Shown: piece by piece, positions 1 through 64,000 of the stretch | How the letters are laid out: the number at the start of each line of letters is the position of its first letter | Numbering within the stretch: position 1 is the first letter of the stretch | Assembly: GCA_900095095.1 (NCBI GenBank) | Contig: FMBT01000462.1 | Coordinates: 25,433 to 89,432, forward strand | DNA from: Fragilariopsis cylindrus CCMP1102 | Taxonomy: Eukaryota > Bacillariophyta > Bacillariophyceae > Bacillariales > Bacillariaceae | DNA length: 64,000 nt | Direction: 5' to 3' | Notes under the pieces: model-generated | What the model was told of the DNA's origin: nothing | What the model saw: only the letters and a program-made list of their open reading frames with translations | Databases searched by the model: none | Program-made: the position numbers and the translations under genes

Positions 1-479
1 CATTCCGAATAATTCCAATTGGTTTTCACGAATTACTTTCTCTACTGATGGCAGAATACTTTCCTTATTGTTACTGAAGAAGTCCGTCATGTCAAGTAAA
101 ATAGAAGAAAGTCCAAACGTTGAAAACGATTTATAATCCATTCGTATAGCTTGCTCCGATGTAAGACCATTCCAAAATTCGGATGAAAATTTAAGATCTT
201 GAAGATGATTAAAAAATTTCGTACGATCTGGTCGATTGATGCTGTTGTTACCTAGGAGTATCTCATCAGGTAGTTTAATTTGTGTCCAATCGGTATCATC
301 TAATAATTGTTGTATCGCTACTAAGTCTCTAGGTGTTCCCTTCCCTACTTTTTCACTCATATTGACAGAATCAATTAGAATTACACCTAGTAAGAGAACT
401 TTGTGTTGTGTGCGTGAAAATAATTGAAGGTTGATAATCGTGGTGATGATAGGTTTGAAAGAAGAGGAAAATACACACG

Positions 480-511
<32 letters not shown>

Positions 512-1491
512 TGAGAGAGGGTGGAAAAATATTTGTGATAAGCAACAATAGATGTAGTCACAACAACAGAGACAGCAATAACAGCAACAGCAGCAGCAAC
601 ATATATATTATGTACGTCGTACCTACCAGCTAAAGTGGGATGCATTTTTGTTTTAGTAGTACATGTAGTACTGTCATCATTGTTGTTGTTGTTGTAAAAT
701 TGTTCTACAACTAAGGTAGCACAACTAGCAACAAGTGCTTTGGAATTTTCAAAAGCAATATTACGTTGCTTCGGTGGGCATGTATCTACGTGTTTCTTTT
801 CATCTAAATGATGGTCAACAATTTCTGTTACAGTCCATAGACTTTGTTGCTCCTGCCGTTGGTTATAATTATGATCAACTAATGTTAATGTAGCCTTGGA
901 GGATGGTAATAATTCGTCAATCTGATCAATAGCAATTAAATCATTTACATCATCTTTGATATTGTCCATACCTGCACAATCTTTCAGTAAAAATGTTGTT
1001 TCTGGTCTGAGAAATTTCAAATCATCAGCAAGTATTGATACGATAGGTACAATTAATTGTTGTCCTTGCTGTTGTAGTGTCTTAACGTAAGCGAGAGTAA
1101 TGGCACTGATGATACTATCAGCATCACCAGCTGCGTTACCAATTACTATATGAGGTAGTTGTTGTTGTTGTTGTTTTTCTGCGATTAAACGCTGTTTGAC
1201 ACCTTTAACAAAGTCTGGAATAGATAGGGAGCTCATATTTGTATTGACACTTGTAGTGTCTCTGGTGGAACTTGGTGTTGATGATGATGACGATGATGAC
1301 GATGATGCCAACAATGATAACCTTTTGATCTTTCTGTTCGTTGTACTTGTATTCGAACCAAACGAAGTTGTAAACGCAAATGCAGATGGAAATAATGCAA
1401 GCCCTCGATGAGTAGTAGTAGAGGTAGAGCTAAGACGAAGAAGTATAGATGGTAGGAATGACCAGGTCATGAAATAGTATACAAAGTTCAT
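1..1491 (-). CDS. DHH/DHHA2 exopolyphosphatase (PPX1/prune-type), partial at left edge
   Basis: Reading complement(<1..398, 627..1491). The protein has the ordered signature of PPX1/prune phosphoesterases: GNAAGDADS near residue 118, KDCAGMDN, LTLVDHN near 203, IVDHH near 223 (the DHH metal-binding motif), SCATLV, and then the DHHA2 part with LLLGVILIDSVN, GKGTPRD and MDYKSF. The family hydrolyses inorganic polyphosphate or related phosphoanhydrides with divalent metals. The ATG at 1491 directly follows an in-frame TGA. The N-terminus is hydrophobic (FVYYFMTWSFLPSILL) and followed by a Ser/Thr-rich stretch with PSAFAF, which could be a plastid or secretory presequence; this is inference. The proposed intron 399-626 (GTAGGT..ACAAAG) is 228 nt, free of stops and a multiple of three, so retention is possible. 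The C-terminal end lies outside the window. PPX1 and prune cannot be separated from this part. Confidence 0.85.
486..511. repeat. (GA)n microsatellite in the proposed exopolyphosphatase intron
   Basis: About 13 GA units on the plus strand (CT on the coding strand). It lies in the pyrimidine-rich middle of the proposed intron at 399-626. If the intron were retained it would encode alternating Ser-Leu. Confidence 0.9.
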
Positions 1492-2175
1492 TCAAGAAGT
1501 TTGAGTATGAAAAACGAATCACGTTCTTTCTTGCTTATGATTTCTCTCGTCTTTTACGAAATGATATATTTGTTGTTGAGGTCTTGAAATCTCTGTTGTT
1601 GATTAAATGCGTGATAGAATCCAGTTCGATTTCCACAGGGTGTTCTTTTTCTCCTTCGACTGGTGCGTAGGCAACCAAAAATATACTTGTCGAGTGCGTA
1701 GAATCCAGTACAACTTCCACGGTCGGGTTCTTTTTTCCTTTCGACCGACGTTGATCTGCTTGTGTTCCTCAAATCAATCAATACAAAATGGACAGATATG
1801 TGATAAGCTATGAGTTGTTGATTGTTGTTCCGGTGATAAAATTCCTACCCTTGAGAAAAATGTTTTAAGTTGTAGAGACAAGTGTTGGGTCCACAATAAC
1901 CGATTATATGCAACAGAGAAGATTTTTTGATGATGTTTGAATGCTTCGCGCAAAAAATGAAGGGCCTTGAAACAGATTTCAATCATCTAAACGGGACTCT
2001 CAAAGTGTGACTGAAAAAGCAAAAGCTAAGATATGAAATAATATGCTGTTATATCTTATTCATGATTTATTATTATACGAAGTAGTATATGGCCGGTCAT
2101 ACTCAATAACAACAGCACCAGACAAACTTATCAGACGTCACTATCCCATATCTAGTAGAGCCTAGCTAGAAAATA
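1492..2175. other. Divergent intergenic region, no supported gene
   Basis: This 684-bp spacer separates the minus-strand exopolyphosphatase from the plus-strand hydrolase and should hold both promoters. Apart from the diverged repeat at 1609-1750 I see only short overlapping frames on both strands (for example 1774-1986 minus) with no recognisable features. Confidence 0.7.
1609..1750. repeat. Diverged direct repeat, two copies of about 57 bp
   Basis: Copy 1 runs about 1609-1667 and copy 2 about 1696-1750. Both share the order gcgt, agaatccagt, ttccac, gttctttttt, ttcgac. They sit between the divergent exopolyphosphatase and hydrolase genes. Two overlapping minus-strand reading frames show a matching peptide repeat (TGFYALD / TGFYHAF), but neither frame looks like a convincing gene. 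This may be an old tandem duplication of a regulatory segment. Confidence 0.6.
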
Positions 2176-3666
2176 ATGACGACGAATACTGCAAGTAGAC
2201 CATCATCATTAGTCGTCTTTCCTGGTAAAGGTATGGCGCTATTACTGGTCGGCCTTATCATTTTCCAACTTTCACATGAAGTAGAATCCTTCGTCATCGT
2301 ACAAACGTCATTGACAACAAAAACGAAATCGACAACACCAAGGCAAAATTGGAATGATTGTAATTATAATCATAATTATGATAATCTACCAACTATCTTA
2401 AGTAGTAGTAATATTAATCTTCATGCCTCGATCGTTGACGCTGACACCAACAACAATAATGATAACGGCGATGACGTCGATAATGACGATAATAACATTG
2501 TTAATCAATTTCATTGGGATTTTCGTGGACATTCCTGTTATGCAGAGATAATAGATCCAAATTCAAACAGCAACAACGTAGACAACGGAAATATGAATAA
2601 AGATGATGACAACAACGACGACGAGATAACAACAACAAAAACAAATATGAATATACCGGATATACTTCTTATTCATGGATTTGCTTGTTCGACCGTATAT
2701 TGGCGTGAAACGAAAATATATTTAACTAATGCAGGTTATACAGTCCATTCAATTGATCTATTAGGGCAGGGAAAATCATCAAAACCTAATCGTCAAGGTG
2801 ATAATATTAATTATTCGATCAATTTATGGGCTGAAATGGTAGATGATTATTCAAAACGATATATTAATTGTGATGATGTAGTTTTGATTGGAAATTCTTT
2901 AGGTAGTGTTGTGGCTTTATCGGCTGCTACAGGAGATTGGTATTATGACAATAATGATAATGATAACAACGAGAAAAATAAAGAAAAGGAACAACCACAT
3001 TTACCAACAAGAATAAAGGGATTATGTTTCTATAATGTTGGTATTGGGATGAATTCACAAAATATATTAAAGACAATTCCATCGAAGTTTATAAGATCAA
3101 TAACAACAATAATATTCGATGTATTAAATCGTTTAATTTTTGACAATGAAAAATTGCTAACATACATTATTAATAACAAGGTATCCAAAGATACACTCGG
3201 TGCAGCATTATTAACTTTATATGCAGGAGCGGATGATCCGGAAAGTCGGGTCGATGATGAATTGATTAATTCATTTTTGGAACCTGTTACGAATGATCCT
3301 ACACAAAAAATTGTTGAGGTTATACGACAGATTTATACCAATGATGCTGGTAAAACACCTATGGAATTACATGCCAAATATTATGAACATTCATCATCGA
3401 AACCAGTATCATCATCATCATTACCATCACCATCATCAGCGGTACTACCCATACATTTGATCTGGGGAGATAAAGATCCAGTAACTCCATTAGATGCTAC
3501 CGTTGGACAATTCTATTCGAAACTAGCAGCAGAGTCCTCTACTACTAATTCGAAAGTAGATGTATCGATGAATGTGATTAGTCAAGCAGGTCATGTACCA
3601 TTCGATGAACGACCAGAATGTAATGCAGGTTTGATTCAATGGCTAAACGAGAAATTGACTATCTGA
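2176..3666 (+). CDS. Alpha/beta hydrolase, probably plastid-targeted
   Basis: Single-exon, 496 residues. The fold is shown by LLIHGF (H167, oxyanion region), the nucleophile elbow GNSLGS with S241, the acid in WGDKDPVTPL (D432), and the catalytic His in QAGHVPFDE (H473). The order and spacing match the alpha/beta hydrolase fold-1 family that includes pheophytinase-like and other plastid esterases; the substrate cannot be read from the sequence. The N-terminus, taken from Met21, is a hydrophobic signal peptide (MALLLVGLIIFQLSHEVESF) with an S-F-V junction resembling the diatom ASAF plastid cleavage motif, so import through the complex plastid is likely. Asn/Asp-rich inserts (residues 90-155 and about 255-275) interrupt the fold at loop positions. 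The first ATG at 2176 adds 20 residues before the signal peptide; Met21 may be the true start. Confidence 0.9.
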   Translation: MTTNTASRPSSLVVFPGKGMALLLVGLIIFQLSHEVESFVIVQTSLTTKTKSTTPRQNWNDCNYNHNYDNLPTILSSSNINLHASIVDADTNNNNDNGDDVDNDDNNIVNQFHWDFRGHSCYAEIIDPNSNSNNVDNGNMNKDDDNNDDEITTTKTNMNIPDILLIHGFACSTVYWRETKIYLTNAGYTVHSIDLLGQGKSSKPNRQGDNINYSINLWAEMVDDYSKRYINCDDVVLIGNSLGSVVALSAATGDWYYDNNDNDNNEKNKEKEQPHLPTRIKGLCFYNVGIGMNSQNILKTIPSKFIRSITTIIFDVLNRLIFDNEKLLTYIINNKVSKDTLGAALLTLYAGADDPESRVDDELINSFLEPVTNDPTQKIVEVIRQIYTNDAGKTPMELHAKYYEHSSSKPVSSSSLPSPSSAVLPIHLIWGDKDPVTPLDATVGQFYSKLAAESSTTNSKVDVSMNVISQAGHVPFDERPECNAGLIQWLNEKLTI

Positions 3667-3785
3667 AATTTGAATTTTATTTAGTACAAAATATTTGTTT
3701 TGAATAATGTAATAGGTTTTTTTATTTTCACTCTATTTATTATAATTTCTTCATTTAATAATGATAGGATTTCTTTCTTCTTTTT

Positions 3786-4726
3786 CTACTCGATAAAATC
3801 TTGTAGTAATTGTACAATTTCTTTATGTTGATTTGCTATCGCAGCCATTAGCGCTGTCTGTCCACGTTGATCTTGATGTTGGACCCAATCGTATAGTGAA
3901 ATTTTCTTGTTCTTGTTCTTTTTGTCGTCATCGTTATCGTCGCCATTATTCACAGTACTGCTACAGCGAGGGTGCAGAAGAAAATATTTGACTAAACGAA
4001 AATGTCCAGATCGTGTAGCGAATTGTAATGGAGTCATACCTTGACGATTTACAACACCGATTGGACTAATATTAAGTTGATCCCACCAGAATATAGCCAG
4101 TTGAAAATAATTACGACGAGCTATTGTCATCCAAGCTTGTTGTAATTGTAATTGTTGTTGCTGTTGTATGATGATGTCGCTATCGTTGTTTTCGTCACCG
4201 ACACCATTAATATTCTTATTATTACATTTGTTGTTGGAGGAAAATTCTTCTTGTGTCATTAAAATGACAACAGCTTCAGTCCATGATGATAGGAAACTAT
4301 CATCTTGTAACAAAGAAGACGATGGTTCAATATTAATACTATCTGACGAAGTTTGATGTTGATGTTGTTGTTGTTGTTGTGTTTTATTATGCAAACTGCC
4401 ATACCTTTCTAAAATCGCCATACCGAATATATTTAGAGCCTTTTGTTGAGTATAGTATGCAACCAATAACGGAGATGTATTATTATTATTATTACTATTA
4501 TTGTCATCGTCTTCATTGGCATTAATAATAGCTGTGGTTCCAATATATATTTCAGCAATTTTCTTCCATATCCAAGCAATTCGTCCTAAATAATACTCTC
4601 TATAATCATTGACGATTTCATCATCATCCGATTTTGTTACTGTATGAATCCAATATTGTATTATCGATAAAAGTTTCTCCGAAAGCTGCTCCGAAAATTT
4701 CAAATCAATTTCATTATCTTGGATAA

Positions 4727-4780
<54 letters not shown>

Positions 4781-5522
4781 TAATATGAGGAGAAATTTCT
4801 TCCATCCAAATTGTATCAATTTCATCAAGTTTCATTAGCACATCATCTTTCGACGAAGAATTTAATTTCGTAAGAATAATTTTGAAGAAAGTTCTTATGT
4901 TTATTGTTTGTTTTGATTGCAAAAGAATGTTCTCGATTTCTGCTCGATCTGCAGCACTATCCTCGTCATCATCATAATCGTATTCGTTCGTTACAACAAA
5001 GCATTCGATCGGTGTCCGTTTCATTGCATCAAGTGGATATGGTTCTGCATTCGCTTGTAATAACAATTTAATACATTCAATTCGTTGTTGTTGTTGTCGA
5101 CGATGATGATGATATTGTTTTCCGCCTTTGTCTTTCGTCGACTTCGACTTCGACTTGGTCTGATGTACATTAATCGATTGAATACATTCATGTAATGGTG
5201 TTGCACCCGTAAAACAATTCACAGCATTTACATCTGCACCAGATTCTAATAATATTTCAACACACTGTACATGAACCCAAAATGATGCAATATGTAGAGC
5301 AGATTGACCCATAGGATTAGCATGAGAATGCGATAATGGATATTCCTTTAATATTTTCCGTACTGTTGTAGAATCATTTTTCTGACATGCTCGAAGTAAG
5401 CAATCATATTCTGGATTTTTAGTAGATTTATGATGATTACTGTTACTAACGAAAAAAGAGGATTGTTCTGATTCATTACTACTACTTGTTACTGTTTCCG
5501 CTTTTGTTTCTATCGGGACCAT
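3786..5522 (-). CDS. Ankyrin-repeat protein with poly-Asn/Gln tracts
   Basis: Single-exon, 578 residues. Ankyrin repeats lie at both ends. Residues about 38-160 contain GQSALHIASFWVHVQCVEIL, then GADVNAVN and GATPLHECI, and a further helix pair with LLLQANAEP. The C-terminal part contains GMTPLQFATRSGHFRLVKYF and GQTALMAAIANQHKEIVQLL. The middle 300 residues form an acidic helical region with poly-Asn and poly-Gln tracts. Ankyrin repeats mediate protein binding; no catalytic domain, signal peptide or membrane segment is visible, so a cytosolic or nuclear adaptor is likely. It is tail-to-tail with the hydrolase (119 bp) and head-to-head with the next gene. Confidence 0.85.
4727..4778. repeat. 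(AAT)n/(ATT)n microsatellite coding poly-Asn
   Basis: About 17 pure trinucleotide units inside the ankyrin gene encode an uninterrupted Asn run with AAT only. Codon purity suggests recent slippage rather than selected amino-acid sequence. Confidence 0.95.
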
Positions 5523-5922
5523 CTTAAGACTGACTCCAATTCCGTACAGATACGATACTAATCTTGTTTTGTTTCCTACTTTTTCCTTCCGCTGTCGTCG
5601 ATGTGATTATATCTAGACTCATTTGGCATCATCGTGGTCAATCAGCATTTATCGAGATTTATTGGTCTTGTATTTTTCATTTTTCGTCATTCGTCTGAAA
5701 GGGGGGGGGGGGGCGGATAGAGGTGTTTTGGTGGAGGGAGAAAACTTGCACTCAAAGCGCTCTTTTTCCGCGAGTTTTTGCTTTTTGCGGAACAAATAAA
5801 TGACAATGCTTTTAAGCATATTCAATATATCGGTATGTTGAGGTTTAGTGGTACAATTGTACTCCCGAAATATTAGGCAGAGACTATTCTATTATCTAAC
5901 TAACTAAACAGAAGAAATCAGA
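5523..5922. other. Divergent promoter region with G13 tract
   Basis: This 400-bp spacer sits between two head-to-head genes. It contains an uninterrupted run of 13 G at 5701-5713 in otherwise AT-rich DNA, then a mixed purine stretch. No other structure is seen. Confidence 0.7.
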
Positions 5923-6837
5923 ATGGTGGTCGTTGACAATTTCAAGTTCCAAATAGTTTCCACGGAGGACGATAACAAAACCCCGTTCAAGGAATGGGAG
6001 TCCAAAACAAACCTCGAGACATACGTCGAAGTTGAACCAGATGCTGAATATTTTTTAAGTGTTGAGATGGTACAGCTCTCTTCAACTTCACTGTATTGCG
6101 AGTATTACGTTGACGGGAAATCTCTCGGGTATTTCGATGCGGTCCCTGCCAATCGTAATTTGGGTCACATAATTCGAGGTATTTTTTCAAGGTCAAACTC
6201 TACTGTAACAACAATGAAAGCATTAAAGTTTGTGAAGGCGTCATTTCATAGCAGTAACAAAGAAGATAGGGTCGGCTTTGGTTCTGAAATAGGCGCTGGA
6301 ATGGGCGTAATTGAAATGAAAGTATATCAAGCAATTGAAAATGGGTACAAGGCAACTGGAAATGAAAAAAGTTTTGCCTCATCCTTTACGACATCGTCTA
6401 TTGATATAGAAGATGGTGCTTTCGTAACGATGAAGAAGAATGTACGAACGGGGGAAGGTAATAAGAGCGTAGTAACAAAGACTTCAAATATGAATGGAGT
6501 TCAGATGACTTATTTGAAGGGGCCACAATTGTACACTATTCCATTACATTATTGTGCTACACTAGGTTTAATTAGTGTTGGAATATTACCAAAACCTCCA
6601 GCTTGGGACTATCAGCGAATGATAAGACCATCAAAATTAACAGCCGACGAGAAGCAACGGGTAGAAAAGGGTATCACCAATGTGAGTCAAAACGAGAGAG
6701 GTAAGGATGTCCTGGAACTAAATGATAGCGATGATAGTGATAACGATGATAGTGATAGTGATACTAAAGAGGACAAGTCACAACAACAACGACAACAACA
6801 GAAGAGCAAGAAGCTGAAACTAGAACATTCGGGATGA
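5923..6837 (+). CDS. Hypothetical protein with DUF7918-like layout and acidic tail
   Basis: Single-exon, 304 residues. The N-terminal 190 residues look beta-rich: LETYVEVEPDAEYFLSVEM, YYVDGKSLGYF, GMGVIEMKVYQA. This layout (an extended strand with an E-x-E sensor, a short VDG strand, then a lone G-x-I-x-V strand) resembles the DUF7918 family of fungal and oomycete proteins; the match is tentative and from memory. A second hydrophobic strand pair, LYTIPLHYCATLGLISVGIL, precedes an Asp/Ser and Gln/Lys-rich tail (residues 270-304) with a possible nuclear-localisation KSKKLKLE. The stop codon lies inside a 33-bp tandem duplication. Function unknown. Confidence 0.7.
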   Translation: MVVVDNFKFQIVSTEDDNKTPFKEWESKTNLETYVEVEPDAEYFLSVEMVQLSSTSLYCEYYVDGKSLGYFDAVPANRNLGHIIRGIFSRSNSTVTTMKALKFVKASFHSSNKEDRVGFGSEIGAGMGVIEMKVYQAIENGYKATGNEKSFASSFTTSSIDIEDGAFVTMKKNVRTGEGNKSVVTKTSNMNGVQMTYLKGPQLYTIPLHYCATLGLISVGILPKPPAWDYQRMIRPSKLTADEKQRVEKGITNVSQNERGKDVLELNDSDDSDNDDSDSDTKEDKSQQQRQQQKSKKLKLEHSG

Positions 6838-6889
6838 ATAGATATCTAAAAAGTTGTACATTCGGGATGAATAGATATCTAAAAAGTTG
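6825..6889 (+). repeat. 33-bp tandem duplication spanning the stop codon
   Basis: Two copies start at 6825 and 6858 and are identical over 32 of 33 positions. The TGA stop of the DUF7918-like gene (6835-6837) is in copy 1; copy 2 is wholly in the 3' untranslated region. The near identity points to a recent event. Confidence 0.95.
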
Positions 6890-7315
6890 AGACTACGGTA
6901 TGAGAACAGTAGTAAGAAAATGAAATGTGTTCATTCGAGCAAATGTATTTTATATTATGAAACGAGTACATTCGGGGTCAAATGAATGTATAACACGGTA
7001 CTAAATACGTATCTATCAAAGTTTCCATGTCCACCAAGAACTACTAATTACCACTACTGATCTATGAATAATGTCATTTTCTTATATTAAATACGAAGAT
7101 ACCACAATAACTGATGAGTCTATAATCAAAATAATTATATCATTGATGTTTTTGTCTTACTTCTAAAATCAGTTTCATTTTTCAAAGTAATATTGAATAT
7201 AACGTCAACTTAATCCATGGTGCAATCACCGATCCGTAACGAAGTAAACAATAGAGAGAGAAACAATATGTATACATATAGAGAGAGATGTTTGCATTGC
7301 ATGTCGCGGCACGAC
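6838..7315. other. Intergenic region, nothing further seen
   Basis: Apart from the second copy of the 33-bp duplication, this stretch is AT-rich with no supported gene, RNA or repeat. Confidence 0.6.
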
Positions 7316-7906
7316 CTATCGAGATTTTTTACTGTTATTGATCAAGCAATCACATGGCTCCACTTCCAATATATCTTCTATCCAATATTCGAACGCTTCG
7401 TTTGCAATGACAAGTTCTATGTGGTCTGTTCCCCCCTCCTGTATGTTCTTCTTCCCGTTCAGAACACGCAATCCCCGAGGATAAGCTCTCGACGTCATGA
7501 AAGAATCCTTGCTTTCTTTGATCAGGCCATCAATTTCATCAAGAATAGTGTTTCTTCCAAGACTCTCTCGTTTACTCCCCACAGCCACATTTCTCCTGGA
7601 TCGTTGAAACATCTGCGGCATATTGCTTATGACAAAGTCCTCGTCAATCAAGTCGAATAAACTCGGTCGAGGATTTTCATTGTTACTAGTTTCGCATGTG
7701 GAGATCCGAGGAGGAGATTGGATCGAATTTTCCATCTTTTTTGACAGTACTGTCACTTTCGAATTCAAACCTTCTGAATAAGATGTATTTTTACTGTTAA
7801 TATTATCTATTTTCGCGAAAAATTTATTATCGCCGTTATCTTTAATAGTCGGATAGTTGACATAGCCATTTCTATCATTTCCACGTAGGGTTGTGAAGTT
7901 TATCAT
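7316..7906 (-). CDS. Hypothetical protein, weak
   Basis: An open frame of 196 codons on the minus strand, with an in-frame stop about 30 nt upstream of the ATG. The predicted protein is hydrophilic and of ordinary composition, with an acidic, helical C-terminal half (for example SLFDLIDEDFVISN and HIELVIANEAFEYWIEDILE). No family is recognised. A 147-codon frame overlaps it on the plus strand (7217-7660) but is rich in Cys, Phe and His and looks like a shadow. The minus-strand frame just upstream (7924-8160) could be an additional exon, but no convincing splice pair was found. Confidence 0.35.
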   Translation of the reverse strand: MINFTTLRGNDRNGYVNYPTIKDNGDNKFFAKIDNINSKNTSYSEGLNSKVTVLSKKMENSIQSPPRISTCETSNNENPRPSLFDLIDEDFVISNMPQMFQRSRRNVAVGSKRESLGRNTILDEIDGLIKESKDSFMTSRAYPRGLRVLNGKKNIQEGGTDHIELVIANEAFEYWIEDILEVEPCDCLINNSKKSR

Positions 7907-9371
7907 ATTATTTGTAGGGTGCTTTAATTAAACGCTGTTTCTTCGTTATTGCATTCCTTTAACTGTCTATTTTTTGTGGGAAGATACATTTTGTGAGATG
8001 AGCAGAAAAAGACACGATTGATTCGATGCATTTTCGTCGCATTGCATTGTGACGCTACTGTAGCGGTTTGGAAGATATGCTTTCGGAGGTTTCTAACGAA
8101 TTTGGCAAGGCACATACGCTTGAAAAGTGATTCACTTCTTTTGGTGGATAAGAGTTGCATCGTTATAGTAACGGCTAAGTACTAAGCAGTATTAATTAGT
8201 CGTGCATAATAATGTTTGTTATGTTGCTTGTTAACTGAGTCGGTGTGTCGTACTATTTTTAACAGCTACACTGAAGTGTGATTGAGATTTTTTTTTTAAG
8301 AAAACGACACACTTAGGTTAAAAACGTTAATGTTACCGCAGGATTATGATGATGATGACGAATGCAACAAATATCAATCAAGATCCAATATAGAGAACAA
8401 CATGGCACTGTTGTTGGTAGTGAGAGTTAAGATAATCTTATATTCATTAGCTATAGACTTCTATTCATTTATTGTTCTTACTACTATTTGAGGACGGATG
8501 ACAATATTCCTCTCTGTATAGGGCGTTTCTCTTCCTTTGGAATTTGTTTTCGACGATTCCTCACGGCCTGATTGTTCTTTTTGTTATCTGCTATCATTTC
8601 ACCATATATCTGTCCTTTTTGTTCAGCAGACGCCATAGCATCCTCGATACCGCCGATCATAGAAAAATCCTAGAATATTTACATATAATTTCCTGCCTCT
8701 CTTTCATTGTTTCGTCATTTTCTTCTGCGGTCTTACAAACACATTTATGACGCGCCTTCCAGTAGGAAAGGAGATAATTAGTTAAGTTTAAATCATTAAA
8801 GTCATGCATCCTGTGAAATGAATATTACATATGAAACGAATTCTCAATTCCTGCAGTAGTTTGACATTTCACAAATGGAACAAGATGGTAATTTTCTCTC
8901 TGATGTTTCTATTTTATCGCACCCTCGATTGGAACATCCATCGTTACCTTGCTAAATGCGTACCAAGATGAAATTGCGGCGGGCTCATTTGCTTCATACA
9001 TACATACATACATACATACATACATACATACATAGTACCTGCATACACATCATATACATATACATCTCTTTCCTATCATTTCTCTGTCCTGGTTCTCGTT
9101 CCGACAAATAATAAAATTCGAAATAATTTTCTTTGAATATTTCATTTTTACAGGACAGTACTCTGAAACACGACTGGATAGACAGAATTAGCTCTTACAA
9201 ATCGAAACATTTTGTAGCGTGCAAAATAAAAAGTATGCGATGATTCATTCAAATTTAAAGATGTATGTTGTTGTAAATTCAAAATCTCTCTCGGCATAAC
9301 GGTAGCAAACACAAATACAAACACAAACACACAACGTTACGGCTAAAGACAGCAAGAAAAGAAAGTAAGAA
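7907..9371. other. Long intergenic region with a tetranucleotide repeat
   Basis: About 1.46 kb without a supported gene. It holds only short frames (7924-8160 minus, 8544-8750 plus, 9148-9330 minus) of biased composition. A perfect (CATA) array lies at 8995-9034. The last 300 bp presumably contain the promoter of the kinase gene that follows. Confidence 0.6.
8995..9034. repeat. (CATA)10 microsatellite
   Basis: Ten uninterrupted tetranucleotide units in noncoding DNA upstream of the RIOK3-like gene. Confidence 0.95.
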
Positions 9372-12197
9372 ATGATATTGTTATCTCCATCCACGGACGA
9401 AGCTGAATCTACAATGGTTGCTAATAATGATGACGACGCTACATGCGAACAGAATGATACACAAGCGAACGAACCATCGGCAAAAGAGGATCAAAAACTA
9501 GAAAAGAAAGCAAATACTCCTACTAAGCCCGCGTGGTCTTCTTTATCTACCGGTACCGGTAATACTACCGAGAAACAACAGCAGCTATCCGTCATTAGTT
9601 TTGCGGATATCATGAACGATCAAAGCGATGATCGTAACGCAGCTCGCGTCGTCGACGACAATGTAACATTGTCATTAGCACAGATCCAAGCCGAACAAGA
9701 ACGAATCTTCGCGTCACTGTCACAACCTGAAAAACAACAACAACGACAACAACAACAACAACAACAAGTGTCATCGACAAACATACATAATAATGCTGAT
9801 GCTGATACTGGTAACACAGTAATAGCTCATAGCGACGAAGAAGAACTTCGATTGATTGAGATGGTGATGCGACAATCCTTGTTGGAATCCAACAACAACA
9901 ACGACAGCACCAATAATAACGATGATACTGAAGACATTAAACTGCCATACGTCGAGCAGGACAATTTTCACTACGACAAAAAGCCCGCTGCTTCTGTCTG
10001 TGCTGTAGATAGTAAACCGTCATCCGGCGAGCAGGACAATTTTGGCTACGACAAAAAGCCCGCTGTTTCTGTCTGTGCTGAAGACAGTAAACCTCCATAC
10101 GTCGATCAGGACAATTTTGGCTACGACAAAAATCCCGCTGCTTATGTCTGTGCTGAAGACGGTAAACAGCCATACGTCGATCAGGACAATTTTGGCTACG
10201 ACAAAAATCCCGCTGCTTATGTCTGTGCTGAAGACGGTAAACAGCCATACGTCGATCAGGACAATTTTGACTACGATAAAAAGCCCTCTGCTTCTGCTTC
10301 TGCTTCTGCTTCTTTTTCTGCTTTTAATACAAATGACGACAACAACAACGCTGGTGTTGCTGATGCTTCTACTAATACTGTTACAACATCGGCTACCGCA
10401 TCAGCAGCTGCAGGTATATCTAACGCCGAAGACGAAGAAAAAGAAATGATCAAAGCTGCAATTCGAGAAGCAGATGCGAAAGAACGACGAGACACTTTTG
10501 ACTGCGACAAAAAGCCCGCTGCTGCTTATAATACAAATGACGACGACAACAACAACACATCAGTAGCTACAGGCACGTCTAACGCCGAAGATGAAATTAA
10601 AGAAATGGTCGAAGCTGCAATACGAGAAGCAGATGCAAAAGAACGGCAAGACGATGAATCCGAATCACTCCGATTGGTAATGCAACTACAACAGGAAGAA
10701 CTTACGATGGCTCGTCAACAACAACAACGGCATCAACAAGCAACCGCTGTCACAGGACATGTCCAGACTATGACACGAGCAGCATTCGAAGCCGAAAGAG
10801 AGGGTGCTAAGAACGTCACTTCTAATCACTTGGATAATTACGAGACGTATGAAAATGAAAGAGACACTGGCTTTCGAATGAATTCAGAACAGCAGCAGCA
10901 GCAACCACTAGGATGGTACCGACGTGATCGCAATACGATAGTTGGACCTGATAACGAAGTGCGAACTAAACACGACACGAAAGTTCAGGGCCAAACGAAT
11001 GCAACGTTTTTGGATCTGGACGTCGTCGATGCTGATACTGGACGTCGTGCACATATTGGTAATACTGCCTTCAATTCATTTCGGAAAACCATTGCTGATC
11101 ATGCTAAAGGTGGTCAACGCAGCACAACAAAGGGTGTTGCAACCCATGGAACGGGAAGAGCTGGTTCGGACGCTGATGCTACCAAGGGTGGGGCCATGGA
11201 TCAGCATGTGCGATTACATATCTCAAAAGCAATCAACACTGGCCTAATTGAACGTTGCAACGGAGCCGTGAAACAGGGCAAGGAGGCCATTGTCTACCAC
11301 GCAGATGGGGGTAAAAATAATGGTTGTAACACCATTCTAGAAGATGGCAGAGATGGCGATGACTGGGATAAGAAAGCGGCGGCGACGACGATGGCGACCA
11401 ATGACAATGTCGGATTTGATGTTGCTATTAAAGTGTTCAAACGAATCAAAGAGTTCAGAGGAAGAGGTGAATATGTCGATGGCGACCCACGTTATGCTGG
11501 TCGACCATTTCGGAGCTTGTCCGATCGGCAACAATTGGAGGTCTGGACCGAAAAGGAATATCGAAACTTAGTACGGGCACATCGTTCGAATGTTCCAGTG
11601 CCAAATCCAATTTATTACAAAGATAATGTGATCTTTATGAGATTCCTTGGCGAGAATGGGTGGCCAGCTCCACAGATTCGTGAAATTCAATTGCGAAAGG
11701 GTTCCTCTAAGTGGCATGTATTGTACGAGCAAGTGATGGAATCTGTCGCGAAGTTATTTCAAGACGCACGCTTAGTTCATGGAGATCTTAGCGAATATAA
11801 TATTTTAGTTGCACCTCACTCTCAAGTGGACCACTGTGCTACTAGTGTTCGCCATCTACCCTTCCTTGATGATGTTGAAGAAAAGATGGCAGCAGAGAAT
11901 AGTAACGAAAATAAAGACTCATCCAACAACAAGGAAGATTTACAAACGGTTTTAATTGATTTTGGTCAATCTGTGGAAGTGCGACACCCGAAAGCAGAAG
12001 AATTGCTAAGAAGGGATCTGCAACGAGTTAATGAATTTTTCACGAAGCAAGGTGTAACGGAGACCATGAGTATCGAAGATGCCATGGCGTTTGTGATTGG
12101 CAAAAGCACCTTCCTAAATATCGAAAACATGAATATGCCAGCACAATCTCTGGGATACGACACGAATGAATCATCTCAAGAGATTGGCAGCGGTTAA
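9372..12197 (+). CDS. RIOK3-like atypical protein kinase with UIM-like motifs and repeats
   Basis: Single-exon, 941 residues. The RIO kinase domain occupies about 610-910: flexible P-loop region GAVKQGKEAIVYHA, ATP-binding Lys in DVAIKVFK (K687), WTEKEYRNLVRA, catalytic loop LVHGDLSEYN (D805) and metal-binding LIDFGQSVE (D863). AIKVFK followed by an EF-rich segment, and FFTKQGV near the end, fit RIOK3 better than RIOK1; RIO kinases act in small ribosomal subunit maturation. Two acidic inserts (after the P-loop and after the catalytic loop) lengthen the domain. The N-terminal 600 residues are low complexity and carry three UIM-like helices (about 155-174, 353-373, 406-426) and five copies of a 25-residue repeat (196-305). 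The subfamily assignment is less certain than RIO membership. Confidence 0.9.
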   Translation: MILLSPSTDEAESTMVANNDDDATCEQNDTQANEPSAKEDQKLEKKANTPTKPAWSSLSTGTGNTTEKQQQLSVISFADIMNDQSDDRNAARVVDDNVTLSLAQIQAEQERIFASLSQPEKQQQRQQQQQQQVSSTNIHNNADADTGNTVIAHSDEEELRLIEMVMRQSLLESNNNNDSTNNNDDTEDIKLPYVEQDNFHYDKKPAASVCAVDSKPSSGEQDNFGYDKKPAVSVCAEDSKPPYVDQDNFGYDKNPAAYVCAEDGKQPYVDQDNFGYDKNPAAYVCAEDGKQPYVDQDNFDYDKKPSASASASASFSAFNTNDDNNNAGVADASTNTVTTSATASAAAGISNAEDEEKEMIKAAIREADAKERRDTFDCDKKPAAAYNTNDDDNNNTSVATGTSNAEDEIKEMVEAAIREADAKERQDDESESLRLVMQLQQEELTMARQQQQRHQQATAVTGHVQTMTRAAFEAEREGAKNVTSNHLDNYETYENERDTGFRMNSEQQQQQPLGWYRRDRNTIVGPDNEVRTKHDTKVQGQTNATFLDLDVVDADTGRRAHIGNTAFNSFRKTIADHAKGGQRSTTKGVATHGTGRAGSDADATKGGAMDQHVRLHISKAINTGLIERCNGAVKQGKEAIVYHADGGKNNGCNTILEDGRDGDDWDKKAAATTMATNDNVGFDVAIKVFKRIKEFRGRGEYVDGDPRYAGRPFRSLSDRQQLEVWTEKEYRNLVRAHRSNVPVPNPIYYKDNVIFMRFLGENGWPAPQIREIQLRKGSSKWHVLYEQVMESVAKLFQDARLVHGDLSEYNILVAPHSQVDHCATSVRHLPFLDDVEEKMAAENSNENKDSSNNKEDLQTVLIDFGQSVEVRHPKAEELLRRDLQRVNEFFTKQGVTETMSIEDAMAFVIGKSTFLNIENMNMPAQSLGYDTNESSQEIGSG
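9957..10290 (+). repeat. 75-bp coding tandem repeat, five copies
   Basis: Copies begin at about 9957, 10032, 10107, 10182 and 10257 (the last partial). Each encodes a 25-residue unit starting QDNFGYDKNPAAYVCAEDG. Copies 3 and 4 are nearly identical at the DNA level, showing recent expansion or homogenisation. A degenerate relative (DTFDCDKKPAA) recurs near 10492, next to a second copy of the UIM-like helix. Confidence 0.95.
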
Positions 12198-12438
12198 AGA
12201 TGCATGCTACAAGCGAAAATAGAAACAAAAAGTAGATAGCGAGGTAACACAGTATAATCTTATCTTACAAAATTTCTTCGCGCAATATCGAACGGAACTT
12301 CTTATTACATTTGCTTTTATTTTATTATGTAGCTTGTTTTCAATAAAATACCCCGATGCTGTAGCATTTATAAATTTATTGTTGTTTCGTTTTAGCGTTG
12401 CACATATCTCTACTAGAAATGGAAAATGTCCCTTCCTA

Positions 12439-12951
12439 TTATAGTCTTGGTACGATGTTGAAAGAACATTGCTCATATGTAGTACAGCATATATCTTGAC
12501 ATTCAGAAAGACAATCCATTTTTGATCTAGAATAACCATCTGTACCAGGAGCAATTTGGCACTGAGTTTTACAGTCAGATATTGATCTTAAAAAGTTTGG
12601 ATCCTTTCTTGTACCTTTTGTATCGCCATCCGACTTTTTCTTTGCTTCTGTTCCTGGAATTTGTGGAGTTTTTCCTGAAATATATTTTGTTGCATCAGTA
12701 GCAAAAGCTGCTGGAACGGTTGCTGCGGCTGCCCCCATCAAACATACATTCATAGCGGCAACATTTAAGAATCGACGACGGCTATTATTATTACCATCAT
12801 CATCCGAAGAAGGAGCACCACTGAACTGAACACTGGTTTTTTGATGAGAGCGATTCTTCATAGAGAAAAGTTGAGGAGACAAAGCCGAAATAACAGATAC
12901 TGATACTATGATGCTGAGCATCTGGGCCAACTTGAATATTAGTAGCGTCAT
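12439..12951 (-). CDS. Cys-rich thylakoid lumen protein with plastid and Tat-type targeting
   Basis: Single-exon, 170 residues. Targeting has three parts: an ER signal peptide (LIFKLAQMLSIIVSVSVISA) ending at an A-L-S-P junction like the diatom plastid cleavage site, a Ser/Lys-rich transit region, and then a twin-arginine lumen signal (SRRRFLNVAAMN, hydrophobic AAAATVPAAFA) cleaved near residue 85. The mature 85 residues hold paired cysteines: SISDCKTQCQIAPG and DCLSECQDICCTTYEQCSF. The pattern suggests disulphides or metal binding in the lumen. I do not recognise a named family. The gene is tail-to-tail with the RIOK3-like gene (241 bp apart). Confidence 0.8.
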   Translation of the reverse strand: MTLLIFKLAQMLSIIVSVSVISALSPQLFSMKNRSHQKTSVQFSGAPSSDDDGNNNSRRRFLNVAAMNVCLMGAAAATVPAAFATDATKYISGKTPQIPGTEAKKKSDGDTKGTRKDPNFLRSISDCKTQCQIAPGTDGYSRSKMDCLSECQDICCTTYEQCSFNIVPRL

Positions 12952-13498
12952 ATTCTTTACTGTGTATCTTTTCTCTGTATTCGTTTTGTTTGCTTCTGTT
13001 GTCTAACGTTGTGGGAGCTACTACAGTATGCATCGCCATTGTTGCATGTTTAGTTTAGCAAAACCTGTCAACATTTCATTTTGATGATGGGTTACACGTG
13101 ACTCACATAATCTACTACGTACGTGCGTACGTACATTAAATTACATATATTAGTTCCCGTTTGCGCAATGAAATTGCGCGCGTGATGACAGCACACATAC
13201 CGTTTTCAATTATAAACAGATGGCCTTCAATATCACAGACATACTACAGGCCCACTATGGACCCTTCGCATCGATTTAATCACTTTTTTTAAATTTTAAA
13301 TAGAAATCTCTTCTTCGTCGTGTAATGACAAGAACTCGGACAGTAGATCGTAGAAGTACATGTACCTTGTCCAAAGTTCCAAGCACAACTATCGATACGA
13401 TCAGCAAAGCGAATAAATATCTCCCTTTTTGAAATTGCGTTTCTCGATTCGATTTCTTATACCGTCTAAACCTGAAAGGCAACTAACGACAACATCAC
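12952..13498. other. Divergent intergenic region with a short hairpin
   Basis: A 547-bp spacer between head-to-head genes. It contains an acgtacgt-rich stretch at about 13119-13135 and a perfect 7-bp stem with 3-nt loop at 13163-13179 (gcgcaat/attgcgc). The two short minus-strand frames at 13276-13666 look spurious. Confidence 0.6.
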
Positions 13499-16400
13499 AT
13501 GACGATGCAACAACCTCGTCAAAGAGATGGCGACGAAGCTAATCTCCCTCCTCGCGATGGTAATCATCATACTGGGCAACAACAACATCAACAACTCAAC
13601 GGATACAAAAATACTATTGGTGAAAGAATACCCCTGAATAGTAACAAAACAAACCAACAAAACCATTTCTACGGCAGCGTAGTAGACAAGGACGCAACTA
13701 TGCCAAAATCGAATCTTACTGATCGATACTTCTGCACCTCAGCTCCGCAACAAAATAATTTACAGACTCATAATAATGACGAAAAAGATGATTATATTCA
13801 TTACGCACCTCTACCACCACCACCACCACCACCACCACCATCACCACCAGACGAATCACCACCAAAACGAAGAAGAAGAAACGTATTAGTATGGAAAGAA
13901 CAAACTAAGAATATTATTGCCATTTCTACTGCAGTTGTTGCGTTAGCCACATGCATCGTAGCATTGATGACTGGTTTATCTCACCAGATAGCACAATCTC
14001 GTAGAGATTGGAAGTCAGATGATCAAGAACAAAATAGTAATATTCCATATACAACATCACCAAATTTGTTTGATGAAGTTGGACGATATATATTTCATGA
14101 TTATGACATTCAAACTACATTCGCTGATTTTTTACCCGGTCTTGCTGGTATTTACGGCAAACCATTATTTACATTTTATGTCAATCGTGGACAGGCAATT
14201 GCATCATTCGGTGTCGAATCGAAGAATACACCCATTATGGAATTTTCAACCGCCAATACTGCATATCAAAATACACCTCTTGTTGGATTTCGTACCTTCA
14301 TTCAGGGACGACGGGGTGATGGGAGTGATAGTGGCGATAGTGATGATGATACAAATAAAGCCTTTGTTGTAGAACCCTTTAGTCCGCTTACAACGAATTA
14401 TCCCGATATGAACCACCCTCCTACCAACCAACGAATACTATACAGTGGTGAAAATGAATTGCAAATTCAAGAGATCGATTATGAAAATCACTTAGAAACC
14501 AACGTAACGTATTTTGTACTACCTGAAGAAGACTTCGGAGCTTTCGTTCGTAGGACGACTATTAGCAATACTCATCCTGAAGAGTCTGTGACTATATCTT
14601 TCCTTGATGGACTGGCAAGGATGCAACCAGCCGGAGGAGCAACTGTCGGGGATTTGTTGAAAACTATGGGAAGGACACTCGAAGGGTTTATGGGTGTTTA
14701 CTTCCCATATGAGGATATCATAACAATGCCCTTTTATCGATTATCTTCGAGCCCATTGGACTCTGATTTTATCCAAACCCAAGAACGTGGTCATTACTGT
14801 GTTAGTATGAAGGACGATCCGAACGATGCTCTCCTTCCTATCGTGTACGATAGTTCTAGGGTTTTTGGTCAAGATACTACACTCCTGAGGCCCGTGGAAC
14901 TATATAGCAAATCTATAAAGGATATCGTAAATGGAGCTCAATACGGAAAAGCAAAAACATCATCGTGTTTTGCTGCGGTTGAAGATACCACTCTTGAACC
15001 AGGAGAATCTATCACTATAACAACATACTTCGGTGCAGCAGATCATATTATGGATATTCCTGTCATCGTTCGGAGACTCCGTCAGGATGGATTTGCCCTG
15101 TATAAGTTGACCAGAACCAGAGAGGTCCTTCGACAAATAACAGCAAGCGTTGAGACTACGACAGGTTCCGAAATATTTGATGCACACGTTAGTCAGATGT
15201 TCCTCGATAATAGTCTGAGAGGAGGTATTCCTATCGTCCTTGGAGATGAAGACGACAATAACGGATTATTGACGGTAGACGAAGACCCACGATTGAAGGT
15301 CTATCATGTATTTTCCCGCATTCATGGTGATTTGGAAAGAGATTTTAATGACTTCTTCCTTCCGTCAACTTTCTTTTCTCAAGGACCAGGAAAGTTCAGT
15401 GATGTAGCGCAGAATCGCAGAAACGATGTTGTATTTAATCCCAAAATTGGATCGTTCAACATAAGAATGTTCTTGTCGTTCATTCAAGCAGACGGATATG
15501 AGCCACATTCTGTTGAAGCGGTTGTATTCACGATTGATGATAGGAAAATTTGTGACGAGATTGCTGTCAAAGCAGTTGGTTCTGCTGATGGTCACAGAGC
15601 ACAGAGAGAAGCGCTAAGTGGGATTCTAAATGACGGACCATTCCGACCCGGTCAAGTTTTTAATCTTATGTTAGAACAAAATATATTTTTGATTGTATCT
15701 ACGCAAGAATTTATTGATATGGTAGCGGTTGCCGCAAGTTCTCATCCATTCGCCGTCTACAACGAGGGATATTGGGCGGACCACTGGACATACTACTTGG
15801 ATATAATTGAATCCTATCTTACGATTTTTCCGGATGAAGAAGAGCGTGTGATGTTTGATGTGAAATTACCTTACTTTTTTTCTCCTGCCTCTGTGCAACC
15901 TAGAAGTAAAAAATATGTGAAAAACCTGTCATATGATGGAAAACACGAACATATTCAACAGCTTGACGCAACCGTAGATGATCAGTCCAAAAGAGACCAC
16001 ATGAACAAATTTATATCGAAGAATGTTGGGTGGTACAAAATAACAGCACACTGGCAACATGACGAGTCTGGAAATGTCTTTGAAAGCACAATATATGCGA
16101 AATTGTTTCTTCTGGTAACGTTAAAATTTGCAACAAGAGATGCGATGGGGATGGGAATTGAATATGAAGGGGGAAGACCTGGTTGGGATGATGCCAACAA
16201 CGGAATACCCGGAATGCTAGGAAGTGGGATGCCAGAATCATTTGAATTGAAGGCGTTAATACAGTACCTCATACGTAGTGGAAAGAAACACTCTAGGGAC
16301 TTCTCGGTTCCCCAAGAACTTTACCATTTATTTGACTCCATAAATGGAAATCTTACTCTTTTAGAGGACTATAATGACACCTCAGAAGCCCTGAGAGACG

Positions 16401-17533
16401 TACCTTTCGATTTATTTTCTTACTGGGATAAGGTTGCAACCGCTCGAGAGACGTACCGTGAGCAAACTAAGATATTGTTTTCAGGTAGGACTACGACAAT
16501 AAATTCTGGTACGGCTGCTGAAAGTTTGGAACGATGGGAAAGGGAAATAGATAAAGGAATCGATAGGGCCATGTTGGTGGGAACAAAAGGTCGTGATGAT
16601 GATGGAACTAGCGGGATTGTGCCAACTTATTTTTCATATACGGTATCGAAATGGAATAATACGAATGAGCACGACAAATATGGCCGCCCTTTGGTTATTC
16701 CATTGAATATGACTGTTAGTCATTTCCCCCTATTTCTGGAGGGTCCCACGAGAATGATGGAGACTGTCAGTGCGATGGCTGCCAGAGATATATATCTAAA
16801 TGTTCGAAACTCTAGCTTATATGATAAGCATCTCGGCATGTATACAGTGAGTGCAAGTCTAGCTGACCAACCAATCGAAATGGGAAGATCGATGGCATTT
16901 GCTCCAGGTTGGCTAGAAAACCAATCTGTGTGGCTTCATATGTCATACAAATTTTACCTTCAACTACTTGAGCATCGTTTGTACGATGACTTTTTTGATG
17001 AAGTTCGGAATGGCGGACTTTTGCCGTTCATGGATCCCAAAATTTATGGTCGATCGCTGACGCAATGCTCTTCTTTCATTGCATCGTCAGCATTTGAGGA
17101 CCCAGATGTGAGAGGTAAAGGTTTCCTAGGACGATTGAGCGGATCTACGGCCGAGTTTCTAAGCATGTGGATATTGATGTTCATTGGTCCCGAGCCATTC
17201 TACATTAACAAGGAAACTGGGGAAATTCAAATGCAACTTTTACCGACTCTACCCTTCTGGCTTTTTCGTACACACGATGATACACTTATGGGAGGCATGA
17301 ATGGGATGGAACAGGATCATATACCTCGAATAAGCTTCAAATTGTTCTCATCGATCGATGTTCACTACCACAACAAGAATAAGACGGACATAATGGGCAT
17401 CCCGCCAAAGCGCTATAAAGTTGGACTAAGAGATGGAACCACATTTGAATATAATCAAACATTCATCCCCACAGATATGGCACAACAGATCCGGCGGGTG
17501 GTTCTAGTTGAATTTATTGAGGCCCACTTTTGA
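13499..17533 (+). CDS. Large single-pass membrane protein, COG3459-like glycoside phosphorylase/hydrolase fold
   Basis: Single-exon, 1344 residues. The N-terminal 120 residues are disordered and end in a Pro run. A basic stretch (PKRRRRN) then precedes one transmembrane helix (about 140-160, IIAISTAVVALATCIVALM), a type II topology that puts about 1180 residues in the lumen or outside. The ectodomain has motifs I associate with large bacterial COG3459/GH94-related proteins: FYVNRGQAIASFGVESK, PIMEFSTAN, LVGFRTFIQ near the start, and GRSLTQCSSFIASSAF, GRLSGSTAEFLSMW and GPEPFYIN near the end. Activity on a beta-glucan or other sugar phosphate is possible but not shown; no catalytic residue is assigned with confidence. 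Several N-x-S/T sites fit secretory-pathway glycosylation. Absence of introns over 4 kb and bacterial resemblance make horizontal acquisition plausible. The ATG at 13499 is the first in frame. Confidence 0.75.
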   Translation: MTMQQPRQRDGDEANLPPRDGNHHTGQQQHQQLNGYKNTIGERIPLNSNKTNQQNHFYGSVVDKDATMPKSNLTDRYFCTSAPQQNNLQTHNNDEKDDYIHYAPLPPPPPPPPPSPPDESPPKRRRRNVLVWKEQTKNIIAISTAVVALATCIVALMTGLSHQIAQSRRDWKSDDQEQNSNIPYTTSPNLFDEVGRYIFHDYDIQTTFADFLPGLAGIYGKPLFTFYVNRGQAIASFGVESKNTPIMEFSTANTAYQNTPLVGFRTFIQGRRGDGSDSGDSDDDTNKAFVVEPFSPLTTNYPDMNHPPTNQRILYSGENELQIQEIDYENHLETNVTYFVLPEEDFGAFVRRTTISNTHPEESVTISFLDGLARMQPAGGATVGDLLKTMGRTLEGFMGVYFPYEDIITMPFYRLSSSPLDSDFIQTQERGHYCVSMKDDPNDALLPIVYDSSRVFGQDTTLLRPVELYSKSIKDIVNGAQYGKAKTSSCFAAVEDTTLEPGESITITTYFGAADHIMDIPVIVRRLRQDGFALYKLTRTREVLRQITASVETTTGSEIFDAHVSQMFLDNSLRGGIPIVLGDEDDNNGLLTVDEDPRLKVYHVFSRIHGDLERDFNDFFLPSTFFSQGPGKFSDVAQNRRNDVVFNPKIGSFNIRMFLSFIQADGYEPHSVEAVVFTIDDRKICDEIAVKAVGSADGHRAQREALSGILNDGPFRPGQVFNLMLEQNIFLIVSTQEFIDMVAVAASSHPFAVYNEGYWADHWTYYLDIIESYLTIFPDEEERVMFDVKLPYFFSPASVQPRSKKYVKNLSYDGKHEHIQQLDATVDDQSKRDHMNKFISKNVGWYKITAHWQHDESGNVFESTIYAKLFLLVTLKFATRDAMGMGIEYEGGRPGWDDANNGIPGMLGSGMPESFELKALIQYLIRSGKKHSRDFSVPQELYHLFDSINGNLTLLEDYNDTSEALRDVPFDLFSYWDKVATARETYREQTKILFSGRTTTINSGTAAESLERWEREIDKGIDRAMLVGTKGRDDDGTSGIVPTYFSYTVSKWNNTNEHDKYGRPLVIPLNMTVSHFPLFLEGPTRMMETVSAMAARDIYLNVRNSSLYDKHLGMYTVSASLADQPIEMGRSMAFAPGWLENQSVWLHMSYKFYLQLLEHRLYDDFFDEVRNGGLLPFMDPKIYGRSLTQCSSFIASSAFEDPDVRGKGFLGRLSGSTAEFLSMWILMFIGPEPFYINKETGEIQMQLLPTLPFWLFRTHDDTLMGGMNGMEQDHIPRISFKLFSSIDVHYHNKNKTDIMGIPPKRYKVGLRDGTTFEYNQTFIPTDMAQQIRRVVLVEFIEAHF

Positions 17534-17909
17534 TTAAAAGATAATTATTAATCTCAAAAACGTCCTTTGATATAGAGCAATGTCGTTCGTTGGTCTTATT
17601 TCCTCTATCTTGAAACTCTACATACATAATAATGTTCTTCGGTGATTCTATGCCAGTTAATACGATTTGGCTGGGTTTTACAGGATTCTGGACGGTAGCG
17701 AGTTCAAAAACTCTGGATATATACGTTTGTTCCTCGACGCGACCCGACCTTTTTGATATTCCACTGATCGATTGCAAATCACTTTGAATCGTGTTGTTAA
17801 TAACACGTCTAAGATTATTCAAATTCGCAAGCAGAAATAACTTCAAAGGTCGTCGGAATCTGCGAAAGAGCTCAAGATATTTGTCAGTTATTATGATAAA
17901 AACCATCAT
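17514..17909 (-). CDS. Hypothetical open frame, weak
   Basis: 131 codons on the minus strand, overlapping the 3' end of the large membrane-protein gene by 20 bp. It begins with a hydrophobic, basic stretch (MMVFIIITDKYLELFRRFRR) and has no recognised domain. It is the only frame of ordinary composition in the 635-bp gap 17534-18168; the plus-strand frame at 17791-18051 looks less protein-like. It may be chance. Confidence 0.2.
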   Translation of the reverse strand: MMVFIIITDKYLELFRRFRRPLKLFLLANLNNLRRVINNTIQSDLQSISGISKRSGRVEEQTYISRVFELATVQNPVKPSQIVLTGIESPKNIIMYVEFQDRGNKTNERHCSISKDVFEINNYLLIKSGPQ

Positions 17910-18168
17910 GAATAGAATGAATCGGGTCCGTTGTACGACCTCTCACGATAAAATTGCATCGCTTTATCAGCATCTCCCAATCGCTAGTAATATGGATCAA
18001 ATTGAAAAATGCAGTCCCAAAAATTGCACGAGCAGTCTTCTATGGTTATAAACATTTTTTTCATACTAAATTTTTCTTTTACTATTCAGTACTAAATGAA
18101 GATACATAAACAGTTTATCTATCTACGGCATCTTTTTAAAATGATTTATTTCTATACTACTACTACTA

Positions 18169-19704
18169 CTACTTGTGGCGTTTGTTCGAAGATATTTTTT
18201 GTAGCTCGGCTTGTAATATTTCAAACGCTTGTTTGTTCAAATCAAACCACGCCATCCAACCGTCCATATCAGATTCAAGATGAGGTTCCTTTGAAACGAG
18301 ACACGCGATAGTTAGCTCCTGCTCCTCCTCGTTATTGTCCGTGTTGCTGTTGCTGTTGCTGTTGCTGTCATGAATGACATCGGCATTATTATTATTATTA
18401 TTATCATTACTTGTTACATTATTATTATTTCTAAGAGTATCGGTACTGTTATTATTATTATTATTATCTGATGTAACAGGAGGTAACATGGTAGGTCGGA
18501 ATCCAGCTGCAATCAATAGCTCGATTCCACCTTTGTGCTGACCGATGTCTTGATAGAATCCAGGATGACTTTTTCGAATCTTTCTATGGTTTAAATCTTC
18601 AGGGTGCTTATTTATTTGTTCGAATATAGTACATAGTGATTGAAGTGCCTGTATACGACTTGGATCGATTATAGCGGCAGTCTTTTGCGACTGCTCCTGT
18701 TGTTGATCCTGTTGTAATAGTATATCAAGATAATGTTTTACGCCATCAGGACCCTTCACAATACTTTCAAGGTAATTTCGTTCAGCTTGTGTTTGTGCCT
18801 CTTCCTGTGCACGACGTCGTACTCTATTTTCTTCAGCTTGTTGGTGTAATTGTTGTTTTCGGACGATCTCTTGAGCGGCCAATTCCTCGGCTTGTTGTCG
18901 TTCAAATGCTATTCGACGAGCATCTTCTTCTTCAATTTTTCGTCGATTCTTTTCTTCTTCTTCCAACCTCACACGTTCCATCGAAGATCTTTTGGAATCT
19001 ATTTCTTGTTGTTGCATATTGTATTCCCGTTGAAAATCTTGAAACATGAGACTAGCTCCAGACGGTGGTGGTGGTGGTAACGGTTGATTACATTGTGGTG
19101 GTGGTACAATACTGTTTTCATTCTCATTATTATTGTTGCAGTTGGAACTTTGGTGGTCATCACCACCTTCGACAGTTACTGCTGGAGTATTTTCTGTTGC
19201 AGATTGTTGATTCTGATTCTCTTGCTGTTCCGAGATGAAGGAATCCACAAAATATTGACGACATAAAAAGTCATTCAATTCAACAATTCTTTGAACACGT
19301 GTTTGACTTTTGGGTCCATACCGGCTCTTCTGCGTAACTGGATCTTTTTCCTTTAATCGTTTCCGGAAGCGATCCATACGTGGTCGAAATTCCATTAAAG
19401 CTGTTTCCGATAATCGCAACGACTGAATTAAGCTATCCACGTCGTTGACTATTGGAATTGTTGTAGCTGTGACTGCTATTGCGGTGGCGATGGGGATGAC
19501 ATTCGGTATCGTTTCTTTCTCCGTCGCTGCTACTGATATGTCTGTTTCTGCTGCTACTGCTGCTACTGCTTCAACTGGCGGTGGTGGTGGCGGTGGTGCT
19601 AGCAACAAATCTTTTTGTTCCGGTCGCAAAATGGAAGATTGTCGAATCCCTTCGTAAAGAGAAACAAGCTCATTTATCTTTTCTTCGGACGTTCGCACCT
19701 CCAT
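18169..19704 (-). CDS. PUB-domain protein with central coiled coil
   Basis: Single-exon, 511 residues. Residues about 330-420 fit a PUB/PUG domain: an RIQALQSLCTIFEQINKHPE helix, then HRKIRKSHPGFYQDI and GGIELLIAAGFRP, the order seen in PNGase, UBXN6 and HOIP. PUB domains bind the C-terminal tail of the p97/VCP ATPase, so a role in ubiquitin-linked quality control is inferred. A charged coiled coil (about 225-310, Glu/Arg/Gln-rich) precedes it. Asn-rich runs follow, then a final helical segment WMAWFDLNKQAFEILQAEL. The N-terminal half is Pro/Ala/Asn-rich and probably disordered. No UBX, UBA or transglutaminase domain is visible, so it is not a PNGase. Confidence 0.8.
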   Translation of the reverse strand: MEVRTSEEKINELVSLYEGIRQSSILRPEQKDLLLAPPPPPPPVEAVAAVAAETDISVAATEKETIPNVIPIATAIAVTATTIPIVNDVDSLIQSLRLSETALMEFRPRMDRFRKRLKEKDPVTQKSRYGPKSQTRVQRIVELNDFLCRQYFVDSFISEQQENQNQQSATENTPAVTVEGGDDHQSSNCNNNNENENSIVPPPQCNQPLPPPPPSGASLMFQDFQREYNMQQQEIDSKRSSMERVRLEEEEKNRRKIEEEDARRIAFERQQAEELAAQEIVRKQQLHQQAEENRVRRRAQEEAQTQAERNYLESIVKGPDGVKHYLDILLQQDQQQEQSQKTAAIIDPSRIQALQSLCTIFEQINKHPEDLNHRKIRKSHPGFYQDIGQHKGGIELLIAAGFRPTMLPPVTSDNNNNNNSTDTLRNNNNVTSNDNNNNNNADVIHDSNSNSNSNTDNNEEEQELTIACLVSKEPHLESDMDGWMAWFDLNKQAFEILQAELQKISSNKRHK

Positions 19705-20163
19705 CTTCCTCGTCTTCTTCGTCTTTCGTCTTTCTCTTCTTCTGCTTGGCAGTTGCAGTCAGTATACAGGTTTTTCAAACAGTCGTCGATGCTTTCAAAA
19801 TGAGTGTGTATATGCAGAAAGTAGAAAGTAGTTTATTTTTAAAAAATTGATCACAAGGGACCGTCCTCAATGCGGGATTGCATTTTGTAATCGAATCACG
19901 AATCGAACTTCGGCGAAGCGCGACGACGACATCAGCTTCATAATATATCTTAGCTATTATTACACGTACAGTAACATTCAACGTACTATTCCTAGTTCAA
20001 TATAGTCGTTAAATTTTGAAATTGATCGAAGACGTGATAAATAATACGCACTGGAAGGCATTCTAGCTATAGTAGAGAGACTAAGAAGTAAAGTGGACGA
20101 CCCTGACCTACAAAATTGAAAATAAACTACAACTGACACTATCCTGCCAGCCAACACGTGAAG
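19705..20163. other. Divergent intergenic region
   Basis: A 459-bp spacer between head-to-head PUB and malic enzyme genes, presumably with both promoters. The short frames here overlap the PUB N-terminus. Nothing else is seen. Confidence 0.6.
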
Positions 20164-22931
<2,768 letters not shown>

Positions 22932-23294
22932 TACAGGTATATAAATAAATCTGTTGATCAGTGATATCTCAAATATTCTTCAAATAAAATTTCATCTTAC
23001 TCCAGTTAATTTGTAACAACTTTGAAAAGTATTGTAATATGAATGATGTGTACTTTGCAGAATGTCCATCGTCACTGTAAAACCGTTCATTCCGACTTCC
23101 AACTTTGCTTTCAGTCTATCATCCTTTCACCCTCAATTTGCATGCTGCCTTTATATGTAAACAGGATTTCCAATAGAAACTTACAATCATACCAAAAGCA
23201 GGTCTGATACATACGACAGATACAGAACTAATGAGACGCTGTGAGAACACAATAATTAACATTCGTTTGATCATTTGTTTCAAAGGAGCCATAA
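22932..23294. other. Intergenic region, nothing seen
   Basis: The 363 bp between the converging malic enzyme and ankyrin genes hold two 3' untranslated regions and no other recognisable signal. Confidence 0.6.
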
Positions 23295-24460
23295 CTACTG
23301 TAGAGTTTGACTGTTCCGTTTTCTTCTTCGTCCTTGGAGTTGTAGGCAGTAGTTGATTATATCGGGTCGACTCCTCAACAACTTGTATAATGTTTCTAAA
23401 TCAACGTCCTTTCCATCGTGGATAGGAGCTGCTGAAAGTTGGAACGGAAACAGTTTGGTTAATGGATCACGAATAAGAAGGATTTCAGGTGCAGCAAGAA
23501 ATATATCTTGAACCCCACGTGACCATGTATGTCCATTTGCAATGGCAGAATGAAGAGGGTATCGGTTATGATCGCTATAAATTCGTTCCCTTGTACCCCT
23601 AGGATATGCCTTTATGAGACATGCATGAAAGTTTGTTCATTAGACTGAAATCTACGTTTCTTATTCTTTGACCACGAAACCCGTTGTGTGGATATATGTA
23701 ATGGAAGTTGACCCAATTCATTCCGTTGAAACACTTGATTTGGGTATGCATTCATAACAAATGATAACACTTCTATAGGGCAATTTTGTTGACCCAATGA
23801 CACAGCTGCGTGAACGAAGAAGATTTTGTCGTCTTCATCATTGGTATCATAAATATGTGTGTCATAGGACAACGTCTTATTGGGTGAACTGACTTTGTTT
23901 AAGCAGTTGATTATGTTGTCATTTTCTATGTCCACCTGAAGGGTCCGGGCTACGGCTCCGAGAATAATAAGTACTTTCTTCCAGTAATTTTCATCCAATG
24001 GTATCTTGCTCTTCGTCCGGGAATCCCACAATGCCATCAGCGGAGTTTTTCCCCATCGTGTTCGCTCTGTTGCTGTCGCTGGGAAAAGTTTTAAAAGCTC
24101 TTCGAGTATCGCTATTTCGGCCTGGTAATGACATGCGACATGTATTGGTAAATCAAGATTTTCTCTACTAGTGACCCAAATAGATTCCGGATGGGCATCG
24201 ATAATCGAATGGATCACCTCCACGGGAGGATTCAACGACGAAGCCAAAAATAAAGGCGTTTCATGCCAATGCCCGTCTTCAAATTTAGCATCTTGAGGTT
24301 GACTTTTCGCTAGTTCAACACAACCACTCCACTTCATGTCTAACACTAAATCCCACAAGTCAGAAGATTCAGGAACATCGTTTCTGGTATTTTTCAACAT
24401 CTTGATTCTCAGCACTACAACTGTTTCTCTTTCGGTTCTAAATATTTTGTGGACTTGCAA
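23295..24460 (-). CDS. Ankyrin-repeat-like protein, one apparent frameshift
   Basis: The first frame runs 24460 down to a stop at 23612 (282 codons) and contains ankyrin-type helices: LPIHVACHYQAEIAILEELL, GKTPLMALWDS, FFVHAAVSLGQQ and GQLPLHISTQRVSW. The next frame continues the pattern to 23295: ACLIKAYPRGTRERIYSDHN, RYPLHSAIANGHTW, IFLAAPEILLIRDP, PFQLSAAP. This W-x-x-G-I/V, APE, RDP layout is common in diatom ankyrin-like proteins. The switch must occur between about 23614 and 23636 and corresponds to one missing base; no GT-AG pair explains it. The joined length would be 388 residues. The start could also be the internal Met21. Role: protein-binding scaffold, partner unknown. Confidence 0.7.
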
Positions 24461-24852
24461 CGCAGGAATAAAGAAGGTATGTAAAACAACATTGTACCAT
24501 ATCAGGTACCGTCAATATTTTCTTTTTTTACGCCTTTTACACGAAATTCGAAACTTCTGTGAAACAAGATACAAAATGTTATAAACACGTGAGTCGGGTT
24601 AGTCGGATGAGTCCCGGATGATTTTTTTTATTACGTACTGTAGATTTTATCAGTGACTCAACCATCAACAAATTGTTTAATTTATGTTTATCCTTGTTTT
24701 TTATTTTGCATCCTCACATCACCTCACACTCCATAATCATGTTGTTGTCATCAATGATCAATGACAGTTATACTTCCACAAAGCATACTTCCTGCCTTTG
24801 ACTTCGAAACATTGAGACCGTAGCTTGTTACTAAAGACTTTCATAGCGAGGA
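24461..24852. other. Divergent intergenic region
   Basis: A 392-bp spacer between the minus-strand ankyrin gene and the plus-strand pseudouridine synthase. Nothing beyond AT-rich sequence is seen. Confidence 0.6.
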
Positions 24853-26299
24853 ATGGCTGTTCCGTATTGTTTATTAACGATTATGATGATGATGATCACT
24901 ACGGCACACGAAGTCAGTGCATTGATATCGGCGGTTTCGTATTCGTCACTGCGGACAAAAACTGGGAACTGCGCATCATCTGCTTCTCGTCATCGGTACT
25001 TGACTACTAAATTATCTAATAATGTGAATAACAACCAAAGTAAAATATCATCAATACCGACCGTATTAAATCCGATCAGCAAACGAAGAATACATTTGGG
25101 TGGACCGAAATATAAAGAGCTGATAAAGGAAGGTGGATGGGTTCAACATCATGGAACGTTGGAACGTATTGATTGTAAAATGCTAAGTCTCCATCAAAAA
25201 GGATCATCATTCTTGAACGAAGACAAAAGAACAAATCCATCTTTAGAATCTTTTACAGAACCAAGTTCAGTCGACAATGAAAATGAAATCGGAGACGAAT
25301 GGTATAGTATTACACCATCAGTACTACAATCATCAGCATCATCGTCAACAATAAACGCAACAAAAGGTGATACCGCTTTACAATCAACTGTCGCTATGGA
25401 TGAAAACAACTTAAAGCAACTTCGACGTGATCTCCTTTTTACAAATAAACCATCTGGTCTACATTGTGTTCCAAGTCGAGCTCTATCTGACTCTCTCGCC
25501 GCACAAATTATGTTATCGTATCCAGGTGGGAAACCGTGTCACCGATTGGATCGCGATACGTCTGGGATTGTGTTATTCGGATTGACAAAGGAAAATCATC
25601 GTGATGTATCGATGCAATTCGAGGCTCGGACTACATCTAAAACGTATGTGGCCTTAGTTTCTGGTCATCCTGACAAAGAATGTGGAATAGTGAACTTACC
25701 GATCGGTAAACGAAAGACCGAAGAAGGTTTTAATCGTTGGACAATAGGAGGAGAGAAACCGAGAGAAAGTATCACCGAATGGACCGTAGGTAAGAGACAA
25801 CAATTATTAGAAATCGTATTATCCTGAACGTTTCCATTCTTGACCTTTGAAAAAAAAATGAATGGAAGCGGTTCTTTTTGCGCGATAGAGATAAACTGAT
25901 GCTTTAATGTGCTTCTATAAGAGGAGAAAGTTGGACCACTTATTGTCGTGCACTAACCCAGATCCCTTACATTTCTTGTTTATCCAACGGGGGATTGATT
26001 GATTGTTGATGACTGATTTGTTTATCAATGTTTGGCGTTCGACTTCAATCGAAGACAAAAGATTCACTGACACTGATACTGGTGCGATTTTTACTAGAGT
26101 GCAGCTTAAGCCACTGACCGGGAGAGGACATCAACTAAGACTACACATGAAAGCCATTGGATTGCCTATTCTCGGTGATACGATTCATGGAGAAGGTGGC
26201 ATACCTTTGTGCTCATCTAGATTGTGTTTGCACGCCCAAAAGCTCGAAGTAGATTGGAATGGTTTTAGGTTGGAGGCAGAAAGTATTCCACCCTTTTGA
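24853..26299 (+). CDS. RluA-family pseudouridine synthase, two exons
   Basis: Exons 24853-25789 and 26055-26299; joining after ACCGTAG gives a continuous 393-residue protein (intron 25790-26054, GTAAGA..CGAAG). The catalytic motif is HRLDRDTSGIVLFGLTKE with Asp in RLDRDTSG, preceded by LLFTNKPSGLHCVPSR and followed by KTYVALVSGHP. Exon 2 supplies TRVQLKPLTGRGHQLRLHM and LGDTIHG, the C-terminal RluA signature. The enzyme isomerises uridine in rRNA or tRNA; which site is unknown. Residues 75-115 (GGPKYKELIKEGGWVQHHG) could be a reduced S4-like RNA-binding element. The N-terminus is hydrophobic (CLLTIMMMMITTAHEVSA), so plastid or other organelle import is plausible. Without the intron the first exon would end prematurely at 25827. 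Confidence 0.88.
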
Positions 26300-26745
26300 T
26301 TTTGACATTACATGTTAGAGCCAGGAATACGGTACGATCATGTGTTTGCGTGTGGAGATGACGATATGGATTACCAACAATCGAAGCAGCTAGCTACTAA
26401 AGTACAATTGTAGTTAACGAATGGATCAATCCAATGCTTAAGATTTGCGCCTCCCATTTGGAAATGGTATATTTTGTACCTTTGAATGGTCAATGTTTGC
26501 ATATTGCATCGAATCATTCCAATGATAAATTAAAAATTAAACAGAATGACACGACGTCTCCGGGATCTCTTACATACCTATCTTTAACAGCATTCATTAT
26601 GAAGATAGAAAATCAGGCAGTTTGTACATCATAATATGTTTAAAAAATGCGCGAAGAACGTGATACAATATATCATAGAATTCTTCAATATCCAAAATAA
26701 ATTAAATTGACACTTTGGGTTATCAACAGGTATTGCATGCATCAA
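26300..26745. other. Intergenic region, no supported gene
   Basis: 446 bp between two converging genes. A 66-codon frame at 26434-26634 has no recognisable features. Confidence 0.6.
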
Positions 26746-28237
26746 TTATACTATCAATCCGTTACTAGAAAACCCTAACCCATTGGCTTCTAGCTCCTCC
26801 TTATATATTCCTTCTAGTTTCGGAATGATAATTGCTTCCTCATCTGCTGTAAGTAGTTCGAATTTAATGATATTTTCCTCCTCCTTTACTTGTCGCCCGA
26901 TCAAGGTGTCTTTGTATGGTATTATTACGCATATTGGACACGCAAACAAGAGATACAACATTCAATATAAAGGTTAGCAAAAATAATCGAGACAATTGTA
27001 TTCAAATCAATCTATAAATAACATAACAATTATTCTCCAAACCGGAATAATCATTCATATGCTTACATGATTGGAGCGGCTTGACAAGAAAATATGATTT
27101 CCCTGACTCCTTAAACGTGTAACCCAACAATTTCAGAGCAGCATTTTCCGTATCTGGAATAAATTCCTTCGCTTCTGAAACTTCTCCTGTTTCTATTTCC
27201 TCTTTCATGCTCTCCATGAGGTCGTCCAGACCTTCCATATCTTCCTTACTATTACCCCCGTGTGCTCCGGGGTTGTCAAAGTATCCCATCAATTCTTTAA
27301 GTTCCTTCTCTACATCATCATCGCTTGTGTTCATAGTCTTTTCGTATTCTTCTTCACCCAATTCGCGTTTCATGATTTCATAAAATGAATCCATCTCAGT
27401 ATCTACTTCCTTTTTGTCTTTTGTGCGGGTAGCTTCAAGGAGATCATCTACCTCGTATGGTTTCGTGATAACCTTATCTTGCCAATCATTCGTAATTTTA
27501 TCTAACCCCCCGGAGACAGTCAAAACCTTGGGCGTCTTCCGCAATCGGAACTCATCACCCAATTGCTCTTGGACCTGTACAGCAAAAATTTCCATCAATT
27601 CAGCATATTCCTCATTATCTTGGTAAAAATCTGGATCAATACATTTTGTTTCAAGATTGCTGCTGTCATTAGATTTTTTGTCGTTGAAACTTTTGAATTT
27701 TTTTGTCGGTTCCTGAATAACTATAGCAACAGCATCGTCGAACGGAACAGCAATACCATATGATTGGCCTTCCAAGTCAACCATAAATGCTAGTTTACAA
27801 TCGATGTATTCCGCTCCTCTACAAAATGGAATCCTTGTATTTTTCCATCGAGGATCACCCGTTTCCAACGAAACATCTATAAGACTCGTTGCTAATCCGT
27901 ATGGATCATCATCATCATCGTCATCATCACCATCGTCGTCGTCGTCTTTATTGTTTTCGGAGTTGTCGACATCGTCGTCCTCTTTCTTCGTTTCAGGTGA
28001 ACTTTTTTCAAATTCTACATCCAGAACATCCTCGTCTTGATTTTGAATTGAAGAAAAGAAACGTGTCTGATGATGTAGCTGTGGTAGTATTGGCGGCGAC
28101 GATGATAATGATTGGCAGTTGTTTCGTCGTATACATGATGTGATGGATGACGACGACGATTGTAATGTCCAGCAATAAATCACCGGTAGAAATAATACCA
28201 AACTTTGGCAGGAGATAGTGATTAGTCGTCGCATCAT
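26746..28237 (-). CDS. DUF3727-like plastid protein, two exons
   Basis: Exons 27067-28237 and 26746-26909 (minus strand). Joining ..CTCCAATCAT with ACACCTTG.. gives FLVKPLQSYTLIGRQ and a 444-residue protein; unspliced, the frame diverges into unrelated residues. The N-terminus is a signal peptide (ITISCQSLVLFLPVIYCW) followed by a Ser-rich transit-like region. The conserved part starts with YIDCKLAFMVDLEGQSYGIA and VPFDDAVAIVI and ends with GYTFKESGKSYFLVKPL, ENIIKFELLTADEEAIIIP. This resembles the DUF3727 proteins of cyanobacteria and plastids, of unknown biochemical role. Long acidic inserts (Asp runs at about 90-112, Glu-rich 265-350) are lineage-specific. Confidence 0.75.
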
Positions 28238-29819
28238 CGTAATTGTTCGAGCAAAGAAGCAACGAAAATGGGATCAATTGGCCTTGTTGGTCGTTTGTTT
28301 TGCGATTATCTCTACTGTATCGCTAATGACGATTTCTATCCTTCTTTTTGGTGCAAGATGAATTTATGAATTTATGTATTGATTTGATTTTCGTAATTTT
28401 TGACAATTTAAAAATATGGCGCGATGATTGGCGCACTGATGCGTTTAATTACGGATTAAGAACAGACCGTGATATTTCTTACACGCCCAAGCTCCACTAG
28501 CTACATTTTGCAATACAGTACATACAATACATCATGACATAGTGACTTACTTACTGCAGCCAATACTGTCTAAATATCGCTATGGTAGCCCATGAAGTAA
28601 GCCAGATTACTTTGTTTGCTTCAAATGCTCGACATATCATTGTTATGTGTGTCATCTTCTACATGTATGTTGAATCATTTTATACAAACATTGTTGATTT
28701 TACATATTATTATTGTGTAACAGATATGTTATTACACTGTTGACGTGGGTTGAATAATCCTGCTAGCAATATGTTTTGTTATGGGAGGTAGAAAAGAAAT
28801 ATCGAAAGTGATTTATCTAGAAATAGGACTCTTTCTAAGGGCGTGTAGTGTACGGTTTTCTCTTCTCTTCTTCCTACGTATACTTCCTACTTCTTCCTTT
28901 TTGCCACACTGACTGTAAAGTTGTGAGAGTTGAACTAAAAATAAGCAAATACAACATGATGACACTATATTACACACAACGAACCAATCTAAACGACTAT
29001 AAAGATGTCCATGAAACATGAATATTTGAAATGGGAATTGGTACAGTAGTTAGAAGATGACAAAAAATAAAGAACAAGAATTGGAATGCAAACGAGTTTT
29101 CTGTTTTCTAACGAAACAAGTTTTTGTTTCTTGTGTTTCTGTACATTGAATGCGTGGAGAGCACGCAATCATAATTGCATGCGATGTTATTGTGGCGAAG
29201 AGCACACATAATTGACAGTACGCGATAGATTGTACGTCGTTTACAAAGTACCAGCATACCGTACTATTTTTTTTAAGAGCGCAGTAATTTCGTTCGTTGT
29301 ACACGTATTTGTACTATCAACTAACTAGCTAGCGTCGCTTAAAAAAATAAAAATTCACCGATATTACCCTTCACATAATTATTTTTCTTGTATTACTTGA
29401 AGTACGACGCGTATCCAATGATTAGTCTTCGCGTACACTTAAGGGAAAAGAATGCTATGATGTGAATTTATATGAGACTTGGTGATAAGCTGCTCGTGGA
29501 AAGTTTACTACGCGTGGTATCATTGTAAAAAATCTTAACGTATTATTTTATGTACTGTACAACAACTAAAAAGTAGTACAGCTTATTGTACGGCATATTT
29601 TATTTAAAAAACAAGCCTAAAGGAAAAATTCCGCTGCTAGACAATACTGTTAGTACGCACACTGAGTTGATAAAAATTATGGTACTGTACTTACATTGTT
29701 AAATTGCTGTAAAAGCACATAATATTATCTCGCATACCCTTAACGAAACCACTTGTTCGATCTTCTTCATACCGTATCTGCTACTTTATACTAGACGAAA
29801 ACGAATTCAATCATCAATC
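28238..29819. other. Long intergenic region without supported genes
   Basis: About 1.58 kb between divergent genes. Two short minus-strand frames (28813-29019, 29050-29304) are Cys/Ser-rich with no features. I see no tRNA-like cloverleaf, transposon end or long repeat. Confidence 0.6.
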
Positions 29820-30207
29820 ATGGCAGACAACGATGACAGTAGTAGAACGTTAAGCGAAGATGATATGGACGACGACGAAGATGATGATGATGATGATGTT
29901 TCAACCGAAGAAGAAGAAGAAGATTTAATGACTACAATAGAGAAATTTCCGAAGAAGACACTTCTAATCGCTACCAAGAAAAAGACTTTGATCAAGAGTG
30001 GCAAACCAACAGTCGTGAAGAAACGCAAAAGGCGCAAACAGAAGCCAAAAGACTACCCGAAAAGACCTTTAAGTTCATACAATGTCTTCTTCAAAGAGAC
30101 TCGCGAGACGATTCTAGAAGAACAGGGCAAGACAAACTTTCAAGATATGGTAAGTATATCTACGCAAGTGTTATGTATGTATTTATGTATGTATGGCATC
30201 GTCTATA

Positions 30208-30238
<31 letters not shown>

Positions 30239-32037
30239 GCAATTTGCCTCTAACACAGCACACAGGTTCGAAAAATTGCTGCTCTTTGGAAGGAGATAAC
30301 TCCAGAAGATAAAGAAAAGTTTATCGCAGTTGCATCCAAAGATTTGATTCGATACAAGAAGGAAGTGGGTGTTTACGAACTCAAGATGATCGAAAAAAAT
30401 CGCATTGAAGATAAGGAACGTGCGAAGAAAATGAAGAAGGTCAAAAAACTTACTGAAAGTCAGCAATCTTTTACCAAAATTGGAATATCTGCTGCTGCTG
30501 GTAGTGGTGGTGGACACGAAAATAATAATGACGACAGCACAAGGACGGCTGCAGTATCATCAAGTTTCCCAATCCAAAATGTCCAGATCCCTACTAGCAT
30601 GACGAATGGTGGTACGATGATGCAAGGTCCTCCGCAAGTTTACGCTCCGTCTATACATACTCTCACTTCTAACGAATTGGATATGGCTCGTCTTCTTCTC
30701 GAAATGGAGCTTCGAGCCGTTAAAGAAGCTCAATCTTTGCGAGAAAAGCGGTCGCAATTGGAGTTACATGGTTTAAATAATCATGGATTTGAAATAACTC
30801 CTGAAGCTGCTGCTTCTGCTGCTGCTGCCATTCTCCGTGCTAATGGTGTGTACGGGGGAGGAGAAGGAGGATGTGGCGCCAACATCGCTGTCGCCGAATT
30901 ACAAGTCCAACAACGACGAAACAATTCTAATATATTAGATACGGGAGGAGATCACATGATGGCAGCCAAAGAAGCAGAAATGATAAGACGTATGGCTCTC
31001 GTTTGGATAGTACTGGAGGGGATTCCATGACAACTGCCACGAACGAAATCGAAATGAGAAAACGCCTCGCTGATCTTGGGGGAGATATCAGTACAATAGC
31101 TAATGAAGCTGAATTGAAATACCGACTTGGTTTTGCTGGTCTAGTAGGGCAAGATCATATCATAGCCTCCAAGGAAGATGAGATTCGAAAGCATATAATA
31201 CGTGAGGCAGAAATTAGAGCCCGCTTTGGTATGAATGAAAATAGAGGAGAGATCCTTGAGTCATCCATAGATGCCGACATTCGACAACGTTTAGGTATAG
31301 GTGTAGATCCAACGGGAGCTTTCGCAGAAGCGGATATACGGAAACGTCTGGGTCTTAGTAGTAGTATACCAAATTATCAAATGGCGACTTCGGCTGAAGT
31401 CGAAATACGCAAGCGTCTGGGCTTGAATGGTCAGATAGGTGATTCTGCGATAGCACATCATGAAGCAGAAATCAGAAGGCGTTTAGGTCTTGAAATAGAA
31501 CCATCGATTGATTATAATCATGAAGCAGAAATTTTACGAAATCGGCTGCCGATGGGTGCTATGGGAGATCAAATAACATCAACGGTACCGATGAATGACG
31601 CCGAATTCCAAAAGCGCTTAGCCGCAATCCAAGATCAGGATTTTAACGCATCCGGTGATGCATCTCCTATTGGAAGACTTTCCCAAGTTGCATCTCGTGG
31701 CATTGGTTTGGGCATAGGTGAAACGTATGAAGAAAAGCTTCTCCGAGAAGAAAGGATCCGTCAACAAGAAATGTTATTAGCTCGATTTGACGGCAGCGCT
31801 GCTTCATCTCTATACGGTGGACATTCTGGTCCAGGGATGCCAATGTTAGGAGGTTTGGGAAGAGGAGTACCTTCATATGGTGCGGTAGGACCTCATGGAT
31901 CTATTGGCTCGCAAAGTTTTGCGTCTGCTGTTGATACGCGAATGGCATCCATACGAGCTGCAGCTGGGATGTCAGTTCCTATGGAGCGCCTGACAGAGGA
32001 AGAATTGCGGGCTTTATCCAGTGGTAGAGGACTTTAA
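29820..32037 (+). CDS. HMG-box protein with EAEIRKRLGL repeat array, one apparent frameshift
   Basis: Exons 29820-30149 and 30266-32037; the intron 30150-30265 holds a TA repeat. An acidic N-terminus (Asp/Glu run at residues 17-40) and a basic linker precede one HMG box (about 78-150): DYPKRPLSSYNVFFKETRET, then after the intron VRKIAALWKEITPEDKEKF. HMG boxes bind and bend DNA, so a chromatin or transcription role is likely. The C-terminal half contains at least eight degenerate copies of an E-x-E-I-R-K-R-L-G-L unit (about residues 365-550), a new kind of array to me. The frame breaks near 31000-31004: RRMAL is followed by LDSTGGDSM in the next frame, consistent with one missing base. Corrected length 700 residues. 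Confidence 0.85.
30203..30238. repeat. TA-rich microsatellite in the HMG-box intron
   Basis: A nearly pure TA array within the 116-nt intron, shortly upstream of the acceptor at 30264-30265. Confidence 0.9.
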
Positions 32038-32255
32038 TCCAGCAGTAACAAATCTGCCGATGAGCACACGAAAACAACTGCAGAGATCCATAGAAATATT
32101 CACGAAAGCTAGAAGATTGTAAATATAAACAGAAGTAAGAAAAATAAAACGGCTATGGATATGTCATTTCTATTCTGTGGAAATCGATAGAAACATTTGA
32201 TTACTTAATTTAGACATCGCAATTTGATCGCATGTAGTATGCTACATGTATGTAT

Positions 32256-32699
32256 TTATTCACCCTTAATTTTGGTGGCAGCTTGAGGCTCGGGCAATGC
32301 AATGAGGAGAAGCATTCCAATGCTAACTATCGAGTGAATGACAACATTTGCAGTTGGGTACGGCGTTGGTGCGATGAGCCTCGCTTCGTGGTAAGTTAAC
32401 GCGTACATCATGTGAAATGCAAACATGAACGTCGGTGGACATCGTGCCCAGCGTGGAGCCGTTGCGATAGCTGGTATCATCATGGCGTAGATTAGATACG
32501 AGGACGCTAGTGCCCAACGACCAAGTTCAGGCACATCGGTGAATAACATATCGGCAATTTTGAGACCAGCCGGATCGTTCTTATCCACTATCATATCAAG
32601 AGGGGACTTCTGGGTCAGGAAAAAGTACCCTCCCATAAAACTGTAGAACAAGAAATTGAATGTCGCCATAAAATAAGTAATTGTTGTGAGGATAGACAT
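32256..32699 (-). CDS. Small four-helix membrane protein of unknown function
   Basis: Single-exon, 147 residues. Four hydrophobic segments are visible: about 5-27 (TTITYFMATFNFLFYSFMGG), 60-80 (RWALASSYLIYAMMIPAIA), 88-105 (PTFMFAFHMMYALTYHEARL) and 112-133 (NVVIHSIVSIGMLLLIALP). Polar residues and one His sit inside helix 3. A short charged C-terminus (KIKGE) follows. No signal peptide distinct from helix 1 and no named family recognised. It is tail-to-tail with the HMG-box gene (218 bp). Confidence 0.7.
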   Translation of the reverse strand: MSILTTITYFMATFNFLFYSFMGGYFFLTQKSPLDMIVDKNDPAGLKIADMLFTDVPELGRWALASSYLIYAMMIPAIATAPRWARCPPTFMFAFHMMYALTYHEARLIAPTPYPTANVVIHSIVSIGMLLLIALPEPQAATKIKGE

Positions 32700-33538
32700 C
32701 GTGGAACTACCAGACTAATATTCTTAATGTTTAGTAGATAAGTTGTATTTTGTGGGCCTGAGGGGACAGCACTTTTAGGCCTATCTGAACACAATTTGCC
32801 ATATAAATTCACTAACTTAACAAAAAAAAATGTTCCACAGAGGTTCCACACGATTTTGACGAAATTTAGCCGGTAAATAATCAACCAGAAGCGTGTTAAT
32901 TACCTTGGCACATTTTACGGACAAATTGTGCTAAAAAGAATGTGCCGGAAATGTGCCGCGGCACAAATTGAATAAATTAGTTTCTTTTTATTCAACGGAA
33001 ATTTATTCGGCCGAAACACGCTAGGGTGAACATGGTCCTGTAGCTACAAAATTTAAAAATGCTTTACCGTATATTTTCACCTCTCTCATTCGTGCTGGCG
33101 GAAACACGAATGGCGTAAAATTAGAATTTGCCCAAATAATAATACTACGGTAGAAGCAACGCTCTATTCCGCTCGAGTCGGACAACGCGATTCATTCGCA
33201 AGAATCAATATCCGTACATACAGTAGCACGCAACATTTCGCATTAACCCATGAGTAAGCTCCACATTCACAACTCAAACAATAGTACTGGGAACTTGTAA
33301 ACTTGTAAGAGATATCAGTAACTAAGTACTAGTACGCAAACAGCTGATTAGACGATTGTCTATAGAGTTACGATATTGTTGAGGCTACTTGGGTTCTGGA
33401 GGGATTCAGCAATCATAGACCAGTCGAATTTTGAGACGACAAAAAAAAGTCTTTCGCCGCTGAACACAGTCCCGAACTAGCATACTGCCTTCATCAACGA
33501 TCGGTTAAATTTTCTATTTACTTTATTTTACCTCCACG
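32700..33538. other. Intergenic region with inverted repeats
   Basis: 839 bp between divergent genes. It contains a perfect 14-bp palindrome at 32952-32965 (tgtgccgcggcaca), extra tgtgcc/ggcaca half-sites nearby (about 32908, 32929, 32941), and a 9-bp inverted pair gaataaatt (32970-32978) / aatttattc (about 32999-33007). No gene is supported. Confidence 0.65.
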
Positions 33539-34918
33539 ATGTTTTCTTGGTCCAACAACGACAAAAGTTCGACCTCATCTGCCAGAGTAAACTCGAGCTA
33601 TCCCGGTCGACGGCTGCAAGCACAACGGGCATCGGTGACAGCAACAACAGCAACTTCGATAGAAGGCTCTATACGTCCTCCCTCTAATCAACAACCACAC
33701 ACCCGAAAACAACATTTGACTTCCTACATCGAGGACCCTACTTTACAACGTTCTACCCGACGTGTTTCTTCTGGTATGTAGTTCAGTGTAGTGTAGCGTA
33801 GTGAATTATATAAATTATGTCTTTGCTACTGTTTGATTGATTCATTATTTATTCAGCTCTATTTGAAAATTCACAAAAACTGACTTGTTATTTCTTCATT
33901 ACACAAACACAAATTTAAAAAAATAGATGACACAACGTATGACACAGTCTTTCAAACTACTAAGGGGGATACATTGATATTGCGTGTGAATATACCGTTG
34001 GGGAGCAGCTTTGCGGCTTTTTGTCCCGTTATGACATTAGCGGGGGTTAGGGTTCGTCATTCTTGGATCAACGATACATCATCGTCGGCTATGAGAATTA
34101 TCGGTTATAATCCAATTCAATCCGAAAGTGCATGGAACGATTCCAAGTTGTTACTGGGAGCAGCCGTCCATGATGTTGTGAAACATTTCCAATTAAATCC
34201 TCCACTAATATTAGAAATTACAGATAAGGGATTACAATCGATTCAAAGTAATAATAAGAAAGCAACGAATGGTAGCAGGACGCCGACACGAACTCCGACA
34301 CGAACGCCACCCCGCAGTGGTAATAACAGTATCATCAGCAACAACGATGATGCACCTCCCAGTTATAATATTGTGGCGGACGAATCATCTACACCGGCAC
34401 CGGAAGTTCCAATGCCACGGGTACCGCTGAAGTATCCAGAAACAGATAATTTATCTAGAGAGGAATTGGACGATTTGTTAAGTGACGACTTAGAGTTCAA
34501 GGCTTTCGTTCACAGATTGAAAATTTTCGGTGAGATATTTACCGTCGGATCAAGTAGACTTGATGAAAATGTTGTCGTGGCGAAAGAGAATTTAGAACAA
34601 GAAACGAAATGGAAGGCATTAAAAAGTGAAGTGAAAGATCTTCAAGAGACATTCAAATCTAAATTAGACAATTATTCGAAATTAGAAGAGAAACAAAATG
34701 TTATCTGTGCTCCACCCGATAAAAATTCAACGCTACGGAAACTTCACAAGGCAAAGAAAGAAGCCTTTGATGAATCAGAAAAAATCGCTGAAGAATGGGT
34801 AGACGATGGTGGTGGTAACGTCGACGATTTCTGCAAACGATTTTTAGAGCGACGGATAATACATCATACACGTGCCGCCAAAATGGAAATATTACAGAAC
34901 AACAATCAACATCAATAA
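33539..34918 (+). CDS. VPS37A-like ESCRT-I subunit, two exons
   Basis: Exons 33539-33773 and 33927-34918 give 408 residues; the junction codon is G|AT. The region after the intron resembles the UEV-like domain of VPS37A: FCPVMTLAGVRVRHSWIND, SAWNDSKLLLGAAVHDVVKHF, QLNPPLILEI; it lacks a catalytic Cys, as expected of UEV folds. Residues about 225-400 form the Mod(r) domain: LSREELDDLLSDDLEFKAFV, NLEQETKWKALKSEVKDLQE, LDNYSKLEEKQNV, and FCKRFLERRIIHHTRAAKME. VPS37 is the ESCRT-I stalk subunit that sorts ubiquitinated cargo to multivesicular bodies. A Thr/Pro/Arg-rich linker (TPTRTPTRTPPR) separates the domains. Length matches the animal protein (about 400). Confidence 0.85.
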
Positions 34919-35522
34919 CGTAGTGTAATTAATTACTATAGAGAATTATAGTACGTACGACATTGTAGGAGTATCATACTATTGTTGAGAATGAAAGAAA
35001 AGAAATAGTAACTTGAAACCATTATCTGTTTTATTGTAATCGGCATGGTGTATCGGCCCTCTATTTGGCGCAGTCTCTTGAGATATTACAGTGTAAATCG
35101 TCACAAACATCCACGCACATAGAATGATTCTAGCCAATGTGTAGAATTTTTGATTATTGTAATACCATAACAAAAGGTAATGGCTGATATTTTGAGAGAT
35201 CAATATTATTTTTGTAATACCGTAGCAGTATTATAAATTCTTTTGTTTCATTTACAGTACACTGTATCTTGACATATGTCATAGTGTGAAACAAGATACG
35301 GCGTTGCCACAACAGTTCTAGTTAGCCAACTACATATCGACAAAACATGCATCTATAGATGAAACAGACAAAGAGTAATTTATTCAAATTGTTTTGAGAA
35401 TTATAGTAAGGAAAAAAAAGAGCGAAGGACAGACCATACCGGTAAAAATCGGTATGTAATTTTTCCACAAACTTCGAATTATAATTGCTAGACAATAATA
35501 ACAATGATTAACAATACACCAC

Positions 35523-35557
<35 letters not shown>

Positions 35558-35595
35558 CGGTTGTACAGTTCTGTATTCAACATAGCACAACCTTC
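34919..35595. other. Intergenic region with a GA microsatellite
   Basis: 677 bp between same-strand genes. Its main feature is a (GA) array ending about 40 bp before the SMU1 start; no gene is supported. Confidence 0.6.
35527..35555. repeat. (GA)14 microsatellite just upstream of SMU1
   Basis: Pure GA run 41 bp before the start codon, so in the promoter or 5' untranslated region. Confidence 0.95.
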
Positions 35596-37668
35596 TTGTT
35601 CACAAAGCATAATATGACGTCGATTCAGTTAAATCTAAAGCCTTCATCAAATCCAACGGCGTCGACGTCGGCTGAGACAAATGGCTCTTACCCAAAGTTG
35701 GAGCGTTTAATGGAAGGCGAGTTCTCGATTGAAGCTGGTGACGTCTTGTGCTTAATCATGGGTTTTTTAACCTCACAGGGACTTCACGAATCTGCGAGGA
35801 TTCTTCGAAAGGAATCAGGGATTGGATTCACTAACGGAGTAATCCAGAAAGGATTAGTTGCTTCATCGATACGTCGGGGAGAATGGGGTTCCGTCATCCG
35901 AGCTACATTTTTACTCGATGACAGCAACAACAACAACAAAGAAGAAATTGGCAACAACAACGGTTCCATATCTGCAAGAATATCAGAACAGGTCATACTG
36001 GAATTGGCGGAAGAAGACAAAAATTTGAGCCTGGCGTATAGCTTGCTTAAGGTTCACAGAGATGCTTTAGATCGAGTATATGAAGAAACGGACTCGTCCG
36101 AAGAACAAAAAGAGGCCGTCGAGGAAAAAGGGAAAAAGAAACGACGATCAAAATCGAAATCATTGTCGTCGTCTAGCACCCGTCTGACAAAGGCGAGGTC
36201 TTTGGAACAAAAATTAGCAGAAATTGCAGCAAATCCGAATAAATTTTCAAATACCGAAACAAGACAAATGATATTATTTCCTCAACGATCCAAACAGCAA
36301 CGCCGAGAGGACTTGGCACTAAATGTAGAAGATCAACGTGAAATCCCTTTGAACCGATTGCCGACCTTGATTCAGCAGGCCATGAAATGGCAAAGTTATA
36401 CTGGTCAGCTGCCTTGGATTAAAGAAGTATACGAAAACGTCGCCGACGTCGATGTTGACAATAAAAAGAAACGACGCAAACGCAAGAGGTACGATTTGGT
36501 CATGGGAGAAGTTGCTGGGGATCAAAATATTTCGGTAGGAGACGGATCTACTGGTATAAGTAATGATTATGATGGAGTAGATGAGATTCCTCAAGACACC
36601 ATGTCCAAGGTAAAATTTGGAAAAAATGCTGTCTGCGAGTCCGCGATCTTCTTTTCTCGCGGACTAATAACAGGCTCATCAGATTCACTAATAGAAATAT
36701 GGGATGCAGGATGCTCTTATGAGGACTTGAACACGAAGGATTATCCCTATCAGAAAGAAAATGTAATGGGTCACACAGACGCATCAGTACTTTGTATGGC
36801 GATTAGCAACGATAACGAAATCCTTGTTTCTGGTGATTCTGTTGGCAAAGTTAAGATATGGAAGCTTTCCACTGGCTCATGCCTAAGGCAATATCAAGCC
36901 CATGATACATCTGTAACAGCTTTGTCGCTATCGAGAGATGCTTCTCGAGTCTTGACAGGGTGTAAAAGTGGATTGTGTCGGGAGTTTGGAATTGTGACAC
37001 AAAATTTATTGCAAGTGTACGAGGGACACACGTCGTACATTCACGCATGTCATTATGCTTTAGATTGGAAGTTAAATGGTGACAACAATGCACAAACGTC
37101 GGCGACAGAAGGATGGGTCGTAACATCGTCTGCAGATGGAACGGTTCGAGTGTGGAATAAAGGTTTGGCTATTAGGATAATACAACCTCCATCGGATCTC
37201 AAATCAGTGACAGCACTTCAGAGAGGAAAGATGTTTTCGATGGTGGTCGATCCAACCCAAGTTATGGCAGAATGCCCGGCCATTCACAGCTTATTGGTAG
37301 TCCCCGGTGAGGAAAGTCGAATGTTAATGATTCCACGAGCTTTCACGGCCTTCCTTGTAAACTTGGAGGGTACCGTCCTACAAGTATATAATGCAGAAAG
37401 CTCCGAATCTGTGTTTTTGGCTGCTTCACTCACCGTGTCCGTGGTCTATCTTGCATCTTCAACGGGAGACTGCTTAGTCTTTTCTTTGCAGACGGGAAAG
37501 CTTCTACAAACCATCCATAATTTTGCACTAGATAGTACTTCGAAAACAAATGAACATCGAACGGCAGAGATTTCAGCTTTGATCCATCACCCTTACAAAC
37601 CATCTATTTTAGCTGCATATTCGAACGACAAGACACAGAAGAAAGGGGTGTTGACAGTATGGAAATAA
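35596..37668 (+). CDS. SMU1: SMU1-like LisH/CTLH WD40 splicing factor
   Basis: Single-exon, 690 residues. The N-terminal LisH-like helix pair is GDVLCLIMGFLTSQGLHESA (about 48-67), followed by a CTLH-like region (RRGEWGSVI, ISEQVILELAEEDKNLSLAY). The linker has the SMU1 hallmark PLNRLPTLIQQAMKWQ and TGQLPWI. WD repeats occupy about 340-690 with KFGKNAVCESAIFFS, SSDSLIEIWDAG, LVSGDSVGKVKIWKL, LTGCKSGLCREFG, TSSADGTVRVWNKG, and a last LAAYSNDKTQKKGVLTVWK. SMU1 works with RED/IK in spliceosome activation. A basic, Ser-rich insert (KKRRSKSKSLSSS, about 177-200) and a second (KKKRRKRKR) are extensions. The ATG at 35596 is the first in frame; Met7 is an alternative. Confidence 0.92.
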   Translation: MFTKHNMTSIQLNLKPSSNPTASTSAETNGSYPKLERLMEGEFSIEAGDVLCLIMGFLTSQGLHESARILRKESGIGFTNGVIQKGLVASSIRRGEWGSVIRATFLLDDSNNNNKEEIGNNNGSISARISEQVILELAEEDKNLSLAYSLLKVHRDALDRVYEETDSSEEQKEAVEEKGKKKRRSKSKSLSSSSTRLTKARSLEQKLAEIAANPNKFSNTETRQMILFPQRSKQQRREDLALNVEDQREIPLNRLPTLIQQAMKWQSYTGQLPWIKEVYENVADVDVDNKKKRRKRKRYDLVMGEVAGDQNISVGDGSTGISNDYDGVDEIPQDTMSKVKFGKNAVCESAIFFSRGLITGSSDSLIEIWDAGCSYEDLNTKDYPYQKENVMGHTDASVLCMAISNDNEILVSGDSVGKVKIWKLSTGSCLRQYQAHDTSVTALSLSRDASRVLTGCKSGLCREFGIVTQNLLQVYEGHTSYIHACHYALDWKLNGDNNAQTSATEGWVVTSSADGTVRVWNKGLAIRIIQPPSDLKSVTALQRGKMFSMVVDPTQVMAECPAIHSLLVVPGEESRMLMIPRAFTAFLVNLEGTVLQVYNAESSESVFLAASLTVSVVYLASSTGDCLVFSLQTGKLLQTIHNFALDSTSKTNEHRTAEISALIHHPYKPSILAAYSNDKTQKKGVLTVWK

Positions 37669-38118
37669 GTAAAATCTTTGACTGGAAATAGTTTTGATAT
37701 AGTGCACATCTACAAAAATAACATAATAATTCATCAGATTCTACTGTTAGATAAGAACTTCTGTTGTCGTCATTCCCTACATATAAGACGCTAAGTTGCT
37801 ACTAGTAGTATTTTATATTATGTGATCTACTGAGATAAGTATAAGCCAATGCTATATCAAACATATGTTCTAAAGTACAAATAGGATTGATTAGAGTCAA
37901 TATCAACATGAAATTGAAATGCACAATTTTCTTTTCTCTTCAAGTATATTTTTAAATTTTTTTGTCATGGTTATTGTTTTTATTTTTTGGGGATTGTATA
38001 TATCATTATTTCAAAATTGGTTTTTCTTTTGTTGTTTTAAAATTATCTACTGTAGCACATTATTTATTTCTCTGTCGCCCGCATTTTATTCTGTACGTTT
38101 TCTCGCTCTCGATTTACT
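37669..38118. other. Intergenic region, nothing seen
   Basis: 450 bp between converging genes; T-rich toward the 3' end of the TEX264-like gene. The short frames here are T-rich artefacts. Confidence 0.6.
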
Positions 38119-39211
38119 CTAAAGTTCTTCGTCTCCTGTCGTCGTCGTTGTTGTTTTAGTTTCCGATGTAATAAAGTATTTTTTGATTCGACGTGCACCA
38201 TTCTTTAATATTTCAAACAATTCAAAAGATTTCTCTCCAATCGATTCTAAATATTTGTCCATCGGTGGTTGTCCAACTAAAAAATCACTCCCCTGGACTA
38301 AGGGAACATAATGAGTACAATATCCATCTCCTTCACTACATTGGGAAATGATGACGGGAACATTGCCTGCTTCACCCTTTTCTTCGGCCAATATCCTCAT
38401 TGCTGGAATGATCTGCAGAAAAGATAAAAAATAGAAATGATAAAGTAAAAGTGAGATGTTAGGAAGCAATTTTCTTGCCACATGATACAGAAGACATGAT
38501 AGAAATAATACGAAAAAAATCCAATATAAAAAATAGTAACGACAAAATAAAGGAAAGGAAGATAGAAAATAGACATACCTTGTAGGAGAATACTAGACCC
38601 GACAAGAATCCATTTGTAAATGGAAATCGTACAGCCAAAGAATTCACCGATGGTAAGTTGACATATTTGTATACTGTTTGTTCGAATACATCAGATGCCT
38701 TCTTATCCGATTCAGGTTCATCACTGTGGATTAACGCTTGTCGTTCAATTTCAGGATTGTGGTCGAAAAGTGGATCGCAATACTTTTCTTTCTCAATGCC
38801 ATCCGGTACCAAGACGCCGGTCATCCAACGTGTATATTTACCTCCAATAATCTCAGGATTATCCAAATACATGTGATAAACTCTTTCTTCGGCAATGTTC
38901 CTTTTCTCTTTGTTGGTAAGTTTTTTGTCATTCTCATCATAAACATCCTCGGGAAGAAGATCGTACACATGTTTTCTAATTCTTCTCCCAAGTCCCAATG
39001 ATGCTACGTAATCTCGTGCCACAAATTTATAACAGAAGTTTCCACCAGGGAATGGCATTTCAACAGTTTCGATTTTCACGAGTAGACCAGAAATGTACAA
39101 CGAATATAGGAACCATGATGCCATGATGGAACAAATTACCAAAAATTGTTGCCTTCTAGCTGGGGAATCTCTTGACTCGGACATCGTTAATTCATGATAA
39201 TTCAATACCAT
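38119..39211 (-). CDS. TEX264-like single-pass ER protein, two exons
   Basis: Exons 38579-39211 and 38413-junction to 38119 (exon 2 is 38119-38412), 308 residues, phase 0 intron of 166 nt. An N-terminal membrane helix (residues about 22-45, FLVICSIMASWFLYSLYISG) is followed by a GyrI-like domain: VKIETVEMPFPGGNFCYKFV, YHMYLDNPEIIGG, NSLAVRFPFTNGFLSGLVFS, VPVIISQCSEGDGYCTHYVP, QGSDFLVGQP. Layout, topology and length match human TEX264, an ER-phagy receptor that also recruits p97. Near the C-terminus EKSFELFEILKNG contains FEIL, which fits a W/F/Y-x-x-L/I/V LC3-interacting core; this is a guess to test. Homology is by eye and not certain. Met10 is an alternative start. Confidence 0.65.
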
Positions 39212-40149
39212 TTTTTTGAACTTTTTGTTGATGAATATATATATATATAACAGATAGAAATAAGTTGAGAACTTCTTTTTATGAAAGGAAATGATTATGA
39301 TCTTCGTCGACGACAGCTAAGTTTTATGCGTAACGAGATCGAGGATGTTGTTTTTTTTGGTGCATTCACTTATAAACTTTGTCGTCGTCGTTGTTGTCGT
39401 TGTTGTCGATTTGATGCTCATTTCGTTTTCATACCCATCACACACTCGTCATACGAACAATTACTGGTACTACGACAAGTTCAGTTCTAAAATGCGGAAG
39501 ATTAAAAAAATGATGCGGGAGGCATGAAGATGAAAGATTGATTGATTCTTTCAGCGCTGAATTTAAGATTAACCCGGTGCTGTTGTTGTGCTGTGTAAAA
39601 ACAACGCGCATTATTGATGCGCAATGTTCAAAACCAAAACCTTTAAACTGCGTGCAGAATTTAGAAGTGTAGATCTTAGATCGCATACAGTACAGAAGAT
39701 TCATTGAAAACTTTAAAAAAAATACAGACAGTATTCAAAACCTCACTCTGATGAACAATCCTTGGTAAAAAAGTACACTTGAAGTTGTTTTTATACAAAT
39801 GCAAAGATGTAGACAGAATAGGTACAATGTAGGCTGGATCCATAATAATTAACATACCTCAATTAACCAAATTATCCCAGTTTTGTGGTTATAACTAGAC
39901 TTTTAAAACTAAAGAAATGCTATCAAAAACCAGATGATTCTTTATGATAATTTTGTGTTATATTATAGGACAAAATTTTACTACAATTAGTTGTAAGCAA
40001 CGGCATTATTTTCTGGTGGAACGTGTGCCGTATTAAATTGAATACCAATCATTCTATTTCGATGTCATGGTCCAAAAATAACGCCGGGTTGTTGAATTCA
40101 AATTAGTTTGTTTTGAAGTTTTTAATCTCCTTCATTTTCGCCTTCAGAA
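39212..40149. other. Intergenic region, no supported gene
   Basis: 938 bp. Short frames at 39281-39490 and 39438-39704 show no features; a short TA run lies near 39237-39250. Confidence 0.6.
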
Positions 40150-43100
40150 CTAGATGATGTCGCCTTCAGAACTAGATGATGTTGCGTCGTCTATTTCTAG
40201 TGGAGGCTCGTTATCATCCAATTTGTCAGATCGTTCTGAAGATGAAAAACTTTCGTTATTAATTCCATCGATGATTGGTAATTTGGATTCTCCTTCATTT
40301 TCCTTTCCAGAACCAGATGTTGCGTCTACTTCTGGAGGCTCGTTATCATCCAATTTATCGGATAGTTCTGCCGTTGATTCTTTCTCATTTTTTCTATCTT
40401 CGATTCCATCGACGCTTGGTAATTCGGATTCCCAATTCGTGATACTTGATGAATTATTCTTATTCTTCTTTACTACCTTCGATTTTTTGCCTGGACTAAA
40501 TAGACTCCAAATATTTCCAGTCACTCCAGTCTTTTCTTTATCATTAACTTTGACACTATTTAGATACTCTTTTGATGGCGAATTTTGATCCAAATCTTTT
40601 TGTACTGTGTCCGTAGCATCGATATCGTCCACCATATCGGAATCATCCTCGTTGTTTTCCTCGCCCATATGATCACTTTCGTCGTTACTTTTCATTAATG
40701 ACCTCGTTAACCCAGAAAAGACCCCTCTAATCGCCGTTTGTGCGGGATTTTTGGATCTCTCCAACTGAAACTCAAGGATCTTTAGCTTCGTATCTCTGTG
40801 CATTAATTCTTTGGATTCGGCCTCAAGCTTTTGCTCCAGTACTGCATTATGCTGCTTCAAACTCTTTATCTGTCGTTTTATTCCTGACTCATGTTCACTA
40901 GAGTCGATAGAGGTGGTATTCTTCTTCAAAGAGTCTATCTCACTTTCAAGACCGCTGATCATTAGCTCCAATTCTAAAACCCTCTCCTGTGATATCCTCC
41001 CTTCCTTTCTCGCCTTGTCTAGCTGTCTTTTACGCTCTTTCCTATCCTTGAGCAAAGTGATGTAGTCTGCTCCTTGCTCTCGAGCTCCGAGTTCCCACTT
41101 TGCATCACTGAGCTCTTCTTGTAGATCCAAAATAATACCTTGTTTTTCCTTCAGTCTTAGCGAATTGTTATACTGCAATTCTTTAAGCTTGTCTTCCAGT
41201 TCTCTATTCTCGTCATCCAATTTGCGTAATTCGACATTGACCGCTTCGATCCTTGCTCTTTCTTCCTCCTCGTCGACTCCATTTCCCATCCACTGCTTCT
41301 CAGCGAGATCCAATTTTTCTCCCCGCACAAGCTTATCAAGTTGTTGCTTTTCTTGCATTATTTTCATCATTTCGGTCTGCATGAAGGTTATCGTCTCGTC
41401 TTTTTGTTTCATCTTCTTCATCGACGTCTCTTTGTTTGTAGTAAGTTGTGTCTCTAGATCTCTTAACTCGATCTCCCGTTCCTGTAACTCTTGTTTGACT
41501 CCTTCATTTTCCGAGAAAACGACAGAAATCTCTTGTTTCTGTTTTCTAGAATGCTCTTCTTGATCAACAATTTTTTCACGTAGTTCTGCTATCTCAACCT
41601 CCAATTCCAATTCCACTTCGTCATGGGTGCTAGCAATAGAATGTAAGCTATTCGCCGTTATTTCAATGTTTCGACGAGAAAATTGACGAGTAGACGCTTC
41701 TAAGCGATGTTTTTGCTGTTTGAGTGATCGGATTTTCTGTTGTGAAGCTTTGTCATCAGAATTCCTTTGTTGCTTCAATTCGTCTAACTCCTTTTGCAAT
41801 ACTTCGTTAGATATACTCATCTCGGTCATTTCTTTACTAACACCATCCTGAATCTTTCTTAGCTCCTCATAGCGTTCTTGTAGAAATGATTGTTCCTTTG
41901 CTGTTATTTCAGCTTCCTGCTGACGAAGACGGTCGTTTTCTTTTTGAATTCTAGTATTTTCATGTTCCGTTTTCAAAATCTTCTCCTTCAATTCGTCAAT
42001 GCTTGTCCTTGTATCGCATTCTTCGTGGTCGGATTCCTCTCCACGAGAATCCGAAGCACATTCATCCTCTTTCACAATTTGAGACTCTTTCGTTAATCTA
42101 AGTTCCACTTTCTCCTGTTGAAGCAAAGTTTCTCTTTCACGGATCTGTTCTTCCATTTCAAGTAGAAATAGCTCCCTGTCGTCAATTTTATGTTCTCGTT
42201 CTTCGAGTTCAACTTCGAGTTCTGCCAATTTACTATCACGTTGTTTGGAAGAATCATCGTCAGAAATTTCTCCGTCATGGATAATGACACTAGCCACAGG
42301 TTTTTCCTCTTGTAATACTTCAATAACATCCTCCATTTCATTCATTTCTTCCTCTATCTTACAGAATTCATTTTCCGCTCTTTCTAATTTTTCTTCAAGA
42401 TATTCAACCTTATCCAGTTGTGCATCTACTGCCTCTGTTAACTTCTGAATAAGACTATCCTTCTCAATAACAGCATCTTCGTACTCCTCAATTTCCATTT
42501 TCAGTTCATACGATTCCATTTGTGCTATTTCTAATTCTCTTGTTAGTTCAAATGATGATGACGATGGTGTTTTTGGTTTTTGTTGTTGCTGCTGTTGTTG
42601 TTTCGATAAAGCAAGTTTCAGAGATTTTTCGTTTTCGTTTAATTGTCTTCGTATGGTAGCTGTTTCATCTAACAATGTAGCATTCTCTTCCTCTAAAACA
42701 TCCATACGTCGCTGATCCGTTTTCAATGAATTTCTTTCAGCATCAAGAAGTTTTTTGCTATTCGCAGATTTCTTCGTCGATCGTTGCTTCGAACGAGTTG
42801 AGCGTGATGATTGAGTGGTATCAACACTAATATCATCATCGTCGGTACTACTAATGTCAGACTTTTTCTTCTTCTTTTTCTTCTTTGATGATTTCTTTCC
42901 TTTTTTTGTAGCTTCACTTCGTACCGACATATTATCGTCATCACTGTCGTGCCCCATAGTGTTGCTACTATCGTTATTCATTATTGCTGTTGTTGTTGCT
43001 AACACTGATTTTTCTTCCTTCTTTTTCTTGACGCTACTTCTTGCGCTCCTCACCGACGACGATGACGCATGCCTTGTTAAATTAGTTTTCTTTCTGTTGC

Positions 43101-43323
43101 CACTGCTCTTTATCGACGACGATGACGGCTGCCGTGTCAAATTAGTTTTCTTTTTCCCACTGCTGCTCCTTATCGACGATGTACTTTCATCAAAGTTCAA
43201 GACGCTGTTGTTGTTGTTGTCCACATTATGAACGTGAACATCACCTACTGGCGGCTGCTGCTGACGATCTATTGACGTGCTTCTGCTAGCCTTCTTGATC
43301 ACCCTTACTTTGCTGCTTCTCAT
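40150..43323 (-). CDS. Long coiled-coil protein
   Basis: Single-exon, 1057 residues. Residues about 190-870 are nearly continuous heptad-type coiled coil (Glu/Leu/Lys/Gln-rich, for example LEVELEEREHKIDDRELFLL and ELVQEEL-type heptads) with no ATPase or motor domain. The N-terminal 190 residues are basic and Ser-rich and contain an imperfect tandem repeat (KKTNLTRQPSSSSIKS / KKTNLTRHASSSSVRS), followed by a poly-Lys stretch. The acidic tail has a second repeat (SDKLDDNEPP) twice. Such proteins act as structural or tethering rods (cytoskeleton, Golgi, centrosome-like); the exact role cannot be assigned. No membrane segment is seen. Confidence 0.85.
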   Translation of the reverse strand: MRSSKVRVIKKASRSTSIDRQQQPPVGDVHVHNVDNNNNSVLNFDESTSSIRSSSGKKKTNLTRQPSSSSIKSSGNRKKTNLTRHASSSSVRSARSSVKKKKEEKSVLATTTAIMNNDSSNTMGHDSDDDNMSVRSEATKKGKKSSKKKKKKKKSDISSTDDDDISVDTTQSSRSTRSKQRSTKKSANSKKLLDAERNSLKTDQRRMDVLEEENATLLDETATIRRQLNENEKSLKLALSKQQQQQQQKPKTPSSSSFELTRELEIAQMESYELKMEIEEYEDAVIEKDSLIQKLTEAVDAQLDKVEYLEEKLERAENEFCKIEEEMNEMEDVIEVLQEEKPVASVIIHDGEISDDDSSKQRDSKLAELEVELEEREHKIDDRELFLLEMEEQIRERETLLQQEKVELRLTKESQIVKEDECASDSRGEESDHEECDTRTSIDELKEKILKTEHENTRIQKENDRLRQQEAEITAKEQSFLQERYEELRKIQDGVSKEMTEMSISNEVLQKELDELKQQRNSDDKASQQKIRSLKQQKHRLEASTRQFSRRNIEITANSLHSIASTHDEVELELEVEIAELREKIVDQEEHSRKQKQEISVVFSENEGVKQELQEREIELRDLETQLTTNKETSMKKMKQKDETITFMQTEMMKIMQEKQQLDKLVRGEKLDLAEKQWMGNGVDEEEERARIEAVNVELRKLDDENRELEDKLKELQYNNSLRLKEKQGIILDLQEELSDAKWELGAREQGADYITLLKDRKERKRQLDKARKEGRISQERVLELELMISGLESEIDSLKKNTTSIDSSEHESGIKRQIKSLKQHNAVLEQKLEAESKELMHRDTKLKILEFQLERSKNPAQTAIRGVFSGLTRSLMKSNDESDHMGEENNEDDSDMVDDIDATDTVQKDLDQNSPSKEYLNSVKVNDKEKTGVTGNIWSLFSPGKKSKVVKKNKNNSSSITNWESELPSVDGIEDRKNEKESTAELSDKLDDNEPPEVDATSGSGKENEGESKLPIIDGINNESFSSSERSDKLDDNEPPLEIDDATSSSSEGDII

Positions 43324-44350
43324 TATAATATTGAAATTTGGAGAATTATTGGAGGAAAGAAGAAATGAATTTTACGACAATTTGTCGTCGTCTTCTTCTC
43401 GTTATTGTCGTTGCTGTCGTCGCTGTCGTTTCTGTACAATTGCATATGAAGAGACACCGGTTGATCGATGATGCATGAGTTCGCTTACAACGTCGTAGTA
43501 CCGGTAATAGTCTTGGCGTTTCAAACGAAAAAAATCATGAAAACTCAGAAAATCAGAACTATGAAGTATTTTATTAAAGCACAAAAAATGACTAAATTTC
43601 CACGATACAGCCTAATTTATGTCCGTCAAAATATATGCCCCGCCTCAATTTTATGTCTTGATCCAAAAAAAAGGATTAGTAATAACGCATCATGCCTTCG
43701 TCGCGCCAAAGTATTGTTAGTATTGTATTACGGTAGTCTTATTATGTCATGTTCGTGTATTACTGTGTATTAGATTTAGATTTTAACATCAAACATAATA
43801 ATGCATTCACAGTGAGATTATTCCACAGCAATTTTTTTACAAAATAAGTTAAGGGGAGCTTTCGTCTCTCTACTATCCATCAAGAATTCAAATTTAACCA
43901 GCAGCAGCAGCGTGCCAGATACAATATTGCATTTTTGTAATAAAAGGTCAATTTGTTTTTTAAGAGATAGTCTAGTTTATTTTAGACAGGGGGGGGGGGG
44001 GGGAGCAAATATATCTCACCTTCTTTGGGCATGCTGAATGGGGTGTATTTTTATAGATTTTTACCAAATAACTTGTAGTAGGAGGTATCTCACGAGAATC
44101 GCAATTATTGGTATGGTGTGTGGGAACTACTGTATTTGAAAAGTGTCTGAAATCCCTCAAAGGGTGCTTAAATACAATTGTAATGATTTTAATGCATTAT
44201 TATAACTTGTTTATTACTGTAAATTGATTGATTATATCTTCAATTCGATTAGGATGGGATATTTAAAGATCAATTTGAATTAGATATAGGTATAGAAATT
44301 GTTTTTCTTGATTTATACGTACACATGCAGTTTTTTTTCAAATTTTAAGT
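43324..44350. other. Intergenic region with G15 tract
   Basis: About 1 kb between two minus-strand genes. A run of 15 G at about 43989-44003 stands out. A 101-codon plus-strand frame (43468-43773) has no features and is not reported as a gene. Confidence 0.65.
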
Positions 44351-45541
44351 TCATTCATCAGAATCATATGTTGCTTTCACCTTCTTGTTAGAAGTTTCTA
44401 CTTTAATCGCACTTGCCTTGCGTTTTGGATCATCCACGATGCTCCACTCGCTTTCTTGTCTGAGATCACACCAACATTTATCCCCGTCATCATACTCAAG
44501 AAACACAAAATACTTGTTGTTTTTCATCGCCTTTGTTACAATACCAACATATTCATTTCCATCGTTCCATTTTAACTCCATACGATTTCCTAAGAAACCA
44601 ATAGCATCTTCCTCTAGATCATCGATCTCGTTTAGGGTAATGATTCTTTCGGGTTTGATCTTAATGGCCTTGATAAAGTTCAAATCAATCCAATCCCCGT
44701 TCTTCTTGCTCGATGTCTTGCCTTCACTCCATTCAACGTATCCCCACTTTGTATTCTTCTCAACTTGTGCTTTAGTCCTTTTGAGATACTTCTTCACTAC
44801 ACAATCATAGAAGTGCTCATCATGGTGAAGAGCCACGCTGATATGTGTTCCAGGCGGATACTTTCTTTCAATAGTATCGGTATCGGCCACAATTTCCTGT
44901 TTGACTTTTTTAGTAGAAGAACTTGAATTCTTATTGCTGCTGCTGCTACTGCTGCTGCTATTACTGACAGCTTCTTCGTTACGAGCGACCTTCTCCTTCG
45001 TGGGGGATAAGTTATACCAACATTCTTCCCCATCATCGTATTTAATGAAAGCAAAATTCTTCTTATCTTCCATATACTTGATGATCATTCCGGTATATCT
45101 TTTTCCGTCAGGCCATTGTACGATAATACGACGTCCCAAAAATCCAGTTTCATCATCATCATCAACTTTCTTTTTGTCGTCGTTATACTCGACGATCGTT
45201 TCTTTGGACAAATCAATAACCTTCAGAAGGTTCAAATCATTTTGCAAAGGTTTGTCATCATGTAGGTAATGCAAATTAGCCCATAAAACATTCTTGTCTT
45301 TTGAATTAGCACTTCGGTTATAACCCTTCAACCTTGCCTCAAAGTAGTTGTCGTCACCGAACAAATTCACAGCCAATAAAGTACCAACGGGGAATTTCTT
45401 CTTTTGCTGAGAAGTAGCATTTGATGATGATGATGATTCTTTCTTAATTTTTTTCTTTGTACTTTTCGACGAAAAAGCGACGTCATCTTCCTCTTCGTCG
45501 TCGTCCTGAATGTAATCTTCTTCTTCTTCGGTAACTGACAT
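44351..45541 (-). CDS. Tudor/agenet-like protein with internal duplication
   Basis: Single-exon, 396 residues. Two related halves are visible. Half 1 (about 50-195): FPVGTLLAVNLFGDDNYFEA then GFLGRRIIVQWPDGKRYTG, FAFIKYDDGEECWYNL. Half 2 (about 228-385): YPPGTHISVALHHDEHFYDC then GFLGNRMELKWNDGNEYVG, YFVFLEYDDGDKCWCDL. Each half combines a basic/aromatic barrel with a second one ending in YDDG-x-x-C-W, the look of Tudor-family barrels that read methylated Lys or Arg. Linkers are Lys/Ser-rich, with nuclear-localisation-like KKKIKKE. A chromatin reader role is inferred. The family match is by pattern only. Confidence 0.7.
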   Translation of the reverse strand: MSVTEEEEDYIQDDDEEEDDVAFSSKSTKKKIKKESSSSSNATSQQKKKFPVGTLLAVNLFGDDNYFEARLKGYNRSANSKDKNVLWANLHYLHDDKPLQNDLNLLKVIDLSKETIVEYNDDKKKVDDDDETGFLGRRIIVQWPDGKRYTGMIIKYMEDKKNFAFIKYDDGEECWYNLSPTKEKVARNEEAVSNSSSSSSSSNKNSSSSTKKVKQEIVADTDTIERKYPPGTHISVALHHDEHFYDCVVKKYLKRTKAQVEKNTKWGYVEWSEGKTSSKKNGDWIDLNFIKAIKIKPERIITLNEIDDLEEDAIGFLGNRMELKWNDGNEYVGIVTKAMKNNKYFVFLEYDDGDKCWCDLRQESEWSIVDDPKRKASAIKVETSNKKVKATYDSDE

Positions 45542-46034
45542 GTTGATTGATTCACTTATTCAGTATATATAAGACACTGCTATTTCGTAAATATTCCAGT
45601 ATTGCGATATAAAGTTCAAACTATTGTTGTGATGCTTGTTTCGCTGAAGTATGATGACGGCGAAAACATTAAAACGTTGTCAGATAGTTTGTTACGTTGT
45701 TATTGTCATGCACGACGTTGATTTTTATTGGGTCAATCTTGAATCTCCTTGGATTTTGCAGTCCTGGAAAATCTTTCTGGCGGCGCGCCGGCGGGAACGA
45801 AAGATAAAATCGTGTGAAAAGTGTGTTTTTCCACATCCCCCTGATCTGTAACTATCACTACTGTACAGTGAAATAATAGGAGAGACAATAATGTACCATC
45901 ACTTTTGTTGTTAACTTTTCTCTCTTAATGTGAATTCTATACGGTATCAAAATCAGATGCATACAATTAATTTTCTATAGATTCTACAGCTTTTGTGTAC
46001 GATTTTTTATCTTATTTTTTTAAGAATATAAACA
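45542..46034. other. Intergenic region, no supported gene
   Basis: 493 bp. A 66-codon plus-strand frame (45651-45851) is not convincing; a short GC-rich patch (ggcggcgcgccggcgg) at about 45780-45795 is unusual for the composition here. Confidence 0.55.
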
Positions 46035-47639
46035 CTACGGACCAGACATGGGTAATTTCCCTACAGCTGCAGGATTAGCATTTCCTAGGTCTAAACCAGC
46101 ACTTTGCCAAATTTTTGTCATTGACGTAGCGGTATATTGTTGACATAATGGATCGCTTTCGTGGTATGCCATAACATATTGCATCATCGCATAACCCTTT
46201 GGACCAGAACCGAAACCGAGTTCTTCTACCAACGCTATTGGATCTCCTCCTAAATAAACTTGATTAACAACAACATCTTGAATGATGGAATGTTTCATTC
46301 CCATTTCCATATTAGGATCAGATTCTATAAAAAGGAAAAGAAAGAACAGTGAGTGCGTGAAAATAATATCTTCATACGAATACTTGAGTGGTTTAAAGAG
46401 TACAGGAACCTGATTATTCAAATTGTGATGGCAACAACGATGACGACGATGACGACGACGATGACGACGACTTGTACTACTCCAACAAATGTGACGGAGA
46501 TGGACAATGATGGATTAAGGGACGGTGACGCAACAGCTACCCAATTTTTACGGTAAAATTGATTTATCGCTCATCGACGAATGAACGAATCGAGATTACA
46601 ATACACCGTAAGAGTATGACAGCAATTCTTTGAAAAAACTTTATATAGAACATTTATTCCGTTGTGTCTTTTTCGAATATATATATATATTCAAAAAAGA
46701 CCTCCAACTAAACGATTATATGGCGCCACTACTACAAATTACTTACGCGGTGGTAGTTGGCCCACCTAAGAAATAAAAGATGAAAAGAAGTATGAGCAGA
46801 AGCATAGTTAGATGCATGTATGAATAATAATAATGACGTAATCACAATCAGAAGAAGAAGAAGAATGGAAAAAGGGAGGGAAATTCTGACTTTCTTCCAA
46901 ACAAAATACTTACTTGTGTTGCGACCTCTTCTAGAATATTTGGTTCTATCAATCTTGATGCAACTTTATGGACAATATTTCTTGCATCGACAATCGATAA
47001 TTCCTTTCCATACTTTTCACATAATTCTTCATCTAAATCGAATGCGATAGTTAACATTTCTCTCCATGTTTCACGTCCCACCGTACGAAATTCTTCCTGT
47101 TGGTCCTGTGTACATTTCGTACCAACAAATTGACCAAGTTGTTGTGTATACATCATAATCCCCGATTCATCAGTTGAATAACCTAAGGCTGCAACTACAT
47201 GAAGTTGAGCACCAAGGTAAACCTCCATCATACGCTGCCACTTAATAACAAGAGGCATATCATTATCTTTAGATAATAATTTTAATCGTTGTCTACCCAC
47301 ACCATATTTCAAAATAAGATGATTTGCGGTTTGAATGCCCTTTGCCATTTCAAGATTAAGTTCCGTAGGCGGAATGGGTTTGAAAAGAGCTTGAGGGTCA
47401 TCGGGAGGAAGTTGTTCATTTCCAAATGAGAATGATCGTCGATTATTATTGGAACGACGAAATAATAGCGCCGACGACGATGGTGATGAGAATGGTGATG
47501 ATGGCGACGATGATTTAGTGCAGAGATGTAGAGGATGCGTTAAGGAAGCGTTCGTCGTTACGGAACGGAGAGCAAGACGGTTTGAAAAAGCAGACCATCT
47601 GCTGATGGTGGCAGGTCGCCGGGTTAAGGAAAATAGCAT
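46035..47639 (-). CDS. Mitochondrial-type conserved protein with a 19-nt micro-exon
   Basis: Exons 46914-47639, 46747-46765 (19 nt) and 46035-46324, 344 residues. Exon 1 ends phase 0 at EEVATQ; the micro-exon GTG..C adds VGQLPP and one base; exon 3 begins AATCTGATCC, giving QSDPNMEMG. Joining exons 1 and 3 directly hits a stop after nine codons, so the micro-exon is needed. All junctions are GT-AG (GTAAGT donors). The N-terminus (MLFSLTRRPATISRWSAFSN) is basic and Ser-rich, like a mitochondrial presequence. The body is alpha-helical with no recognised family; LKYGVGRQRLKLLSKDN and YLGAQLHVVAALGYSTDESG are the most distinctive stretches. Function unknown. Confidence 0.75.
46666..46701. repeat. 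Near-perfect 36-bp inverted repeat in the intron after the micro-exon
   Basis: Two 18-nt halves pair at 17 of 18 positions, with the centre TA-rich and the outer arms gtctttt/aaaagac. It starts about 45 nt downstream of the micro-exon donor, in the longest intron of the window (46325-46746, 422 nt). Confidence 0.85.
46747..46765 (-). other. 19-nt micro-exon
   Basis: Bounded by CTTAG upstream and GTAAGT downstream on the minus strand. It restores the reading frame between its neighbours (see the parent gene). Confidence 0.75.
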
Positions 47640-48296
47640 GTTTGGTAGAGTTACTGTTAAGGAGGTCAGTTTAATGGATATATAGAGTATAGGAGAGTAT
47701 TACTGCTCTATTTTGTTCGGATGTAACTTTCTCTTAAAAATTCACAAGTAAATCGATAAATCTTTTTACGCGCAATAATGATAGAAACGGGACTGATAAA
47801 ATAACCCGGGACTAAATAATTTCACATAATCAATAACGGTTATTTTCAACGTCCTGCATTAATTTGATCCTTCTTATTTCGCTCGTCGTCGCCGTTGTCA
47901 TCAAACTGTATATTTATTTCATTATTATTCTTTGTACAAGAGAAGACCCTACACCCTATTCAAAGACAAGCAACTCGCGAAGACAGTACTAGTAAAACGA
48001 GAAAGCAAGCATTGAACGACCAAAAGTAGATTGCGTTTGGTTCTGGTATCGATTCACGTCAGAAAGAAATATCTAAACATTGTGTACATAACTCCTAATA
48101 ACTCCACGAATCAACTCAAGTGAAGACTGTAGTTCTTTATTAAACTAACGTTACGCACGACCAACATAAAAAAAATTAACACAACGCAGAATTCATTGGA
48201 AAATAATTTGTAAAACAGCTTTTTCGACTAGGTCAATAATAATTACAGTACATTTAACATTGTATAAATTACTGAATATATATATTATAAGCAAAA
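47640..48296. other. Divergent intergenic region
   Basis: 657 bp between head-to-head genes. No repeats or genes seen. Confidence 0.6.
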
Positions 48297-49473
48297 ATGG
48301 CAATTTCATACGAAGAAGCTCTTGAGACTCTTCAAGCAATGTTCGCAGATCCGTGGACGCGACAAACCTTGGATGCAGTACTACGACATGAGAAGGGACA
48401 TATGGAAAATACATGCGAATTAATATTAGAACATGGTGATAAAAATCCACAGATTCTAGTAGATCGACTGAAAGCTGGTGGTCCCGCACCGCAAGTAGCG
48501 ATGGATGAAGAACTAGCTCGACAATTGACTGCGTCGTCGTCATCGAATAATGGTAACCGATCACGAGGAGGAGGAGGAGGAGAAGGAGAAGGAGGAGAAG
48601 GAGCCAGTCAAAATATAGGACGCGGAACACCCACAACTCTACCTGATAATTTTTTGCGTCTTCCGGGATACCGACGATCGTCAGGGAGATCAGGAACGAC
48701 GTCGACGAATAATAATAATAGTAGTAGTAATCAACAACCGATGGATGATGAAGCATTGGCACGGATGTTACAAGACGAATTATTTTCAGAAGAATTAGCT
48801 CGTAATCCAGACTTTGCCCATTTGGCAGGACATGGACGAGGAGGACGAGGACAGCAACAACAAAGAACAAACAGTGGTCGTCGGGTAGCTAGTGGTGCTT
48901 CAAATGCACGCTTACCGTCAGCTCAGGGTGGAGCACCCTTACATAATCCTTTCGAGGGAGTCAATGTGATGCAAAAAATCTCAAGTAAGTACACATATAG
49001 TCTTACCCCCCAAAAAAACAAGAATGGAAACTTGTTGTTTGTTCTAATTTATAGGGAGTAATAGCATGACATACTGTTGCTAGGATTATGTCATGTTGAG
49101 TGCGGATATTGTCTTGTATTGTATTGTATTTGTATTTTTTTGTCTGGTATGATTTAGTCGTACCCACGTGGACTGCTTGTCGAATGAAGCTCTCTCACAC
49201 ATTATTATTGTGTATTGTCTAATATCTAAACCATTCCTACTACTAGGTATGGGTGATGGAGCACGTCGACGACTTCAATTATTCGCGAACGGGTTTGAAT
49301 CGAAAATGAATAATATGAACAATCCCAATAATGTAGTTGGAAGTGCCGGTGGTGGGGGAACGGGATTGCAAGAAGCGAGTGGAGCAGCAGCTGAACGACG
49401 AGGATTGTTAGACGACGATGATTATGGCAACGAAGATATGATCGAATTCGAGACAAGAAAAAAGAGTGACTAA
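48297..49473 (+). CDS. CUE-domain protein, two exons
   Basis: Exons 48297-48984 and 49247-49473 (intron 262 nt), 304 residues; the junction codon A|GT gives Ser. The N-terminal 45 residues match a CUE ubiquitin-binding domain: EEALETLQAMFADPWTRQTL, DAVLRHEKGHMENTCELILE. Two short LAR-Q-L helices (DEELARQL, DEALARMLQDELFSEELARN) resemble ubiquitin-binding helices. The rest is Gly/Arg/Asn/Gln-rich and disordered, with an RG-rich GHGRGGRG stretch. Exon 2 encodes a helix (GARRRLQLFANGFESKMNNM) and an acidic tail (LLDDDDYGNEDMIEFE). A ubiquitin adaptor role is inferred. An antisense frame of 225 codons (48193-48870) is a shadow. Confidence 0.85.
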
Positions 49474-49778
49474 GATGAATACTAATTTTATTTTATGACA
49501 ATAATAATTTTATTTTTGTCGTTGTTGTATGATTTGGATAGTTTGATAAAAACGTATTTTTTGGTGTCTACCTCATTCGGTGACTGGTTTGCCATCCGTA
49601 TTATAGTTCCATAACAATAAATCGCTTGCAAGCGTAGATTTTGATGTTTTATTTAATGTGGTGTATCTTTCTATATTATGCACCTATTTACTTGAAAGTT
49701 CTAACAATAATGGTGTGTAAAAATTAATCACTTATAGTATAGACTAACTTATTATGTATATAGTATATGGTACTAATA
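49474..49778. other. Intergenic region, nothing seen
   Basis: 305 bp of AT-rich sequence between converging genes. Confidence 0.6.
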
Positions 49779-52700
49779 TTATTTTCGTTTTGCACTTGAA
49801 TGCCCGCTATTCATACTTTCACTTCGGCGATCACGAATCAACTTTCTTATCTCGTCCGATTCTACTGACATGGCGCGTTCAAATGATTCAGTACCGGTAG
49901 ATGGCTGTTCATTGCTCATCAGGCCCTGTATTATTGATGCATCATCCGAAGACTTGCGTATAGTCAAGTCAACAGGAAGAGCAGGATTTACATATCGGAT
50001 ATCGAGCTGCTTGCTCAATTCATGACAAAAGTATTTGACCTGGCTACGACTTTCAAAAATGGAACCTACTGCCTGCCAGTTATTTACATGTTGCAGAACA
50101 GCCAAGTACTCGACGTAACCAAGATTGGCTTGAATGTGACTATTCGAAATCCTGATTAATTTCACCCATTCCCTCGGTCTTGCGTCCAAGTATAAAATAA
50201 GAGCTTCTCGGAACAGTTCCAACTTCTCGGAGCTAGTATCGATACCAAATTTGAGAGTGACGTACAGGCATGCAGGTTGGGAACGTGCACCATTCATCAC
50301 ACGCGAGTTAGCAATTGATCCATTAGATAAAGTTGCAACTTCATTTGTATATATGTATATCACAGTGGTCGTAAAAAGGGTTATGTCGAGAACAACCCAA
50401 TTTGTAGAACCATCTATATGTGGTTCTTCGTCGATCGGCTGAATCACAATACGATCCTGAAAGTCATAAAAAGAGACAGGCAGATAGATGGACAAAGCAA
50501 TGGTATCATTAGCACATTAGCGTACTGGTGGAGAATAAAAAATGCCAATATTGCTTATCTTAGATCAAAAAACTCACCCCAATATCATACGGCCGTCTGT
50601 AGAGAATGAACATCAGACCTTCTACGTACTTGGAACTGGCTGTTGAGATCATAAAGCTGAAGGCTAATACAATGGATGAGAGACTTAGGAAAATAGATAC
50701 TGGATCTAATCTGAATACATACAGAATGATAACTGCGATAAAGATATAAAAAAGGATATTGAAGACTCTTTCGAAAGTTTTGTCAATCTTTTGTGAATTC
50801 CGCACCGATGCTCTTAGTAGCTTCATTTCCCTGTAGACAACATCCTGCAAGTAGAGAGTGAGAGGAAGAAAAAGGACAAACAATAAGACAACAGTATTAA
50901 ACTCCAAAGAATATCGGTACAAATATCGAGACATACCGTTGATTTGACAAAATCAATGAGAGAGAGGCGGCCGTTACGATTAGGTCGAAATACTTTTATA
51001 AGTAACTTCAATTTTTCTTGGTCTAAAGAGCCATCGCGTTGCAAAGCTATCAGCCCAAGAGTGTTAAAATGAAAGTATGTTTCCGGTGACTTGTCCAACA
51101 GACGTAGATATATATTTTGAGACGACTCGATGCAGTTATCACGCGTATCGGTGTTCCCAAAAGCAAATGAAAATGGAAAAGCAGAATCAAGCTTAGATAA
51201 GGAATTTTTGAACTGAAGAATCGCTCCAATACTAACGTGATCGGTCAATATCTTATCATTCCCGGGTTCTTCCCAATCTCCAAGAAGTCGCTCAATACGA
51301 CGTTTTTGTGATTGACTAAGGAGACCCGTAAGAACCTCTTTCCCTTGTTCAGTGATAAGTGGTCTATTTTTGGAGGTGGTGTTGGTATGTGATGTGTCCA
51401 TGGTAAAAGTTCTAGTCCTCTGCTGCAATTCGTCGTTGATACCAGAATCCTCCTCATCACCGTCTAGCATTATTTGAGCGGCGTCATTGATCTCTGCAAT
51501 GCCACCCCGATTGTACATGCTACTCCGCATGTAAGAGGATTTGATCACTTCTTCGAGATCACTACTAGTATCATCCAGGTCATCGCCGTCGTTTTCCTCT
51601 AATTCGAGCTGGATAGCGAGGTTAGAAATCTCCGAGATAAGAAGAATTTTTGTCATTAGAGCGCTCAATTCTTCTGCGTAATTCAAATAGGTTTTGCGTC
51701 CTTGGTGAAAGCCAATGAGAAGACGCTTGATCGCAACTACACCCGATACTGCCATAGCAACCAACTGCACCTTTAGATTTATGCCACTTGATAAGATTGA
51801 TCCACTGGAATTACATTCATTAAATAAGCCGACATAATCTTGCCAATATCCCCAATGACTGACATATCGCGATTGACCGTATAGTAGACCGATGTTACAG
51901 GCGGACCAGAAGAACAAAATTGCAGGCCATCCCTATAGATAAAATCGAGTACAATTAGATATTTTATAATTTAATCATTGGATATGTGATGCAGGAAAAT
52001 AGAGTATTTTTTCGGAACACGCGAACAAGCATATTGGGACATGCATTCTACTTACCTTGGCTTGGACTATCAATAGTGTAAAAGTTGGACCCACGCATGA
52101 AACTATCCATCGGCATTCTAAAATAATAAAATCGATTAAAAATACCTCCAATCCTCCTGCCAATGCAAGCGTTAAAGGCAAACGGACAGAAATAAGTAAG
52201 ATCCACCAAGAATAAGATGCATTTGTACTCTGTACATCCACGTTGCCAGGAATGTAAGCGCAGGTAGTGATATTCTGTGTTGGAGACAAATCAAAATCAG
52301 AGTTTATAGGAGGATTCCCAAACGCGTAGTAGAATAGCGAAGCGATACAAATACCAACAACGACTATCCACAACAAGTTCTGGAAATATTTCGTAGTAGA
52401 AGGACGACGGGTTCTGAGGAACAGTTTCGCATCGTGAACCACCCCGATCTTGTTCAAAAAGTGAAGAAAAGGTGACGGTTTCTTCTTTTCGACATTCAAA
52501 GATGACGGTAGATTTCCTCCCAGCTCAATATCGATTTCTTGGGGTTTTTTCGAATTATCTTTACTATATATGATCTCCTCTCCTTCTAGGAAACTTGTTT
52601 TCCTTGATCGATGACCTTCCGCTGAATCTGACGATGATAATGACAATCCATCTAATGAAACCTCTTCCACCATATCATCCTTATCTTTCTCGTCAATACT

Positions 52701-54344
52701 TATTGGAACGTCACTGTTAAGTGGTGTAAGTTCTTCTTCTTGGACGTATTCTTGTCTAGAATTCGTACCGACGCCTTGGAAGAGACGTGTCAAATTTTCG
52801 TTGAACAGATCCAATGATGTAGTGGTTCTATGGTGACTTTCTTGTTGCGCGCGACGTTCTTGTGTCACTGTCGGAGGTCCAGTGTGTCGAGACGAATGTT
52901 GCAACGCATCCCGTGTTGATACGTTGGTAGCATCCAATGCTTCATTTAGGGAATGTAATCTTTCTTCCATTGTCTCTTGCCGTCGATGACGATGACGGCG
53001 ATAATCATAATTGTGTTGAATATGGGGACTTCTGCTTGTTGCTGTTGCTGCTGTGTTCTGACTACTAACGTTTCCGTCACGATTACTATCAATGATACTA
53101 TTACTAATAGTACTGTTGTTACTGGTATTTTCAGATTCTGACCTAGGCCGTCGTATTTCTGCTGCAGACGAACCTTCTTTACTGCTATCATTCATTGTCT
53201 CTGCCGATGATACGTGTGTTGATACACCGGTGGTGGCGGAGGCTACCGAGCTCTTCGTTGAAAAAATTCCCTCGGCTCCCTCTGGTACGTTCGCTAGCAA
53301 CGTGTCGTTTCCAGTAGAGAAAAAATTTGCAACCGCTTCACTTTCTTCGTTTTCAGCAAGCTGTTCTTGATCTTGTCTTTCAATAGCTTTGAGAATATTA
53401 GTTTCTGCCTCCGACTCGATGGGATGTTTTTTGGTCAAATCATCTAGATTTATTGGTAGTGTAGTCGATTCACCTCTACGATGATGATTCGTACCATCAT
53501 TATTAACAGCACCATTCTTACTGTTCAGTGCCGCTTCTACCGAAGAAACAAGCTCTGCTGCAGTCTTCATTCGTTGTATCTCGTGCTCGTCGTCACCTTC
53601 ATTGTTGTCCTTTAAATAGGTCGAGATTCTTTCGGGAAATGCCGCCGGTGCAAGGTCGTCATTATATACATCCGGTATATCAATCAAAATACCACCGAGA
53701 CTAACTTTACGATGATGATGAGGTTTCTTTGGAGGACTTTTTCGTTCGGGACTTCGCTTTCTCTCAGGATTTGGTTGTTGATGTTGCTGTTTCTCATTTT
53801 GGTCCTTTGTCTTCACAACATCGATCATATCTCCCCAGCTGATAGTGCGTTTATGTTTCGGCGGCTGCGGCTGCGTCTCCTCTTTCTTCTTCTCATCACG
53901 ACCATCATTGACAACTACGTTAATTTGATCTTTGTTGTCATTAGCAGCGATGGCTGCTGTTGCTGCTGCTACTGGTCCTCCTCCTACTGCCAATGATGAT
54001 TCTGATTCTGATTCTAATTCTGTGTGGTGCGATAGCGACGGCAACAAAGATGATGGTGGACGAAACAATGCTACCAAAGGTGTCGCTGGTATGCTGTTGT
54101 TTCCGGTGTTACTGGCACCAATTGTATCAGCATCGTGTCGTGTATTTCCGACTGTAGCAGCGGCTGTAGTTGCAGTTGCAGCCGAAGTCGCCGTTAGAGA
54201 TGATGGATGAAGAGGAGGTAATAATGATGGTGATGGTGACGGTGATGGTGACGGTAATGATTCCGATGCTTCCTTAGCTGTATCATTGCTACTCGTATTC
54301 GCCGTCATGTTTCCATCATCTTCGCTTTTGCTTTCGTTATCCAT
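49779..54344 (-). CDS. MscS-family mechanosensitive channel with EF-hand-like segment, four exons
   Basis: Exons 52056-54344, 50937-51932, 50578-50844 and 49779-50456, all phase 0, 1409 residues. The first 630 residues are disordered (Ser/Pro/Asn-rich, acidic). Membrane helices follow: FQNLLWIVVVGICIASLFYY, WWILLISVRLPLTLALAGGL, then two near the exon 1-2 junction and one at QLVAMAVSGVVAIK. The pore and beta-domain signature is FIAVIILYVF, IVLAFSFMISTASSKYVEGL, RRPYDIG and GDRIVIQP across the exon 3-4 junction. Before it, FRPNRNGRLSLIDF resembles an EF-hand loop lacking the first Asp. EF-hand plus MscS is the layout of fungal Msy1/Msy2 (ER, calcium linked). The channel would open under membrane tension to release osmolytes or ions; membrane location is not decided. 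Confidence 0.88.
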
Positions 54345-55504
54345 GCGCCTTTCTGGTTTTGTTTACGTCGATGAATCTTTTGTTTTTTAATACTAGTGGT
54401 CCTTATTTTCTCCAGTAGTACTGTACTGTACACCTTTCCGCCTTCGATTCAAACCACGTTACTCCAATTCCTCTCTCATTCGTCAGCTTACAATACCTTC
54501 AAAATTGGTTTGTACTTGATGTTGCTGTGCTTTTATAATATACCATAATAAGCGATCAAATGATGATAATGACACGTCGATGATGAATGAATCAATTTTG
54601 AATATCAAACGACTCAGTTGGTGGTTCTTTTTGGGTCGGCAAGAAATGCGTGCGATGTCTCGTCTTATTCTCTCATACGTTTTTTGTGTAATAAAGTGAT
54701 GTATGTATGTAAAATACTGTTCTCTTTTGAGGTATGTTTTTAATTTTCTTCTTCTTTTAATTTGGGATCGACAATTATTAAAGCCTCTATTTTATTTATA
54801 ATAAATATATTTTTCCCTAAATCTTGATTCTCGCGTCAAATTCGCGCATACAGTACTGTGTCCAGATTCAAGTTAACAATATGCGTTATAGGACTAACAC
54901 TTAAACTTACTATGTATAGATGTAAACTCAATCATCACGTACTTTTACAGACTTACTTATGGTTCAGTAGGTAATTATTTTTGCTTTGTTTTTTTTCGGT
55001 AAAAAAGTAGAGGAAGAACAAGCCGCACCGCACGTACTCTTCGTATTTATTAGAGAGACAAGTGTACATATCCCATCAAGCCAGTCTCCACACCGGTCAC
55101 AGCACACCTCCTACCAACAAAACTAACACGCTGACATCAAAGCGAGATAATAAATACACTACTGTAGTGTCGAACAGAATAGAATTCTATTCCTTTCCTC
55201 CCTCAATAGGTCGACAACGAAACTCGATACAAACCCTGCCTGTGCACTTTACCGTAAACTTGTATCTTTTCTCCCATTAAACCTACCTTCCCAAAAGGAC
55301 ATGGAAAGGTCTGAATATTACCTTCTATCTTCACGTATTGTTGGAATATTTTAGATAGAGACTGGTGACAAAAACCCACGGACTGTACTGCTATTTAAAA
55401 AGTACCTGTTCTTGTTTGTGTGTGTTTTCTTTTTGTCTTAAAAAGAAAGGTAGGTTCCGCCGTTTATACGGGATAAACCAACAACAACAAATTAAAAAGC
55501 AAAG
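54345..55504. other. Long intergenic region, no supported gene
   Basis: 1.16 kb between divergent genes. A 10-bp inverted pair aacctacctt (55279) / aaggtaggtt (55447) is present but may be chance. The short plus-strand frame at 55062-55280 has no features. Confidence 0.6.
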
Positions 55505-58500
55505 ATGATGCAAGCGGCGCAATTAGCGGCGGAAGCGGCAATGCGAGAGGCTACCGCAAGAGACAGAGAAGCTGCGCAGAGGAATAATGGCGGTGGAAAT
55601 GGAAATGGAAATAATGATAATGACGATGATAATGGAGATTTACCGAATATGATGGATATGATGAATGATTCTAATTCTTCCTTCATGACAGATTCATCGG
55701 AACAGATGATGGGACAGATGGGATTATTACGTGCCCTTCAAAATGATACAGTGTTTGACAACGGGGATGGCGGTGGACAACAACAGCAACACCATCAACA
55801 ACAACAGCGACGACAAGCACAGCATCGTGGAAGTGGAGGAGGAAGCGGTGGACAACAACAAGATAATACTAACAATAACAGTAATAGTAACAACAATAAT
55901 AATATGCTATTACAAGAAATGAGTATGATGGGTGTCGATCCGAATGATCCTGACAGTGTACAAATGTTTTTACAACTGCTACAACAAAGAGAACAACAAG
56001 AACGTCAACAAGCGGGAATGAATGCACGTCCCGAAGAACATTATATGACAATAGCACAAAATGGTATGTAACAGAATATAAATACGTGCGCTTTATTATC
56101 ACTAAGAGCTGGTACAGCAATACAACACGTACCAAAGGCAGCAACAAACAAATTACTCAAAAACAATCGAATCGAATTCATATATACAACACATACCTTG
56201 TACCTCATCTTTTATTTTCTCTCTTCCTCAATCTCTCTCTCTCTTAACTTTCATGATGAATAAATTAAAAGGCATGATATTGGAAGCAACAAAAACTGTC
56301 ACGGGATTTCCCCCGGATTCTCTCCTAATGACATCAGCGTAAGTTTAAAAATAAAATTAAATAAAGGATCGAGTCTGTAACTATTGACTCAACTATTGAC
56401 TTATATGGGCTCTCACATCTCTTGTCATCACACACCACATTTATTTATCAAACTCAATATCGATTAATACAATAGTTACGAGGATATATACGAGGATGAC
56501 CTACCCGGTTTGTTAGCAATCAAGACTCACTTTTGGGATAAGGGTAATCCTGACGTAGAGGCATATATTCGACGGCGTTCCGTAGAAGGAGATTGGATAT
56601 TCCTCGTTACGAAGGCGGTATCGTACGTAGAACAGCCCATACCGGGTATTATTCTAGTAGAACGGCGTGTTGCCACAGCCTCAGCGCAACGTAGTGAGTA
56701 TGAACACTATTACAATGATAATCACGATGATGATGATGATGACGACGACGATAATAATAATAGGAATGCTGAGGCTCTCATGAAAGCAAGGTATTTTAAT
56801 TTAGTCACTAGGATATGTGCCATTCTCGTCCAGTCCGTAGAGACAGCACAAGAAATGGAGTCCGCGTCAAAACTCAGTTCAAATAATAACAATAATAATA
56901 ATAACCAGCAAGGGGGAATACAACCGAACGACAACAACAACAACATACAAAAAGATGATGATTCCAACCAAATGGAAAAAGATGCGGCGGCATATCAAGC
57001 TATGCTATTACAACAGCAACAACAACAAAATTCGACTAATAAGAATAATAGCGGCGGTTTATCAGATGATCCTACGATGAGAAATGACCCGTTAGGGCTG
57101 ATCATGAAAGTGGCGGCGGCGGGTGGGACTTCCAGTAAGAGTCAAAACCAAGCGGCAGCAAAATTGGAGCAAGAGATTATGGAGCGAGTGGGTGGTGCAA
57201 CAAAAAAGGAAAGTTTCGATCCGTTCTCGGTATTGGAAGATGTTAGAGAAGGTGTCAGATTGGATCTTGGGATGATTCGATTAGGTTATGGTGAGATTCG
57301 GCTGATGAAGATGATGTTGACGGGAGAATTAACTATAGAGGAATTGTGTCAACTAGTATTCCGTGCTCTCAGTTGTGGTGTCGGTCTCGATGTTACGATC
57401 GATCAATTCGTTATAGAAAGGAAACAAAATAATCCAACAGGATATGCGATAAGATCGGTCACACCGTGTATATCTGTAGTCAATCTATCCTATACATATA
57501 TGGGAAACTTCGCCGTAGATTTATTCTGTGAAGTTATCGATATGGATCGCTCACCTTTGAGGACAATCGATGTTAGCTTTTGTGGCTTGGAGGATCGAGG
57601 GATTCTAGCACTATCTAAGGCACTAACGAGACGAAAAATAAAAGGAATAGCACCATTGCGTGGAATTATTTTATCAGGAAATTATATATCAAAACGAGTA
57701 GCAGCAGATTTGGGACGGGCTCTATCGCCGCATCAGAATAAAGAAGAATCGTCATCGTTTCCGGATAGTGCAGATCAAACCAATGGAATTCGTAGTGATA
57801 TGTTTGGCAACTTTAAGTCGGATGAAGGCAATGAGTGTGAAAAATATTTCAACAAAGACTTTGGCCTGCAAGTACTACATCTGGGTTTGGCACTGAATGA
57901 TTCCGAAGCCGTTAGTCAACTACTCTATGGGCTAGGACCATTATGTCCTGTCAAGGAACTTAGTCTTACCTCGAACCACATAGGTCTCGAAGGCGTGGAG
58001 TGTATCGTAGATTTTCTAGAAGGCAAAAAAATTATTCAAATTCGGAAAGATAACAAAACCAAGCCAGTTATGCCATACTTGGACCGCTTAGACTTTTCCA
58101 ATAATAAAATTGGAAATGAAGGTCTGAAGAAGCTCACCAGAGTTTTGCAGAGACGTGGAGCGAAGCATCTAGTAGAATTGCGGCTATCAAACAACGGAAT
58201 CGCGCATAGTGGAATTGAAACGATGATGAATAAGTTATTACAGCATAATCTAGTTAGCTTGACTTTGGACAAAAATGGTATTGGAGATCAAGGGTGTCAG
58301 CTAATTGCAGCATCTCTGCTGAGCATGAAGTGTCTTGCCCGCCTGAATCTTAGCTTCAACCAGATCGGAAGTCGTGGTGTGAATAGTCTTATGCGGAGTC
58401 TTGTAGCGTGTGATTCAATAACATATCTTGGTCTTTCTGGAAACATTATGAAGATTTCTGGTGCGGTTGCTCTTGCTTTTACCCTTGCCCAACATCCCCG

Positions 58501-60124
58501 ATTAGAAGAACTCGATGTCGATAACTGTTGCCTTAGTCAAGCTGCTCAATGTCATATCATCGCTGGGATAATATCAAATAGATGGGTGCCTATGAAGAGA
58601 ATGAATGGCTTCGAAGCAGGGCCGCCAATGGTTGCACTTGGTGCATTACAAATATCGGCACAAGGCTTGAGTAACGAAGAATGTTTTCGAATAAGAAAAG
58701 ATGAGCAAATGAAAACGATACTACAGTGGATGGAGTCAAATCGTGCCAAAATGGGGAGAAGAGATCCTAATATGCCAGCTCAAGCGGACATGAACAGTCA
58801 ATATCTGACTCCAGATTTTGTCCAAAGCATGAACGATGTAGAAGGCATTCCATCACAAAATGCTTACCTTCGTTTACTCAGTTGGCTCAGTCGAATTCCT
58901 TTCGATGAAGATGAACTGATATCACTCAGAAAATACTTTTATGACTCCGACGGTTTATCCGAAGATCGCGGGAGTGATGGTTATGTCAATTTGAAGCTAC
59001 GAGGTGACTTACTTGCAGCCCTAGAAAGTGATGTAGCTGATGAAATTAGAGGCGAAACTCCGATGTTGAAAGAGTACGATGGCTCGGTCGGCTTCGATAT
59101 CGACCGAATCGCTCCGGTAGAAACTGTGTCGGAGTGGGGATACATGAAAGGAGAAAAGTTTGATAAAGCAGCACGTGTGTTAGCTTCAGAATTAGAGAAA
59201 GAACAAGCGCTGGATGACGTAAAAAATCACTTCAATATAGATGCAATGGAGGACAATCGCTTTTCGAGCGATGAGGACTTTAACGATAACGGGATCAACC
59301 GAAAACGAAGAATATTCTCTTCGGCAGAATTCCGAGATGGGAACTCCCGAGGGAGTCCACCAAGTCCATCGTCTACCTCCTCAACAGAAAAACTGCATAG
59401 CTTACAAAGTATTGTAAATAGCGGCTCTGAGCGAAGCTCGATGAGTCAAGGCGAAAGAGAGATAAAGCGTGTTCCTCTGAAAGCGAGAATAACGATGTTC
59501 CCACAGTTCGAGATGAAATTGGAGGAGCTCAAGGCTACGGCAACAGAAATGATTGAATCAGAAGAAGATCCCGAACAACAAGAGATAATACTAACCCAGT
59601 ACGCCGAGGCTTCACTGACGATTCTTCGGCAACTCAGGTATCATTGTATGAATAACGGACTCGATGGGTGGAGGCAAGGCTCGATGAAGCGTAAGGTCTT
59701 GATTGTTGATGATAGTAACGTGACTCGAAAACTTTTATCTCGAGCCTTCGAGAGGGCTAATTTTATCGTTGATTCTGCTGAGAATGGTGCCATAGGCGTA
59801 GAGAAGCTGAAACGAGCCATATACGATATTGCTTTCATGGATATCGACATGCCAGTCATGAATGGATTCGAGGCAACGAAGAGACTCAGAGAATGGGAGG
59901 ATGCAATGCGACCGGGTGTCCGCCAACCGATTTGCGCTCTCACGGCGGCACACGTAGATGATTTCGAGCGTAGTGAGTTGATGAAATTCAAGGAGGCTGG
60001 GCTAGATGTGTTCGAGAGCAAACCGTGCAACATTCCAAGACTGTTCAAAGTCGTTGATGATGTCTCGCCCATGTTTAGTGATTTATCTATCAGCGTTATA
60101 CAACAAGAAAGGAGTCAAGCGTAA
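55505..60124 (+). CDS. LRR protein fused to a C-terminal response-regulator receiver domain
   Basis: Exons 55505-56063, 56272-56338 (67 nt) and 56476-60124, 1424 residues. Residues 1-200 are Ala/Asn/Gln-rich; 200-300 hold an unknown domain (GLLAIKTHFWDKGNPDVEAY, EGDWIFLVTKAV). Leucine-rich repeats of the RNI type occupy about 550-920: LRTIDVSFCGLEDRGILALS, LDRLDFSNNKIGNEGLKKLT, LVELRLSNNGIAHSGIETMM, LARLNLSFNQIGSRGVNSLM, ITYLGLSGNIM. The C-terminal 130 residues form a receiver domain: VLIVDDSNVTRKLL (about 1280), phosphoacceptor in FMDIDMPVMNG (D1331), ALTAA and ESKP, so all key residues are present. Receiver domains take phosphate from histidine kinases; no kinase lies in this window. No membrane segment or signal peptide is seen, so a cytosolic role is likely. 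Confidence 0.88.
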
Positions 60125-60703
60125 CAGTTAGAATAAAAACTGAAAAGATTCTGTACTGCTGCGCCTTCAATGTTGAATGAATGAATTGGGTTCCCCACAT
60201 GATATCAAATCATAAATATAAAACAATTTTGAGCAACTAAAATCGACTATTTTTGTAGCTGTTTTAACTTTAACGCATAGTTATTAGTACTGTAGTCGCA
60301 CATGAAGTTATAGTAGAAGAAGGAAAAAGAGCGAATGCATCTCTTTATTCTTACATTTATGAGTTTCCATCATTGTATCTTTGGAGTTGCTGACTAACGC
60401 CATACTTGTAATCGTGAAAAAATGACTCGTAAAACAAAACTGCCGGTAAACTAATTTCATTCGCAACAAAGTGGATACCTAACGTCAACAAACTGTTCGT
60501 TAAGCAACAATCCTTCGTACAAGGAACTAAGCTAGAGTGAAAACAAAAATAGACTGTAATACAATAATACGTCAATTATAATATGAGCTAAAAGAAATAA
60601 TTTCGACAAATGTGTGTTTAATAATATATATAGAAATCTATTAAGAGCGGATTAAATTATTAGATAACATTGAAAAATGAATCAGATTAGGAACGAGAGG
60701 TTC
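60125..60703. other. Intergenic region, nothing seen
   Basis: 579 bp between converging genes. A 72-codon minus frame (60357-60575) has no features. Confidence 0.6.
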
Positions 60704-62731
60704 TTAATCGATTTCTTCAATGGTTGTCCACCGCTGGATCGTCACCAGCAGGGGCACCTGAGGCTCCACCTCCAGGCATACCACCCATATCAGGCATACC
60801 GGCAGGCATACCTCCGGCTGCGCCGCCTCCCATCTTTTGAAGGATTGGCATAGCAATTCCTTCGAGTTCCTTTTGCTTTTCTTCGTATTCTTCCTTTTCG
60901 GCAGCAGGGTTGGCATCTAACCAACTAATAGTTTCATCAATCTTGGATTCGACGGCAGTCTTGTCCGCAGGGTCCATCTTGGCTTGGACTTCATCGCCAC
61001 TGAGGGATCCCTTAAGGGAGTAACAGTAGTTTTCAAGACCGTTCTTGGATTCAATACGGTTACGGTTGGCATCATCTTCGGCCTTGTAGGTTTCGGCTTC
61101 GGAAACCATACGTTCGATTTCATCTTGTGATAGACGACCCTTGTCGTTGGTAATAGTAATCTTTTGTTCCTTTCCGGTCGACTTTTCCAATGCACTAACG
61201 TTCAAGATACCATTGGCATCAATGTCAAAGCAAACATCAATTTGAGGTTGTCCACGAGGCATAGGAGGGATTCCATCCAAGTTGAATTTTCCGAGGATGT
61301 TGTTATCCTTGGTCATGGAACGTTCACCTTCAAAGACTTGGATCAACACACCTGGTTGGTTATCAGCGTAGGTGGAGAAGGTTTGGGTCTTCTTGGCAGG
61401 AACGGTGGTGTTTCTCTTGATTAGAGTAGTCATGACACCTCCAGCAGTTTCAAGACCGAGGGAAAGTGGGGTGACATCAAGAAGTAATAATTCGGAAAGC
61501 TTTTCGGACTTGTCGGCACCACTTAAGATAGCGGCTTGGACGGTAGCACCGAAGGCAACAGCTTCATCAGGATTGATGGACTTGCACAATTCTTTGTTGT
61601 TGAAGAATTCAGAAAGCATCGATTGGACCTTAGGAATACGGGTGGATCCACCAACGAGGACAATCTCGTCAACTCCAGCCTTGGAGATCTTCGCATCTCT
61701 CAAGACCTTTTCACATGGTTCCATACATTTCTTGAAATAATCCATGTTCAAATCTTCGAATCGAGCACGGGTGATGGTAGCATTGAAATCAATACCGTCA
61801 AACAGGGAATCAATTTCAATGTGTGCTTGAGTGGAAGAGGAAAGAGTACGCTTGGCACGTTCGCAAGCAGTACGAAGACGACGAAGCGAACGGTTGTTGC
61901 TGCTCATATCCTTCTTGTGCTTTCTCTTGAAGTCGGTCAGGAAATAATCCACCATACGGTTATCGAAATCTTCTCCTCCCAAATGGGTGTCTCCAGCAGT
62001 GGCCTTGACTTCGAAGATACCTTCTTCGATGGTCAACAGAGAAACATCGAAGGTACCTCCACCCAGGTCGAAAATAAGGACATTCTTTTCATCTCCTTTT
62101 TTGTCTAAACCGTAAGCGATAGCGGCGGCGGTTGGTTCGTTAATAATACGAAGGACGTTTAATCCAGAAATGGCACCAGCATCCTTGGTGGCTTGACGTT
62201 GGGAGTCATTGAAGTAGGCAGGGACAGTGACGACAGCGTTTCTGACTTCCTTTCCTAGGTAGGCTTCGGCGATATCCTTCATCTTCATTAGGACCATCGA
62301 ACTGATTTCTTCCGACTTGAAATCTTTTTCTTCACCCTTGTATTCGACACGGATGATGGGGGTTCCTCCGGTTCCGGAGATGACCTTGAACGGCCAATGC
62401 TTCATGTCTGATTGGACCGAGGCATCCGAAAATTTACGTCCGATTAAACGCTTCGCATCAAAGACGGTATTGGTGGCGTTCATGGCAGCTTGGGACTTGG
62501 CGGCGTCACCGATCAGACGTTCCGTTTCGGTAAAGGCAACGTACGATGGTGTGGTACGGTTACCTTGGTCGTTGGCAATGATTTCGACACGGTCATTTTG
62601 CCATACCTGAAAAAGGAAAAAAGGAAAAAAGAATCATGTGAGAGAATGTAACAGGAAGATAAATAGAAATCTCTTGATGATATTGACAAATATAATTAAA
62701 TATATATAATAAACTTACACCAACACATGAA

Positions 62732-62766
<35 letters not shown>

Positions 62767-62784
62767 TGTAACTGCAGCAGCCAT
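60704..62784 (-). CDS. HSP70: Cytosolic HSP70, two exons, C-terminal frame disturbed
   Basis: Exons 62719-62784 (22 codons) and 62606 down to a stop at 60717. ATP-dependent chaperone: [52 protein letters not shown] and a GGMP-type C-terminal linker. The start [15 protein letters not shown], with no signal or transit peptide, indicates the cytosolic form. As sequenced it ends GDDPAVDNH. In the +1 frame the next codons are ACC ATT GAA GAA ATC GAT TAA, i.e. TIEEID, the EEVD-type tail that binds TPR co-chaperones, ending at 60704. One extra base near 60722-60740 would explain this; with it removed the length is 655 residues. Intron 62607-62718 is 112 nt. Confidence 0.95.
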
Positions 62785-64000
62785 ATTTGATTAGTTTGGT
62801 TAGTTAGTTAGTGGGGTTTGTTTTGTATTCGTTTCAGTTTGTTACTGATTTTAATTTATGAGAATGTTGATAATGAAATTGGTGCTGTATCGAATGCGAA
62901 GAATCTATTTTCTTACCGTGAATTCAGGGGGAATACGGCAAAAGCACACAGTATTATTGTTGAGCAAACGAGAACGCAAAAAAACGAGTGGTGAGTGAGA
63001 AAGTGCAAAGACCAAAACCAACGTGGTGGTGGCGTAGCACGCGACGCACGATTGCAATTTCGCATTTTTTCGAATTTCGAAGAGATCGGTCAGCCATCTT
63101 GAGTCGTGAACACTTTTTAGCATGAATGGACTGAAATTCGTCTGGCCTTCGCCAAAAGCGAAAATGGATTTATCTTTATAATATAATGTTTTGAAACAAG
63201 AACACTAACTACAGTACTACAGTAGTACATCAAACATACCAACCAAAAATGTGACCCCCAACTAAAACTCCAATTTGGAAAGGACTATCGGCACACACTA
63301 TAGAATAGTAGTAATAGTATAATATTGAGGCTGTGGGGCAGGTAGGTGAAAGATTTCCTTCACACACACACTATAAAATCCTATAGGCTGTCTAAAGATA
63401 AAATAGAATGTAGGGGGGATAATGTTTTGTTTCCCCCCAAAGTGGCCAGCTGTTTTATTACACCATTTTGTACTGATTTGTTGTGCTTCACATAGTTCTG
63501 TATATGACTCCAGGAAGTAGTTACCACTTAGTAGGGATTGGGAGGGTCTACTATGCTATGGGAGGGGGGGGGGGGGTTATTGAATCTGGTTGTAAAGTTT
63601 GGACAACTTTTGGATCAATGAAAAACATATCATCAGAAACAACAATAACTAGCTGCCATTATCAGCATTTTGTAGCACTTACTGCTTTACTACCATTTCC
63701 TTTCTTTACTTGTATTTGATTATACAAGTCTTATTAGGAATGTTGAGAATAGTTTTTAAAACCATACTACTACTCTAACTACTAATACTAGTACTAATAC
63801 TAATTACTATACTAATGATAATATAATATATCACCAAGTGGAAAGTTTCTTTATATGGAGGTACAGATGAGAAACAACTCAACAGAATAATAGAAAGGTA
63901 TGTACCACTACTGGACAATTATAATAGTAGTGACTTCCCTTGCCTCTCTAGTTGATATGCTAACTAATAATTGGTATCTTCTATTATTCTGCTAGTGGAG
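62785..64000. other. Noncoding right end with G13 tract
   Basis: 1.2 kb upstream of HSP70 to the window edge. It contains the HSP70 promoter; I found no clear array of nGAAn/nTTCn heat-shock elements. A run of 13 G lies at 63564-63576. The 78-codon plus frame at 63483-63719 contains that tract and is not supported. Confidence 0.6.

Follow-up and report, generated by a model that had tools for sequence, protein, structure and literature searches.

Which proteins take up the phosphoryl group at the end of a diatom phosphorelay? Diatoms possess many hybrid histidine kinases and, to our knowledge, the targets of their phosphorelays are largely open. The question is raised here by a gene in a 64,000-nucleotide stretch of the Fragilariopsis cylindrus genome (called the window), the product of which combines leucine-rich repeats (LRRs) with a response-regulator receiver.

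Gene model and domains

The gene is located on the + strand, where three exons (55505-56063, 56272-56338 and 56476-60124) are joined in frame to give 1,424 codons and a stop. The first-pass annotation had described an RNI-type LRR array and a complete receiver situated in one open frame behind two small upstream exons. This description is borne out by coding bias and by the Pfam search that the annotation had proposed, in which both LRR_6 (E-value 3.9e-20) and Response_reg (4.5e-19) score above cut-off; the joined translation reproduces exactly its coordinates, the length of 1424 residues and the position of phosphoacceptor D1331.

Exon 1 (55505..56063), assigned by its in-frame join and coding bias, encodes an N-terminus rich in Asn, Gln and Gly (residues 1 to ~178), followed by the opening strand of a PAS-like block; a Pfam search of exon 1 gave no family above cut-off. 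Intron 1 (56064..56271; GT-AG) contains a 20-base length difference between the two copies of the gene described below, exon 2 (56272..56338) falls within the PAS-like block and intron 2 (56339..56475; GT-AG) has a low coding score. Exon 3 with the stop codon (56476..60124) makes up a 1,218-codon open frame. Both introns are predicted from the GT-AG sites, the frame, coding bias and the comparison of copies. Exon 2 has three in-frame acceptors, at 56107, 56272 (the one kept) and 56287. Acceptor 56107 is disfavored since it would turn into coding sequence the stretch where the copies differ by 20 bases in length (at 56218); acceptor 56287 may be an alternative, making the protein five residues shorter.

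A codon-usage score, trained on seven kinase and receiver frames of the same genome and on the HSP70-like frame of the window, ranked the frame of the gene first among six in 15 of the 15 tiles of exon 3, the linker between the LRRs and the receiver included. Could the two parts still be separate genes fused by a missing stop or by mis-assembly? Such an artefact is largely refuted, and we consider it very improbable, given that LRRs and receiver lie within the single 1,218-codon frame, that coding bias runs through the linker and that the same order is repeated on a second contig.

The LRR array (57467..58591, +; residues 540-914) consists of ~11 ribonuclease-inhibitor-type repeats with two longer inserts. 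LRR_6 matched exon 3 in 5 stretches, with 70.7 bits against a Pfam cut-off of 23.4. The repeats start at residues 540, 570, 603, 673, 701, 744, 774, 801, 829, 857 and 885, with spacing of mostly 27-33 residues; two intervals are wider, at 70 and 43 residues. A phmmer search of the PDB matched the array to ribonuclease inhibitor (7e-15) and DRC5 (1.6e-11); the likeness lies in the repeat type, and we know of no receiver or PAS domain in ribonuclease inhibitor and DRC5-like RNI proteins. NLRX1 and NOD-like LRRs are also among the PDB matches, at 6.9e-8 and lower in the ranking; these matches and the ribonuclease-inhibitor type of the repeats would fit an NLR/NOD-type recognition protein in which the LRRs sense a ligand and an add-on receiver relays the state. 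This role appears improbable, as Pfam searches of exons 1 and 3 detected no NACHT or other NTPase family, and axonemal and ribonuclease-inhibitor proteins match the same LRR type better.

The receiver domain (59696..60055, +; residues 1283-1402) aligns with positions 1-110 of 111 of the Response_reg profile (PF00072), scoring 69.1 bits against a cut-off of 30.2 in the Pfam search of exon 3; a search of the genome put it at the same place, and phmmer matched it to receivers in the PDB (best 2.1e-16). All five residues of receiver chemistry are present in the window copy: the acidic pair D1287-D1288 (59708..59713, +), the phosphoacceptor D1331 (59840..59842, +), placed by translation and by aligning the receiver to others from the same genome, and T1365 and K1391. 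The acidic pair and the Thr/Lys switch residues listed in the first-pass annotation are thus found in the translation. Ahead of the receiver, a helical hairpin at residues 1216-1268 (59495..59653, +) is weakly predicted by single-sequence AlphaFold, with pLDDT of ~55-65; the mean pLDDT over residues 930-1424 was 37.3. Neither HisKA/HATPase nor DNA-binding domains were detected in exons 1 and 3 by Pfam searches at E ≤ 1.

The block of residues ~179-274 (56039..56671, +) is spread over 56039-56063, 56272-56338 and 56476-56671, so that both introns cut through it. An N-terminal domain placed at about residues 200-300 had been called unknown; by statistics that are marginal it is probably a PAS domain. 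With the exons joined and low-complexity flanks trimmed, the block matched PAS_3 over ~positions 6-74 of 89 with 17.1-17.2 bits (cut-off 25.6; E-value 0.0062-0.0069), the next family being DUF6688_C (0.043-0.048); no PAS domain was seen in the block by Pfam when the flanks were kept, nor in NCBIfam. A PDB search with the block returned 16 sequences at E ≤ 10. Nine of them are PAS-bearing and each is insignificant alone (E-values 0.15-1.8); we take them to be BMAL2, BMAL1, two Cycle, two CLOCK, PER2, Spineless and one bacterial sensory box kinase. Every PAS entry is outscored by haloalkane dehalogenases, four of which were matched over 49 residues at 0.004 (versus 0.15 for the best PAS entry) and a fifth at 1.3. 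Ten shuffles of the block yielded 0 PAS hits at E ≤ 10, while two of the ten yielded other families (0.13 and 0.19). Our own PAS profile, built from 27 bacterial PAS_3 domains, gave the stretch 5.9 bits (E-value 1.2), a score exceeded by 2 of 2000 shuffles, and the segments 161-263 and 181-283 were the two best of the whole protein.

The similarity to bHLH-PAS and clock proteins (BMAL2, BMAL1, Cycle, CLOCK, PER2, Spineless) is weak and strongest around G-F/Y-x-P-x-x-L-L-x-T-S-x-Y-E, as for BMAL2; unlike in these proteins, a bHLH domain was not found in exon 1 of the diatom gene by Pfam. The PAS match runs consistently through all three exons and so lends support to their joins. We hold the assignment of the block to PAS to be very likely and the domain order PAS-LRR-receiver to be likely. 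The architecture is probably more elaborate than first described, with one diatom gene joining a bacterial-type phosphorylation switch, LRRs as a scaffold for binding, and what is probably a sensor-like PAS domain.

Comparison of two copies

Many loci of the assembly occur in two copies, taken here to be haplotypes. The second copy of the gene was found at C32:26247-29891. Of the 1,424 codons, 1,420 were compared; they carry 39 synonymous changes and 11 that are non-synonymous, and the resulting dN/dS of 0.08 is a sign of strong purifying selection on the whole frame. All 11 non-synonymous changes are located between residues 293 and 655, with none beyond 655. Exon 1 (185 codons) has 4 synonymous and 0 non-synonymous changes. 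The copies also differ in length, by 20 bases in intron 1 and by 3 bases in exon 3.

Three one-base deletions, all within a stretch of ~150 bases where the receiver begins, leave the receiver of the second copy frame-broken as assembled; if the break is real, one allele is without a receiver. The deletions would be expected of a vestigial receiver carried on an LRR scaffold and lost already in one allele, an explanation to which we give little credence. The window copy keeps all five chemistry residues, and the 148 receiver codons compared contain 0 non-synonymous changes and only 1 synonymous change. Moreover, one-base differences are seen in two of six other haplotype pairs (C384 versus C409 in both cases), and for this reason the frame breaks are likely to be assembly errors rather than decay.

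Receivers, kinases and relatives

Searching the genome for Response_reg gave 32 matches, grouped into 17 loci according to whether their scores, frame lengths and translations agreed. Fourteen of the 17 loci have a histidine-kinase ATPase domain and are hybrid histidine kinases; 13 of the 14 were recognized by Pfam (L038 by a partial match below cut-off), and L016/L017 by eye from upstream frames. Two other loci have a GerE domain, above cut-off in L005 and below it in L041. Of the 17, only the LRR-receiver gene was found to lack both a kinase and a DNA-binding domain. The search for HPt detected one gene, at two positions (28.2 and 28.0 bits, cut-off 24.6) taken here to be haplotypes; it carries the H-x-x-K-G motif and reaches an E-value of 1.9e-6 once joined by eye. 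Since the searches were run exon by exon, receivers or HPt genes split by introns may be missed, and the counts of one kinase-less receiver and one HPt gene make a lower-bound census. For the silicon transporter family PF03842, the genome gave 27 matches (best 1.1e-226); one of 14 control genomes gave a match, below cut-off. We read this result as that of a diatom genome.

The C-terminal placement of the receiver had been thought unusual. The hybrid kinases of this genome place their receivers C-terminally too, which makes the position in itself unremarkable; the oddity is that no kinase stands ahead of the receiver.

The nearest receivers within the genome by BLAST score are those of L016/L017 and L012, with 31-33% identity. 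The GAF-type histidine kinases L012/L013 and L016/L017 resemble the LRR protein in this domain and differ from it in that their receiver stands behind a histidine-kinase ATPase domain, which the LRR protein lacks. A receiver tree built from 12 of the genome's own receivers (five loci, on C81, C184/C630, C61/C632, C184/C755 and C278, were left out) and from 45 bacterial sequences, out of 71 that passed the length filter, also groups the receiver of the gene with L012 and L016 (support 0.83); the grouping is weak evidence because the domain is short.

Some of the other receiver loci have particular features. L012/L013 has two receiver matches and, by eye, appears to have Asn at the site normally taken by the phospho-histidine (TSNDLMTPL), so that it is perhaps a pseudokinase; the His is kept in its relative L016/L017 (AAHDLLTPL, motif also found by eye). 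The two GerE loci, L005 (1147-2370, −) and L041 (1660-3141, −; GerE below cut-off), are nuclear genes that combine a receiver with a GerE domain of the LuxR type in a bacterial-style layout. L039 (3-4316, +; G000:C184, with a counterpart on C630) is a hybrid histidine kinase with six tandem PAS domains, in alternating near-identical pairs, followed by HisKA, HATPase and a receiver.

A search of the own genome for relatives of the protein gave 16 matches: the window and C32 copies over the full query, an additional C32 segment, three matches to the LRRs only and ten to the receiver only. No full-architecture relative was found in the collection of viral contigs. In bacterial and archaeal genomes, scanned with the 1,215-residue product of exon 3, there were 234 relatives; the best 80 of the 234 all match query residues 1002-1215, i.e. 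the receiver end, and a tblastn search of these best 80 loci with the LRR part found nothing at E ≤ 1.

The first-pass annotation knew of no standard eukaryotic family with this order. The combination as such has a precedent: according to the accessible part of PMC4758236, response regulators with LRRs are on record outside diatoms, namely two in Physarum polycephalum. LRRs together with a receiver are therefore known in principle. As far as that part of the source describes them, the Physarum proteins are like the diatom protein in having a receiver and LRRs without a kinase, in a eukaryote rich in hybrid histidine kinases; they differ in coming from an amoebozoan, and the comparison is by description alone, the text at hand giving no LRR type, domain order, PAS domain or sequences (PMC4758236). 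The likeness would at most be one of working alike. Our literature search, covering titles and abstract openings, found no report of a diatom protein with both LRRs and a receiver, and the accessible parts of PMC4758236, PMC9054022, PMC6944256, PMC4558063, PMC9928731 and PMC3019232 contain none.

A possible output of the phosphorelay

We propose, with a probability of about one half, that the PAS-LRR-receiver protein is a kinase-less response regulator that ends a diatom multistep His-Asp phosphorelay, and that phosphorylation of its receiver switches the LRR scaffold. The suggestion in the first-pass annotation that LRR-mediated binding might be the regulated output fits this proposal. The phosphoryl group would pass from hybrid histidine kinases through an HPt protein, the presumed donor, to D1331. 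Phosphorylation of D1331 would alter the T1365/K1391 face of the receiver; with this face changed, the LRR solenoid may bind differently, or the protein may pair via the receiver, the helical hairpin or the PAS domain. The putative PAS domain might act as a second sensor or, by analogy with bHLH-PAS proteins, as a protein-docking surface.

This proposal is based on the receiver and LRRs being intact in one frame under strong purifying selection, and on a genome in which 14 hybrid kinases are found alongside an HPt gene and the LRR-receiver gene has neither kinase nor GerE domain. It also draws on the usual eukaryotic scheme, in the part of PMC6944256 accessible to us, of a hybrid kinase, an HPt protein and a response regulator in succession, and on the LRR regulators of Physarum (PMC4758236, likewise in part). 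Counting against it are the receiver of the second copy, frame-broken as assembled, and the PAS match, which is below the Pfam cut-off. As the other 16 of the 17 receiver loci comprise 14 kinases and two apparently DNA-binding proteins, the LRR-receiver protein stands out as the candidate non-transcriptional output.

The main rival to this proposal is that the protein tunes the relay rather than reading it: the receiver would dock on hybrid kinases or HPt and drain or buffer phosphate as an adaptor or phosphate sink, with the LRRs and PAS domain binding constitutively. Such a role would agree with the Pfam searches, which found no enzymatic or DNA-binding output, and with the 31-33% identity to the receivers of kinases L016/L017 and L012. 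We nevertheless regard it as rather unlikely, for the protein retains the full T1365/K1391 switch set, of which a pure phosphate sink has less need.

The proposal of a switched LRR scaffold could be extended, though only tentatively, to a distinct eukaryotic class of response regulators that would form the dedicated non-transcriptional output of a many-kinase His-Asp phosphorelay in a diatom; an ARNT/BMAL-like PAS domain would act jointly with phosphorylation of the receiver to gate an LRR scaffold. The gene makes the question of relay targets concrete, with one HPt gene found, one kinase-less receiver and one scaffold whose partners may depend on D1331. If orthologues span the diatoms, they would show how a bacterial switch is wired to a eukaryotic binding scaffold.

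Among other frames of the window, those at 13487-17533 (+), 40150-43371 (−), 50823-51932 (−) and 51975-54362 (−), of 1,348, 1,073, 369 and 795 codons, respectively, have no Pfam match at E ≤ 0.001. A RIO-domain kinase (2.3e-47) is encoded at 9369-12197 (+), with a long low-complexity N-terminus that includes repeats of the DQDNFGYDKNPAAYVCAEDGKQPYV type. The frame adjoining the gene at 60717-62633 (−), named HSP70-like from its sequence, differs at 0 of 1,684 bases between the copies (60717-62400), as compared with ~2-4% in the flanks of the LRR-receiver gene; gene conversion, strong constraint or a collapsed assembly could account for this identity.
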